DNA from: Rhizophagus irregularis
Taxonomy: Eukaryota; Glomeromycota; Glomeromycetes; Glomerales; Glomeraceae
Reading direction: 5' to 3'
Assembly (NCBI RefSeq): GCF_026210795.1
Contig: NC_089448.1
Coordinates: 372,001 to 436,000 of the forward strand
Length of the DNA stretch: 64,000 nt
Position numbers and translations under genes: made by a program. The notes beneath the pieces are model-generated. The model saw nothing but the letters and a program-made list of their open reading frames with translations. It was not told the DNA's origin and searched no databases. Of this stretch, positions 1 to 64,000 are shown piece after piece. Each line of letters opens with the position of its first letter. Within the stretch, counting starts at the first letter, position 1.

Positions 1-80
1 TCTTATTGAATACTCCTATCCAATCCCTGTATTCATCATAATGTGCTACCGATAACACAATAAAATGTTTGATCAAAAAT

Positions 81-223
81 CCCTGTAAAAAAAGTCTATC
101 CGTTTTTTTTATTCCATCTTTTTCCGCAAAAGGCTCATATTTCCGGAATTAATAACTTTATATCATGAAAGGCTCATTTTTACAGAGTTTTTACAGAAAT
201 AACGGACAAAATTTTTTATAGGG
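81..223. mobile_element. MITE, family 1 (copy 1)
   Basis: A 143-bp element starts CCCTGTAAAAAA and ends TTTTTTATAGGG, so the two ends are near-perfect inverted repeats. Inside are short mirrored motifs with TTTCCG and TCATG. Two more copies in this window (22572-22770, 46384-46529) share the ends and the internal TCCGT/ACGGA blocks. No coding capacity. Flanks read AAT on both sides, a possible 3-bp target duplication, but copy 3 does not support that length. The rest of 1-766 is plain AT-rich sequence in which I see nothing. Confidence 0.7.
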
Positions 224-766
224 AATGGTTTGGCACGGATAGTCATGATACATTTCAGGTATCAATCTATATCTGATATGTGTCAGCTATCAATTGATGA
301 CGTATAAAAGACTTTAGTCATAATATTCCAGTATAAAGTAACTTTATGTCAAAGTAAATTATAATATATAGTTCAATTTATAATAAATGTAAATTAGACT
401 TATACATCTAATAGTAGACTATTTTATTTGAGTATATAGTATTTAGTTATGGTACTATATTATATGATAGGTAAGGTACGATTGATAAGATATAGGTACG
501 ATACAAAATTATGCTAATCATACTGATCATACTGATATACAATGGAAAATTTCAAACCTCTAGGTATTGTTAATCAAATAATACCTGTACTCTTAGCTCT
601 TATTCGATTTGTGAAACATTTCTGCAGATGTAGTACCAAAAATGATTAGATTTCTTAAATCTCGATAATGATTTTGCTGATTTAAACTTTTTCTTCTTCG
701 TCCTTAATTTTTTCCCAACTTATTAACTTTATTATTTTTTATCATTTTTTCTAAATTTTTAATAAA

Positions 767-2994
767 ATGACTACACCATATGAATATATAAATTTAGATG
801 AATTTGATGAGCCATTAAACTTTGATCCATTTGTAAGTTTAATTAATATTAAATTATCATTATATAAAAAAATTGTAATAGATGTAAATAATAAATACAT
901 TTTATTTAGACATCAGAAACTAACTTAGATGCAGAAGATGATACAGAATCTGAAATAGCAGTATTTACAAGGGATACTAAAATCAAAGATGTTGGACACT
1001 CTTTAGTTCCAATTGAATATCCAAAACATCAGAAGAAGGAGTTGCGTATATAAGGGATTCTTGGAGTGGTATATGATTTTTATCAAAATACTCAAGAAAT
1101 AAAGAATTATATCCAAAAAATTAGTAAGTAAAAATGTTATTAATATATATATTATTTACTTTACACATAATATAAAATAATTTAATATATATTTTTAGGC
1201 TTTTTTAATAATGGTCATATAATGATTTTATGTATGACTAATGAACAAGCAGCAAAATGCATTGAATTTAAATAGTCGAAGTTGATCTTTCATTTAAACG
1301 TGTTTATGGTGACATTAATGAATTCGAGTTTAATACATATGAAGAAAAATCTAGGACTAGTAAGTTAACTTTTAATTTTTCAATTTGATTTATTAATAAT
1401 TCTTAATTAATTTAAATGCATTCTTTATAGTTTTAACATTTTGTAGAATTTTTACTAATATTGCAACTAAAGAGGCAAATAAATTATCTAATAAGCCTTC
1501 CCATTTTCGGCATATACATGGCGATGGTTGGGTTTGTGTTTTAGCTGATTTAGATCAAGCCCAAGCCCTTGGATTAGGAAAGGCTATGAAAAAGATGGAT
1601 CCTAGTCATCCTACACGAAAGCTAAAGAACATTTACAATATGTATTTAAATCATGTCGTATCCATTATAAAAGGTAAGATTTTTATATTTTTTAAATTAA
1701 TAATATAACTTTTGCTAATAATTTTATAATTTTATAGAAATGTTGACCATTACCCTTATTGTGCAGATACAAAACATGATATGCTTGAAATTCTTAAAGC
1801 AAATTCTTCTGAAGAAATTAATCAAATATTTGGACAAATTAAAATGCGTAATGAAGATGGTATACAAAGTAAGTATATATTGTTTTGCTTTATTAGATTA
1901 TTAATCATATTAATTATATTAATTTATGTCAATTTATTTTTTTTAGATTGGCTAGAATATTATCAGAAACCATGGGTTCTGGGTTCATTAACATATCATT
2001 ATTCCTTAATGTCATATGAAGATTGGCAGACAACACCATTTGATACTAATATTGCTGAAAGTGCTCATGCAATGATTAATCGAACAGGCAAATCATTGAA
2101 ATTAAAAATTGCAATTCTAAGGTAATTTTTTATTATCTGCATAATTATATAATAAATAATTTAATACCTATTTTATTTTTTATATTTAGGGGATGGAAAC
2201 ATGACGAGTGCATCTATAAAAGAATAAAAATACATCAACAAACAGGCATTCTTATGTCTAGTAAAGATAAAAGTGACTTTGGTAAAATAGAGTTTGGAAT
2301 CGATTAAGGTTAATCGATTAATTAATCGACTAAGACGGTTAATCGATTAAGGTATCTCAAAAATTGGTTAATCGATTAAAATTATCAACCCATAATTCTG
2401 GTCAAATTATCTAATGCGGCCCAGAGCTGTGAATTTTTGGTCACGTGTTCTCTGAACTTGGAAGAATTTGTATTAATTTTTTAATGATAATAATAATAAA
2501 TAAGACTTTCCTATAACTAAATGTATGATCAAAAACAATTTGGTGCAATCTGCGGTCAAAAAAAAAATTTTTTTAATATTTTAATATTAATCGATTATTA
2601 ATCGATTAGGGCCCTTGGTTAATCGATTATTAATCGATTAAGGGTTTTTTGGTCGGTTCCAACCTCTATGGTAAAAAAATGCAAGCTAATAAAAGATCAG
2701 GTAAAGTAATAAACCTTATGATTTGATTGCTATTTATGATGGGTATTATCATGTTTTAATGTTATAAAAAAAAATAGTTAGAAAACTATCCAAAAGAGCA
2801 ACCAGTAAAGGAAAGCAACGCGCTTCAAAAAAGGCAAAGATTGATTATGATGATGACGACACTGAAATGGAAATTGAAGAGTGCAAGATCGCATTAGAAG
2901 AGAGGAAAATGCAATTCAAACAGAATGAAATTGATCTAAAATTAAAAGAGTTGCAGATTAAAAAGTTGGAAATGGAATTAAATAATAATCAATG
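767..2994 (+). pseudogene. Decayed MULE-like DDE transposase gene, split by a MITE
   Basis: Exons can be followed through GT-AG introns: 767-832, 910-1123, 1199-1359, 1431-1673, 1738-1868, 1947-about 2120, 2190-2699 (interrupted) and about 2777-2994. The translated pieces read like a cut-and-paste transposase. There is a candidate first catalytic Asp in VEVDLSFKRVYGD, then a segment with HFRHIHGDGW and LADLDQAQALGLGKAM, a Cys/His stretch (CRIHYKR, DHYPYCAD), and NIAESAHAMINRTGK. The last exon is a basic-acidic coiled coil ending MELNNNQ. The gene is dead. There is a stop near 1053 with a frame change after it, a frame change near 1262, a 1-nt shift near 1620, and a 381-bp insertion at 2288-2668. 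The assignment to MULE rather than another DDE family rests on remembered similarity and is tentative; that this is a broken transposon gene is well supported. Confidence 0.6.
2288..2668. mobile_element. hAT-type MITE inside the transposase exon
   Basis: A 381-bp insertion is bounded by the 8-bp direct repeat TGGTAAAA (2280-2287 and 2669-2676). Its ends are imperfect inverted repeats, TAGAGTTTGGAATCGATTAA on the left and TAGAGGTTGGAACCGACCAA read inward from the right. The 8-bp duplication and TAGAG termini are typical of the hAT superfamily. The interior carries many ATTAATCGATTA motifs. It encodes nothing and must be non-autonomous. Taking out the element plus one repeat joins the flanking exon in frame (Asp-Phe-Gly-Lys-Lys-Met-Gln). 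Confidence 0.9.
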
Positions 2995-3826
2995 AAATAT
3001 GCTATTATTACTATGCTAAAAATTTGTATAAGATTTGATATGTATAATATAATATGTAGAGCTTTTTTTAAAAAAAAAATATTTCAAATTTCAATATGCT
3101 ACAGTTGAAGAATGATAATTATTAAAATCAAAATAGTTAATGTAACAATATATTGTAAAATAAATGTAAATAAAATAATTAATACATAAATTAGCAACTG
3201 TTTATACAAATCGAAATCTTTTTTATTAGTTTTTACATAGATTTTAATTTCATTTTTCCTTTTAGACTTTTCAACATGTTTATTTTTTGGCAAGATTTAT
3301 TGTATTACTGCGGTTTACAATATTTACAATACAGGTACGATATTTGTATGGCAGCTTGTACCGTACCTGTAACTTTGGTTGTATTAATATTATACAACCA
3401 AAGGTGTAAGTACAGTATGATGCACAAATGGATCTTCATACCGGTAAAAAAATGATCATACTGTAACAGAGTCAATCGATGATACCGTAACTATTTAAAT
3501 AATACCGATTTTATTTGCATCAATGTGTCAGCCCATTTCATAATGTCTATTTTTTTGGTAGAAATGAGTCAATTTTTTTTCATAGTCATCTATCATATTA
3601 ACTATAATTGTGACTAATTGCCTTGTTATTATTTGATTTAATGTATCAGTTTAATTACTAAATAAGTTTTGATGACTTGAATTGACTCATTGATGTGTCA
3701 AAAGTTCATTTATTACTGATACAGTTATACAATTTACTTATTGCATAAATATGTCAATCCAAGTCATACAGCCTACAAAAAAATCTTTTTTTATTATATA
3801 TATAGTATATCTTCCTTTCTATTTAA

Positions 3827-4012
3827 TTTTTTTTGAAATTAATTAAATTCTACAAATACAGTATATATTCTATTCTTTTTTTTGAAATTAATTAAATTCT
3901 ACAAATACAGTATATATTCTATTCTTTTTTTTGAAATTTAATTCTACAAATATATATTGAAATTAATCAATTCTAAAAATATATATTCTATTTTATTTTT
4001 TTGAAATTAATC
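3827..4012. repeat. 49-bp AT-rich tandem repeat
   Basis: The unit TTTTTTGAAATTAATTAAAT followed by TCTACAAATACAGTATATAT repeats at exactly 49-bp spacing (GAAATT at 3835, 3884 and 3933), then two decayed, shortened copies follow. No coding role is visible. The preceding stretch 2995-3826 holds no gene I can support. Confidence 0.85.
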
Positions 4013-4076
4013 AAGTGGAAAGGTTAGACCTGATTAAAGTCTTAAAAGAAAAGGTGTGTTTTTAATTTTTATTTTG

Positions 4077-4358
4077 CAAAGTAGGGTAACTCCTAAGCGA
4101 GTGGGAATTCCTGGTTTGATTGAGATAATTATCATGTTGATAACCCTGGTAACCAACAGCAAGTTGAGGAACTTTTGGACTGATTATATTGACATTTATT
4201 TGACAACCTTATTAGCAAGCTGAGGAATTTCTGAGTTAATTTACTATGTTGGACAACTTTAATAGTTAGCTGAGGAATTTCCTGTTTGATTTAGGAGAAT
4301 TACTGCATTGGCACACTTGGTCACCAAGCCAAGCTCTCAATTCAGGCGCCCTACTTTG
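4077..4358 (+). other. Modular structured element closed by a 10-bp stem
   Basis: The block opens with CAAAGTAGGG (4077-4086) and closes with its exact complement CCCTACTTTG (4349-4358). Between them are four imperfect modules of about 50-60 bp, each with a core like AGCAAGCTGAGGAATTTCTG (starting near 4097, 4158, 4214 and 4264), and it is less AT-rich than its surroundings. It has no long reading frame. It could be a structured non-coding RNA, a SINE/MITE-like element, or a decayed tandem repeat; the sequence does not decide. Confidence 0.4.
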
Positions 4359-5189
4359 TTGTTGATAAAGTCTGCTAATTCTGGAGGAGGAATTGGCTAT
4401 GTACCTTCTTTAATCACTAAATAAAAATTTTGACACACTACTAATAACCTTTTTCTTATAACAGATAATTACAGAACATTTGCATTACATATATAAAAGT
4501 GGTGTATGGAGGTAATTCAAATATTATCATGACACAATATCACAATGTTTATGAATTTTGTCTAAAAATATATTGCATAAGTATTATCTTGATTGTTGTA
4601 AATGCTTACTAGAAAATTTGATGGGAATATTTTGTGTAATTATACTCCTAACATTATAGAAAAATCCTACTTGGAATTCCCTAAAGCACCCAAAAAAAGT
4701 TAAATTTTTAAACATAATTTTTGATGGATCAAAAAATTAAGTTACTTGATTTTTAACTTAATCATATAGGAAGACATTTTTAATCAGTAGACTTTTAGAT
4801 TTGAATAATTTAAATACAATTGATTCAATTGATAAATAATTCAGAAATACACAATCCTTTTATTAATGAAATACAATATTTACACACAAAATACATCTTA
4901 TCCCTGATTCAGAAAGATGCTCTTTCAGATATTAAATTCCTTAGATGTAACACTTGTATAAGTATATGATGTTTTTAGATTGGTTAACAGAAATGCAAAT
5001 CGTGAGAAAATTTACTCGTTTGGTAATTGTGATTGATATGTTTGCTTGTGGTGTTTATATGATGATAGTCATTCTTGTGTATTTTAAGGTGAATTTCATT
5101 GGTGTTTGTCTGTTGATCAGCTAACTCAAGGAAGGTAACATTTACTTCTTTTAAAATTTGTAGATCTTGTAACTCAGTCTACGGTCAAA

Positions 5190-5285
5190 ATGGACCTAAC
5201 ATTATTGTCACATGAAATTTCTTTGTTGAATTCACGTGATTTTTCCAATAATATATTTCTTTCTTTACGTGCTGAATGGTATTAA
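5190..5285 (+). other. Short coding-like fragment
   Basis: A 31-codon frame (starting Met-Asp-Leu-Thr-Leu-Leu-Ser-His-Glu) has balanced composition unlike the flanking AT noise. It may be an exon scrap, possibly continued by an open stretch around 5518-5620. I do not recognise a family. The rest of 4359-6864 shows only short frames that look random. A GC-richer patch at 6262-6326 (ACCCGAGTATACCCG, CAGCTCTATCAGCTC) resembles one end of a transposon, but I cannot find the partner end. Confidence 0.25.
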
Positions 5286-6864
5286 ATATGCCTTTTTGTT
5301 TTATTTATTTATTTATTGCAAGTTACTATATATTAATGTAGTATGATTAATATTTTTATCTTTTATATTTTTAGTGTTTGTAATCTTTATCTATTATGTC
5401 TATTATATTATTAATTAAAAATTATTAGCAGATTTATCCGAATGTAAATATAGTTAAAAGTTATATACTATATTTCAAAAAATTTAAAAAAATTTACTAA
5501 TACATTTTTAATTTTAGATTTTTCATTATCAAATAAAATAAAAGATAATGAAGTTATTCTTATTAGCAGTAAAACGCTTTTAATTAAGTCTGAAAATGAT
5601 TTTAATTGTTTGGTGAAAAAATGAATAAAAAGATGGATGAGAAAGTGACGACGTTAAATGTATTGATAGCATTGTTAGGTTCGACAAGGATAATAATAAT
5701 TAAACAAGGACTATTAATTATTGTAGTTTCTAATGAAATTACATGAACTATATAAAATTTTCTTGCTCAGCAAAATTACGACGATGAATATAAGGAAAGA
5801 AAGAACTGATAAAAAGACGAAATATAAAATATATTTAAGGTTTGTTAGATTTTCTGATCTTGGCCTTTTGTGTAGAAGTGGTCTGCGGCAGTATGTAAAT
5901 TCCTACATCTCATTGGATTATTATAACAAAACAAAGAGTGGAATATTTTAGTTGAATCATTGTTAAATCGTTTAAATGAATTCAATATTCGTTTTTGTAT
6001 TAAATAAATTTATATTAATAAATTTATCATGTTCTCATTCACGCTATATTGCAATATTCTGTATTTAGATCTTTATTTCAATAAAAAAAAAATATAGAAA
6101 TTTATTTACAATTAAATAAAATATAATGCTTCAAAACTGCCAATCCTTAAATATCACAGAGAACTTTACTCAATTTTATTAATAACAATTCAGTCAATAC
6201 GATGTAAAGAATAAAAATTACAACCTTAGACTAACTAAAAAGATACTACCATTGTTATTCCATAACCAGATACTCGGAAATACCCGAGTATACCCGAATT
6301 GTAAAACGGGTCGCAGCTCTATCAGCTCTATCAACAGAGAATAATGTTGATTAATTCACGGGATTGCTGATCATTTGTGGCTTTGCATCTATTTTATAAA
6401 TGGTAAAAGATTTTTTTGAAGCAGTTAATTCTGTTAATCCCGGAGCAGGTAATCCATCCTGTGATAAAAATAGTTTACTGCTTTTATCACGGTTGCGCAA
6501 TTTTTTTGATTTTTTTTACATGATCGACATCAATTTCAACTATCTCGAAAACGACAAACAAACTAAATTGACTATTTTCACTATTTTCACTATTTTCTAA
6601 TATTCAAGATTCTTTAGGAGAAAGATCTGAACTTTTCTCATAATATATAAAAGTCGTTAAATAACTTAATATAATCTACTTTTTTAATAAAAACGTTATG
6701 AACACAGAAAAAACCATATCGTAGAAATTAGCTGTATAAATTAAGAAATAAAAAATAAAAATATTTTCACTATTTCATTTTTTCCATTTTTTTTTTTTGT
6801 GCAAAAAAAAAAATCCAAAATATAAAGATCCACAAATTTTATAGTATAATATAAAGTTTACAAT

Positions 6865-8052
6865 ATGGATTATAAGTTGTATGAAACCCTCAATCGCCTA
6901 CCCGGCTTATTCGCCATCGCAGCAACCATGTTTTTTGGGATCATTATAATTGTCATATTTATTGTACGAATTTTTCAATTTCCCCACCTCCGTCAAAAGT
7001 ATTGGCAGCATGACAATACTCAAAGCATTCCCACAAGGATACTTAAGACGATCATTTTCTTGCTTTTGGCTGCCGGCTTGATAGGAGTCATCTCATACAA
7101 TGTTTACAAAATGAAAAATGATCCCCCAAAGTTTTTAGTGACTGTAGAAAGGAGTAAAGAACCTCCATCTATACTTATTTGCCAATCCGATGATATAACG
7201 TTTAATACGGTCAGATATTATAACAGTTTTAATTCTTTTGTTAATTATCCTAAGCAAAACTTTGATTTAAGCGGTGATTTTAAACTTTTTCAAAGAGAAA
7301 GTGATGGTAATTGTACTTTCTTTAATAGTACAATGACAATGGATAATCCTGGAGGATTTTATCTCCTTGGTTTTAGTAAAGTTTTATTAGAGCTCTTTAA
7401 TGGTATGAGTGGTAGTGCCAGCATCATTAGTATTTACATTGGTGACACAAACAATGAGATGAACTGGAACTTACCCATGCCTCAAGGGAACAAATTTAGT
7501 GATGTAGGGTTTCTACTTGCCAGTAGTAGTGGTATTTTCCAATATACAGAAACTTGGCATAAAGCTTTAAATGGAATTAACTATCGAGGTTTCCAAATCA
7601 CCTCTATAGGAAATTTTCTATTTGACTTAGTTTCTGTTGATGATAACCCTATGCAGTCATCAACATGGATTGGACTCATCGCACCGACAAACGTCATAGC
7701 ACAGGTTGAAAACCCATCCCTCACACTAGCTGACCTTTTAAGTAATGTCGGTGGTTACCTTTCCATCTGGGCAATTTTCGGCTTTCTCTTTGGTGTTAAA
7801 AAGGCAAACCCGTTCGGGTTTGTGTCAGACTTTATATTCATAAATCAGGATAAGGCAAAACTTCGTAAGGAATTAGATAAAATGAAAAATGATAGGAGTT
7901 CAAAATTAAGTAATTTAGAAATAGGGGAAGAAGATAATACTATCGAAACGAATAGTCTCTCCAATCAATCTACTGAGCTAAGAAACCTGCTTGCAAAATA
8001 CTATGTTGATATGGATTTCTACGAACATGCGGTTAAGACACCTGACGTGTAA
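6865..8052 (+). CDS. Three-helix membrane protein, function unknown
   Basis: An uninterrupted 395-aa frame. Hydrophobic helices lie at about residues 15-36 and 60-80, then a large polar domain of roughly 200 residues (with a possible glycosylation site, NST, near 154), then a third helix at about 281-302 (DLLSNVGGYLSIWAIFGFLF). The tail is charged and Ser/Asn-rich (about 325-375) and ends KYYVDMDFYEHAV. The predicted topology puts the central domain between helices 2 and 3, probably outside the cytosol. A TATA-like AGTATAATATAAAG lies about 10-25 bp before the ATG, which suggests a very short leader. I do not recognise the family. The DLLSN-GG motif before the last helix recalls DEG/ENaC-type channels, but key channel cysteines are not evident, so this is only a hint. 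Confidence 0.85.
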   Translation: MDYKLYETLNRLPGLFAIAATMFFGIIIIVIFIVRIFQFPHLRQKYWQHDNTQSIPTRILKTIIFLLLAAGLIGVISYNVYKMKNDPPKFLVTVERSKEPPSILICQSDDITFNTVRYYNSFNSFVNYPKQNFDLSGDFKLFQRESDGNCTFFNSTMTMDNPGGFYLLGFSKVLLELFNGMSGSASIISIYIGDTNNEMNWNLPMPQGNKFSDVGFLLASSSGIFQYTETWHKALNGINYRGFQITSIGNFLFDLVSVDDNPMQSSTWIGLIAPTNVIAQVENPSLTLADLLSNVGGYLSIWAIFGFLFGVKKANPFGFVSDFIFINQDKAKLRKELDKMKNDRSSKLSNLEIGEEDNTIETNSLSNQSTELRNLLAKYYVDMDFYEHAVKTPDV

Positions 8053-9573
8053 TTATAATAAAATATACATAAAGTATCATAGATAAATTTATCTTCTGGG
8101 GAGTGCATTAAATAATTTATTACAAAACCATTTTTATAAAGTTCTTTTTTTGAAATAAAATATATATATTATTGGATGATCATATTATTAAACTAAACTA
8201 AATAATACGACAAACTTTAACTGTTTAAAAGTATCACCCACTATCGCCCACAGTTTTTATCTATTGTAATTCTCTCATTTTATTTTTCATGTTTTCGTTT
8301 GATTAATATATTCCATATAGATAAATTTAACGTTATGTGTCATCGCACGTGGTTTGTATTGTTATCACCCTGTGCTTAACTTGGATTAGTTGTAACAGAA
8401 AATAAACGATCAAAAAGATAGTGGTTTATACGTCTACAATGAGTGGATCCGAAATTTTATACTATAATTTTTATTACTTTCTCACTCGGCTCTGTAATAA
8501 ATCCAATATTATTATTATTCACAAGCACAAATAAAATATTCTGTCAAATTTTTCTCGAAATAAAAATTTGTAAAACAAAAGGACTATCTAGAAACTATGC
8601 AAAACTACTGGTTTCCTTCCTCAATCCTGAAGGACATTTATAGTGAAAAACCCAATGGAGTCGATTTGATCATAGGTCAACTTGTACACCGGTAAATTGG
8701 GACAATTTATTTTAATTATTTAGCTTACATAATTATGATCATCCGCCATCTAATCATTAATTGTAAAACTAAAATAATGTAATAAAAAAAATAAACTAAA
8801 CAATAAAATTTAATGTAATAAAAAAAGCTATCTAATAAACAATATAATAAAAAAATAATAAAATACAATAAAAAAAAAACTAGCTAATTCTATTGAAATC
8901 TATTCACTGGTAATACAAACTGATCAACCAGTTACTGCGACTTCGAACTTTTGGTAATCCAGATCTTTTGCTGCGACAATAATAAAAACTAGGCTATTAT
9001 TATTTATATCAGAATTCCGATATAAGTATATCTATATAAAATAAGGATTTAACATTTTTCTCGCATATGCGATATATCGCTCCCTACAATTCTCAATATT
9101 TTTTTTTTTTGATTTTTCAACATTTTTGGCACAAATCTTTATGTACCTATTGTCACACTTTTAAAAATCATATAGTATGTGTATTTCTGTCTGCTTACAG
9201 TTTTACTTAGTAGTATATCAAAAGGGTTTAGAATACTGTTTTTGATAAAAAAAATTTTTAATTGCTTTCTTGTATCATGTGATATTTTATTTAAAATTCT
9301 TTAAATTAAGTTTTTAAAATTCAAAAAGAAGGAACTTTTTTTTCACAATAATCACAATAATATACTATACCATTATTTATTAATAAATTGTACATGCAAA
9401 AATTGAAAAATAACTGAAAGATAATATTAGAAGTTTCAATCACAAATAACTACCATATATTAAGTTAAAAAAAATGTTTTTTTATTTAAATATTTAATAT
9501 GAAATACATTTACTATAAAATATAATTAACAATTAAAAATGTTTAACATTCAAATGATTGATAACAATAATAT
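8053..9573. other. AT-rich intergenic, nothing supported
   Basis: This stretch between a plus-strand gene and the 3' end of a minus-strand F-box gene holds A/T runs and AATAAAA-rich tracts (8770-8880). The only ORF (8443-8643) has no recognisable content and looks random. Confidence 0.6.
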
Positions 9574-11070
9574 TCATATTTTAAAGTCCATATTTATCAC
9601 ATTTTCAAAAGATTCACATCTAAAATCTTTAATTACTCCATCATTTTTATATTTATTAACCAACTTTACAAAATTTTCTTCTTCATAAATAAAATTATTA
9701 CATGTAAGTATAGAAAGTTTAGGTCGACTTCTCCATTTTTCTAAAAATTCTTCCAAGATATCCAAAGAAAATCCCATATCATAAGGAAATCTAATTTCTC
9801 TTAAATTAGTTGGTGCTGATCTAATTAATAATTTTAATAATTCTTTTCCATTTTCTAATTTTTCTTTATTACTCACTAAATATTTATCCATATATATAGC
9901 AAAACATAATGACTTCATATTTTGACAAATTTTTAATAATTTTTCAAACTCATTATAATGTTGTTTTGATGGTGGAAATACAAGAGACAAATATTCAATT
10001 GAAGAACATTTTTCATAAACTTTATGAATAAAATATAGAGTATCATCATAAAAATTTTCAATAATGAAATGATCATCAATTTCATATGATTCTAAAAGGA
10101 TTTTCTTTATATATCCTCCACTATTTTCAATTATAATAGAGGCTGCTTTTAATTCAATATATTTTATTTCAAGCGTCTCAAGATCATGATAAACGCACGT
10201 TTTTAATTGTTCTTCATTAAACTTATTAAAACTAACTCTTAAAGTTTTTAGTTTATGAAATTTTGGGAGTACCTTTTGTGATGTGCGACTAATACATACA
10301 AAGTAAATATTTAAATGATTGATAATATTTGCATTTTTTTCCAGAGCTAAAAGAATCTCTTCGTAATGGTCTGGTTCAGGAACATTATTTGAAAATGGTG
10401 TAAGTAAATCATCATCTATCCATTCAAAATACTTTAAATTTTTCTGAACTCCAATTAGTTCAGCAATCCCATGATAATCAATTGGGTTTTCATTTAAAAT
10501 GATGAGTCTCTGGATATATTGACATAGCTGTGCTAATCCATAAAAATATGAATTATCTATTGATGTGTCACATTTTAATTCATAAAGTGATTCAAAACGA
10601 AGCTTAGCTTCTGGTAAATAAAATATTTGATGTTTAATGGATTTAATATCCAAATACTTTAAATCTTGAAATTTCTTCATAAAGAGACGATAAAATTCTT
10701 GTTGCAAAAGAAATTGATTATAAGCTAAAGATGTTTCAATAAAAGTTATAGTATTCATAGTTTCTGTATTAATACTTTCACAATAAGATAAATAATCAAA
10801 CAAAAGTGGTTGATATGAAAATGATGGTAATTGAACTCCTAGTTTCGTTAAGGATTCTTTAATATCATCAGATAAATAAGAAGCAATGATTATAAATAAA
10901 TAACTTTTATAACTATAATTAATATCATAACACCAAGGATTCCTCCATAAAATTGGAATTGCAACTTCACACCAAAGTCTATTTACCATTAGACATGAAA
11001 AGAGTGATTTTGAATCATTCTGAAATTCTTCAAATATTAGGAAGAGAATATTTTTATTGAACTTTGACAT
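9574..11070 (-). CDS. F-box/LRR-like protein 1
   Basis: A single-exon 498-aa protein. Residues 1-45 form an F-box (NKNILFLIFEEFQ, LFSCLMVNRLW, PILWRNPW), which in known families docks onto Skp1 of an SCF ubiquitin ligase. The remainder has spaced Leu-rich segments (for example PKFHKLKTLRVSF near 270, HDLETLEIKYIELKAASII near 297) like a degenerate LRR superhelix, the likely substrate-binding part. It ends GVIKDFRCESF plus a short tail, shared by all family members here. This is the downstream partner of a tandem pair with the gene at 12237-13727. The start is fixed by the family-wide MSKFNK/MSKLNK N-terminus. The F-box call is firm; substrate and pathway are unknown. Confidence 0.93.
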   Translation of the reverse strand: MSKFNKNILFLIFEEFQNDSKSLFSCLMVNRLWCEVAIPILWRNPWCYDINYSYKSYLFIIIASYLSDDIKESLTKLGVQLPSFSYQPLLFDYLSYCESINTETMNTITFIETSLAYNQFLLQQEFYRLFMKKFQDLKYLDIKSIKHQIFYLPEAKLRFESLYELKCDTSIDNSYFYGLAQLCQYIQRLIILNENPIDYHGIAELIGVQKNLKYFEWIDDDLLTPFSNNVPEPDHYEEILLALEKNANIINHLNIYFVCISRTSQKVLPKFHKLKTLRVSFNKFNEEQLKTCVYHDLETLEIKYIELKAASIIIENSGGYIKKILLESYEIDDHFIIENFYDDTLYFIHKVYEKCSSIEYLSLVFPPSKQHYNEFEKLLKICQNMKSLCFAIYMDKYLVSNKEKLENGKELLKLLIRSAPTNLREIRFPYDMGFSLDILEEFLEKWRSRPKLSILTCNNFIYEEENFVKLVNKYKNDGVIKDFRCESFENVINMDFKI

Positions 11071-11210
11071 TTTTTATTATTCAAAAATAATGAAAAAAAG
11101 GAATCTTTTATAAAATATTTTTTTAATAAAAAAAAAAACCTTTAAAAATGATTTTACAAAACAACGAAATTTTTTTTTTTAAAAAAAAAATAATAATAAT
11201 ACTAAATGGC

Positions 11211-11345
11211 GGAATTAAATTCCGGATAAATTAGATTGTTCTGTATAATTTCGAAACTATGATTGTGCGACTGTGTGATCATTTACGACAGTATGACCAT
11301 GTAACCAATCAAATAACTAATGTTTCACAATATTACGCCAAATAA
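11211..11345 (-). promoter_or_regulatory. Conserved upstream block of F-box gene 1
   Basis: About 140-275 bp before the start codon. Read on plus: CGGAATTAAATTCCGG near-palindrome, TTGTTCTGT, AATGTTTCAC and TTACGCCAAATAAA. The same modules in the same order precede the F-box gene at 12237-13727, and the last three precede those at 38579-40060, 44490-45977 and 49044-50516, which supports a shared regulatory region. Coding sequence and this block are separated by AT-rich filler. Confidence 0.6.
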
Positions 11346-11449
11346 AATATTCCCACGAAAGCGAATACAAAAGTGATAAACATTTAAATTTATAAATTTG
11401 CCACATTTAAGAGAAATTTGTGATAATTAATACTTGTTATCGTTGGAAA

Positions 11450-11590
11450 AGATACGTCATCCAGGTCACCTGGTTGACCTGGGTCACCAACAGGTTAGGT
11501 CATGCAGGTTGGGTCATACGAGTCAGTCGAGTCTTTACAGTAAAATTCAAAATATACGGACACTCGAGGGTTGTCGATAGCCGGGTTATT
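11450..11590. other. GC-richer block of GGTCA/TGACC repeats
   Basis: In an AT-rich spacer, 11457-11590 carries repeated CAGGTCACCTGG, TTGACCTGGGTCACC, GGTTAGGTCATGCAGG and GGTTGGGTCATACG motifs. The ORF over it (11420-11605) is probably accidental. Its composition resembles transposon termini in this window, but I cannot define ends or target duplications. The rest of 11346-12236 shows no gene. Confidence 0.35.
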
Positions 11591-12236
11591 CAGGATATAA
11601 TCTGATATGCTATTACTATTATACTTATGTCACAAAAAAAAATAAATTGTACATACAAAAAAACAATTATAGACTTCGATACATACATAATAAAAATAGA
11701 TAAAACTTACTTCCGTTATACTATAAGTTGCATATTAATGAAATATAACAGATAATCCTAATCCACAGTACAACATTTTAAAGATCTCAAGGTCACGAAG
11801 ATAATAAATTCTCGGAGGAAAAATATTAGAATCAATTAAAACATACATCATAACAGATAAGGTTAAACAAATGATTATTCTAGTTCAAAAATATTAATAA
11901 ATTAAGTGGTTTTGTTATTATGGTAGTTGATTTTTGATGTATAGTATCTTATAAAGAACTGTAGAAGAAATAATATCTAATTACTCATATGATAAGGTTT
12001 AACAGTTAAGTTATATATTTAGTAATTTAAATTATATTATTTAAATAATTTATAATTATATGGTATATATGGTATATTGAATTTTTTATATTAAATAAAA
12101 ATGATATTTATTATATAATAAATAAAATACATTACTATAAAATGATAATTTCTAATAAAAATAAATAAAAATATAAAACTAACAATTAATTTAAATGTTC
12201 ATGATATTATAACAAAATGTGATTAACTTTGTAAAT

Positions 12237-13727
12237 TCATATCTTAAAATCCCCATTTACTACATTTTCAAAAGATTCACATCTAAAATCTTTAATTACT
12301 CCATCATTTTTATATTTATTAATCAATTTTACATAATTTTCTTCTTTATAAATAAATCTACATGTAAGTATGGTAATTGCAGGTCGACCTCTCCAATTTT
12401 CAAAAAATTCTTCTAAAACTTCCAAAGAAAATTCAACATCATAAAGAAATCTAATTTCTTTTAAATTAGTTGGTGCTGATCTAATTAATAATTCCAATAA
12501 TTTTTTTCCATTTTCTAATTTTTCTTCAGTTTCTACATCATATGCATTCATATATATAGCTAATAATAATGATTTCAAATTTTGACAAATTTTTAATAAT
12601 CTTTCAAATTCATCAAAATGTTGTTTTGATGGTGGAAATGTAAGAGATAAATATTCAATCAAAAGACATTTTTGATAAACTTTACAAATAAAAATAAGAG
12701 AATCATCATTAAAATTATCTATATAATCATAAAATTCATCAAGTTCATAAGTTGGTCCTAAAAAAATTTTCTTCAAATGACCTTCGCTATTCTCAATTAT
12801 AATAGAAGCTGCTTTTAATTCATAATAATTTATTTTAAGAATCTCAAGATCACGATAAACACACATTTTTAATTGTTCTTCACTAAAAGGCCAAAAATCG
12901 GTTATCAATGATTTTAGTTTATGAAATTTTGGGAGTACCTTTGGTGATGTACGACTAATAAATATAAAATAAATATTTAAATGATTGATAATATTTGCAT
13001 TTTTTTCTAAAGCAAGAAGAATCTCTTTGTAAGAATCACGGTCCGGTCCAGGAGCATATATATCATGATCATCCTTCCATTCAAAATAATTTAAATTTTT
13101 CTGAACTCCAATTAATTTAGCAACTGAATGATAATCAGTCGGGTCTACATTAATAATAATAAGCCTCTGTATATATTGACATAACTGTGCTAATCCATAA
13201 AAATATGAAGAATCTATTGATGTATCACAAGTTAATTCAGAAAGTGATTCAAAACGAATCTTAGCGTCCGGAAAATAAAATATTTGATGTTCAATTGATC
13301 TCATATCCAAATACTTTAACTCTGGAAATTTTTTCATAAAGAGGCCATAAAATTCTTGTTGCAAAATAAATTGATTATATGATAACGGTGATCCAATAGA
13401 AGTTATAATGTTTATAATAGCTATATTAATACTTCTACAAAAGGATAAATAATCAAACAAAAATTGTTGATATGAAAATGACGGTAATTGAATTCCTTGT
13501 CTCGTTAAGGATTCTTTAATATCATCAGATAAATAAGAAGCAATAATTGTAAATAAATAATTTTTATTATGATAGTTAATATCATAGCACCAAGGATTCC
13601 TCCATAAAACAGGAATCACAGTTTCACACCAAAGTCTATTAACCATTAGACATGAAAAGAGGGATTTTGAGTCATCTCGTAATTCTTCGAATAATAAGAA
13701 TAGAATATCTTTATTGAGTTTTGACAT
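12237..13727 (-). CDS. F-box/LRR-like protein 2
   Basis: A single-exon 496-aa protein closely related to the gene at 9574-11070 and in the same orientation, about 1.2 kb upstream of it, so the two are a tandem duplication. The F-box is at residues 1-45 (NKDILFLLFEELRDDSKSLF, NRLWCETVIPVLWRNPW). The middle has Leu-rich segments (QKNLNYFEW, PKFHKLKSL, HL-KIFLG) and the C-terminus has APTNLKEIRFLYDVEF and GVIKDFRCESF. By family knowledge it is an SCF adaptor. The ORF is intact. The antisense reading over its 3' end (12219-12416) is a shadow. Confidence 0.93.
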   Translation of the reverse strand: MSKLNKDILFLLFEELRDDSKSLFSCLMVNRLWCETVIPVLWRNPWCYDINYHNKNYLFTIIASYLSDDIKESLTRQGIQLPSFSYQQFLFDYLSFCRSINIAIINIITSIGSPLSYNQFILQQEFYGLFMKKFPELKYLDMRSIEHQIFYFPDAKIRFESLSELTCDTSIDSSYFYGLAQLCQYIQRLIIINVDPTDYHSVAKLIGVQKNLNYFEWKDDHDIYAPGPDRDSYKEILLALEKNANIINHLNIYFIFISRTSPKVLPKFHKLKSLITDFWPFSEEQLKMCVYRDLEILKINYYELKAASIIIENSEGHLKKIFLGPTYELDEFYDYIDNFNDDSLIFICKVYQKCLLIEYLSLTFPPSKQHFDEFERLLKICQNLKSLLLAIYMNAYDVETEEKLENGKKLLELLIRSAPTNLKEIRFLYDVEFSLEVLEEFFENWRGRPAITILTCRFIYKEENYVKLINKYKNDGVIKDFRCESFENVVNGDFKI

Positions 13728-13849
13728 TCTTTATCCAAAAATAATGAAAAATAAGTAAAATATTTTTTAAGAAGGAAACTTTAGAATAATTTTATAATAA
13801 AAATGACGAAATTTTTTTTTTTTTAGGAAAAAAAAGAATTAATAATAAA

Positions 13850-13975
13850 CGGCGGAATTAATTCCCGGTCAAATTAGATTGTTTTGTGTGACCGTGCGAC
13901 TGTATGACCGTGCGACCGTGTGATGACGATCAATATAACTAATGTTTCACAATTATCACGCAAAATAACGGGGGT
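13850..13975 (-). promoter_or_regulatory. Conserved upstream block of F-box gene 2
   Basis: This has CGGAATTAATTCCCGG, AAATTAGATTGTTTTGTGTGACCGTGCGAC and AATGTTTCAC, in the order seen upstream of F-box gene 1. The TTACGCCAAATAAA core is altered here (TCACGCAAAATAA). The repeated phrase GTGCGACCGTGTGA is a local expansion. Confidence 0.55.
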
Positions 13976-14263
13976 CTTACAATCCCATGTAAAGATGTTT
14001 ATCCGGTGAATTTTTAGTGATGAGCATTACTTTCTAATAAAATACTTTTTGTGACGTTATTGAAGATGTGCTTAGTATTTATTTTATGTTTTAAGTCCAT
14101 TACGGTAAGTTCGAATCTAAATTCTTCGATCAAGCAATTATTTTTATTAAATTTTGTTATAATCGTAAGTATGAAAAGTGGAGGTTTACCTAAGAATGAA
14201 TATACATATATTCTTAAGCATTAGGAGAATATTCAGTACGTTACTATTTTGAAACCCAGCAAG

Positions 14264-14377
14264 CTATCGAATACGATCTGCATCAAGGCAAATAGCACCA
14301 GTATCAGTATGATCAACTGTACCATAATGATTTGCAAAATCGTGTCGCGCTGAATATCCTCCTATTTGAATCTAATT
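14264..14377 (-). other. Orphan coding-like exon
   Basis: On minus, a likely acceptor (AATTAG) is followed by an open frame reading QIGGYSARHDFANHYG then TVDHTDTGAICLDADRIR and a stop. The amino-acid composition is clearly protein-like and not low complexity. I cannot name the family, and no partner exon is evident. It is probably a gene remnant. Confidence 0.4.
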
Positions 14378-14475
14378 AATTTCTTTAGTGGCTTGTTATG
14401 GTGAAATGTAACAAATAGATATTTCAAAAAAAAAAAATCAATCAGCATGGTAAATTGGCTAGAAATACATTTATT

Positions 14476-14492
14476 AGGGGACTTTGTCCCCT
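14476..14492. other. 7-bp stem-loop
   Basis: AGGGGAC-TTT-GTCCCCT, a perfect short hairpin in AT-rich intergenic sequence. No associated gene; role unknown. Confidence 0.35.
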
Positions 14493-14772
14493 CTTATGAC
14501 TATACATATATACTTGTGAATTTCTTTTGAGATATTTGTCCATCACTTAGAGAAAAAAACGTGTAGAAAAATAATCTGTCATGCGGGAAGAACTTTTTTT
14601 TAGATTTATACTAGCAAATTTTATTATCATATGTAATAATATTATTAATAATTTTAATTACAAATTTTTAAAATCATCTTTATCATAGTTAAAGTTTAAT
14701 ATCGTGAATAAATTGTAATAAATTGTAATAAGATTAGAGAACGCTCGATAATTTAAAAGCATTGTTTATTAA

Positions 14773-15345
14773 TATTTATTGATTTTTTTTCTTGTCTTTT
14801 CTTTTTTTTTTGAAGAATTAAATCTTTTGAATACTCGAATCTAAACTTTAGCTAGTAAATTTGTACTACCATCGAATATTAATCTTTTTTTTCTTAGTAT
14901 AATAGAACAACGCTAAAAAAATTTGAATAATGTAAATAGTATATTAATACATTAAAAGTTTATTACAATACTGTATATTTACTAATACCGTAACTTAAAA
15001 TTTATCAGATAACAATTATGAGCCAAGAAATTTTATATTTGAAATCTTATTATTCTAATCTTAGTGTTGAAGATAATTTTTCGGTATCTAAATGTTTTGA
15101 AAAATTTTTTTATCATTTGCATCAAGTAATTCCGATTGAATATTAGGATTATCGTGATTTTCATAAAAAATGTTTCGTTACTTGTTATGTGAATTGTTTT
15201 GCATCTTAAGATCATAATTTTATTTTGTTTACTAATTTAATCCTAACTATCTTATAAGTTTCTTAATAATTTTAACGTAAAATTAAATAACAAGAGGTTA
15301 TTGTAAAAAAATTTGACAATCTAACTTATTTATTATAAATAGAAT
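14773..15345. repeat. Dispersed duplication, copy A (with decayed small ORF)
   Basis: This block aligns, with indels, to 23393-23813 in the same orientation (shared landmarks: CGAATCTAAACTTTAGC, AAATTTGTACTA, GAAATCTTATTATTCTAATC, TAACAAGAGGT, TTTGACAATCTAAC). Both copies lie downstream of a kinase gene on minus, so they may be the copied 3' flanks of duplicated kinase loci. Copy A holds a plus-strand frame from 15018 beginning MSQEILYLKSYYSNLS, with one in-frame TAG followed by DYRDFHKKCFVTCYV. Copy B has lost this part. It is therefore probably a decayed gene; family not recognised. Confidence 0.6.
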
Positions 15346-15703
15346 AAATTTTTTGACATAGAACGTGTGTACAATATTTTATTGTCATACTTTCATGAGA
15401 TTAAAGATGACATGTTGATAAAAGCTTGATTATTCTTTCAACTTGTTTTAATAAATTCATGTATAACGAATGGAATAATCTGTCATAATTTACGTCAAGG
15501 CTAAATTTTCGCCCAAATCAAAATACGGTATTTATACATATAATTTGAATAAATTTATTAAAATTATTTAAATTACAAACTAAGAATTTTGTAAAACATT
15601 TACTACTCTAGTCTTAGTGTTTAAATAATCCATGATAAATAAATAAATAAATAAATAAATGATAACAATTTAAAATATAAAAAAAACATTGTTAAATGAT
15701 TAT

Positions 15704-17969
15704 TCAAAATCCATCTAAAGATAAAAAATAACAAATTATAGATTATTTATTTGCTTTTGTAAAGAAATTCATTTTTTACTTTATTTTAAGAGCTTACCAT
15801 CAGGAATTTCCAATTCATCTTGTTCATTTGAATGAAGGTTTGGATTATTATATAAATCGTCATCATCTGTAAGAGAAAAAAAATTAAAACAGTATTAAAA
15901 ATCGTTCGTAATTACGTAAAATATTCACCTACCATCGACATATTTTTGAGTTTTTTCTTTTTTGTCATCTAAATTTTAAATAAAAGTCACGTTTAATAAA
16001 TGAAATTGATATATATGGTAACTTTATTTGTTAGTAATTTACTTACTATTAGACTTTATTTGCAACTTTTTAAATAATTTAGATAATTTTTTATTACTAT
16101 CTAAATATTAAGATATAGATTTAATATATAAATCAATCTCGATTCATCAATAATTAAAATATATTACCTCTAAAAATAGTAATTACTTTTGATGATTTGC
16201 TACTATTCTGCTCATTCGATTTATTAAAGTCGTTAACTAAAATAAAAATTAATTATTAAACATCATTATATGATAATTCAACGCTATAATGTTATTAAAT
16301 ACTTACTATTGTTAGGAATGTTAAAATCATACGATTTACTATGAAACACTATTAGTAGTAAAATAAACTAAATTATTATAGTAAATCAAAAAATGGTAGA
16401 AATCATTATTTGTACGGTTATACCTTCTTGTTCTTCTATTATAATAAAAAAAAATAACATTAATAATGTATTTTAAAATAAATATATTCATTAATAAAAT
16501 ATATACACTTGTACCTTCTGTAGCATTTCTTGGTTCATGTAGATTTCCAAAGTTATGAATTTTACTTGTAAATAATCTGCTACTCGTATAATTTTCTTCT
16601 ACTTTATTCATTTCTAAATTATCCATTTCTGATTTGAATAATTCATCTGACATATTTTGATAATATAAATTAATTTTTTCTATTTTTTTACAAAGTGTAT
16701 AAGCGTCAGGTCTTTTTAATGGATCAGCATCCCAACATTCTTTCATTAAATTTTTATATTCTAATGGAGTTCCTGGCACAATTTTTGGTCTTATACCGTT
16801 AATAATATTCATTACAATATCATTTTCATGTTCATAATTTACAAATGGTGGTTGTCCAGATGAAATTTCCCACATAAGAATTGCAATACTATAAATATCA
16901 GATGCAAAAGTATATTCTCTTCCAACAATAACTTCGGGTGCTATGTAAGGAAGATTTCCATATATACTTTCTGATGGTTTATCAGCAGGTCCACAAAATC
17001 CAAGATCACTGACACGCCAGGAATTATTAAGTTGAGAATATAATATATTTCCAGAATGCAAATCTCTATGAATTGCTTTCTCTTTATGAATAAAATAAAG
17101 TGCACAAATTATTTCATTAATAATTATCATTCTATCTTTCCATGTAAGTTGTTTATGATTTTGTTGTAAATATTTTCTTAAATCTACACTCATTTCATTC
17201 ATTACAAGCATATAATTTCCATTTGATGGATTTTGCGTTAAACCAAAACATTGAATAACTCTCGGCCATTTATTACTTATTGTTAAATGTGATTTAGCCT
17301 AAAAGATAATAATTTGTAAAGATACAAGTGTTAATACAAAAAATTACAACAATTTTATAAAATATAGAATACAATAATACAAACCTCTTCAAACCAACTT
17401 TGATTTGCACTTTCAACATTTTCTAATTTTTTAAGCACTATAGCACGATTTCCAAGTCTCGTTAATTGTTTTTTTTCAGAATCCCATTCATCATAATGTC
17501 CATCAATCCAACCTGCTGTATAAATTTCAGAAAATCCACCTTTTGTTAAATATTTAATATCTTCTAAATTACTATATGGGATCCATTCAACAATCGTTTG
17601 TGGATTAAGTGATTCCATTTGACATTTCTGTATTAAATTATCAATATCATCATTTCCAGATGTCCAATTTGAAAAATCTTCTTTTAAATAATTTCGAACA
17701 CAATATTCACAATATAATGTGGCTAAACATTCTTGCTTACAATTTTCACAAACTCTTTTTGTTCCTGAATTATAGCTAACTTTATCTCGATCATAACTTT
17801 TAGTTAACCATCTTATTGCATAAGTTTTTTCATCATTTGTAAGAATTTTATCGGCAAAGACTGTTTGCTTTTGAAATTGTTTGTGTATATCATTGTAAAT
17901 ACTAGTATCTGTTAATGTCATTGCTCTATTAATTGTTGCATGAATTAATTCATATCGAAGAGTGGACAT
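15704..17969 (-). CDS. Protein kinase-like, nine exons with microexon tail
   Basis: Exons (minus): 17969-17385, 17298-16515, 16435-16424, 16348-16307, 16236-16168, 16100-16047, 15968-15933, 15866-15798 and 15714-15704. They join without a stop into 553 codons. The N-terminus has two Cys pairs (CENC at 74-77, CEYC at 87-90, a possible zinc site), then NWTSGNDDID and EWIPYSNLEDIKY. Kinase features follow: glycine loop KGGFSEIY (about 143-150), VLKK (Lys about 170), HRDLHSGN (Asp about 274), DLG in place of DFG (about 293), and YIAPE (about 317). The C-lobe is followed by YTSRLF and a tail made of exons of 12, 42, 69, 54, 36 and 69 nt, rich in Asp, Ser, Asn and Lys. HRD, Lys and the loop suggest activity, although DLG is unusual. 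The substrate is unknown. The exon 1/2 junction falls between the C-helix and strand 4. Confidence 0.88.
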
Positions 17970-18068
17970 AATGAATGAATTATTTTAAGTTCGGTTCACT
18001 TGAATTCCGTGATAAATTAGTAAAATGCAAATTGATGATCAAAACTTCATGTTGTGCCCACATAACTT

Positions 18069-18090
18069 GAGGCGTAATATTTTACGCCTC
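18069..18090 (-). promoter_or_regulatory. Inverted repeat GAGGCGTAA / TTACGCCTC upstream of kinase
   Basis: A perfect 9-bp inverted repeat with a 4-nt loop, about 100 bp before the kinase start codon (17969). Its half-site GGCGTAA equals the core found upstream of four of the five intact F-box genes in this window, so it may be a transcription-factor site; this is inference. The stretch 18091-18840 beyond it is AT-rich with no supported gene. Confidence 0.45.
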
Positions 18091-19049
18091 GTAACCAAAA
18101 AAAGAAAACCATTTAACTATTTCAATTTTATTTAGTATGATAATTTAAATTATTTTTTTTTTTTCCAATACAATTTATGTTTAACAAATTTGATTGTCAA
18201 ACTTAATATTGAATAGATAGTATTCTTGATTATATTATTAATTTTCAAATAATTTGATAAACAAAAATCAATGATTGTTATTCAATAAATTATTAATTTG
18301 TAATAATTTGCAGTTATTTTTAAATCTCACTTAAAAATCAATGTAAATATGATTGATGAAAAGCCAATTTTCTTTAGTCATTTTCAGTTGAATTTATTTT
18401 AAATAAACAACGTGGTTAATAATGAAAATGAAAAATTATAGAAACTATTCAATTTATTATTTCTAAGAGAAGCATTTTGTAGAATTATAATTATTTTCTT
18501 TATTACTTTCTTTTTTAAGGATCGCAAATATTGAATAAAATATATGGTTTAAAAAAAAAATGGAATTGAATAAATGAAAGAAATTATTACGTCATAATGT
18601 ACTTAAAACAATTTAGTGTAATATTAAATAATCATGGGTTTCGTGTTACACAATTCAAATTATTTATTTATATGGAGACTATTTTAAACGTTAAAAGATT
18701 TTTTTTTTAGTTAATAAAATAACAGATAGGGTTATGACTCAATTTAAGATATTTATTTTTTAAATGTCAATCTAAAATCTTTTTATTTAATAAAATTCAT
18801 TTTAAAAAATCTTTGATATAGATTTTTGTTTGAGAAAACTAATATGAGAAATTTTTTGAGGAATTTCTGCATCAAGTAATTGATGCATTCAGAAAAATTT
18901 ATAAGATTAATTTATTGTTGAAAAAGGTGTTTAATTGAAAAATCTTAAAATATTATTAATTTTTGGTGAAACAGAAATGTGAATTGTAAAATTGGAGTTG
19001 GAAATTTTTTTTATAGGGGAACTCTTTCCGCTGATCATCATGTCCAAAA

Positions 19050-20710
19050 ATTTTAGGATGTAACAAAAGAAGAATTCAAAAAAGTATGTAGAGTTTACAT
19101 TTTTAACGCATTTCGACATCACGAACTGTTTTGTAGATATAAAATTTTCACGTTAGTAAATAGTAATTTGAAATCTTTTTTCCAAAAAGTTATCTCAGCT
19201 CGTATGCGTTGCCAAAAGTGTAGACTCAAAAAAGTGTCAAGGAGGGCTAGGTGTCAGTGCTTAAGAGGAAGAAGTAACAGAGGTTTAGGACTACAAAAAA
19301 GACGACTATGAGCTTTATTTTGAGGATTTTTTCGGTCTTTTGGAATTTTCGTTGCCTTGTTTTTTTCGATCGGCGCAGTAAAAATTCAGCACGCGGTTGG
19401 ATGATATTGTGGTACACAATTTGGCAAAAAAATTTCCGGAATCTGATGACAAATGACCGCAGCAATCGTCACGTAAAGATTTAAATTGTAGGCTTAACAC
19501 TGTAGCTACGGCAGATCGTTATTCTTATGGTGGTCTGAATTTAATTTTCGAGGGAGTTAGGCTAACGTCCTTGGAAAAAGATGATTTCATGTAAAAAATG
19601 TTCAAAAGTAAATAAATATAAAGTCTCTTTTAGTTTAATTAGAGGATTATGATTGTGGAAATTGAAACCAAATATACAACCTGTGGAAAATTAATTGGAA
19701 TTGAATCCAGTAAAGGGATATTAGATGCGTGGACGAGAGAAGAATCTTCGCCCAATTTCGATTACGCTTTCATAGAGGATTTAGATTTCGGAAAGTTTTC
19801 TACCCTCAGTTTTTTTTCTTAGGATTAATGGATTCTTGTACGATGTTCGGAACTGCTGTCTGATGGTACTTGCCCCATAGTATGTCTGGAGAGTGGAGAC
19901 TGTTTAGGGTCTACTAATGGTTCAAGGAATTGTGGATTTAAAGAATTGGTAAGTTTAACGTTGAAAAAAAGAATTATTACTCTATAACAAATGCATAGCA
20001 TAGGAAGTAGGGTTGATTAGTCCAGTCTGGCCTGGACCCAAAAATACCGGTCTTTCAGCCAGGACCGGACCGGTCCGGTCTTTTGACCGGTCCTTAAAAT
20101 TTTTTAAATTATTTATAATAGCGGTATTGTTGGGTTGATAATGAAATGCAGGTCGCACTAAAAATTATGACATTAATTTATTATTTATTACCAGTTACCT
20201 TTGTTGTCATTGTAAACTAAGTATGACCCAAATATATAAAATCTTAAAGTTTAAGAGTAAAAATACTAGATATAATTTTAAAGCCTTATACGACTATCAA
20301 AAATATGAAAGAATGGGAATAAAAATAAATTATAATTGATGCTGATCAAGTAACACAAAATAATTGTATATCGTACTTTAACATTTTAAAGCATCAATGA
20401 GAAATCAAATGATATTGATATTACAAAATACCAAAATATGAAAATTTTGATATTTCGAAATTGAAAACTTTATTAATAATATATAATTTAACATTCTTAT
20501 ATTAAATGATAAATTTTGTATAATCGGTCCCAGTCCGGACCGGTCCTCAAATCTCGGACTGAAGACCATGAAGACCGGTCCCAAAACCGATACAGGACCG
20601 GTCTTTGCTGGGACCAAACCTAATAGGAAGCAGAGGTCTGACACGTTGAAGTTCGTGGTTGTGCGCTAGTTGATGTGTACATCGATGATGCTATGAGTAT
20701 CTTTCGTTGA
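19050..20710 (+). pseudogene. Decayed gene of unknown family, carrying a MITE
   Basis: Coding-like sequence reads on plus through several stops: VTKEEFKKV (about 19065), LDDIVVHNLAKKFPESDDK (about 19398) then a TGA, NTVATADRYSYGG and LIFEGVRLTSLEKDDFM (to about 19593), an ORF at 19649-19822 (IETKYTTCGKLIGIES, ILDAWTREESSPNFDY), then LMDSCTMFGTAV and more. After the MITE at 20008-20622 a further piece, EVRGCALVDVYIDDAMSIFR, ends at 20710. At least four in-frame stops (TAG, TAA, TGA) are present. The phrasing reminds me of a repeated hypothetical family in mycorrhizal fungi, but I give no function. The 5' limit is uncertain. Confidence 0.5.
20008..20622. mobile_element. hAT-type MITE with GGACCGGTCC repeats, copy 1
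   Basis: A 615-bp element flanked by the perfect 8-bp target duplication ATAGGAAG (20000-20007, 20623-20630). Ends are TAGGGTTGATTAG and, inverted, TAGGTTTGGTCCC. The outer 100 bp at each side are packed with GGACCGGTCC/GGTCCGG motifs, conspicuously GC-rich against the AT-rich core and surroundings. It encodes no transposase. A 608-bp relative lies in the opposite orientation at 40336-40943. Confidence 0.9.
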
Positions 20711-22571
20711 GGAATACGAAAATTGGCGCAAACAAACTTTTTTTTCTTTTCTTTTTTCTCTTCAATGTTTTGTAGTTGTTTTTGTTTTCGCTTATTAGAT
20801 AAATGATTAGTTATAAGGGCAGGTACTTATTTCTCTATGTATTTCTTGATGTAATTATGGTTCTTGTATAATGTTAGGCAAATAATTAATAAATCTAATT
20901 ATTAAAAAAAAAAATTCATGTCAGTAAATGCAGAGATTTGTGTCAACCCTATGTCAGTAAGCTTGAAATTAAAGTCAAACATTATATTAGTAAATGTCTG
21001 AAGCGAGCCATGCAATGTCCGTCTGTCATGCTGCGTTGGGGTGATCGGTCAACTATGTAAATCAAAACTATCAGGTAGCTTAATTAAACTATTAATAGAA
21101 GAATTTTTTAAATACTTAATAAAGTCTCTTTTACATAGTGTTAACGTCAGTTCTTTAGTTGCTTAAAAAAATTAAGCAGTAAATTTAATTAAAAATGTAT
21201 TAAGCAGAAGGATCGGAGAGGTCAGTAATTAAGATGATTAACATAAATCTTATACAAAACAATCAATTCTAACAAATCCGACCAGGTGCAAATAAAGTAT
21301 AGCTTCTCAATTAGCCTATACGATCAGACGCAAATGAAGGATTTACAAACAATCAAAAATAAACAATAAGAAATAAGAAATAAAGTGTATAAGACATAAT
21401 TCAAGGACAAGGTGTATATTTAGAATATAGACTTTATTATCATCATTAAACTTTAGGATTTTTGACCCTTAATACATGGCATGAGTGCGCGCCTTTATTC
21501 AACCTTGCGAATATATTTATAATAAAATTTACACTAATAACAATATATTGAATATATGCTATATATGTACTATATAAAATATATAAATATATATATTATA
21601 TGAAATGTATAAACTGTATGAAATTTATGAAACTATATGAAATATATAAACTACATGAATCATATTTAATATATTGCATTTATCCACTATCATAGATCGA
21701 CATCATGTGATCATGAACTTATTCTTGCGTAACAATAGACAACAATAAAAGAATAGTTCGCGAATTTTTAGACGTCTAGAGTGAACTTTCTTATTATTTA
21801 TTATCTTATTATTTATTACTTTTTTTTTATAAATATCCATTCTCATACATATCTCTGACAAAGTTACGTTGGTTATTTTTGTATTATTATTCATCTTTAA
21901 AATCAATGCCCTGTAAAACCTCTATCTATACTAATATTGAGTAAAAAGAAGGTTATTTTTTCATTAATTGGTAAGATATTTCAAATTTAGAAACGTAACT
22001 CTGTTATTCGGGAATTAAATTAACTTTAAAATGTTTTGGTCGCAAAACGAGTTAGAATTAAGGCTAGATATCTAAATTTAGCATGAAGATTTACACGAAA
22101 GTATCAAGCTTGGAAAGCAGCCAAAAATAGTCTAGAAAAATGACCATAATAATACTATCAGGGAAATATCAAGTCAATTAATTACCCATGTATGGCAGGG
22201 GAAGTTGTTGCGTCAAACCTTTTTAATTGTATCATAGGCAATAATAAAATAGTGATTATATTATTACTTTTAGTTATAGTATTAATGTTATAAAATTGTA
22301 TTAGGAAAATATAATGGGATCGATACTACTGCATTAGGAATATATAATGGAATCAACACAAAAAAAATCTTAAAATAGTTTTTAAAAATAGATTAATTTA
22401 AAGAAATCGGGTTTACATAATTTTTAAGAAACTAATATTTTTATGATTTTTTAAGTAAAATTTTTTTTTTTTTATAAATAAAAATTCGAAAATAAGTAAA
22501 TAAACCATTACTTTTAAAGTGTCAGTCTATCTATAAATTGTACATTCAAAAAAAAAAATTGATGAAAACCC
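20711..22571. other. AT-rich intergenic
   Basis: No gene is supported. There is a pyrimidine-rich stretch near 20738-20790 and a low-complexity tract at 21585-21670 built from TATGAAA/TATAAACT words. Short minus-strand frames here look random. Confidence 0.6.
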
Positions 22572-22770
22572 CCCTGTAAAAAATCTGATCCGTGTTTTAT
22601 CTTTCCATGTTTTTTCCGTAAATGTATCATTTTCATGGAATTAATAACCTTAAATCATGGAAATTTTCATCTCGCTAACACGGATATCCGTGAATGTATC
22701 ATTTTCACGGAATTTTTACGGAAGACACGGAGAAATAATGGAAATATTCGGATAAAAATTTTTTATAGGG
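22572..22770. mobile_element. MITE, family 1 (copy 2)
   Basis: 199 bp from CCCTGTAAAAAATC to TTTTTATAGGG. It is longer than copies 1 and 3 because its inner arms (CCGTGAATGTATCATTTTCA type) are present twice in inverted arrangement. Flanked by CCC on both sides, which could be a 3-bp duplication. The ORF overlapping it is accidental. Confidence 0.75.
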
Positions 22771-22825
22771 CCCATAATAAACAATTCGACAAATCAATCA
22801 AAATAGCAAAAATAAAATGAACAGA

Positions 22826-23242
22826 TGACAAACCTATCAACACTTCATAAACGTAAGTCCAGAGAAAATGAAACCGTTGAACATCGTGATACGCCATTAA
22901 AAAGATCGAGAAAATAAACGAATGAAAAGTTCATCAGAAACACCAGATTAGCGTGATGCACGACTGAGAAGAGAACGTGAATGAAAGTGTAGTAAAAGAA
23001 TGAGGGGTGTTTCAAAAAATGATAATGACCACATCAATAGACAGAATGAAAACCAGAATCAGGATGCTATCAACCCGCAGCTTTCCGAAACTGATCGAGA
23101 ACTTCTGTATAAGTTTCGAACAGAGATGAATAAACTTAAGGTTAATCTCTATGATTCCTCAAAATTTGGCCATATAATACCAAATTGTCAACTAGTATTT
23201 CTGGGTAAAATAAAAATTGTGTTACGTTACGATATAAAATAA
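22826..23242 (+). pseudogene. Gene fragment, perhaps Helitron-like N-terminus
   Basis: An Arg/Glu-rich start (KRKSRENETVEHRDTPLKRS, then stops) runs into an open frame from 23000 with NQDAINPQLSETDRELLYKF and RTEMNKLKVN. The pattern of a charged repeat stretch followed by a 'LL-KFR-EMN' helix resembles N-termini of Helitron-helicase-like proteins in these fungi, from memory only. Stops in the first half and the sudden loss of coding character after about 23170 indicate a remnant. Confidence 0.3.
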
Positions 23243-23392
23243 AAATAAATAGAAACTTTTTTTATCGATTATTTAACTATACATTTTTTAGGGAAGCAAT
23301 TTTTTTTTAGTGTTGCATTTTTTAGTAATATATTTTTTTAGATGGTTATTTGAATATAACGCTTCGGACGCTCCAACAGTTCCTACTACTAG

Positions 23393-23813
23393 TATTTATT
23401 GATTTTTTTTTGAAAAAATAAATTTTATTGAATACACGAATCTAAACTTTAGCAAGTAAATTTGTACTATTATCGAAATATTTATCTTGTTTCTTATTAT
23501 AATAGAAAAATCAAAATCAACGTTAAAAAAATTTGAATAATTTATATTACTAGTAATTACTAATTCATTAAGAGTTTATTACAAAAAAGAATTTATTTGA
23601 TAACAAATTATAAGCTAAGAAATTTATATATGAAATCTTATTATTCTAATCTTAATGAAAAAATTCTGATCTAATATTAGGATTATAACTGAAGATCATA
23701 ATTTTATTTTATTTGTGATCTTAACTATCTTATAAGTTTCTAATAGTTTTAACGTAAAATTAAAATAACAAGAGGTAATTTGACAATCTAACCTATTTAT
23801 TATAAACTAGAAG
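23393..23813. repeat. Dispersed duplication, copy B
   Basis: This is the partner of 14773-15345, same orientation, shortened by internal deletions of about 150 bp that remove the small reading frame. It lies about 1.3 kb downstream of the second kinase gene. Between them sits a MITE. Confidence 0.6.
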
Positions 23814-24009
23814 AAAAAAATCACGAGATTTAAGTCTTAAAGTCATTAAATTTATTACTGATAATTTATAATTCATTAACGGATCAATCTATTTTCAAAG
23901 TTAAACATAGAATGAATTATTTTAAATATGTTTTTTCAAATAGTTTGATCGAAAAAATTTCACTAAAATACCTTCTATCTTCAAAGTAAAAATAAATTGT
24001 ATTTTTATA

Positions 24010-24339
24010 AGGGAAAATGTATATCTCGCCCCCCTGTTGTATGATGTTAAAATCTCGCTTTCTGTAACAAAAAAAGAAAATTTAATATACAAACTTTTTA
24101 AAAAATGTCTACTATGTGTATTTTCCCCTGCTCTGCAAGTTTACTTAAAGCATCAAAGATGGCTTTGAATGTCATTTTTGACTTATTTAACAAAATTTTT
24201 TTTTCGGGTCTTTCCCCGTTAAATCACGTGACGTATTTAATTCTGGTCAGAATTAAATGATCGGCATACAAAATATCCTTTTTTGGAATAAAGGCGAGAT
24301 TTAAACATCACATATGGGTGCGAGATCTAAATTTACCCT
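24010..24339. mobile_element. MITE with about 50-bp inverted ends
   Basis: 330 bp. The left end AGGGAAAATGTATATCTCGC matches the inverted right end AGGGTAAATTTAGATCTCGC. The homology continues through a second ATCTCGC motif on each side (GATGTTAAAATCTCGC against GATGTTTAAATCTCGC), giving inverted repeats of roughly 50 bp. Flanks carry TTTTATA on both sides (24003-24009, 24340-24346), a probable 7-bp target duplication, though in AT-rich DNA. Non-coding. A CACGTGACGT motif lies near its centre. Confidence 0.75.
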
Positions 24340-24346
24340 TTTTATA

Positions 24347-25128
24347 AAATAGTTTAGTAAATTATTTTAAATATTTTCAATTGATTTGGTCAAAAAAAAT
24401 ATTCAAAAAAGTAAAATAACATGTTTTTTTTTTATGAAAGATGGGTTGTATTTTTATTTCTAAGAAATTATGACTAAATCTAACTAATTTTTTTAAAAAA
24501 AATAAAATATACATACTGTATAACAAACTGTACTAAATCAAAGAATTTTAACAACGACTATGATTTTATCGCTATTATCACGATCGATTAAATTCGTACC
24601 AAATCTGTCTGTGGTCGATAGTCCGCCCTAAAATTTCGATCAGTACGACGCGATGTGCCCACCTCGGATACATACGGGGATAACTAGACCGATTAAATAA
24701 GCATCATAATTCTGGTAAAAAAAAAACCTTAAATACAAAGGGAAATTTGCATTGGAATCTTTCATATCAGCATACTAACACAAATAAATTTTTATATACA
24801 GTACAAAGAACGGAATCTATCATATATTTCATTTTGTTACATTTTTATAATATAAATATAATATTTTATTTAATTGAAAAAAACATTACAATTTAAAGTT
24901 CTATTTAATGCTACTCTTATCCTCAATCTAGTCTAGAAAAAAAAAATTGCTAATGCTGAAAAGCAAAGAAAAAAAAATACACCAAATTCTAAATCATAGT
25001 GCTAAAAAAAACTAAGCATTAAATAGAATTTAAATTATAATGCGAAAAATAATACTATTAAAAAATAGCTAAATAATGTAAATAATACGTATAATTATCC
25101 TATACTGATTTTTTTCATCCGTTATCAC
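24347..25128. other. AT-rich intergenic
   Basis: No gene is supported. A GC-richer island at 24580-24680 (CTGTCTGTGGTCGATAGTC, GTACGACGCGATGTGCCC) has no recognisable ends or frame. Confidence 0.5.
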
Positions 25129-28100
25129 TTACAATTTACCATCTTTGTTATTATTCAATTGAGAAATATCAATCTGTAAAGATTCTATTTAACAAAACAA
25201 ATTTATTAATATTTATAAATCTCAATATATTCTATAAATATTTAATTGTTACCTGAACATTCCATGCTTATTATGTCATCATTTTGTTCGTAAACAGAAT
25301 TTTTTTGTTCAGAAAGATTATTATCACTAATGTTCAATCGAGAAACATCATTTCGTTGAGATAATGATACTATTTATAATAAATAATATTTTATTAGCAT
25401 TCTTTTATAATTATTTTAAATATTTTTTATTAAACAATACCTGCAGTTTCAATGCTAATTATATTATCATTTTGTTTATAATAATCATCAGAATTTTTTG
25501 GTTCAGGAAGATTATTAAAATTAAGTAATCTACTTGTATAAGTATCTTCCGAGTGTGTTTTATATGATAATCCTGAACAAGTTGCAAGTTTAATATTATT
25601 TGATGAATTATTGTTTACTACATCTGCTTCTTTAATTTGTGCTTGTAATTCTATCGTTTGTTTGTTAGTTGATTTATATTGCCATATGTATAAAATATCT
25701 CTAATTTCTTCCGCTTTTGGTCTATTTGATGGATTTGCATCCAAGCATCTTTTAATTAAATGCACAATTAATTGAGGTACTTTAATATTAAACCTTGGTC
25801 TAATTCCATTACAAATTTTTATTGCTAAACATTCATCATGTCTCATATCATGATATGGAGGTAATCCAGAAATTACTTCATACATAATTATACCAAAACT
25901 ATAGATATCTGCAGCTTTTGTATAAATTTTTCCCTGTAAAATTTCAGGAGCTATATAAGTCAAAACACCATATACGTTATTTTTTTGCATATCACAATTT
26001 GCAGGTTTACACAATCCCATATCAGTTATAGCAGTTTTATATTGAAACTTTAATATATTGCCAATATGCAAGTCTCGATGAATCAAATCATTTTCATGAA
26101 TAAATTCAAGTTCAGTTATAATTTCATTTAAGCAAATAATTTTACTTTTCCAATTTAATTTATTGAAATTTTTGTCTAAATATTTTCGTAAACTTCCATC
26201 ATCTGCATATTCCAAAACCATTACATAATTATTTGTTTCTGGATCTTGAGTTATCCCATAAAATTTGACACTTCCATGATCAAATTCTACTTCATGATGA
26301 AATATCAACTAGTACATATAAAAAGCATGAAAAATGATATTAGAAAATTAAAATTATTAAAAATTTTATTAAGTAATAAGTATTCATACCTCATTCATAA
26401 AGTCTAATGTAATATTTTTTGAATCATTTAAATTTTTCAGAGCTACAAACATATTTTTATCTTGTCTTTCCCAGTTATTATTATATTTATCCCATTTATG
26501 AATATACCCATCAATCCAGTTTGCTTTATATATTTTGCTAAATCCACCTTTTGCAATATATTTAATATTGTAAAATCTATCATAAGGTATCCATTCTAAT
26601 GCACTTGTAGTATATTTATGGGCTGATAGCTGTGTATCTTGAATAAATCTATCGATATCATTATTACTGCTAGTCCAATTTTTAAAATCTTGTTGATAAT
26701 GTGTTACATTACATTCATAATTACATTTTTTACAAGTATTATTCAAAATCATCATATAATTCTTTGTTTGTGGTTCCTGAGTTATTCCATAAATTTTATG
26801 TATTGTAGTCTACAAATATAGTACATTAGTGAAATCAAATTACTTAAAACTTTACAAATAATAAATTTATTATACCTTACTATTCTCAAATTCTGATACA
26901 ATAGTTTCTATAATGTTAAAACATTTCAGAATCACATATATATTTTGATCTTTTCTTTCCCAACTTTGATTTTTATAATCCCAATCATATACATATCCAT
27001 CAATCCAATTTGTTATATACACTCCAATTTTTTCAATATACTTAATATCATTAAATCTATTATATGGAATCCATTCCAATGCCCCTTTTGTGCTATAATG
27101 AGCTGAAAGCTGAGTTCCTTGAATAAATTTATCAATATCATCATTACCACTGGTCCAACTTTCGAAATTTTGTTGAAAGTATATTGCATTACATATATAA
27201 TTACATTTTTTGCATTCATCACTCAAAATAATCATATAATTTTTTGTTTGAGAGTCCTGAGTTATACCATAAATTCTATTAACCTACAAATATAATACAT
27301 AGCAAACATGAAAAATTATAAATTTTCAAAATTTAATTAAAATAATAAATTTATTATAGTACCTTATTAGTCAATTCTAACTCAATATTTTTTGGATTAT
27401 TTGAACTTTTCAAATCTACTAAATCTACTGACATATTTTCACCATTTCTCTTCCAATTTTGATTTTTATGATCCCATTCACAAATATATCCATCAATCCA
27501 ATTTGCTCTATACACTTTTTTTTCTGCAATATATTTAATATCATGAAATTTATCATAAGGTATCCATTCTAATGCTTCCTTTATGCTAAAATGAGTCAAT
27601 AGCTGAGTGTCTTGAATAAATTTATCAATATCATCATTACCACTTGTCCAACTTTCAAAGTTTTGTTGAAAGTGTATTGCATTACATACATAATTACACC
27701 TTTTACATTTATTAATTAGAACCATTATATAATTTTTTGTTTTTGGATCTTGAGTTATTCCATAAAGTCTATTAATCTACAATTATATAATACATAGTAA
27801 AAATTAAAAATTTTAAAAATTTAATTAAAAATAGTAAATTTATTTTACCTCATTAGTACTTTCTAAATTAATATTTTTTGGATTATTTAAACTTTTCAAA
27901 ACTACCAATATGTTTCTATCATGTCTTTTCCAATTTTCACTTCTACTATTCCAATAAATAATACATCCATCAATCCAATTTGCTCTATACACTTTTTTTT
28001 CTTCAATATATTTAATATCATGAAATTTATCATAAGGTATCCATTCTAATGCTCCTTGTGTGCTATAATGAGCCATTAGCTGAGTGTCTTGAATAAATTT

Positions 28101-31100
28101 ATCAATATCATCACTACCACTAGTCCAACTTTTAAAATTTCGTTGAAAGTGTATTGCATAACATACACGGTTACATTCTTTACATTTATTATTCAATACC
28201 ATCATATAATCTTTTGTTTGTGGATTTTGAGTCACTCCATAAACTATATAATCTATTTTAAGCTATAAAATATAACATGTTAGCAAAAATAGCAAAATTA
28301 AAACTTCAAAATTTCAATAATACCTTATCCATAAATTCCAATGTAGCATTTTTTGGGTCATTTAAATATTTCAAATCTATCAACATGTTTTGGTTGAACC
28401 TTTTCCAATTTTGAATTTTATTATCCCATTCATAAATATATCCATCAATCCAATTTGCTCTATATACTCCAATTTTTTCAATATATTTAATATCATGAAA
28501 TCTATCATAAGGTATCCATTCTAATGCTTCTTTTGTGCTATAATGAGCCAATAGCTGAGTGTCTTGAATAAATTTATCAATAACATCATTTCCACTAGTC
28601 CAACTTTTAAAATTTTGTTGAAAATATTTTGCACCACATAAATAATTACATTCTTTACATTTACCAATCAGAACCATCATATAATTTTTTGTTTTTGGAT
28701 CTTGAGTTATTCCATAAAGTCTATTAACCTACAAATATAATACAATATAAAAATTAAAAATTTAAAAATTTAATTAAAAATAATGAATTTATTATTATAG
28801 TACCTTATTAGTTAATTCTAATTTAATATTTTTTGGATTATTTGTACTTTCCAAATCTACCAAATCTACTGACATATTTTCACCATTTCTCTTCCAATTT
28901 TGATTTTCATTATCCCATTCATATATATATCCATCAATCCAATTTGCTCTATAAACTTTTTTTTTTTCAATATATTTGATGTTACAAAATCTATCATAAA
29001 ATATCCATTCTAATACATTTGAAGTATATTTATGGGCTGATAGTTGAGTATCTTGAATAAATTTATCAATATCATCATTACCACTAGTCCAACTATCAAA
29101 ATTTTGTTGAAAGTGTATTGCATTACATATATAATTACATATTTCACATTTATCACCCAAAACCGTCATATAATTTTTTGTTTGAGGGTCCTGAGTTATA
29201 CCATAAATTCTGTTAACCTACAAATATAATACACAGCAAAAATGAAAAATTATAAATTTTCAAAATTTAATTAAAAATAATAAATTTATTATAATACCTT
29301 ATTAGTTATTTCTAATTTAATATTTTTTGAACTTTTCAAGTCTACCAAACCTACTGACATATTTTCGTCATTTCTTCTCCAATTTTGATTTTCATTATCC
29401 CAATCATATATATATCCATCAATCCAATTTGCTCTATACACTGTTTTTTTCACAGTATATTTAATATTATGAAATCTATCATAAGGTATCCATTCTAATA
29501 CTCCTTTTATGTTATTATAATGGGATAATAGCTGAGTATCTTGAATAATATTATCAATTTCATCATTACCACTAGTCCAACTTTCAAAGTTTTGTTGAAA
29601 GTGAATTGAACTACATACATGATTACATAATTTACATTTATCACTTAAAACCATCATCATCATATAATTTTTTGTTTGTGGATCTTGAGTTATTCCATAA
29701 AGCCTATTAATCTACGAGTATAAGTCATTATTAGCAAAAATTAGACTTTTCATAATTCTAAATAAATAACATATTTTACCTTATTCTTAAATTCTAATTT
29801 AATATCTTTTGGATTAATTAAACTTTTCAAAACTACCAACATGTTTTTATCATATCTTTTCCAATTTTTATTTCTACTATCCCATTTATAGATATATCCA
29901 TCAATCCAATTTGCTCTATACACTTTTTTTTCTGCAATATATATAATATTACGAAATCTGTCATAAGGTATCCATTCTAATACTTCTTTTATGTCACTAT
30001 AATGAGATGATAGCTGAGTATCTTGAATAAATTTATCAATATTATCATTACCACTGGTCCAACGTTCAAAGTTTTGTTGAAAGTATATTGCATTACATAC
30101 AAACTTACAATTTTTACATATATCACTCAGAACCATCATATAATTTTTTGTTTTTGGATCTTGAGTTATTCCATAAAATCTATTAACCTACAAATATAAT
30201 AATACACAGTAAAATTAAAAATTTTAAAAATTTAATTAAAAAATAATAAATTTATTATACCTCATCAGTAAATCCTAATTTGATACTTTTTGGATTATTT
30301 AAACTTTTCAGATCTACTGACATATTTTTACCATATCTTAGCCAATTTTGATTTTCATAATCCCATTTATAGATATATCCATCAATCCAATTTGCTCCAT
30401 ACATTTTTTTTTTCTTAATATATTTAATATCATGAAATTTATCATAAGGTATCCATTCTAATACTCCTTTTATATCAATATAATGGGATGATAGCAGAGT
30501 ATCATGAGATAATAGCTGAGTATCTTGAATAATATTATCAATTTCATCATTACCACTAGTCCAACTTTCAAAGTTTTGTTGAAAGTGAATTGAACTACAT
30601 ACATGATTACATAATTTACAATTGTCACTCAAAACCATCATATAATTTTTTGTTTGAGGATCTTGTGTTATACCATAAATTCTGTTAACCTACAAATATA
30701 ATACACAGCAAAAATGAAAAATTATAAATTTTCAAAATTTAATTAAAAATAATAAATTTATTATAGTACCTTGTTAGTTAATTCTAATTTAATATTTTTT
30801 GGATTATTTGAACTTTTTAAGTCTACTAAACCTACTGACATATTTTCGCCATTTTTTCTCCAATTTTGATTTTCATTATCCCATTCGTAAATATATCCAT
30901 CAATCCAATTTGCTCTATACACTTTTTTTTCCTCAATATATTTAATATCACGAAATCTATCATAAGGTATCCATTCCAATGCCCCTTTTGTGTTATAATG
31001 AGCCGATAGCTGAGTACCTTGAATGAATTTATCAATATATTCATTACCACTTGTCCAATTTTTGAAATTTTGTTGAAAATATATTGCATTACATTTAAAT

Positions 31101-31153
31101 TTGCATTTTTTGCATTTCTTATCAAGTTTTAGTTTTTTAATTAATGTGTCCAT
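25129..31153 (-). CDS. Kinase with ten serial N-lobe repeats and one C-lobe
   Basis: Thirteen exons (minus): 31153-30770, 30689-30261, 30187-29780, 29711-29298, 29217-28804, 28728-28324, 28262-27849, 27776-27363, 27283-26876, 26809-26390, 26308-25441, 25369-25253 and 25184-25129. They join into 1,716 stop-free codons. Exons 1-10 each encode one kinase N-lobe unit: strands 4-5 of the previous lobe (YGITQDP, NYMMVL; absent in exon 1), a CKKC motif, F-NWTSGNDDIDKFIQ-TQL, ALEWIPYDRF-IKYI and ANWIDGYIYEWD. In units 1-9 the loop is shortened (IAEKKVYRANW, IEKIGVYRANW). Unit 10 keeps KGGFSKIYKANW and VALK, and its exon ends FMNE. Exon 11 is the C-lobe with HRDLHIGN, DMG and YIAPE; exons 12-13 are an acidic Asn/Ser tail. 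It is presumably one active kinase behind nine pseudo-N-lobes; whether all units stay in the mRNA is unknown. The start at 31153 is the first ATG of the first unit. Confidence 0.8.
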
Positions 31154-31333
31154 AAGACTTTTATAAATTAATAAAACAGATTTAAAATAATAAAAGATGA
31201 AAAGTTGTTATATACTGTGGGTAAAAAATATTTTGGCAAACAAATTATATAATAATCACAGGTAAATATTATGGATTTTCATACATGCAGGAGTGATGCA
31301 ATGCATTAATCTATGACATGACATTTGCCTGTT

Positions 31334-31515
31334 TATGCTTGATGTTCATCTGTAGTTCTGTACGTGCTTGATATTTTTATCTGTTCATGTTTGATATTTA
31401 TCTATCACGTGCTTGACATTTTTATCCGTCCGTGCTTGATGTTTTTATCCATCTGTGCTTGATATTTTGTCCGTCTGTGCTTGATGTTTTTGTCTAACAC
31501 TGTGTTTGATTGTGT
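31334..31515. repeat. About 27-bp degenerate tandem repeat
   Basis: About eight copies of a unit like CGTGCTTGATGTTTTTATC with 22-29 bp spacing, just upstream of the serial N-lobe kinase gene. It could lie in its promoter region; no evidence of function. Confidence 0.75.
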
Positions 31516-31629
31516 CCAACTATACTCGATAATTTTATCTTTGTCAAAAATTAGTTTGTCAGCACAGGGTTGATATTTTGTAATTTGTAGATCACATTTT
31601 TTAAGTTTAGCGTAGTTTAAAAAAATTTT

Positions 31630-32640
31630 TTTTTTATTGGCTTTTTTTTATAAACAATTTTTGTAGAGAATTTTTATTTTTAATATAGGCAAAGGCTTTT
31701 TTTGATAGAATTCTTTGGGAATTTTTTTAATAAAAAGATTTTTTTGATAAAAAATTTCGTTAGATATTTTTTTCATTGATAGGGACATTTCTGAGTTTTT
31801 TTTTTTGATGGATAATTTCGTTAAAAAATTTATTTGATAGAAATTCATTGGAGAATTTTTTTTTTAATAAGATTTTTTTTTTTGACATACTGTATGCCTA
31901 ATTTTGTCAGAAATTTTTTTAACAAGTGAGATTTTTTTTGATAGAGAATTTCGTTAAGAATTTTTTTTTTTAATAAGAGGGAATTTTCCTTGATAAAGAA
32001 TTTCTTTTGGGAATTTTTTTTTAATAGGTGAAAGTATTTTTTGACGGAGAATTTATTAGAGAATTTTTTTTTAATAGGTGGATTGTTTTGATAGAGAATT
32101 TCATTAAAGAGTTTTTCTTTAATAGGAAAATAAATAATTTCGCTGAGAATTTTTTTTTTTGATAGAATTTTTTTTTTAATTGGTAAAATATTTTTTTTTG
32201 ATGGATCATTTCGTTAGTAAATTTTTTTTAACAGGGGAGAATTTTTTTTTGATAGGGAATTTCGGTAAAGATTTTTTTTTTTAGTAGGAGGGGAGTTTTT
32301 TTTGATATAAGAAATTCTTTTGAGAATTTTTTTTAATAAGAACCTTTGAATTTTTTTTTAATAGGGAAAATGTGTTTTTTGACGGGAGATTTTCGTTAGA
32401 AATTTTCTTTAATAGGGGATAATTTTTTTGATTGAGAATGTTATTAGAGAATTGTTTGTTGAAATTTTTTTTTATTTTTTTTGATGGAGAATTTTGTTTA
32501 GAAATCTTAATAGAAAATTTTATTGAAAATAGTTTTTTTTTAATAAGGGTATCGAGAATTTTGGCTTGAAATTTTTTTTTTAATAAAGAATTTCATTAGA
32601 GATCTTTTTTTTATTGAAAATTTATTTATTAAATTTATAA
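31630..32640. repeat. T-rich minisatellite, about 1 kb
   Basis: Dozens of imperfect units built on GAGAATTTTTTTTTAATAGG and TTTTTGATAGAGAATTTCGT, with spacing of about 40-60 bp. The strand is strongly asymmetric: T and G dominate on plus and C is nearly absent. The region 32641-33190 continues as T-rich AT sequence without the periodicity. Short ORFs called here are artefacts of the bias. Confidence 0.8.
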
Positions 32641-33679
32641 ATTTTTATGGTTCGCTAGTAGTATATAAAAATTTGCTTAATTTACTATACTATTTAGGAT
32701 TCTAACATAGTTTTTCTTAAATTTATCTTAACCTTATTAATGTAATTTAATATTTTTTTAATTTTATTCTAGGTATATGATTCAGTTTTTTTTTTAATTT
32801 TTATTTTATTTCATAGTACTGTATTTTTTTTGTTTAATTAATATAATTAATATTCTTTTTGATCTATATTAGCATACTTTTTAATTTTATCAATTTTATC
32901 TTTATAATTATTTTCTTAAATTTATTATTAATTTTTAGTTTTGGTATTTCTTTTAATTTCATTTTTTTTTGTTTTATTTGTTTTATTTAATAATTTTAGA
33001 TTTATAAAATTTATTTTTATGGTATTTTTTAAAAAAATTACTTTATTAAACAATTTTCTTTAGTTTGGTATTTTTGATTCCATTTTTAACTTAATTTTTA
33101 GCATTTTTTTTTTAATTTAATATTTTCTTAATTTCATGAAAATTTTTTACAATTTTTTTATTATATAATCATATAATATTCATATAAGTGAATTGCTGGG
33201 CGAGGGTCTTCGATCACGTGACAGATTTAATATTTTTGATTGGCCAAATTGGCCACATGATCGTGTCATAGGTTCGTTTCGTTCTTTCGGTCTCCAGGTA
33301 TATTTCTTTTTCTCTTTTTTTCTTTTATTTTTATTTCTCTTGCACTTTGTTTTTCACTAACTTATTTCATTATTTTTAGGTCCTTTAGTCCTTCCAGTTC
33401 TGCAATTAAGGTTCAGTTGTTTTTCACTTTACGTTTCGTTTCTTACTCATTTTTTTATTTTTTATTTATTTTGTTTCTGTTTCATATTTTGTTTTTCACT
33501 AATTTTATTTCATTTTTTTTTAGATATTTTAGTTCTTTCAGTTCTACAATTAATAAAGGCATGTTTTTTTATTTTTTATTTATTTTTTACTTATTTCGTT
33601 TCTATCTTATATTTCGTTTCATACTAACTTCATTTTTTTTTTACTTTATGGTTTTATTTTTTACTTGGCTTCCTATCAT

Positions 33680-34100
33680 GATCATTTTTTTATTTTTTGT
33701 CTCTCATCATTTTTCTCATTACTTCTCATCATTCCATCCTTTCGTCTCCATCATTTTCTATTACATCGTTTTTTTTTTCCATTATCTCTTTTTCTCTCCT
33801 GTTTACTTCCCATTATCTTTTTGTCTCTCGTTACTCCTTTTCGTCTCCCATCACTCCTCTTCATCTTCCCATCACTTCTTTTTGTCTCTCATCACTTCTC
33901 TTCGTCTCTAACCACTCCTCTTCGTCTCCCATCACTTATTTTCGTCTCCCATCACTCCTTTTCGTCTCCCATCACTTCTCTTCGTCTCCCATCACTTCTG
34001 TCGTCTCCCATCACTCATTTTCATCTCTCATCATATCCTATTTCTCCTTTTTGTTTCCTATCACTTCTCATTACTCTTTTTTACACCCTTTCATCTTCTA
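33680..34100. repeat. 20-bp polypyrimidine tandem repeat
   Basis: The unit CGTCTCCCATCACTTCTCTT recurs at 20-bp spacing, best preserved at 33840-34025, with degenerate units on both sides. The plus strand is almost purely C/T with few A. The region is open in several frames at once (ORFs of 164-178 aa), but a 20-bp period rotates the frame every unit, so none looks maintained as protein. At 33297-33380 a GGTATATTT...TTTTTAGG pair could be an intron of a transcript leading into the repeat; unproven. Confidence 0.8.
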
Positions 34101-34856
34101 TTACTTTCCACTACTCCATTGTTATTTCATTTTTTTTATTAGCATCTTTCTCCTTGATCATTGTAATTTACTTATCTTTTTTATTTGTATCAATTCAATA
34201 AAATAAATATGGTTATTTTTTTCTTTAAAATCGTAAATGTGTGACTTAAATTTTAATATTTGCAAATAAAATTTCATTAAGTAAGAATTTTTTTTAAAAA
34301 TGTCTTTTGCAATAAAATTTAAGTTTAACCGATCAAGAGTTTACATCATATGACGTATTTGAAAAAAAAAAAACCCCAGCCCAGGTGACGTTTAGCAATC
34401 CCCAGTTTTTATTTATTACTTAAAATAGTAGATTTTCAAAAAATGTTTTTATTTAATATTACTAATGAAAAAAAGTGAAAACACTTCAAACAAATTTCTG
34501 CTATATACTTTTTTTTAAAGTTAAAAACCTTTTAATTTATGTTATATATGAATATTATATGATTATATAAAAAAAAATGCTAAAAATTAAAGTTAAAAAT
34601 GGAATTAAAAAATACCAAACTAAAGAAAATTTTAGATTATTAATATAAAACAAATAAAACAAAACAAAAAAAAAAATGGAATTAAAAGAAATACCAAGAC
34701 TAAAAACTAATAATAAATTTAAGCGATAAAATTCAAAAGCCCGTGTAATGTGTCTGGCTTTAATTTTAATAAATTTGTTGATCGTACTAACCATGAAATT
34801 CAATATATGGTTAGTTTGATGGCCAAATATAGCTTAAACTTTCCAGCATTTTTTAT

Positions 34857-34942
34857 ATTAAGCTTGAAGCTTGAAGCTTGAAGCATATACTTAAGTGTAA
34901 GCTTAAGCATAAGCTTCAAGCTTTAAGCTTCAAGTATTGGAT
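34857..34942. repeat. AAGCTT-rich hairpin
   Basis: Tandem AAGCTTG words (GCTTGAAGCTTGAAGC) face an inverted series (GCTTCAAGCTTTAAGCTTCAAG) across CATATACTTAAGTGTAAG. The two arms can pair over roughly 30 nt. No gene is attached. It may be the collapsed remnant of a transposon end or a replication-slippage product. The remainder of 34100-35352 is A/T-rich low complexity. Confidence 0.6.
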
Positions 34943-35352
34943 CCGCAATTAGCTTCTCTACGGATAGCAGGTTAATATGTATTTTTTTTTTAAAAAAAGA
35001 AGAAAATTAAAAAAAAAAGACATATTCTTTTCAAATTATTTATTAATAATTTATTTACTATGATAAAAAAAAAGTACTATGAAAGCTATTGAAAAAAAAA
35101 TTTATTACCATAAGATAATATCACAAATAAATAAAATAAATTATTTTTTTCTTTTTTTTTAATTAAAAAAAAAATATTCTTTTACCATTATCAGTTAAAT
35201 AAAAAAAACATGGAAGATTTCAAATGTCAATCATTATGTACCATTTAAAGTTAAAAAATTCAGGATGTAAAAAAAAAACTTCTTCCTCAATTTCTTAAAA
35301 ACATAATAATTCCGCAGTAAAAAATAAATTTTTTACTCTCGTTTTTATTAAT

Positions 35353-36840
35353 ATGGAAGATAGTAGAAATATACAAATAGCCGAAAATAGGTTTCCTTAT
35401 GGAACTGGCGAAGAACATAGATTTTTACATTTTACATATACACATTATTTTCAATATTGTGAAAGTCTTTTTACTTCATTTTTTTCTAGTTCAAAATAAT
35501 ATTTTAAAAGCAAATTTTGGTCTATCAAATGAAGAAATACTCAGTTGGGAGAATAGAGCCGCTCGCTATAAAATGACACCTCAAAGTTTTTCTTTTTTTT
35601 ACATGTTGCTATGTACTCTGCTTCTCAGGGTTTTAACGCAGTATACTCTGGAATAAAAGAGCGCAGTGAAGGAAGAAAGCAAATGTTACGTTTAGTGAGA
35701 AAGTATGAGGAAAAGTCTAAAAAGGGCAAGAAGGCTAAAAAAAATAAGAAGAAAAAACACCAATCTGAAGATTCCGATTCTGATGTGCTTACAGATGTAG
35801 AATAATGAGAAATACTGATGATGATGATGATCAATTGGGTGTTGATCAAGATGTTATTATAAATCGGTCGATTGCGGATGCCTCTGGATCACAATCACAT
35901 GTTGATCAACATATTGATATGGACATCTCAACAGTACAACCTATTTCTGAACTGGATGTAACGCCTCAGCTGCAACTTGTAAAACAACCAGTTGACAATT
36001 CATCTAATTTGACAAAATCTTCGAATAAAAAAAAGAAGTCAAATAAAAATATTATTCAGCAAGTTATTACAGGTCATAAACCAGATGATGATGGTACATC
36101 ATGGATTAGAGATATATTGGTTTATGATATTCCAGTATCCTTGACACCAGAAGAAATTCTGCAACAGTTAACTCTGTGGGAAAGATTATCTCGTTACAAA
36201 CGAAACAACAAAAGAAATACCAGACAGTTCGTTTGAAGATAGAATTAACTTCCTTTCGTCTAGCCCAGTTTGAAGGTAATGATGGTCCAGTTTGGACTAC
36301 GGATTTAGGGGGATACCAGTTCAGTGGTTTCCAGCAAGGTGGACACTCAAAGAAAGAAAACAACGTGAGAAGTTTCAAGCTACAATTCGAAAAATTCCAG
36401 ATTCGATGACAGTAGCAACCTTATGGAAAGACCATCGCCCACATTCATTCCTTACTGCAATTAATGGTTTGAAAAGCTTTAAAATTGTACAAACAGCAAA
36501 AGGGGATCGTAAGCTTATTGGTTATTTTGAAAAGTGGGTTGATATGCGTACAGCATTAGATAATCAATATGATTGGGAGCAACAGCACCTGTCTTGGAAT
36601 CGACATGATCCTCCAATGCAACGAACAAGGTCATTTGGCAATAATGCCAACAAGGATTAGAAAAGAACTTCAGGAAGTCGACAGACTGATAAAAGTCAAA
36701 AGAATTCTAAGAATTCTAAAAAGAAACCACAAGAGACAAAATCTGAGAAGCATAAAAAGCAGAAAAAAGATAAGTCCCGTAAAACATCACGATCTAAGGT
36801 CTTAGCGGAAATTTTAGATGTTTTACGTAAATTAATTTAG
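35353..36840 (+). pseudogene. Degraded LINE-ORF1-like gene
   Basis: A run of coding-like pieces in shifting frames. 35353-35490 starts MEDSRNIQIAENRFPYGTG. 35500-35805 has GLSNEEILSWENRAARYKM, SASQGFNAVYSGIKERSEG and a Lys-rich stretch ending TDVE. From 35805 comes an acidic Gln/Asp stretch, then VYDIPVSLTPEEILQQLTLW, KYQTVRLKIELTSFRLAQFE, WFPARWTLKERKQREKFQA, IPDSMTVATLWKD and a Lys/Ser tail ending EILDVLRKL. Breaks: T-run frameshifts near 35490 and 35600, shifts near 36175 and 36300, and an in-frame TAG at 36658-36660. The second part matches, from memory, proteins encoded upstream of a reverse transcriptase in Glomeromycete LINEs. No reverse transcriptase follows here. Assignment moderate; pseudogene status firm. 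Confidence 0.55.
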
Positions 36841-37094
36841 GATATACTAGATTTTTTTAGGTTTTAGAATTGTTTTATGTTATAGTTTTATTTTTTTTTT
36901 ATAGAGAAATATCTTTGAGCTAGTCACCAAAGGATGTACAAATACCGGTAGGATGTTTTATGCATGTGAAAGTATTTGGGCAGGCATGATGGTAGATAGT
37001 TCTTTTGAACACATATTCTTAAGTCACCAAATTTTTTATTAGTTTTTATTCGATCTTGTATTTAAACTAGATTAGTTCAATTTTGTATATTTTC

Positions 37095-37120
<26 letters not shown>
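37095..37120. repeat. 26-nt T homopolymer
   Basis: An uninterrupted T run about 250 bp after the LINE-ORF1-like remnant. It could be a poly(A)/(T) tail of a retro-insertion but is not adjacent to the coding piece. The rest of 36841-37570 is AT-rich with no supported gene. Confidence 0.6.
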
Positions 37121-37125
<5 letters not shown>

Positions 37126-37569
37126 GGAAAAATTTATTATAAAAGTTAAAAAATTCGGACAAATGATATAGAATTGGCACATCTATAAAAAAAATAGTTT
37201 TTTTTACAAGATACAAATATAATTACATCAAAAAATATTTAATCATAAAGAAAAAAAGACTCTATTTATGAAGAAATATTGACTTCATTTTTAATTTAAT
37301 GAAAAATATTTAATAAGTATCTCTTTTTTTCGAAAAAAAAAGAGCGAAAAAAGGAAAAAAAAAATTGATTAAGAAAAATATATTAAAAAAATATCTATTT
37401 CTTACATAAAAAATAAATAAAATAAATTATTTCATATTAAATTAAATAAATAAATACTATACCAGCAAAGCTCACTTTAATTTGTGTAATTCATTCAATT
37501 GTTGAACGAGAAAGTAATAATAATTTAATTATAAAAGAAACTATTGGTATTATAAGAAAAGAAGATAAT

Positions 37570-38088
37570 AAAACAATGAATTTAAAAATAATTTCCTTTT
37601 TCCAAAAAATCCATCAGGATTCCCATTTTACATCTGTGATGTAGTTAGGTTTACAGGAAAATTTTCTCTCAATAAGGAGCCTCCCCATGATGATATTTTG
37701 GAGGTAATTTTTAATTATTTATGTAAAAAAAAAAAAAATACCCAAAGAAAATAATTGTTAATTCTTTTTTTAAAAATTAAAAAATAAAAAAATAAATTAG
37801 ATGATAGCTAATGCAAGTGATCATTTGACGATTAGTGTTTTTCTCATTGGTTACGTTATAAGACAAGTACATGATTTATTTAAAAGTATTGAACTTAATA
37901 TTAATGAATTTGTTGGAAAGGGAAATGTTGCTGGCAAATTTAATATAAAATGTAGATACTTAAAAGCGAATGAGAGAATTAGAATTGATAATAATGTGAA
38001 AAAAATCCATAAACAGATTCTTTTTCTTAATATATTCATTCTACATTATTACAAACAAAAACATAAATATACAACTCACAATAAATAA
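37570..38088 (+). pseudogene. Hypothetical protein, partial, two exons
   Basis: The first piece (to 37703) reads NPSGFPFYICDVVRFTGKFS and LNKEPPHDDILE. A clean GTAATT...TTAG intron (37704-37800) joins it in frame to 37801-38088, which starts MIANASDHLTISVFLIGYVI, continues with NEFVGKGNVAGKFNIKCRYL and ends at 38088. Upstream, coding character continues around 37480-37570 in another frame, so the 5' part is shifted or lost. 'VRFTGKF' and 'IKCRYL' suggest a beta-barrel (OB-like) protein, but I do not recognise a family with confidence. Confidence 0.45.
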
Positions 38089-38578
38089 CATATTAACTGA
38101 AAAAATATTAAAGGGCGTGCCAACTTGATTCCTGGTTAAATATACATAAATATCATAAATATACAATTATTTGTAATTTTATTATATCTTCTAATTATTA
38201 ATTGCATTGATCTCAAAAATAATACAAACAAATATTTGAATTGAGACATAATAATTAAAGATTTTGACGTTAATAACTACATAGAAATGATTTCTATCAT
38301 AATTTGTAACAAATTTAAACATTATTTAATATTTTACATGTACATAGTATTTAAGTATACATTCCCAACCGCTGAACTTAATTCAACATTTTAGTCTATA
38401 TATAAGAAAAGTTTTATAGTTCTCCCTATAAAGAGTTCAATTTTGTCATACGAAATGATTTCTTTTAATAATTTTTTGTAATAATTAGATACATAAATTT
38501 GTGATAATTAAAAAAATACAATACACTCATAATAAATAAATCTACATGAATACATATTTAATACAATATTTCTTATCT

Positions 38579-40060
38579 TTAAGAATCCACACTCATAATA
38601 TTTATTAAATTTATAAAAAATTCACATCTAAAATCTTTAATTACTCCATTATTCTTATGTTTAATAATCAAATTTTTATAATTATCTGCGTTATAAGTAG
38701 GGTCGATTGTAAATATAGAAAGTGCAGGTCGGTCTCTCCATTTTTCTAAGAATTCCTCCAATGCTTCAAAAGAAAATTTATAATCATAAAGAAATATAAT
38801 TTCTCTTAGACTAGTTGGTGCTGATCTTACTAATATTTTTAATAAGTCGTCTCCAATTTCTAAAAGATTTTTTTCTTCAGTTATTACTTTTTCCATGTCA
38901 CACACAATTAATAATAATGACTTCAAATTTTTACAAACTTTTAGTAAATTTTCAAATTCACTAAAATGCCTCTCTGATGGTGAAAATGCAAGAGGTAAAT
39001 ATTCAATTGAAGGACAATTTTCATAAATTTTACGAGTAAAAACAAGGGTATCATCATTAAAGTTATCTATAAAATCAAGTTCATAAGATACTAATAAAAA
39101 CTTTTTTAGTCGTCCTCCACTATTTTCAATTATAATTGAAGCTGCTTTCAAATCATAATAATCTATTTTAAATATCTCAAGATCATGATAAACACACATT
39201 TTTAATTGTTGTTCGTTACAGTAACTAAAATCATCAATTATTAATGTTTTTAGTTTACGAAGTTTTGGGAGTACCTTTTGCAATGTTCGATCATTATGCA
39301 TAAAAATCATTTTTAAATGATTAATAGTATCTGCCTTTTTTACTAATGCGAGAAGAATTTCTTTATAAGGGTCAACATTAGAACTATAATAGTAACGATC
39401 ATCCTTCCATTCAAAATACTTTAAATTTTTTTGAACTTCAATTAATTTAACAATTCCAAGATTAGCTTCTTTGTCTATGTTATTAACAATGGTGAGCTTC
39501 TGTATATATTGAGAAATACGTGCTAATCCATAAAAGTATGAAAAGTCAATAGACGTATCACATTTTAATTCATAAAGTGATTCAAAACGAAGCTTAGCTT
39601 CTGGAAAATAAAATATTTGATGCTCAATTGATTTCATATCCAAATACTTCAATTCCGGACATTTCTTCATAAAGACACCATAAAATTCTTGTTGTAAAAA
39701 CAATCGATGATTCGTTGAAGAAGATCCAGTAGAAATTATAGAGTTTATAATAGTTATATCAACACTTCTACAGAAAGATAAATAATCAAACAAAAGTGAT
39801 TGATATGAAACTAATGGTTTTTGTATTCCTAGTCTTGTTAGGAATTCTTTAATATCATCAGATAAATATGAAGTAATAATTATAAACAAATAATCTTTAT
39901 TATTATAATTAATATCATAGCGCCAAGGATTTCTCCATAAAATTGGAATCAAAGTTTCACACCAAAACCTATTGACCATTAGACTTGAAAAGAGGGATTT
40001 CGAATTATCCTGTAATTCTCCAAATATTAAGAAAAGTATATCTTTATTAAGTTTTGACAT
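38579..40060 (-). CDS. F-box/LRR-like protein 3
   Basis: Intact single-exon 493-aa protein. F-box at residues 1-45 (NKDILFLIFGELQDNSKSLF, NRFWCETLIPILWRNPW); Leu-rich segments (PKLRKLKTLIIDDF, HDLEIFKIDYYDLKAASII, RLKKFLLVSYEL), then APTSLREIIFLYDYKF and GVIKDFRCEFF. It is the first member of a tandem segmental duplication whose further units start near 40.95 and 43.7 kb. Its 3' flank (TTCAATTTTGTCATACGAAA) matches those of the other units. Predicted SCF substrate adaptor; target unknown. Confidence 0.93.
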   Translation of the reverse strand: MSKLNKDILFLIFGELQDNSKSLFSSLMVNRFWCETLIPILWRNPWRYDINYNNKDYLFIIITSYLSDDIKEFLTRLGIQKPLVSYQSLLFDYLSFCRSVDITIINSIISTGSSSTNHRLFLQQEFYGVFMKKCPELKYLDMKSIEHQIFYFPEAKLRFESLYELKCDTSIDFSYFYGLARISQYIQKLTIVNNIDKEANLGIVKLIEVQKNLKYFEWKDDRYYYSSNVDPYKEILLALVKKADTINHLKMIFMHNDRTLQKVLPKLRKLKTLIIDDFSYCNEQQLKMCVYHDLEIFKIDYYDLKAASIIIENSGGRLKKFLLVSYELDFIDNFNDDTLVFTRKIYENCPSIEYLPLAFSPSERHFSEFENLLKVCKNLKSLLLIVCDMEKVITEEKNLLEIGDDLLKILVRSAPTSLREIIFLYDYKFSFEALEEFLEKWRDRPALSIFTIDPTYNADNYKNLIIKHKNNGVIKDFRCEFFINLINIMSVDS

Positions 40061-40194
40061 CCTTAATCCAAAAATTGGGAAAACTTTTTTAGAACAATTC
40101 TATTATAATTGTTAAAGTTATTTCTAATAATTTTGAATTTTTTTTTTTTAAAGGACAAAAAAAATGGAAAAAATAAAATGTGTATAAGCGGAAC

Positions 40195-40275
40195 CTATTA
40201 AATAAATAAAGTTTGTTCTGTGCGACCATGATGATCAAATAATGTTTCACATTGGCAAATCAAACATTACGCCAA
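40195..40275 (-). promoter_or_regulatory. Conserved upstream block of F-box gene 3
   Basis: Read on plus: TTTGTTCTGTGCGACCATGA, AATGTTTCAC and CATTACGCCAAATAAAG, about 135-215 bp before the start. It is nearly identical to the block of the gene at 44490-45977, and the inverted form precedes the plus-strand gene at 49044. Confidence 0.6.
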
Positions 40276-40335
40276 ATAAAGAATTTTGTAGTACCAGCCA
40301 AATGATCGACATTGTTTATTAAGCTAGGATGTAGT

Positions 40336-40943
40336 TAGGATCAGTCCTAGAAAAGACTGGTCCTGTGTCGGTCTTGGGAATGTCTTCCCAGTATTTGGTA
40401 TGAAATTAAATTTGGGGACTGGTCCGGACCGGGACCGATTCATATGATTTTTTGTATCCAATAAAAATGAGCCAAATTTTTGTGCTCATCTATTTCTATT
40501 TTTTAATATTTCAAAATTTTTAAATTTTCGAAATAATTTTATTTATAGTAAAGTTAGTAAAGTTATATAATCAGACTTCGGAGAAACGCAAATCGTACTA
40601 TACAATGTTTTTTTATTACTATAATTGTAAATTTAATTACAATCCCGATTTAAATTTCTATTCTACAATTTAATATTTAAATCCTAAAGTAGATTATTGA
40701 ATATTTCATTGTTTCTTAAACTTCTCTAAATGCATATGTAAATTACAATGAGGAAAAGCAAAGACTATTCATAAATATAAAAATGCTAAAACTTAAATAA
40801 ATTATAATATTTTTCTAATTATAAACCTTTTCCTTAACGTTAATTAAATGAATCGTGGGACAAATTTCCTAAATACAAATCGGTCCAGTCCCAGTTCTTT
40901 TTGGGACCGGACTGGACCGGTGGACTGGACTAAGCCAACCCTA
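40336..40943. mobile_element. hAT-type MITE with GGACCGGTCC repeats, copy 2
   Basis: 608 bp, inverted relative to the copy at 20008-20622. Ends TAGGATCAGTCC and, inverted, TAGGGTTGGCTTAGTCC. The flanking duplication is GATGTAGT / GTTGTAGT (40328-40335, 40944-40951), 7 of 8 identical. The paralogous segments at 43060-43075 and 46215-46230 read AGAATGTAGTGC without the element and are empty sites. Confidence 0.88.
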
Positions 40944-41052
40944 GTTGTAGTGGACGCTCGGTTACTCCACTATTTTTTTTAAAATGTACTCAGCACATTT
41001 CACCAATCATATTGTTTATTACAAATACATCGTATATATGGAAAGGTACATA

Positions 41053-41170
41053 TACCGTATTTTGGCGGTAATTAAGCACCCCTTTTTTGCACTTAATGCC
41101 GGCCAAGATGCTCATAATTCTGGCCGGGGTGCTTATTTTTGGGGGTGCTTAATAACAGCAAAATACGGTA
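41053..41170. mobile_element. 118-bp mariner-like MITE
   Basis: The ends are perfect inverted repeats, TACCGTATTTTG and CAAAATACGGTA, flanked by TA on each side as in Tc1/mariner insertions. A second inverted pair, TTAAGCACCCC / GGGGTGCTTAA, follows inside, and the centre contains GGCCGGC/GGCCGG motifs. The whole element can fold into one long hairpin. It lies in the first duplication unit between the conserved 'TCAGCACATTTCACC' stretch and the F-box remnant. Confidence 0.85.
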
Positions 41171-41174
41171 TATA

Positions 41175-41720
41175 TCGGTATTCCCTAGGAATTTTTCCAA
41201 GGAATCTAATTTTCTTATAAATTGTTGTTGCCGATCTAATTAGTACTTTTAAAAATGTCCTTTCCGTCAGTTGTTTTAAATTAAGTGAAGCTTTGCGAAT
41301 AAAATAAAAGAAGTTTTGTTAAAAATATCATAATACATAAAGCTTTAATTGTCTCCGTAATTCTAATAACCGCATTTAACGAAATATAATCGAGGTCACA
41401 ACTCACAATAGTCTCACTAATAATTTTAAAATAAAACACTAATTAATTAAATTGATTAATGTTTTCGATTTATAAATTTTGAGAGTATTTGCTTGTGGAT
41501 GATTGAAATTAACTGCTTCTTTTTTTAATTCAAGAATTTTTTTATAAGATTTTTCTGTAATATAATAATCTTTAAACTCACCTTATCATTTTAGAATATT
41601 TAAATTCTTTTTAAATTCGAATAGTTTAACAATTCAATGATTAATTTTTGTTTCTATATTGCCGATGACAAGTTCTTTATATATTGATAGAAACTTAATT
41701 ATAAAATTTCATTTGAAATG
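41175..41720 (-). pseudogene. Decayed F-box remnant R1
   Basis: On minus this stretch aligns with the C-terminal two thirds of the family (positions matching CCTAGGAATTTTTCCAAGG, GTTGCCGATCTAATTAGTAC and TTTAACAATTCAATGATTAA of intact genes) but with many indels and no open frame. The same remnant recurs at 43780-44350 and, cut down, at 46285-46650, each in the same place relative to a neighbouring F-box copy. Confidence 0.6.
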
Positions 41721-41829
41721 ATTTACTTTCGCAATAATTATACAATAACTCTTAACAAAATAAAGTTTGTATCTTGTAGTATATAATAAATTAATTAATA
41801 CATCTACATTAATGCATAGTTAATATATC

Positions 41830-42856
41830 GGATCCATGCATAAAATATTTATTAAGTTTGTGAAATAATCACATCTAAATAATCAAATTTATATAATTCG
41901 GTCGGCCTCTCCATTTTTCTAAGAATTTCTCCAAAGCTTCCAAAGAGAATTTAAAATCATAAAGAAATCTAATTTCTCTTAGACCAGTACTTCGCCAATA
42001 ATTTCTAAAAGATTTTTTCCCCAAATTATTTGTCCTTCCGGGTCACACACAATTAATGTTAATAACTTCAAATTTTGACAAAATTTAGCAAATTTTCAAA
42101 TTCACTAAAAAAATGTTTCTTTGACGGTGAAAATTCAAGAGTCAAATATTCAATTGAAGGACAATTTTCATAAATTTTATGAATAAGAATAAGGGAATTT
42201 TTAAAAAAGTTATCTACAAAAGTTCATAAGATACTACTAAAAATTTTTTAAGTCGTCCTCCACTAAGGTTGGTTGCCGTAAGTAACGATCATTATATATC
42301 GAATTATAATCTTTAGCGGTTGTAATATTATAAACGTAAGCCGTAAATTGGCTGTAAATACTAAATACTACATTGTTGTTTCAAAACGAATATTAGCTTC
42401 TGGAAAATGAAATGTTTGATGTTCAAGCAATTTCATATCCAAATATTTCAATTCTGGACATTTCTTCTTTAGCAAAGCATCAATTGCTTTTACAAGAATT
42501 TTATGGTGTCTTTATGAAGATTTGATAGAAATTATAGAGTTTATAATTTTTACGAAAATACTTTACAGAAAGATAAATAATCAAACGTAAGTGATTTGTG
42601 AAACTAACGGCAATTGTATTCCTAATATTGTTAGAAATTCTCTAGTATCATCAGATAAATAGGAAGTAATAATTGTAAATAAATAATCTTTATTATAATT
42701 AATATCATAGCACCAAGGATTTCTCCATAAAATTGGAATCCCAGCTTGACACCAAAACCTATTGATCATTAAACATGAAAATAGGGATTTCGAATCATCC
42801 TGTAATTCTCCAAATATTAAGAAGAGAATATCTTTATTAAGTTTTGACATCCTCAA
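41830..42856 (-). pseudogene. F-box gene copy, inactivated
   Basis: Starts like the intact genes (MRMSKLNKDILFLIFGELQ; NRFWCQAGIPILWRNPW), open to about codon 91 (42581-42856), then breaks. Downstream pieces align with the family at lower identity with frameshifts and internal deletions (near 42240-42400, where the middle third is missing). About 1.03 kb instead of 1.49 kb. It belongs to the second unit of the segmental duplication. Confidence 0.85.
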
Positions 42857-43114
42857 CCAAAAAATTAGGAAAACTTTTAGAACAAATCTATTATAATCGT
42901 TAAGGTAATTTTTTATATAATTATGAAATTTTTTTTTTAAAAAAAAAAGAAAAAAAAATATGCATATTAAATAAGGTTTGTTGTTCTGTGCGATAGTGAT
43001 GACAAATCAAACATTAAGCAGCTCTGCAGCCCTCAGCCAAATGATCGACATTTTTATTAAATTAGAATGTAGTGCACGGCCACATTCGATTACTCCACTG
43101 TTTTTTTTATTTAT

Positions 43115-43701
43115 TGTCACGAGATATTTTTTTTCTATATAGATATAGGTTATTTTTAGTTTATTTTATATATATTTATATATTTATTTATTTATTTAGT
43201 TTATTCTTATGGTTATTGGGCGTATAGACGTAAATCGGAGGCTTAGAGATGGGTGGCTAAGATCAAAGGGGCTTAAACAGGCAAAATCGTCTGATCTGCG
43301 GAGGGCGGATGGTGAATTCGTTCGATAGGCGGAGGATTTCAAACGATATAAATAGGACAGACTTGTAAAAATGTGTGCAGTTTTTATTCCAGATACCAAT
43401 TTGTTTCCGATTTCTTATAAATAAACAGTTTGTTTATGTTGTCACAGTATTCATTATCTTATATTGACCTTTTGTTACATATCGTTTATTTGTTTTATAC
43501 GATTATTTCCAATTATCAACTAATTAATATTTACACGTTTTAATTATTTCACTGATCAAATACCGATTGCTCACTATTTGCGCACACGTTCGATTTACTT
43601 CACCATTTGATATTTAACTTCATATTACCTTGCTGATTGTTAACCGTTCCTTATTTATGTTTCTGTTACTACCTAACTTAACGTTAAAACTGGTGGTAAC
43701 A
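43115..43701. mobile_element. Solo LTR (587 bp)
   Basis: Begins TGTCACGAGATA and ends GGTGGTAACA, with 4-bp TTAT on both sides (43111-43114, 43702-43705). The first third is G-rich (GGGCGTATAGACG, GGAGGGCGGATGG) and unlike the local AT background. A promoter-like ACGATATAAATAGGAC (about 43344) and AATAAA (about 43423) follow in the order expected of U3-R. The paralogous stretch at 46245-46275 reads straight through (TTATTTATTATTCAAACTTT) and is an empty site. No internal coding part or second LTR is present. The ORF 43196-43399 is not a gene. Confidence 0.75.
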
Positions 43702-43779
43702 TTATTAATTAATTAATCAACTTTTATAATGAGCTCAGCACATTTTACCAATCATATTGTTTATTGCAAATACATCGTG

Positions 43780-44350
43780 AGTATGGAAAAGTTGCAGATT
43801 AAACTTCCTGCCCATTTTCCTAATTTCTTATACAACTAGTTTCTTATAAATTATTGTTGCCGAACTAATTAGTACTTCCTTTTCATTAGCAGTTTACTAT
43901 TGCTTTTAAATTTGATCTCGAAAGTGGAAACGAGAATGAAAAACATTCAATTAAAGGGTAGTCTTGCGAATATAATTAAGAAAATTTTGTTATAATTGTC
44001 ATAATACATTAAGCTTTAATTGTCTCAGAAAATTTAAAACCGCATTTAATAAAATGTAATTTAAAAGATCTCAAGGTCACGATAGTCTAATATGTTTAAG
44101 TAGTCTAATATGTTTAAGGTAAAACCACCAATTAATCAAGTTTATTAATATCATTTTGATTTATAAAATTTTGCTTATGAACGAATTAACTGCTTTTATA
44201 CTAATTCTTTTTATATAATTTTTCTGTATGTAATACTCTTCAAACTCATTTTATCTTTAGAATACTTAAATTCTTCTAAAATTCGACTAGTTTAACAATT
44301 CAATGATGAATTTTTGTTTTTATATTGACGATGATAAGTTTTTTGTATAT
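43780..44350 (-). pseudogene. Decayed F-box remnant R2
   Basis: Paralogue of R1 at 41175-41720 with the same neighbours (the CTCAGCACATTTTACCAATC stretch on one side, an F-box gene's 3' flank on the other). Recognisable family words on plus include GTTGCCGAACTAATTAGTAC, GATCTCAAGGTCACGA and TTTAACAATTCAATGATGAA. No open frame. Confidence 0.6.
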
Positions 44351-44489
44351 TGACAGAAACTTAATTATAAAAAGTTCAATTTTGTCATATGAAATGATTT
44401 ACTTTAATAATTTATTACAATAATTAGATACATAAATTAATAAAATATATAATACGCTCTTAACAAAATAAAGTACATAAATACATAGT

Positions 44490-45977
44490 TTAATATATAG
44501 GATCCATATTCAAAATATTTATTAAATTTATGAAATAATCACATCTAAAATCTTTAATTACTCCATTATCCTTATATTTATTAATCAAATTTTTATAATT
44601 TTCTCCTTTATAAATAGGGTCAATTGTAAGTATGGTAATTGCAGGTCGACCCCTCCATTTTTCTAAGAATTCCTCCAAAGCTTCCAAAGAGAATTTAAAA
44701 CCATAAAGAAATCTAATTTCTCTTAGACTGGTTGGAGCTGATCTAGCTAATACTTTTAATAAATCTTCTCCAATTTCTAAAATATTTTCATCTCCAGTTA
44801 TTACTCTTTCCATGTCACACAAAATTAATGTTAATAATTTCAAGTTTTGACAAACTTTTAGTAAATTTTCAAATTCACTAAGATGTTTCTTTGATGGTGT
44901 AAATGCATGTGACAAATATTCAATTAAAGGACAATTTTCATAAACTTTACGAATAAAAATAAGAGAATCTTTTTCAAAATCATCTACATAATCATCAAGT
45001 TCATAAGATACTAAAAAAAATTTTTTTAGGCGTCCTCCACTATTTTCAATTATAATTGAAGCTGCTTTCAAATCATAATAATCTATTTTAAAGATCTCAA
45101 GATCATGATAGACACACACTTTTAATTGTTCTTCACTAAAATTCCTAAAACTAGTTATTAACGTTTTTATTTTATGAAATTTTGGGAGTACTTTTTGCAA
45201 CGTGTGATCTAAACATTCTAAATATATTCCTAAATAATCGATAGTATCTGCCTTTTTTTCTAATGCAAGAAGAATTTCTTTATAAGGATCTACTTTAGAA
45301 ATATAACCATCAAAAAAATCTACCCATGCAAAATGCCTTAAATTTTTTTGAACTTCAATTAATTTAACAATTCCTAAGTTAGATTCTTCGTTTGTAATAT
45401 TAATAATCATGAGTTTCTGTATATGTTGACAAATTCGTGCTAATCCATAAAAGTATGAAACGTCAATAGACGTATCACATTTTAATTCATAGAGCGATTC
45501 AAAACAAAGCTTAGCTTCTGGAAAATGAAATATTTGATGCTTAAGTGATCTCATATCAAAATATTTCAATTCTTGACAATTCTTCATAAAGACAACACAA
45601 AATTCTTGTTGTAAAAACAATTGATGGTTTGTTGAAGAAGATCCGGTAGAAATTATAGAGCTTAAAACATTTATATCAACATTTCTACAGAAAGATAAAT
45701 AATCAAACAGAAGGGATTTGCGTGAAACTAATGGTTTTTGTATTCCTAATCTTTTTAGGAATTCTTTAATATCATCAGATAAATAAGAAGCAATGATTAT
45801 AAATAAATAATCTTTATCATAATACTTAATATCATAGCACCAGGGGTTCCTCCATAGAATTGGAATCACAGTTTCACACCAAAACCTATTAACCATTAGA
45901 CATGAAAATAGGGATTTCGAATCATACTGAAATTCTTCAAATATTAAGAAAAGAATATCTTTATTAAGTTTTGACAT
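44490..45977 (-). CDS. F-box/LRR-like protein 4
   Basis: Intact single-exon 495-aa protein, third unit of the duplication and most similar to the gene at 38579-40060 (shared KFFLVSYEL, HDLEIFKIDYYDLKAASII, EEFLEKWRGRPAITILT). F-box at residues 1-45 (NKDILFLIFEEFQYDSKSLF, VIPILWRNPW); ends GVIKDFRCDYF. The middle differs most between paralogues (residues about 60-130 and 225-275), as expected if that face binds changing targets; this is inference. Start chosen by family N-terminus. Confidence 0.93.
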   Translation of the reverse strand: MSKLNKDILFLIFEEFQYDSKSLFSCLMVNRFWCETVIPILWRNPWCYDIKYYDKDYLFIIIASYLSDDIKEFLKRLGIQKPLVSRKSLLFDYLSFCRNVDINVLSSIISTGSSSTNHQLFLQQEFCVVFMKNCQELKYFDMRSLKHQIFHFPEAKLCFESLYELKCDTSIDVSYFYGLARICQHIQKLMIINITNEESNLGIVKLIEVQKNLRHFAWVDFFDGYISKVDPYKEILLALEKKADTIDYLGIYLECLDHTLQKVLPKFHKIKTLITSFRNFSEEQLKVCVYHDLEIFKIDYYDLKAASIIIENSGGRLKKFFLVSYELDDYVDDFEKDSLIFIRKVYENCPLIEYLSHAFTPSKKHLSEFENLLKVCQNLKLLTLILCDMERVITGDENILEIGEDLLKVLARSAPTSLREIRFLYGFKFSLEALEEFLEKWRGRPAITILTIDPIYKGENYKNLINKYKDNGVIKDFRCDYFINLINILNMDPIY

Positions 45978-46089
45978 TCTTTACCCAAAAATTAAGAAAA
46001 ATCTTTTATAATAAATCTATTATAATTGTTAAGGTTATTTTTAATATAATTCTGAAATTTTTTTTTTTAAAAAAAAAGAAAAAAAAAGC

Positions 46090-46185
46090 GTATAAGCAGA
46101 GCTATTACTATAAAATAAATAAGGTTTGTTCTGTGCGACCGTGATGATGCAAATAATGTTTCGCAAACAATACGCCAAATAAAGG
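46090..46185 (-). promoter_or_regulatory. Conserved upstream block of F-box gene 4
   Basis: Plus-strand reading: GGTTTGTTCTGTGCGACCG, AATGTTTCGC and AATACGCCAAATAAAGG, about 145-205 bp before the start. It closely matches the block of the gene at 38579-40060. Confidence 0.6.
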
Positions 46186-46284
46186 CAGCCAAATGAAATG
46201 ATCGACAGCTTATTAAACTAGAATGTAGTGCTCGGTTACTCCACTATTTTTTTTCTTATTTATTATTCAAACTTTTATAATTGT

Positions 46285-46650
46285 AAGAAAGTGCAGATTG
46301 GTAGGTCTTCCCGCCAATTTTCCTAGGAATTATTCCAAGGAATTTAATTTCTCATAAGAGTTATTGTTGCAGTTTTCTTTCTACCCTGTAAAAAATTTTA
46401 TTCGTGATTTCTGTAAAAACTCCGTGAATATGATACTACGGAAAGTAACTAAAAATCTAAGTTACTCATGATTTGAGGTTTTAAGTTCCGTAAATATGGT
46501 ATATTTACGGAAATAAACTTTTTATAGGGCAGCAGTTTAATTTTGTCTTTTAATTTGGTGAAATGTTCTCTCGAAAGATTGTTGTTTCCATGTTGGCGAT
46601 GACAATTTCTTTATATATTGACAAGATACTTGTTACAGAATCAACGAACT
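46285..46650 (-). pseudogene. Decayed F-box remnant R3, holding a MITE
   Basis: Two short pieces of the same remnant as R1 and R2 (46290-46380, with CCAATTTTCCTAGGAATTAT; and about 46540-46640, with TTTCCATGTTGGCGATGACA) separated by the family-1 MITE at 46384-46529. It marks the broken edge of the segmental duplication. Confidence 0.5.
46384..46529. mobile_element. MITE, family 1 (copy 3)
   Basis: 146 bp from CCCTGTAAAAAATTT to CTTTTTATAGGG, with internal TCCGTGAATATG and TTCCGTAAATATG arms. Similar in size to copy 1. Flanks CTA and CAG do not form a clear target duplication. Confidence 0.7.
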
Positions 46651-47716
46651 GAGGTATTTTAAATTCACAAAACTTATTCAATATTATTTCCGTCTTGATA
46701 AATTTTTTTTTCCGAATTTTTAATTGTTTTTCGTGAATTTAATATTGTTTGTTAAAAAAGAACTTTTTTCACATTGTAGTACATGATACATTATATCATT
46801 ATCAACATTATTTATGAAAATTGGATAATAAGGATGAAATGAGATGTTTCAATTGCATAATAAATCACAAGTGTGATGCCTATTAGGTAAAAACTTCTAA
46901 TGAATGAGCGTATATCTTAAAGCGATCTTAAGTTATTAATTTCAAAGTAATTAATGGTAAATTTATTTTTTGTTTTATTAATTTTATTGATAATTATGAG
47001 AAAAAAAGTATTTTCAGAAATTTGTTCTATAGGTATCGAACTACGAGAGTGACGCAAAAAGTCTGATACGCAAAAAAAAAGATCGCCGTATTCATGAGTC
47101 GACATGATTCTAATAATCGTTTGGGAATGAAAATATAGGTCAGTTGATGTATAATGTATAAGCAACATGTTTAACAATACTGCTTTTAAGATGCTAAACG
47201 ATTATGACACTCATACTGTATCTCAAAAATCAGCTAAGTACGGTAGTAATTTCATTCATGGTTGCTCCTTGAAAATCCTCATTATTTGGACTTTAAAGAT
47301 AATTTTCAGAGTGTTTCTTTTAGAAGGGGCATTTCTAAAGCTTTTTTCAATTATTTTAAATATTTTTATTATAGAAAACAGTTTTGCCTCAATCTTTGAA
47401 GCAGATTTCTTTTAGCAAAGCTTTCATCGGGAAATTTTTTTGAGGGATATATATCGATGAAATGATCATTGTGATATATATTGATAATAATCTGACTCGT
47501 TGAGCATTATCGACTTTTTTTTATCCAAAACTGATAAACTTTTTGTTAAATAAACATTATTTGTATAAAAAAAATCATGAGGGACCGTTAGAAATCATTT
47601 CCGATTTCGAATTTCTGCAATTCCCATGATTAATACATCTGATTCTACAAGAAATCAATTATTCTATCATTTTTTTAAGCTTTGAACATAAATACTATGT
47701 ATTATAAAATTATAAA
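46651..47716. other. Intergenic, nothing supported
   Basis: AT-rich with two overlapping short frames (46917-47177 minus, 47167-47415 plus) of no recognised content. I consider neither a gene. Confidence 0.5.
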
Positions 47717-47720
47717 TGAG

Positions 47721-48140
47721 AGCTATGACCGCAACAATACTGATATAGGTGACGCATCGCAACCTTAGTTTCATTTAGTTAGAATTTAAAAATGCATATA
47801 ATTGGTCAAAATTTTTGATATAGTTAGATTTTAACTTTGCGTAATTTTAGTTAGATTTTAAAATAGTAAGATATTGGGATTGCTATTTTGAAGATAATTT
47901 GTGCGACTAGATCTGCGGGTAGCAAAACAATATGGTCCGTTACATATACCACGATAGTAATCAATAAAAATAAATTTTTTCTTTTGAAAATTCTTTTTTT
48001 GCAAAATGTTTCGTTGGAATATGTTACCCGTGTTGTCCATACAAAAAATACTGACCATAGTCAAAAGTGTTGTGTACTGCTAATAGTAAATTTTTTTTGC
48101 CGGATCTCACCTATATTAGTATTGTTCGGGGTCCTTAGCT
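47721..48140. mobile_element. MITE with about 35-bp inverted ends
   Basis: 420 bp. Left AGCTATGACCGCAACAATAC continuing TGATATAGGTGA; inverted right AGCTAAGGACCCCGAACAAT continuing ACTAATATAGGTGA. Flanked by TGAG on both sides (47717-47720, 48141-48144), a possible 4-bp target duplication. Overlapping ORFs on both strands are without family resemblance. Not related to the other MITEs here. Confidence 0.65.
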
Positions 48141-48517
48141 TGAGAGCGATCATATATAAAATTTGTAGGTAGCTTATTAACTCTGGTAATATAGTCACTT
48201 GGAGAATTTGTTTTTATCGACCAGTGTGGGTGTATTTACCAGCGGTTTCGGTTTTGGTTAATCTACGGATACGGGCTATATTTCACCCTAAACTACACTG
48301 TATATATGGTATATAATATTTACATAAATAATATTCAGATTTATACCATGGTTGATGGCTCCTAATATAAACAGATTGAAAATTCATTATAATATTGATA
48401 GTAGAATAAAATTCTCACCGTTAAAAAAAACATTCTGACTGTAGTGTAATGTTGTACATCAAAAAAGATTGAATTTATACATAAATTTTAGAGAAATATG
48501 CATTTTATTACTTGAAT

Positions 48518-48531
48518 TAGTCACGTGACTA
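48518..48531. promoter_or_regulatory. Palindrome TAGTCACGTGACTA
   Basis: A perfect 14-bp palindrome with a central CACGTG E-box, about 510 bp upstream of the plus-strand F-box gene. Such sites bind bHLH factors (Cbf1/USF type) in fungi. A related ACGTGACCTAG lies about 25 bp downstream. Function here is inferred only. Confidence 0.3.
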
Positions 48532-48860
48532 TTTAGTATCAAACTGGAACGACGTGACCTAGTAATTGACCAGGTGTTTTTCAAGGCGTGTTTTAAAAAT
48601 ACCTTATAAGCACTTAAGAAAAAAAAAATGCAAAGAAATGCTTACCTAAAATATTTCTCATGATTCTTTTTACTTTTATAAAATTTTTTGATTATTGTAA
48701 ATCTTTATTTAATTATAAATAATTAAAAAGATAATTTTTATATTGAATTAAATAAAAATTTATCTGCTATTTTTGGGTTGGTAGCGCAAAGTCACGTTAC
48801 CAAAATTTTTTTACATAATTAGTATAAATAATCCGAACATCAATTTTTGGTCAAATCAAA

Positions 48861-48935
48861 TATTTGGCGTAATGTTTGTTGTCGTGAAACATTACTTGTC
48901 ATCGCACAGAATGATCCGGAATTTTACTCCGGTTG
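48861..48935 (+). promoter_or_regulatory. Conserved upstream block of F-box gene 5
   Basis: Mirror image of the block before the minus-strand F-box genes: TATTTGGCGTAATGTTTG, GTGAAACATTA, CATCGCACAGAAT, then TCCGGAATTTTACTCCGG, 110-185 bp before the start. Conservation in the gene's own orientation, even after inversion of the locus, argues that the block travels with the gene. Confidence 0.6.
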
Positions 48936-49043
48936 CTCATTTGATTTCGTTTAAAAAATTTTTAAACAATTTTTTAAATATTACGAAAAATTATATTTAA
49001 GGATATTTACTATTAATAGACCAAATCATATGTTATTTTAAAA

Positions 49044-50516
49044 ATGTCAAAACTCAATAAAGATATTCTTTTCTTAATATTTGATGAATTACAAGATGAT
49101 TCAAAATTTCTCTTTTCATGTCTAATGGTCAATAGAATTTGGTGTGAAACCGGGGTTCCAATTCTATGGAAAAATCCTTGGTGTTATGATATTAATTATA
49201 ATAAAGATTATTTGTACAACATTATTACTTCATATTTATCTGATGATATTAAAGAATTTCTAACAAGTCAAAGTATCCGATTACCGGCATTTTCACACCA
49301 TTCACTTTTATTTGATTATTTATCTTTTTGTAGAAGTATTAACGTAAATACTATAAATATTATAACTTCTATTGGGTCAACTTCATCATATAATCAATTT
49401 CTTTTACAACAAGAATTTTATGGTCTCTTTATGAAGAAATTTCCAGAGTTAAAATACTTGGATATGAAATCTATTAAACATCAAATCTTTTATTTCCCAG
49501 AAGCTAGGTTTCGGTTTGAATCACTTTTCGAATTAACATGTGACACATTAATAAATTTTTCGTATTTTTATGGATTGGCACAGTTATGTCAATATATACA
49601 GAGATTAATCATTGTTAATTTAGACCCAAATAATTATCATGGGATTGCTAAATTAATTGGAGTTCAGAAAAATTTAAAGTATTTTGAATGGAAAGATGAA
49701 CATGAATTATATGTTCCTAGATTAGATTCTTACAAAAAGATTCTTCTTGCATTAGAAAAAAATGCAAATACTATCACTGATTTAAAGATACACTTTACAT
49801 TTGTTAATAATCACACGTTACCAAAAGTACTCCCAAAATTTCATAAACTAAAAACATTGATAACTAGATTTGATAATTTCAACGAAGAACAATTAAAAAT
49901 GTGTGTATATCATGACCTTGAGATCTTTAAAATAGATTATCACTATTTGAAAGCAGCTTCTATTATAGTTGAAAATAGCGGAGGACATATAAAGAAAATC
50001 TTATTAGGACCTTTTAATGCTTATGCAGATAACATCGGTGAAGATTCTTTTATTTTTATACGTAATATTCATAAAAATTGTCCTTTAATTGAATATTTGC
50101 CTCTTATATTTCCACCAACAAAGAAACATTTCGTTGAAATTGAAGAGTTATTAAAAATTTGTCAAAATTTGAAATTGTTATTATTAATTATATATGATTA
50201 TAGTATATATGAAGAATCAATTTATGATGAAAAAATTTTAGAATATGGAGAAAATTTATTAAAAATATTAATTAGTTCAACACTTAGTAATATAAAAGAA
50301 ATTAGATTTTGTGGTGTTTTTAAATTTTCTTTAGTAGCTTTAGAGAAATTTTTAGAAACATGGAAAGGTAATGCACTTTCCATACTTACATCCAATTATA
50401 CTTATGAAGAAGAAGATTATAAAGAACTGATTAATAAATATAAAAATAATGGAGTGATCAAAGATTTTAGATGTGAATCTTATACAAATGTAGCAAATAT
50501 GGATTTTAAGATATGA
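49044..50516 (+). CDS. F-box/LRR-like protein 5
   Basis: Intact single-exon 490-aa protein, the only family member here on plus. F-box at residues 1-45 (NKDILFLIFDELQDDSKFLF, VPILWKNPW). Leu-rich segments include PKFHKLKTLITRF, HDLEIFKIDYHYLKAASII and HIKKILLGPF; the end is GVIKDFRCESY plus a short tail. By sequence it sits between the 12.2-kb gene and the 38-45-kb genes (for example QLCQYIQRLIIVN as in the former). A dead copy follows it directly. Predicted SCF adaptor. Confidence 0.93.
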   Translation: MSKLNKDILFLIFDELQDDSKFLFSCLMVNRIWCETGVPILWKNPWCYDINYNKDYLYNIITSYLSDDIKEFLTSQSIRLPAFSHHSLLFDYLSFCRSINVNTINIITSIGSTSSYNQFLLQQEFYGLFMKKFPELKYLDMKSIKHQIFYFPEARFRFESLFELTCDTLINFSYFYGLAQLCQYIQRLIIVNLDPNNYHGIAKLIGVQKNLKYFEWKDEHELYVPRLDSYKKILLALEKNANTITDLKIHFTFVNNHTLPKVLPKFHKLKTLITRFDNFNEEQLKMCVYHDLEIFKIDYHYLKAASIIVENSGGHIKKILLGPFNAYADNIGEDSFIFIRNIHKNCPLIEYLPLIFPPTKKHFVEIEELLKICQNLKLLLLIIYDYSIYEESIYDEKILEYGENLLKILISSTLSNIKEIRFCGVFKFSLVALEKFLETWKGNALSILTSNYTYEEEDYKELINKYKNNGVIKDFRCESYTNVANMDFKI

Positions 50517-50854
50517 AATAATATCAATATTTTAGAATTAATTTATTTTAAACAAAATTAGTAATAAATGATTTTAACCTTTAAATTTATTTACCAAATT
50601 CCATATTAGTAATTTATTTACTGTACACGTAAAAAAATTTTTACTTCTTGTATTTGATACTAAATTGTGTAACATAATAATTCGACAATTATGGTCGTAC
50701 AGAGCAATCCAATTTGATAGAGTTCGTTTCTTAAACTCTTTATTTTTATTTAACAAAAAAATTAATACCTTAAAAAAAATTATGCTTGAAGTTACCTTTA
50801 TTTCAATTATAAAATATTTATATTAAAACGTTTCTCTATTATTTTTTGATAAAG

Positions 50855-51715
50855 AATATCAAAACTCAATATAGATATTCTTTTCAATACAAGATTATTC
50901 AAAATCTTTTCATATCTAATGGTCAATAGATTTTAGTGTGAAATTGTTTATGGAGAAATCCTTAGTACCATGGCTATCTTAAGGAGTATACTATATTTAT
51001 TATTTTCTATTATCTGATTAGTATTTAAGATAAAGAATCCAGACAATTACCGGTATTTTTACATCAGTCACTTTGTTTGGTTATTTATCTTTCTTTATAT
51101 AAATATTATGAATACCGTAATTTCTATTGTGTTTTCTTTATCTTATAATCAAATTCTTTTACAAGCAAGAATTTTACAGAATTAATGTATTTGTTATGAA
51201 ATCAATCAGACATCAATAACAAATATTTCAGAAGCTTTTGAAACATTTGTAAATTAATTTCTTTATACTTCTATGAACTAACACGTATCTGTCAACATAA
51301 AGAGACATGGAATTGTTAAATTAATTGAAGTTCAAAGGATTTAAAGTATCTTGAATTGTCTTGCCAATCATATTGATTTTAACTTTTATCTCTGGTCAAA
51401 TTGTACGGTCAATTGAATGAATTCAAAAAATTATAAAATTTTCTCATTATAAGTCGACTCTTCATATGAATAAACTAAATTAGAAATTTTATTAAAATTT
51501 TAGTTGTTCAATACCGATTAAAATAAGGAAATTATATTTTGGAGGCCTTAGGGAAATTCTTAGGAAAATAGTAAGATTATGCACCCTCCATACTTACAGT
51601 ACATCCAATTATATTTATGAGAAAGTTCATATTAATTGAATAATAAATATAAAATCGATGGAGTAATATTTCCGAATATAGCAAATATACTGTATATTGA
51701 CTTTAAGATATTAAT
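50855..51715 (+). pseudogene. Second F-box copy, heavily decayed
   Basis: About 340 bp after the intact gene and in the same orientation. The nucleotides AAAACTCAATATAGATATTC, CTAATGGTCAATAGATTTTA, TATGGAGAAATCCTTAG and, at the end, TATGAGAAAGTTCATATTAA follow the family from F-box to C-terminus, but with many stops and deletions (about 860 bp against 1,470). This is a tandem duplicate that has died. Confidence 0.85.
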
Positions 51716-53188
51716 ACTAGTAAGTGCTTTCATGTTAAAATTTTAGAATTTATTGTATTTTTAATTTTTTTTTAATGAGTTTTAGGAATATTGTTTTCTA
51801 ACCTAAAATATGATCATTTCAATATACGAGAATAAACAAATTAGAATTTAGAGTCTAGTATCACGAGATTATATTTTCTTGGACGAGCTAACGATATCAT
51901 AGTTAAAAATATTAATTAATACAGCAATATATAAAAAAATGCAAATAAAATACGTTACAGTAGTTAAAAAATTATTAATAAACAGTAATCATTTACTTTA
52001 CCAACTTCTAAATATTAACTAATTTGTTACACCATCAAAATTATGTTTTTTTGATTCAATTTGGATCGAAATTCTGGGAGCCAATAAATAATAATTCAAA
52101 GTAGCTAAGTATATATAATTTATTAGTAATTAATGAATATAATTTGAAATTGGTTAAAAATTTAAATGAAAAGTAGAGTTATAAGACGAACTAACCCTGA
52201 TTATTTATAAATTATTGGATTATTATTATTTGAATAATAAAACAAATTACTAAAATTAAATGTACCACTTCAGTTCGGAATTGACGTCGTTCAACTCCAA
52301 AACTGATCTCAAGTTGCACTTTTCCATCATTATATTTTATTAGATGTAAAATTTTTATTTGTACAGCCCTTAAGAATATAAAAAATTTTAATTATATAAA
52401 AATTTGATTTTTTACTATATAAATATGGTTTACTATGTATTTTATAATTTTATAAATAAATAAAATGTTTTAAATAATAGATAAAAATTTAATAAAAAAA
52501 TGTACATAGTTTTCATAATCAAGAGACGGAGTGGCGAATATTTTATTGTAAAGTTTATTTTTTTTTTACATCTAAATTAATTATTTCAACAAACAAATAA
52601 ACGAATATTATATAACTAAATTTAATTTTAAACCCCTTTTTCTTCTAAATGTAAATAATATATGAGTTAGTGATTACCGAAGATGCGGTCGTAAAAGGTA
52701 TATAGTATATCATGTGATTTGGATTCAGAATTATTGATAATTCTGGTAATTTCGGCAAAGAAATTTTGCAACAATTCATATTAACGATCACCGTGACTTT
52801 AATGAATTTATTTTTTTTATATTCATATATTTACTTGTATAAATCATATTATCACGCATGAGATATTATATATTTAAATATACTTAATATACTTTAAAAT
52901 TTATTTAATAAAAACGCGTTCAGTTTACGCTACTAATATAATAATATAGTGAGAAAGAAAAAGATAAAAATAAAAAAATAAATTATTCAAATTACAAACT
53001 AAGAATTTTGAAGAAAATCTCATAAGTCATAGTGTTTAAATAATTTATGATAAGAAAAAAGAAATCAGGTATAATAATGTTATCTAATTTATATAATTCA
53101 TCCGTATCTAAATATCTAAAAGAACGTTAAATTTAATAATTTAATAATTTATGGTAAATTTTAAACATTTTATAAAAATAATTCTTAC
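51716..53188. other. AT-rich intergenic
   Basis: No gene, RNA or repeat is supported. A slightly GC-richer patch at 52270-52320 has no recognisable content. Confidence 0.6.
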
Positions 53189-53403
53189 TATCAGGAATTT
53201 CCAATTCATCTTGTTCTTCTGAATGAAGGTTAGGATTGTTATGTACTTCATCTTCGTCTATCAAATATAAAATTAAAAATCATAAAATACTAATAATTAT
53301 TATAAGAATTTAAATAATTGTTTTATCATCATACCATCATCATTGATATGAAGTCTCTTTACTTGTTGTTGCATTGTTTCAATCTTATAATCATTTTGAA
53401 TAT
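53189..53403 (-). pseudogene. Orphan kinase-tail exons
   Basis: Two exons (53403-53335 and 53257-53189), each 69 nt and phase 1 at both ends with good splice sites, encode DIQNDYKIETMQQQVKRLHI and DEVHNNPNLHSEEQDELEIP. The second is homologous to exon 8 of the intact kinase (15866-15798; NPNLHSNEQDELEIPD, also 69 nt). No kinase domain adjoins; a Sel1 fragment on the other strand begins 20 bp away. This is the broken end of a kinase gene. Confidence 0.75.
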
Positions 53404-53423
53404 CTAAAAAATCAACTGAAAAG

Positions 53424-53561
53424 GGATATTTAAATGGAATATATATACTTGGATGCTATTATAAGAATGGGATTGGAACCGAAATTGATAAGTATAAAGA
53501 TGCTGCTAACAGAGGAAATAAAGATGCACGAAAAAGACTAGAAATGATAAGTTCAGTCTAA
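53424..53561 (+). pseudogene. Sel1-repeat fragment
   Basis: Reads GYLNGIYILGCYYKNGIGTE, IDKYKDAANRGNKDARKRLE and MISSV before a stop, which fits the Sel1 pattern (LG-Y-NGIGTE ... K-AA--GN-DA---L). Sel1 repeats are helical scaffolds, often joined to kinases in these fungi. Only about one repeat remains and no start codon fits, so it is a remnant. Confidence 0.7.
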
Positions 53562-54569
53562 TCATATTTTTATAATAGTTCAAAATCGTTTCTATCATTC
53601 TAAATATTATAAATTTAATTATTAAATAAAATATAACTTAAAGAAGCAAGTATGTTAAATTGAATTGTACCATGTTATATATTGGCGGTGTATGGCGGAG
53701 TCTTTGCACAGAACTGAAATATTGTGAGAAATAGTTTTTTACATCCGTAGTATACAATTATCACGTGAAAATAAGGATAAATTTAAAAAGAAATTAAAAA
53801 AATAAAATTGGCACCGAATAAATTATAATTCAATTACTTGACTAATTTCATCAATAATTTGGAATTATTTCTATTTTGATAAATGTCAAAGACCTGCTAT
53901 AGGTAATTGCAGTTCTCTCAACCAATAAATTAAAGAGGATATTATTTTTGTATAACTTCTACTACTTTAAATAAAGATTATAGTAAATAACTTTCTATAC
54001 TGCGTATTTTAATCATTTCAATAACAAAACAGTTTCTAAAATTAAAAAAAATCCATTTTGCTTTCATATCCCACCTGAGTAGATCCGAAGAAACTTTATA
54101 TCGTTACATTATACCTCATGTCTCTTTACATCATCTAATAACAAAATATCAAAGTATTTTCATATAATCATATCTAATATATCTTATATACTACAATAAA
54201 AATTGATCTTCACCTATTTAAAAAGTAATAAAATGGGTGTTTGGCAAGTTATATTACGTGTTTCTCCAAAAATTTGATATATTATAGTAAGTTTTTTTAT
54301 TGGATAAAATATTGATATGAGATTAGAGATTAGATACTATAATATCATTGACTTTATATAAGTAATAATGCAAACTATTTTATCGATACGCAGTATATTA
54401 TAATCAGTATATAAATTTGTTATACTTACACCTGCAAATTTTCCATATAACTTAGATAGACTTTCAGTATACTTTTTTATAGTCCGAAAAATAAGCATAG
54501 TACAACACTTCAACTCTTAATTAGGGAATATTAAATTCTAAGATCTTGTGTAACTATCAAATTTCATTT
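53562..54569. other. AT-rich intergenic
   Basis: Nothing supported apart from AT-rich filler. A TGGCGGTGTATGGCGGAG patch at 53682-53699 stands out in composition only. Confidence 0.5.
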
Positions 54570-55330
54570 TTTAAAACGCCAAAATGAAGTTTTCGTGTCT
54601 ATAATAATTAGTTATTAAATAATACTATAGTATAAGTATTTAATTAATCTTAACTCAGTCCCACAGTCCAAATAAACTCAGATAGTCAATAGTCTCCCTA
54701 GTTCCCACAGGTTTACATATGAAAACGCCGAAATGATTAATCAGTTTTTTGCGTCTGTAATAATTAGTTATTAAATAATACTATAGTATAAGTATTTAAT
54801 TAATCTTAACTCAGTCCCACAGTCCAAATAAACTCAGATAGTCAATAGTCTCCCTAGTTCCCACAGGTTTACATATGAAAACGCCGAAATGATTAATCAG
54901 TTTTTGCGTCTGTAATAATTAGTTATTACTATAGTATAAGTATTTAATTAATTCTCCATAGTTCCCACAGGTTTACATATGAAAACGCCGAAATGATTAA
55001 TCAGTTTTTGCATCTGTAAAAATTAGTTATTAAATAATACCATAGTATAAGTATTTAATTAATCTTAACTCAGTCCTACAGTCCAAATTAACTCAGATAG
55101 TTGATAATCTCATCAGTTTTTGCGTCTGTAATAATTAGTTATTAAATAATACTATAGTATAAGTATTTAATTAATCTTAACTCAGTCCTACAGTCCAAAT
55201 AAACTCAGATAGTTGATAATCTCCCTAGTTCCCACAGGTTTACATATGAAAACGCCTAATCAGTTTTTGCGTCTATAATAATTAGTTATTAAATAATACT
55301 ATAGTATACAGTATTTAATTAATCTTGTTA
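54570..55330. repeat. 155-bp tandem array, six units
   Basis: AATTAGTTATT recurs at about 54606, 54762, 54917, 55021, 55133 and 55280. Full units are 155-156 bp and share CAGTTTTTGCGTCTGTAATA, ACTATAGTATAAGTATTTAA, CTCAGTCCCACAGTCC, CAATAGTCTCCCTAGTTCCC and GGTTTACATATGAAAACGCC. Three units carry internal deletions. The copies are 90% or more alike by eye, so the array is young. Non-coding. It lies about 500 bp before a small membrane-protein gene. Confidence 0.9.
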
Positions 55331-55716
55331 GCATGTTTAATTTATTTAAGCTTTCAAGACTCAAGAGATACTAATACCATTGCTAAACTATATATCAAAA
55401 ATAAATTTAGCTTGAATAAAAATTTTTAATAAATTTATTTAATTAACAATAAGAAATGCTTTAATAATATGGGAATATTGCACAATATCATATAATCTTT
55501 AATTATATGGTTTATAGGGAGTAAATCATATTAACTATGTACTATAAGCCACAATTATACATATTAGTCATCATTAAATCAATTAATATTACTAGTTTAG
55601 GTTAAATAACTTATAAATTAATTGTGACTCATAGATAATCTTGATTTTTTTTATCTATTTTATTATTATTCTTATTATTATTCACTATGATCTATGTATT
55701 CAAAGGTTTTAAAAAA

Positions 55717-55726
55717 TATATAAATA
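55717..55726 (+). promoter_or_regulatory. TATA box of the small membrane protein
   Basis: TATATAAATA 121 bp before the ATG at 55847, followed by a leader almost free of G (CAAAAACCAAATTTC, CAAATCTTACAAATC). This is a typical arrangement of a strong fungal promoter and leader. Confidence 0.6.
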
Positions 55727-55846
55727 CCCTTAATTTCCTCAAGGAAAAAATCAAAAACCAAATTTCAATTTTCAAATCTTACAAATCTTGCAAAACTTTT
55801 ACAATCACCTAAATTTCAATTCAAATTTATAATTTACAATTACAAA

Positions 55847-56314
55847 ATGTCTTATCATTTGTGTCCAAATACTATCAATACTATCTTAAGTGAATTTCCT
55901 ATCAACAAATGTTACAATAATCCTTTACCTATCATTGAAACATCTCAACCTTATTTACCATTACTTACCGGATTTTTTTACATTCTTTTTATAATTCTCC
56001 TCATATATACCAACCTTCTCACTAATACAATTGTCCTAATTCTTCACTTATTGAAATTCATGTGCACTATAATCATTTCTCTCAACCAACTCCTATCTCT
56101 TCCTTCATATCTACTTAATATATTTTATTCTTTTAAACATTTATTATTATCAATTCTTTTTCGTATTTTATTTACATTATTATCTATTCTTCTTCATTTT
56201 CTTTATTTACTCAATTGCATAATTCAGATTCTCATCTTTTCTTATTCTCTACTTTATAAAATAACCTATTTAGTGAATATCATTCTCCTTTTAATCTCCC
56301 AATATCTTAATTAA
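55847..56314 (+). CDS. Small hydrophobic membrane protein, unknown
   Basis: 155 aa. A short polar N-terminus with two Cys (LCPNTINTILSEFPINKCYN) and a Pro-rich turn is followed from about residue 38 by near-continuous hydrophobic sequence (FFYILFIILLIYTNLL, FRILFTLLSILLHFLYLL), enough for four helices. Leu, Ile and Phe dominate and charges are scarce (Lys 68, Lys 96, Arg 105). The clean ATG context, TATA box and G-poor leader support a real, expressed gene despite the low complexity. No family recognised. Confidence 0.6.
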   Translation: MSYHLCPNTINTILSEFPINKCYNNPLPIIETSQPYLPLLTGFFYILFIILLIYTNLLTNTIVLILHLLKFMCTIIISLNQLLSLPSYLLNIFYSFKHLLLSILFRILFTLLSILLHFLYLLNCIIQILIFSYSLLYKITYLVNIILLLISQYLN

Positions 56315-56403
56315 ATAAACTTATATTACGTAGCTTGGCCCATTGCTTACCAAATATAGCATGGAGACGTAATCTTTCCCCTTTGGTCAACTTGGGATTA
56401 CTT

Positions 56404-56625
56404 GACCATTCTTAGATAGATAATTTTTACAAGGGGATCGTTTGCATCGCCCTTAATTGGTGTCAGAGAGATCCTTTGTCTTGTAAAAATTTACCCTTTC
56501 TTGATCATTTGACCATTCTTAGATAGATAAATTTTACAAGGGGATCGTTTGCATCGCCCTTAATTGGTGTCAGAGAGGTCCTTTGTCTTGTAAAATTTAC
56601 CTTTCTTGTGATCATTTGATCTATC
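56404..56625 (+). repeat. 107-bp direct duplication with hairpin ends
   Basis: Two copies (from 56404 and 56511) of GACCATTCTTAGATAGATAA..., nearly identical. Each contains TTTTTACAAGGGGATCG...TCCTTTGTCTTGTAAAAATT, so TTTTTACAAG pairs with CTTGTAAAAA over about 60 nt. GC content is higher than local DNA. It could be the 3' untranslated part of the preceding gene, a structured RNA or a small element. Confidence 0.6.
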
Positions 56626-58193
56626 TCATGTGATTTCCTTCTTCACATGTGATACCCTTTATTTCATTCCTTTGTTGAGTTCTTTCCTTAATAACTTATT
56701 AACTCAACAAAATCCATCACCGTTGGTTCCACAATTTTTGTGTCCAAGTTCAATTCTTGGAGGTGATTTTCTTATTAATTAGATTAACTTCTTTTTTTCT
56801 TCTTTTATAGGGAGTTCCAGACGAAATTACAAACTAGATTTTAGGTAGAAAATATTTTTTTTGTTTTTTTTAGTGATGTTTTAACACTACTTATTTTCTT
56901 TTTCCTTCAATTAAAAAATACTATTATAGTTGGGGACTAGACCAACCAAAAAATAAAATTACCTAAGGGCGAATATCTTCATATCTTCATAGTTCCTGCC
57001 ACATAAATGTCTCCCAATACTTTATCTCTCGAACAAGAATTATTTTTTTTCGCGTTAAAGCAGGTGTTTTATAAGGCATTATGCAAGGTACTGTATTTTT
57101 AAATAATTTCGAGTATCTATTGGTTTGGAATGATGTCAAAAAACTTTCTAACAAAGCTTATTTCATCAAAAGTATTTGAAAGCATAGAGGAAGTATTGAG
57201 GAAGGCGGAGTCTCACTGGACAAAATTGAAAGACAAACTGGTCAAAAAAAATTGAACTGGAAGACCTTTTAATCCTATACCGAACATCTTGATATTATTC
57301 TATATTCTAATAATGGAAAATTCATAGCACTAGGGTGCCGAGATTTGTTCACCTTTATGAATCTATATGAGAAAAAACTTCGCCAAGATCATCTTAACTT
57401 TGAATTAGAACAAAAAAATTAGGCAAGTTTTTAATAAAGTCGTTCATTTTTTTGTTCAATAATTGTTGTTGAATAAAATTTTTGGTTCTAGTTCCACGTT
57501 TTATGAGCTTTGTCATATTTTCATGAAAATCTTTGTTAATTATAGTTAAATAATGCTTTTGATAGTGATGACGGCGGAATCTTTTTACGCTCATTCCATG
57601 GAGATTTGCGTCAGCATTCGCCACTTGCTCGCGGGTGGTTCATTCATTGGTAGCATCTTGCCGACACCTGCATTTATCTCAAGAACTGGTATACATTTTT
57701 TATCAATAATTCTGCAACGTCAGATGACATAAAGAACTCAAATAAAGACCAACAAGCGAGATATCGCTAAAAATTCAAACCTGAATTTTCTAACAGTACC
57801 AGTGCCCAACAACCTAAATGTACAATCCTTCTCCAGACCATCGGTTTATAATAATGATAATAAAATAATAGACAATTTATAAAGGGTCATTTGTCGAGCT
57901 GTCTTTAAAATCATAAAAAGTTAGAACGTACTAGTACGTACAGTAATTAGAGGCTTAGGGCAAATATCGAAAACTTTAAAAAGATATTTTGTCCTAATGG
58001 AACTAGAATACATGTTTCTAATATTTTAGAAAATTACATGTATTGACGTTCATACCATCTTAAACTATTAACAAATCATTATTTTTCTATTAATCCTTAC
58101 AAAATCATAACAAAATTCATTTGTTTTAAAACCTTAACAAAAATGTTTTGTATGTAAAGTACTTCTTATCAAGTTAACGTGGAATTGTTATAT
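56626..58193. other. Intergenic, nothing firm
   Basis: Mixed AT-rich sequence with a pyrimidine tract before AGGGAGTTCCAGACG (56812) that could be an acceptor site. The ORF 57394-57624 (minus) shows no recognisable content. No gene supported. Confidence 0.5.
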
Positions 58194-58210
58194 GAATTGC
58201 CCGGCAATTC
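58194..58210. other. 17-bp palindrome GAATTGCCCGGCAATTC
   Basis: A perfect inverted repeat about one central base, followed by AAAAAGCCCGGCCC and AGGCCGG motifs to 58265. The GC-rich cluster in AT-rich DNA resembles the end of a hAT-type element, but I find no partner end or target duplication. Confidence 0.4.
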
Positions 58211-58471
58211 CAAAAAGCCCGGCCCTTCAACTAGACCAATTTATAAACGGTTTATAGGCCGGTTCTGAGCTGTTCTTGTCTTTTTCATTTGATTTTTTTT
58301 ATTTTTTGATGTACGTATCCTATGTCATGTCTTGTAAATTGTCACATGATATTCTGATTAATTAAGCTTCTTTATACTTTTTGATAATCTATTCATTTAT
58401 ATTATTTATATTGAATTTCGCTATTAGCTGTTTTTTCCTTTAAAACGTCTTAATTTGTTAAAATAAATTTA

Positions 58472-58705
58472 GATGAACGATATCCAGGATTTTCTCCTAT
58501 ACCATAATATGATGAAAATAATAATGAATCTAGTGATATTGACAATGAACCTGAAATGAAAATATTTAGGAAGAAGCTTAGGATATAAGAAGAAAAAGGG
58601 ATAAGAAACAATGCTCTATTTGTAAATCATGATATCATCACGAAATTGTCCCAAAAGAATGTAAAGTATGATAAAGAAAATGCTTATTTTATCATTAATA
58701 TGAGG
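58472..58705 (+). pseudogene. Gene remnant with acidic stretch and Cys pair
   Basis: After a plausible acceptor (AAATTTAG) the frame reads DERYPGFSPIP, stop, YDENNNESSDIDNEPEMKIF. Further on another frame gives QCSICKS, stop, YHHEIVPKECKV. The C-x2-C followed by His/Cys could be a lost zinc finger. Family not recognised; clearly broken. Confidence 0.35.
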
Positions 58706-58719
58706 ACTATGAGGTACAT

Positions 58720-59085
58720 GATAATGGGCGTCCTTAACGTGTATATACATCTTACCAGAATTTAGGAGCTATACACTTGCACGTGATAGCGTTAACGTTA
58801 ATAGCCAGTTCGTACGTTAATATCGTACACCCCACTATACATTAAGGAACCCCATGATAATATGCATTAAGGTTAGGATCGGTGCGTGGCGTTATTATTG
58901 CGTTAGGGTTATTTTAGGATATTTAGTTTATGGGTTTATAGGTAAAAGTATATAAAGAAAATTAGGGCAATGGCAAATTTATTGTATATTTATGTATTAA
59001 AAATTGGTAAAATTAATAAAATTTATAAAAAATTTTGCGTTTTCATAATTTACATAATCGCGAAATCATGTTACATTGTGACAGG
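58720..59085. mobile_element. Possible LTR remnant
   Basis: A GC-richer block (CCTTAACGTG, GTTAACGTTAATAGCC, GGTGCGTGGCGTTATTATTG) is followed by AAAGTATATAAAG and AATAAA and ends CATGTTACA before TTGTGACAGG. The order of GC-rich part, TATA, poly(A) signal and CA terminus recalls an LTR. No target duplication or internal region was found, so this is weak. The following 59086-60690 is AT-rich with no gene supported. Confidence 0.25.
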
Positions 59086-60690
59086 TAGGATATTGCATAT
59101 CCCCTCGTATCAAGAAAATTTAATTATTTATTTTTAATCTTAAGCTCCAAATTGACAAATAAATTTCAGTACGATAAATTTCAACATATTGAGTAATTAA
59201 ACATTAGTTATTGATTGGTTATAAAAAAAAAAGAATGATTTTTTCTTTTTAGACTACCCATCCTTTAAGGCTTAAATAAAATAACTTTTCAATAAAAATC
59301 CATTTCCTTTAAATTAATTTTCGCTGTTCTTTTTATGATTTAAATGTAATCAATCGAGAAAATATTAGGTATGAAATACCTTAGATAAATAATTATTTAA
59401 ATTTGAATCTTTTTTCTTTTTTTAAGAAAAAAAAAATGAAATTACGAAAAATTTATAATACAACAAGAGTTCATGTTTAAAGGGAAGTTAGGACTATAAA
59501 ATGTAAAATATATGAAATGTGATTTATTTTGAACTTGTTCAATTTCTAATAAAATCATGACATTCGAATTTATAATAAATATTTTTTAACTTATATTAAT
59601 TTAATAATATTAGGCCGGTGACATTTATCAAGTAATTAGCAAAAAAATCTACGATTTGCACACATGATCTGGATATTTTCAATAATTATAAACTTTTTAT
59701 TGATCGATCATTGTTATCCTTAATTAAATGAAAATAACAGTTTAAACAATTCTAATTGGATAAATTTCAATACTTTTCACTGATTGGACTTTCTAAAATT
59801 AGTATACAAGAAAAAAAGAATTTTACCATATCGGAGTACCATCTTTTTGAAGAAAAAGGATAAGAAATGGGAAGCGGTAAATGAGTATTTGATGGAGTTA
59901 ATGAAGTATTTAGTAATTTATAGTAGGATTTAGTAAATGTGTAGGGATAGAATAAGGGTTATACCAGAAGTTTCTTTAACTTTAGTAAAATAAAGAGGAA
60001 GTATTAGACGCTATACTAGCCCTTTTACAATTACATCATATTTTAATACTTTTGGTGCATAATACTGCGAATTTATTAATTTGCGTTGCAAAAAAAAATA
60101 ATATACAGTACATTGACTTTTTGACTTTTTTCAGGTAATTTATTTAAGACTCTTGTCAAGAATTTCTTTTTATTTCAATGATGTTATGGTAATCAGTATC
60201 TCATCGGGAGTTGTATTTTTGTATAGTCTATGTAGTATACAATTATATAAAAAATAAATAAATAATTCATATGTATTTCAGATTTATAAAAATTTATATA
60301 ATAAAATTTACATTGGATAAATATAAGATTATAGACTCTACAAAAAATACACCTCCGATGTATGTTAATCATTATTTCGTAAACATAATAATGAACACAA
60401 TTTTTTTAATTGATAGACTGTGGAAATATGCTAATATACTAAAATTTTAGTTGAAACTGTTACTACCTTTATTGAAAATATTTTTATTTAAGATCATCTA
60501 TATGAAGTTCAATAAACTCTTTCTATCTTACATTTCAAACCCTTTCTTAAAAGAAAAAAAAAAATTATAGATATAATATATAAGAAATGAGATAAATAAA
60601 AAAATAGTAGTATAAGAAATATAACTTTGTAAAAAAACCAGCAATTTCTACTACACAAAGGATTACTTGCTTGTAAAAGGATTAAGTAAT

Positions 60691-63600
60691 CTAGATGTAT
60701 AAATAGCTTGTGTATGAGTAGTCAATTGGTTTACTTTCAATCATTAAAAGATTTTCTTTTCTATGTTCTTGAGTCTGTTCAAATTGTTTTCTAATTTCAT
60801 AATGATGTTCTTGTGCTGTTCGACAGCTCCCATTTAACAAATTATAAAATAAGTAAATCAATTCTTTTATTTCAACAGATCCCGGTCTATTGTCTGGATC
60901 TAAATTCCAACATTTTTTCATCAAGTCAATATAGCATTTTGGTGCAATTTTCTCATTTAATTCAGGCCTAACTCCACTGTATATATTTAATATTAGAGAC
61001 TTATCATGAGCACAATTAGCAAAAAGTTGTTTTCCAGTTGCAACAACGTACATAATCATACCAAAACTGTATATATCTGCTGCTCGAGTATAAGGTTTTC
61101 CTTTTAATACTTCAGGTGCCACGTAAGGCATAACTCCATAAATATTTGTTTTATCAGTATCTCCAATTTTTCTAAATAATCCTATATCAGAAATACATGC
61201 TTCATAACGATCATTAATATGATTATAATTATAATTAATATAATCTTTATCACCAGGATCCATTTTTGTAAATAATATATTTCCAATATGAAAATTACGA
61301 TGAACTATGTGATTTTGATGAATTTCATTAAGTCCATTAATAATATTAGCTAATGCACTTAATCCCTTAAGCCAATCAAAACTTTCGTGATTTTTTACTA
61401 GATAATTATTGAAAGTTCCACCTTCTGCATATTCAAATACCATAATATAATCATTTGTATTCGGATTTTGAGATATTCCATATATTTTAAGAATATTTTC
61501 CATTGATCTATTTGAGTATATTTTAACCTATTAGATAGTAATTTAATTTTAATAATTTTATATTATTACTGAAAAAAAAAAATTATGAAGAAATTACTTA
61601 CTTTATTTATAAATTCATCAAGAAAATTTTTGGAATTATGTAAACATTTCAAAGCAACTTTTGCATTTGGTTTTCTTTCCCATTTATATTCTTGTTTTCT
61701 TATTCCTTTCCATTGATGATTGATTTTTTTATCATATAATAAACCATCCTTCCATATTGCTGAATATACTGTAGAATAACATCTTTTACCTATTTCTCTA
61801 ATATCATCAAACTGATCATATGATATCCATTCAAATAATATTGTACCGCATATTTTAATGTTATAATCATTATTAATTAATCTCATTTCTTGAATCAAAT
61901 CATTAATTTTTTTGTTTTCATGACTTGTTTGACATGATGTACAACTTTTATTATTTATTTCAAGTTCACTATCATATTTTTTACCACATTTTTCACAATA
62001 ATATTTATCTTGAGAAACCAAAATATAATCATTTGTATTTGGATCTTGAGATATTCCATAACTCTCCTTAATTAAATATTTAATCTGTTAAATATAATAA
62101 GTTTATAAAGTTAAATCATTTATAAATAAATGGAAATAATAATGTTATGCAGGTGCGTTGCAACACACCTGCGTATAAATTTTAAATTACTTTCAATTTA
62201 TAGAAATTAGTACATACCTCATTTAAAAATTCATTATTACAAAAGCTTTGTGAATTATTTAAATATATTAATACAGCTTTCTCATTTAATTTTCTTTTAT
62301 ATTTCTTAGTTCTTTTACTATAATGTAATGATCCTTCCCTCCGTATTGCCGTAAAAATTCCACTTTTTCCTATTTCATTAACATTAATGAACTTATTATA
62401 TGGTATCCATTCAAATATCATATCATCACAATTATTAATTTTTAATTGTGTATTTTGAATTAAAATATTAACCTTCTCATTTCCGCTAGTCCAGTTTATA
62501 AAATTAATTTTTAAATGATTCATTTGACATAATTTACACCACTTTTCAAAATCACTATATTTAAATTCATAATTTTTCCCACATTTTTCACAATGAGTTT
62601 CATAATAATAATCGGAAAAAATCAAGATATAATCATTTGTATCTGGATCTTGAGATATTCCATACCCAATTTCTTTTTCAATCTATCAATATATATATAT
62701 ATATATAAAAATTAGTATTATTTAATATAATGATTAAAATTAAAGAAATTTAATTACCTTATCTATAATTTCTTCATCATTAGAATATTGTAGATAACTT
62801 AATGAAACTTTCACATATGATGTTCTTATCCATTCTTTTTTTTTAGTATCACAACGTAATGGACCATTTTTCCATATTGCTGTAGTTAAACAATTATCAC
62901 CTATTTCATTAACATCAATAAATTCATTGTATGATATCCATTCAAATATATCCCCATATCCATCATATTTTAATTGTATTTCTTGAATAAAATTATCAAT
63001 TTTTTCATTTCCACTAGTCCAATTTGTAAGATTATTTTTTAAATAATCACTTTGACATGATTTACATAATTCACGATTATATCTATCACCACATTTTTTA
63101 CAATAAAGATCAGAATATTCATTAATAAATACCAAAATATAAACTTTTGTATCTGGATTTTGAGATATTCCATAACATCCTGTTATTAAATATGATTCAA
63201 CCTATAAAAAATTAATATGCATTTATTAATATTCAAAACTAAATAAACTAAATTCATAGAAAATTTTTAATACCTTATTTATAAATTCATTAGTAATATT
63301 TTGTTAAATCATATAAATATTTTAAACAAACTTTTTCATATGAATTTCTTTTCCATACATCATTCCTCGTTTCATAATGTAAAAAACCATCTTTCCATAT
63401 TGCTTCAGTAAATCCTACTTTTTCATTTATCTCTTTAATTTCAATAAATTTACTGTATGGTATCCACTCAAATAATGTTTTATAACCCTTAATATTATTA
63501 AGTTTTAATTGCTTTTCTTGAATAAAATTATTAATTATTTCATTTCCACTAGTCCGGTTTGTAAGATTATTTATTGCATGATTTATTTGACATGGTTCAC

Positions 63601-64000
63601 AGTAATAATATTCAGTATATTCATTACCACATTTTTTACAATTATTCGTAAAATAATAATCGGAATAAACTAAAATATAATCTTTTGTAACTGGATCTCG
63701 AGACATCCCGTAGCATTCCTTTGTTAAATATGATTCAATCTATTAAAATACAAAAAAAAAAATGAAATTAATATATCTATTTAATACTCAAACTAAATCC
63801 ATAGAAAATTTTATTAACCTTATTTATAAATTCATCAGAATCATATAGATATTTTAAACAAACTTTTTCATATGATGAACTTCTTATCCATTCCTTTCCA
63901 ATATAGGATAATTTACCTTCTCCCCATGTTGCTCTAGTTAAACAATTATTCCCTATTTCTTTAACATCAACAAACTTATTGAATGGTATCCATTCAAATA
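60691..64000 (-). CDS. Second serial N-lobe kinase, 3' part, probable pseudokinase
   Basis: Partial; the 5' end lies beyond 64000. Exons (minus): beyond 64000-63819, 63739-63274, 63201-62758, 62682-62218, 62084-61602 and 61527-60691. The first five are N-lobe units with CEKCGKKY/CKKCGDRY and CKSCQ Cys pairs, NWTSGNE-I-NFIQE, FEWIPYNKF and AIWKDGLLHY, each starting with YGISQDP of the preceding lobe. The last unit keeps KVALK but has IGKRCYSTVY, not a proper glycine loop. The final exon is a C-lobe in which the catalytic Asp is Asn (HRNFHIGN; codon AAT) and DFG is DIG; YVAPE is present. Catalysis is therefore unlikely. Exon 63739-63274 is 466 nt, one base off, with a stop near its end: a frameshift or an assembly error. 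The tail also ends early; YTSRLL continues in another frame (about 60700). Confidence 0.75.
62149..62172. other. 24-bp palindrome in a kinase intron
   Basis: GCAGGTGCGTTG followed by CAACACACCTGC; the arms match at 11 of 12 positions. It sits in the intron between exons 62682-62218 and 62084-61602, a GC-rich island in an AT-rich intron. Possibly a footprint of a small insertion; no target duplication identified. Confidence 0.6.

What the first reader, a model, noticed from the sequence alone, without database searches (positions are those of the whole stretch)
25129..31153. A single gene with ten serial kinase N-lobes and one C-lobe
Thirteen exons with GT-AG junctions join without a stop into 1,716 codons: ten N-lobe units in a row, then one C-lobe. 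Ordinary kinases have one of each. Units 1-9 lost three residues of the glycine loop (EKKVYRANW instead of KGGFSKIYKANW); unit 10 next to the C-lobe is intact. The open frame over more than 5 kb of coding DNA argues that the pseudo-lobes are kept as protein. They could bind the C-lobe in competition with the true N-lobe, bind targets as decoys, or space the kinase. I know of no described kinase built this way.
Basis: partly seen in the sequence, partly recalled or inferred. Interest (0 to 1): 0.88.

Follow-up and report, generated by a model that had tools for sequence, protein, structure and literature searches.

The report
Fungal kinases with serial dead N-lobes
One gene in this fungal genome strings nine catalytically disabled copies of half a kinase domain in front of one complete kinase domain, and the same unusual build recurs at many places in the genome, so it is probably a widespread and undescribed kinase design rather than a freak gene.

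Summary
"A single gene" is wrong: four searches of the same assembly give 450 distinct exons of this fused type at 153 loci on 25 of 32 contigs, a lower bound. Of 15 C-lobes taken at even steps from a ranked list, 3 had 9 or more N-lobes and 12 had one. I read 19 multi-N-lobe genes, 171 units. The build is regular: a start exon, repeat exons in phase 0-0, one C-lobe exon. Only the N-lobe beside the C-lobe keeps Gly-loop, beta3 Lys and alphaC Glu: 17 of 18, against 0 of 151 others. Dead units keep a conserved CxxC-WTSGN-EWIPY core; 6 of 171 were found broken. Most likely they form a repeat-type interaction or regulatory arm of an active kinase. Transcripts and function are untested here.

The parts
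30770..31153 (-). exon 1: start Met, CxxC module and dead N-lobe 1 (no beta4-beta5 in front)
30261..30689 (-). exon 2: beta4-beta5 of lobe 1 + CxxC module and dead N-lobe 2
29780..30187 (-). exon 3: dead N-lobe 3
29298..29711 (-). exon 4: dead N-lobe 4
28804..29217 (-). exon 5: dead N-lobe 5
28324..28728 (-). exon 6: dead N-lobe 6
27849..28262 (-). exon 7: dead N-lobe 7
27363..27776 (-). exon 8: dead N-lobe 8 (AlphaFold2 model, mean pLDDT 68.7)
26876..27283 (-). exon 9: dead N-lobe 9
26390..26809 (-). exon 10: intact N-lobe 10 (KGGFSKIY, VALK, FMNE)
25441..26308 (-). exon 11: beta4-beta5 and C-lobe (HRDLH, DMG, APE), start of tail
25253..25369 (-). exon 12: C-terminal tail
25129..25184 (-). 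exon 13: C-terminal tail and stop
60691..63998 (-). second gene of the same build: 6 N-lobe units by hand count (the first two continue to about C20:436,624, locus L001) and one C-lobe at 60691-61527; frameshift in the unit at 63293-63739, HRN instead of HRD
16339..17984 (-). ordinary two-exon relative with one N-lobe and one C-lobe, for comparison

Best explanation
It is a real multi-exon gene of a large, genome-wide class of kinases built as [start exon with a dead N-lobe] - [dead N-lobe exon]n - [intact N-lobe exon] - [C-lobe exon]. Shown from DNA: the gene structure, the recurrence, the confinement of catalytic residues to the last N-lobe, constraint on the frame and on a non-catalytic core of the dead units. 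Inferred: an N-lobe was once fused, just after beta5, to the start of a neighbouring kinase's CxxC module; the resulting symmetrical (phase 0-0) exon could then multiply by unequal crossing-over without disturbing the frame, and units not next to the C-lobe lost Gly-loop and alphaC features, in several different ways in different genes. Inferred function: the last N-lobe and the C-lobe form an active kinase (HRD, D-x-G and APE kept); the string of dead lobes is a repeat-type interaction or regulatory arm that presents many copies of the CxxC-WTSGN-EWIPY module to partners, substrates or other kinases of the class. Because the repeat exons are phase 0-0, skipping or gaining exons would change arm length without breaking the frame.
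For: Gene structure. Recurrence: 450 distinct fused exons, 153 loci at a 6-kb joining distance, 25 of 32 contigs (from 4 x 150 scored rows; 107 of the 159 clusters at 3 kb hold two or more hits, 52 hold one). Order of exon types in 19 genes. 163 of 173 junctions modelled by script, all 163 phase 0; the ten misses are explained. Exon end AG 152, GTA donor 157, TAG acceptor 154 of 163; intron lengths mod 3 evenly spread. An in-frame Met 3-21 residues before the profile match in 16 of 16 array start exons printed (L022: nearest Met; L019 and the window's second array were not printed there). HRD in 17 of 18 array C-lobes (16 by pattern, L023 by eye; the window's second array has HRN). Catalytic residues: GG of the Gly-loop 17/18 last vs 2/151 other; alphaC Glu 17/18 vs 58/151; all three 17/18 vs 0/151; alphaC-beta4 stretch median 16 vs 7 residues. 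Frame: 6 units found broken of 171, in 5 of 19 genes, against 89-99% of units with a stop in neutral simulations; stops in 5 of 600 search rows (1, 2, 0, 2). Constraint: the most conserved quarter of columns has dN/dS 0.13 and 0.14 when chosen in one half of the arrays and measured in the other; three C, W, T, S, N, D, I, Q, E, W, Y columns have pN 0.05 or less while pS is 0.25. The 14 columns most freed in dead units relative to last units are six in the Gly-loop (62-65, 68, 69), the A of VALK (99) and seven from 102 to 114 towards alphaC.
Against: No transcript, protein or phenotype was seen. Whole-unit dN/dS is only moderately below one (medians 0.45-0.85 in 17 arrays) and neutral simulations have medians of 0.73-1.22, so an array such as L028 (0.85) is not distinguishable from neutral on that number. 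CxxC is kept in 18 of 18 last and 126 of 133 internal but only 13 of 18 first units. Five of 19 genes carry a lesion, and the window's second array looks like a decaying pseudokinase. The AlphaFold2 models are weak (pLDDT 68.7 and 61.6) and the fold matches low (best Z 2.5 and 3.5). Homogenisation between units could mimic part of the constraint. The interaction-arm function is inference. No other Glomeromycete genome could be searched.
Confidence: 0.58

Rival explanations
1. The dead N-lobes regulate their own kinase in cis: they bind the true N-lobe or C-lobe and hold it inactive until displaced, as the pseudokinase domain JH2 does for JAK kinases (recalled).
For: Only the last N-lobe is competent and it is joined covalently to the arm. 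The top solved-structure match of joined unit 10 + C-lobe is a chain named 'Tyrosine-protein kinase', matched in two stretches (that it is a JAK is recalled): kinase homology, not mechanism.
Against: Dead units have a shortened alphaC-beta4 stretch (median 7 vs 16 residues), a part through which N-lobes often contact partners in side-by-side kinase dimers (recalled), and lack any C-lobe; up to 13 units is more than a cis inhibitor needs.
Confidence: 0.15
2. The arrays are recognition receptors like the WD-repeat HNWD proteins of Podospora: repeats homogenised and reshuffled, a few surface positions diversified, the kinase as output, for self/non-self or partner recognition during hyphal fusion or symbiosis.
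For: Non-last units are most like a unit of the same gene in 111 of 151 cases; unit number differs between close relatives (10 in the window gene, 12 in L017); a set of loop columns evolves fast (dN/dS 1.46 [1.24-1.71] and 1.30 [0.96-1.61] in held-out halves).
Against: The same columns vary about as much in the last, catalytic N-lobes, and pS at those columns is also high (0.31-0.32), so there is no array-specific diversifying selection in these data. No NACHT domain in the exons scanned.
Confidence: 0.14
3. The arrays are by-products of unequal crossing-over between tandem kinases, tolerated because they stay in frame, with little function.
For: Tandem, homogenised units; moderate overall dN/dS; some genes broken; the kinase repertoire of this species is hugely expanded (PMC10234402: 2,533 kinase genes, passage).
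Against: The conserved core at dN/dS 0.13-0.14, the rarity of stops and the intact last lobe in 17 of 18 are not expected of drifting repeats; homogenisation alone could mimic part of this.
Confidence: 0.09
4. Separate transcripts: each N-lobe exon or group of exons is its own gene and never reaches the C-lobe.
For: No cDNA was available to exclude it.
Against: Repeat exons begin at an in-frame acceptor and with beta4-beta5; a start Met and no beta4-beta5 mark the first exon; beta4-beta5 of each lobe lies in the following exon, so single exons would encode incomplete lobes.
Confidence: 0.04
5. Assembly artefact.
For: Tandem repeats are where assemblies fail.
Against: Units of the gene differ (exons 2-7, 9 and 10 are 60-78% identical to exon 8 in protein) and the class recurs on 25 of 32 contigs; the assembly size and contig number fit the R. 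irregularis DAOM197198 assembly from Nanopore reads at 77-85x coverage (PMC10234402, passages). The exact unit number could still be off.
Confidence: 0.02

Closest known systems
Tandem kinase proteins of cereals (e.g. Pm57, Lr9, Yr15, Sr62; PMC11153570, passages seen)
   Same: A kinase and a degenerate kinase unit in one polypeptide; the pseudokinase under looser constraint (Ka/Ks 0.77 vs 0.14 for Pm57/Lr9); a proposed decoy role.
   Different: There the units are whole kinase or pseudokinase domains, two in the protein described; here only the N-lobe is repeated, 6-13 times in most genes read, with one C-lobe, in a fungus.
JAK kinases (pseudokinase JH2 - kinase JH1; architecture recalled)
   Same: A degenerate kinase unit N-terminal to the active one.
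   Different: JH2 is a full two-lobe domain, single copy.
HNWD/STAND receptors of Podospora anserina (PMC1805685, passages; PMC2873952, abstract and outline)
   Same: Fungal gene family with homogenised in-frame repeat arrays attached to one signalling domain.
   Different: WD40 repeats and a NACHT domain; four positively selected codons in the repeats, whereas here fast columns are not array-specific.
Ordinary kinases of the expanded R. irregularis families (PMC10234402, PMC6123716, PMC8647823, PMC3886924, PMC4219462; passages)
   Same: The same kind of CxxC-WTSGN-EWIPY module, intron position and C-lobe; 12 of 15 sampled C-lobes have a single N-lobe.
   Different: One N-lobe per C-lobe. The passages I saw describe the expansion, not N-lobe arrays.

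Membership tests
Eukaryotic protein kinase (catalytically complete) | Gly-loop, beta3 Lys and alphaC Glu in one N-lobe | tested here: met
   Unit 10: KGGFSKIY, VALK, FMNE; joined unit 10 + exon 11 matches PF07714 positions 5-257 of 258.
Eukaryotic protein kinase (catalytically complete) | HRD, DFG and APE motifs in the C-lobe | tested here: met
   HRDLH, DMG (variant, Asp kept), APE in exon 11; kinase activity itself not tested.
Eukaryotic protein kinase (catalytically complete) | The same N-lobe features in units 1-9 | tested here: not met
   All 9 carry the Gly-loop deletion; 0 of 151 non-last units in the class have all three residues.
TKL group of kinases | Placement with TKL kinases in a kinase tree | not tested
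   EWIPYDRF before beta1 recalls the WEIP stretch of RAF and plant TKL kinases (recalled); weak fold match of exon 8 to RIPK2 (Z 2.5). No kinase tree built.
Tandem kinase proteins | Two or more kinase/pseudokinase domains, each with both lobes | tested here: not met
   Ten N-lobes, one C-lobe.
JAK-type pseudokinase-kinase | A two-lobe pseudokinase domain before the kinase domain | tested here: not met
   No C-lobe between the units.
HNWD-like repeat receptors | Repeats more alike within a gene than between genes | tested here: met
   Nearest neighbour in the same gene for 111 of 151 non-last units.
HNWD-like repeat receptors | Diversifying selection at repeat positions beyond what the non-repeat copy shows | tested here: not met
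   Seven fast columns compared are about equally variable in last units; counting method only, no site model run.
HNWD-like repeat receptors | NACHT/NOD domain | tested here: not met
   Pfam scan of exons 1, 8, 10 and 11 (4 of 13 exons; the other repeat exons are similar copies, exons 12 and 13 short) gave only kinase families above cut-off.
Pseudogene array | Open frame no longer kept | tested here: not met
   No stop in the window gene; 6 units found broken of 171 in the class against 89-99% in neutral simulation.

The most novel reading that the evidence does not exclude
Half of the kinase fold, the N-lobe, has been turned into a repeat domain in its own right: at some 150 or more loci an arbuscular mycorrhizal fungus carries strings of up to 13 or more N-lobes, all but the last dead, as a modular arm, adjustable by crossing-over and by exon skipping, that decides what the single active kinase at the end recognises. 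This would be a signalling or recognition repertoire of a kind that I know from nowhere else.
Probability: 0.3. Interest if true: 0.92.

Novelty: new variant of a known kind. Interest (0 to 1): 0.77.

Why it matters
Kinase domains are the most frequent motif among the rapidly expanded genes of this symbiont (PMC6123716, passage), and the passages I saw say little of what they do. If the arrays are expressed as predicted, a share of these kinases, possibly a sizeable one, carry a long repeat arm that Pfam does not recognise (nothing above cut-off on the N-lobe exons scanned), so counts and functional guesses based on the C-lobe alone miss their main feature. It is also a natural experiment in how a catalytic half-domain loses catalysis yet keeps a separate structural job, apparently more than once (one clade of all dead lobes is rejected, p-AU 0.002).

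Tried and rejected
(1) 'Unique gene': rejected. (2) 'Fast columns are recognition sites of the array': held-out dN/dS of 1.46 and 1.30 looked promising, but one search shows the columns about equally variable in last units (for example column 43: 0.60 last, 0.52 dead) and pS there is high, so it is not claimed. (3) One origin of all dead lobes: rejected (p-AU 0.002; 66 of 181 cores used: all 18 last, 10 of 12 single, two per array; catalytic columns left out; bootstrap not fully settled). Without those columns last and dead units of family 1 interleave, so exchange between them is possible, and one origin plus gene conversion is not excluded. (4) Structure as proof of fold: exon 8 model pLDDT 68.7, Foldseek best E 1.2 and none at 0.001 or better, VIA-align best Z 2.5 to RIPK2, 10 of 12 rows kinases and 2 mitoribosomal; control exon 10 (intact) pLDDT 61.6, 49 of 50 rows shown name FGFR and the other a receptor tyrosine kinase, Z 2.8-3.5, 178 chains at Z 2 or more. 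Consistent, not decisive; identity as N-lobe rests on sequence and on unit 10. (5) Genome-wide rate: 3 of 15 comes from PF07714-ranked exons (145 scored of 4,199 candidates), all 3 arrays lie on contig C2, so it is not a genome estimate. (6) Ten of 191 core matches spanning under 75 profile positions were dropped before residue counts, among them the single-lobe gene of L004; the 12 'single' rows are 11 of the sample and the window's own. In one search the 18 'last' junction lengths include one internal junction, that of L019, whose C-lobe was not fetched. L005's 'first' unit is not its true first. The 13 loci were chosen because they looked like arrays, so unit numbers there are not representative. 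The total of 171 units is a hand count after merging split and double matches; the check looked at junctions that failed or had introns over 95 nt, so a lesion that leaves both junctions intact could be missed. (7) Literature: ten searches, listings only; eight aimed at this, two at analogues. None listed a description of N-lobe arrays; most subscription papers are not in the library, among them Tisserant 2013 (not held).


Full report
Where it is. The window is G000:C20:372001-436000 of an assembly of 146,748,485 bases in 32 contigs. Size and number fit the published R. irregularis DAOM197198 assembly (146,773,001 bp, 32 scaffolds; PMC10234402, passages). The organism name is my inference; the tool gives none.

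The observation. I rebuilt the gene from the minus strand. Thirteen exons (31153 to 25129), all introns GT-AG and 61-81 nt, give 1,716 codons with no internal stop. Ten N-lobes are followed by one C-lobe. Units 1-9 lack three residues in the Gly-loop; unit 10 has KGGFSKIY, VALK and FMNE. Joined unit 10 + exon 11 is a full kinase domain (PF07714 positions 5-257 of 258), with HRDLH, DMG and APE.

Anatomy. Each repeat exon starts with beta4-beta5 of the preceding N-lobe (YGITQDPxTKNYMMVL) and runs on, without the hinge and C-lobe, into a CxxCxxxC stretch, a WTSGN..IDxFIQ stretch, EWIPY and beta1-beta3. Exon and lobe are out of register: a complete N-lobe needs two neighbouring exons. In the Pfam scan of exons 1, 8, 10 and 11 only exon 11 has a family above cut-off, which may be why such arrays are easy to overlook.

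Not a single gene. Four single-protein searches of the same genome with a fused unit each gave 150 scored rows out of 3,959, 3,768, 4,415 and 3,980 candidates. Together they are 450 distinct fused exons in 159 clusters at a 3-kb joining distance (107 with two or more hits, 52 with one) and 153 at 6 kb, on 25 of 32 contigs. This is a lower bound on exons; clusters are a proxy for genes. From the list of PF07714 matches I took every seventh C-lobe exon whose match began at profile position 48 or later (15 loci): 3 have arrays (L005 at least 12 units, L009 9, L012 10) and 12 have one N-lobe. All three lie on contig C2, and the list is ranked by score, so the share is rough. Thirteen further loci were picked because they looked like arrays. 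With the window's two arrays and a two-unit gene in L015 I had 19 multi-N-lobe genes and, by hand, 171 units (6-13 per gene, 2 in L015).

Regularity. The order of exon types is the same in the arrays whose ends lie in the fetched DNA: a first exon without beta4-beta5, repeat exons, then one C-lobe exon. L005 continues upstream of its stretch and L019 downstream; L025 has its first two units in one open frame. Of 173 junctions, 163 could be modelled by a script that allowed any phase, and all 163 are phase 0. I read the other ten: two belong to a broken single-lobe gene in L001; four are an ordinary intron whose beta4-beta5 match fell below threshold (L005), an intron enlarged by an insertion (L017), a GC donor and an overlapping frame (both L023); four are lesions (L005, L009 twice, L023). 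Two modelled introns (142 nt in L024, 130 nt in the window's second array) are probably wrong models around frameshifts. Of 163 modelled introns 157 have a GTA donor and 154 a TAG acceptor, and their lengths fall 56/54/53 into the three classes mod 3, while the exons keep the frame. Sixteen of 16 array start exons printed have an in-frame Met 3-21 residues before the profile match (in L022 the nearest of two).

Only the last lobe is alive. In 181 of 191 core matches (10 short ones dropped), all three catalytic N-lobe features (two Gly of the loop, beta3 Lys, alphaC Glu) are present in 17 of 18 last units, 10 of 12 single-lobe kinases and 0 of 151 other units. The one failing last unit is in the window's second array, whose C-lobe reads HRN (HRD in the 17 other array C-lobes in hand, and L023 by eye) and one of whose units has a frameshift. 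Beta3 Lys is kept in 129 of 151 dead units and alphaC Glu in 58, so loss is selective. CxxC is kept in 18 of 18 last, 126 of 133 internal and 13 of 18 first units. The alphaC-beta4 stretch is a median of 7 residues in 134 internal junctions and 16 in 18 last ones, one of which (L019) is really internal. Gly-loops are lost in different ways in different genes: EEK---KVY (window, L017), KDEFG(E/K) (L019, L029), KSRFGE (L020), DDR----Y (L021), EKI---GVY (L005, L028, also two units of the window gene), EH or EN-----YT (L024, L025).

Kept as coding sequence. Six of 171 units were found broken, in 5 of 19 genes: L005 (stop), L009 (stop; frameshift), L023 (stop), L024 (frameshift), window array 2 (frameshift). 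Neutral simulations to similar divergence give at least one stop in 89-99% of units. dN/dS within 17 arrays has medians 0.45-0.85, simulated neutral medians are 0.73-1.22: lower on the whole, not in every array. The signal is concentrated: columns of C, C, C, W-T-S, N, D, I, Q, E-W and Y are nearly invariant (pN 0.05 or less, pS 0.25). Choosing the most conserved quarter in half of the arrays and measuring it in the other half gives dN/dS 0.13 (0.09-0.17) and 0.14 (0.11-0.18).

What is kept and what is not. Comparing family-1 last units with dead units, both between genes, the 14 columns most freed in dead units are six in the Gly-loop (62-65, 68, 69), the A of VALK (99) and seven from 102 to 114 towards alphaC. 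The CxxC-WTSGN-EWIPY core is kept in both. dN/dS is 0.38 for last and 0.63 for dead units. So the dead units look released from catalysis and kept for another job.

History. Every last unit is nearest to the last unit of another gene (18 of 18), while 111 of 151 other array units are nearest to a unit of their own gene (few columns, many forks unresolved). That fits an arm that grows and is homogenised within the gene while the catalytic lobe evolves apart. A tree of 66 cores without the catalytic columns rejects one clade of all dead lobes (p-AU 0.002), and one family (L024-L027, window array 2) is a clade with its own last units (support 100/96). In that tree last and dead units of family 1 interleave. 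So dead arms arose at least twice, or exchange between units has blurred one origin.

How it most likely works. Shown from sequence: an intact kinase at the C-terminal end, carrying a string of N-lobe-derived repeats with a conserved non-catalytic core. Inferred: the repeats are an interaction or regulatory arm; many copies give avidity or reach; phase 0-0 exons let arm length change by unequal crossing-over or by exon skipping. Competition of the dead lobes for the C-lobe is less likely given the shortened alphaC-beta4 stretch. A recognition-receptor role is attractive by analogy with HNWD repeats (PMC1805685 passages, PMC2873952 abstract), but my test found no array-specific fast positions.

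Against known things. Tandem kinase proteins (PMC11153570, passages) and JAKs (recalled) repeat whole two-lobe domains; here only the N-lobe is repeated. Genome papers on this fungus note a very large kinase repertoire (2,533 kinase genes in PMC10234402; PF07714 the most frequent motif in PMC6123716; high-copy kinase genes in PMC8647823; about 28% of annotated genes in PMC3886924), but the passages I saw do not describe N-lobe arrays, and eight searches of the held library aimed at this listed none. Most subscription papers are not held.

Structure. AlphaFold2 on exon 8 (12-row alignment of window units) gives two strands, two helices and five strands, pLDDT 68.7; Foldseek finds nothing significant and 10 of 12 VIA-align rows are kinases aligned over the N-lobe, best Z 2.5. 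The intact exon 10 as control gives pLDDT 61.6 and, in the 50 rows shown, receptor tyrosine kinases (49 named FGFR), Z 2.8-3.5. Weak but consistent.

Verdict. Expression and function remain to be shown, and existing long-read RNA data of this isolate (PMC10234402, passages) can test the first at once.

Noticed in passing
window 60691-63998 and L001:1-1124: A second multi-N-lobe gene with about six units; its last N-lobe lacks GG and alphaC Glu, its C-lobe reads HRN, and one unit has a frameshift: looks like a pseudokinase or decaying member.
   Followed up: partly
window 25129-25560: The C-terminal tail after the C-lobe (end of exon 11, exons 12 and 13) seems by eye to repeat a short motif (SRLLNFNNLPEPKN...NDNIISIE / SRLNISDNNLSEQKN...NDDIISME / ISQLNNNK), a second small exon repeat in the same gene.
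   Followed up: no
window 9574-11073, 12237-13730, 38579-40099, 42581-43006, 44490-45980, 49020-50516: A local family of single-exon ORFs of about 496-506 aa (one a fragment of 141 aa) holding MSKLNKDILFLIFEELQDDSKSLFSCLMVNRLWCE or close to it, F-box-like by eye; two of six tested in Pfam, nothing above cut-off.
   Followed up: partly
window 31904-32466: T-rich degenerate tandem repeats of about 50 bases a short way upstream of the gene (families D7-D9).
   Followed up: no
window 33806-34095: 20-base CT-rich tandem repeat (TCTCCCATCACTTCTCTTCG) (family D6).
   Followed up: no
L017:690-894: The first intron of the closest relative found of the window gene is enlarged to about 200 bases by an insertion that looks palindromic by eye (MITE-like), without touching the splice sites.
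   Followed up: no
L023:1190-1275: Apparently a GC-AG intron in one array; the 163 modelled ones are GT-AG by the script's rule.
   Followed up: no
L025:3580-4476: Two N-lobe units in one uninterrupted open frame, as if the intron between them had been lost.
   Followed up: no
G000:C2: A concentration of multi-N-lobe loci: 38 of 159 clusters lie on contig C2, many of them between 4.86 and 5.86 Mb.
   Followed up: no
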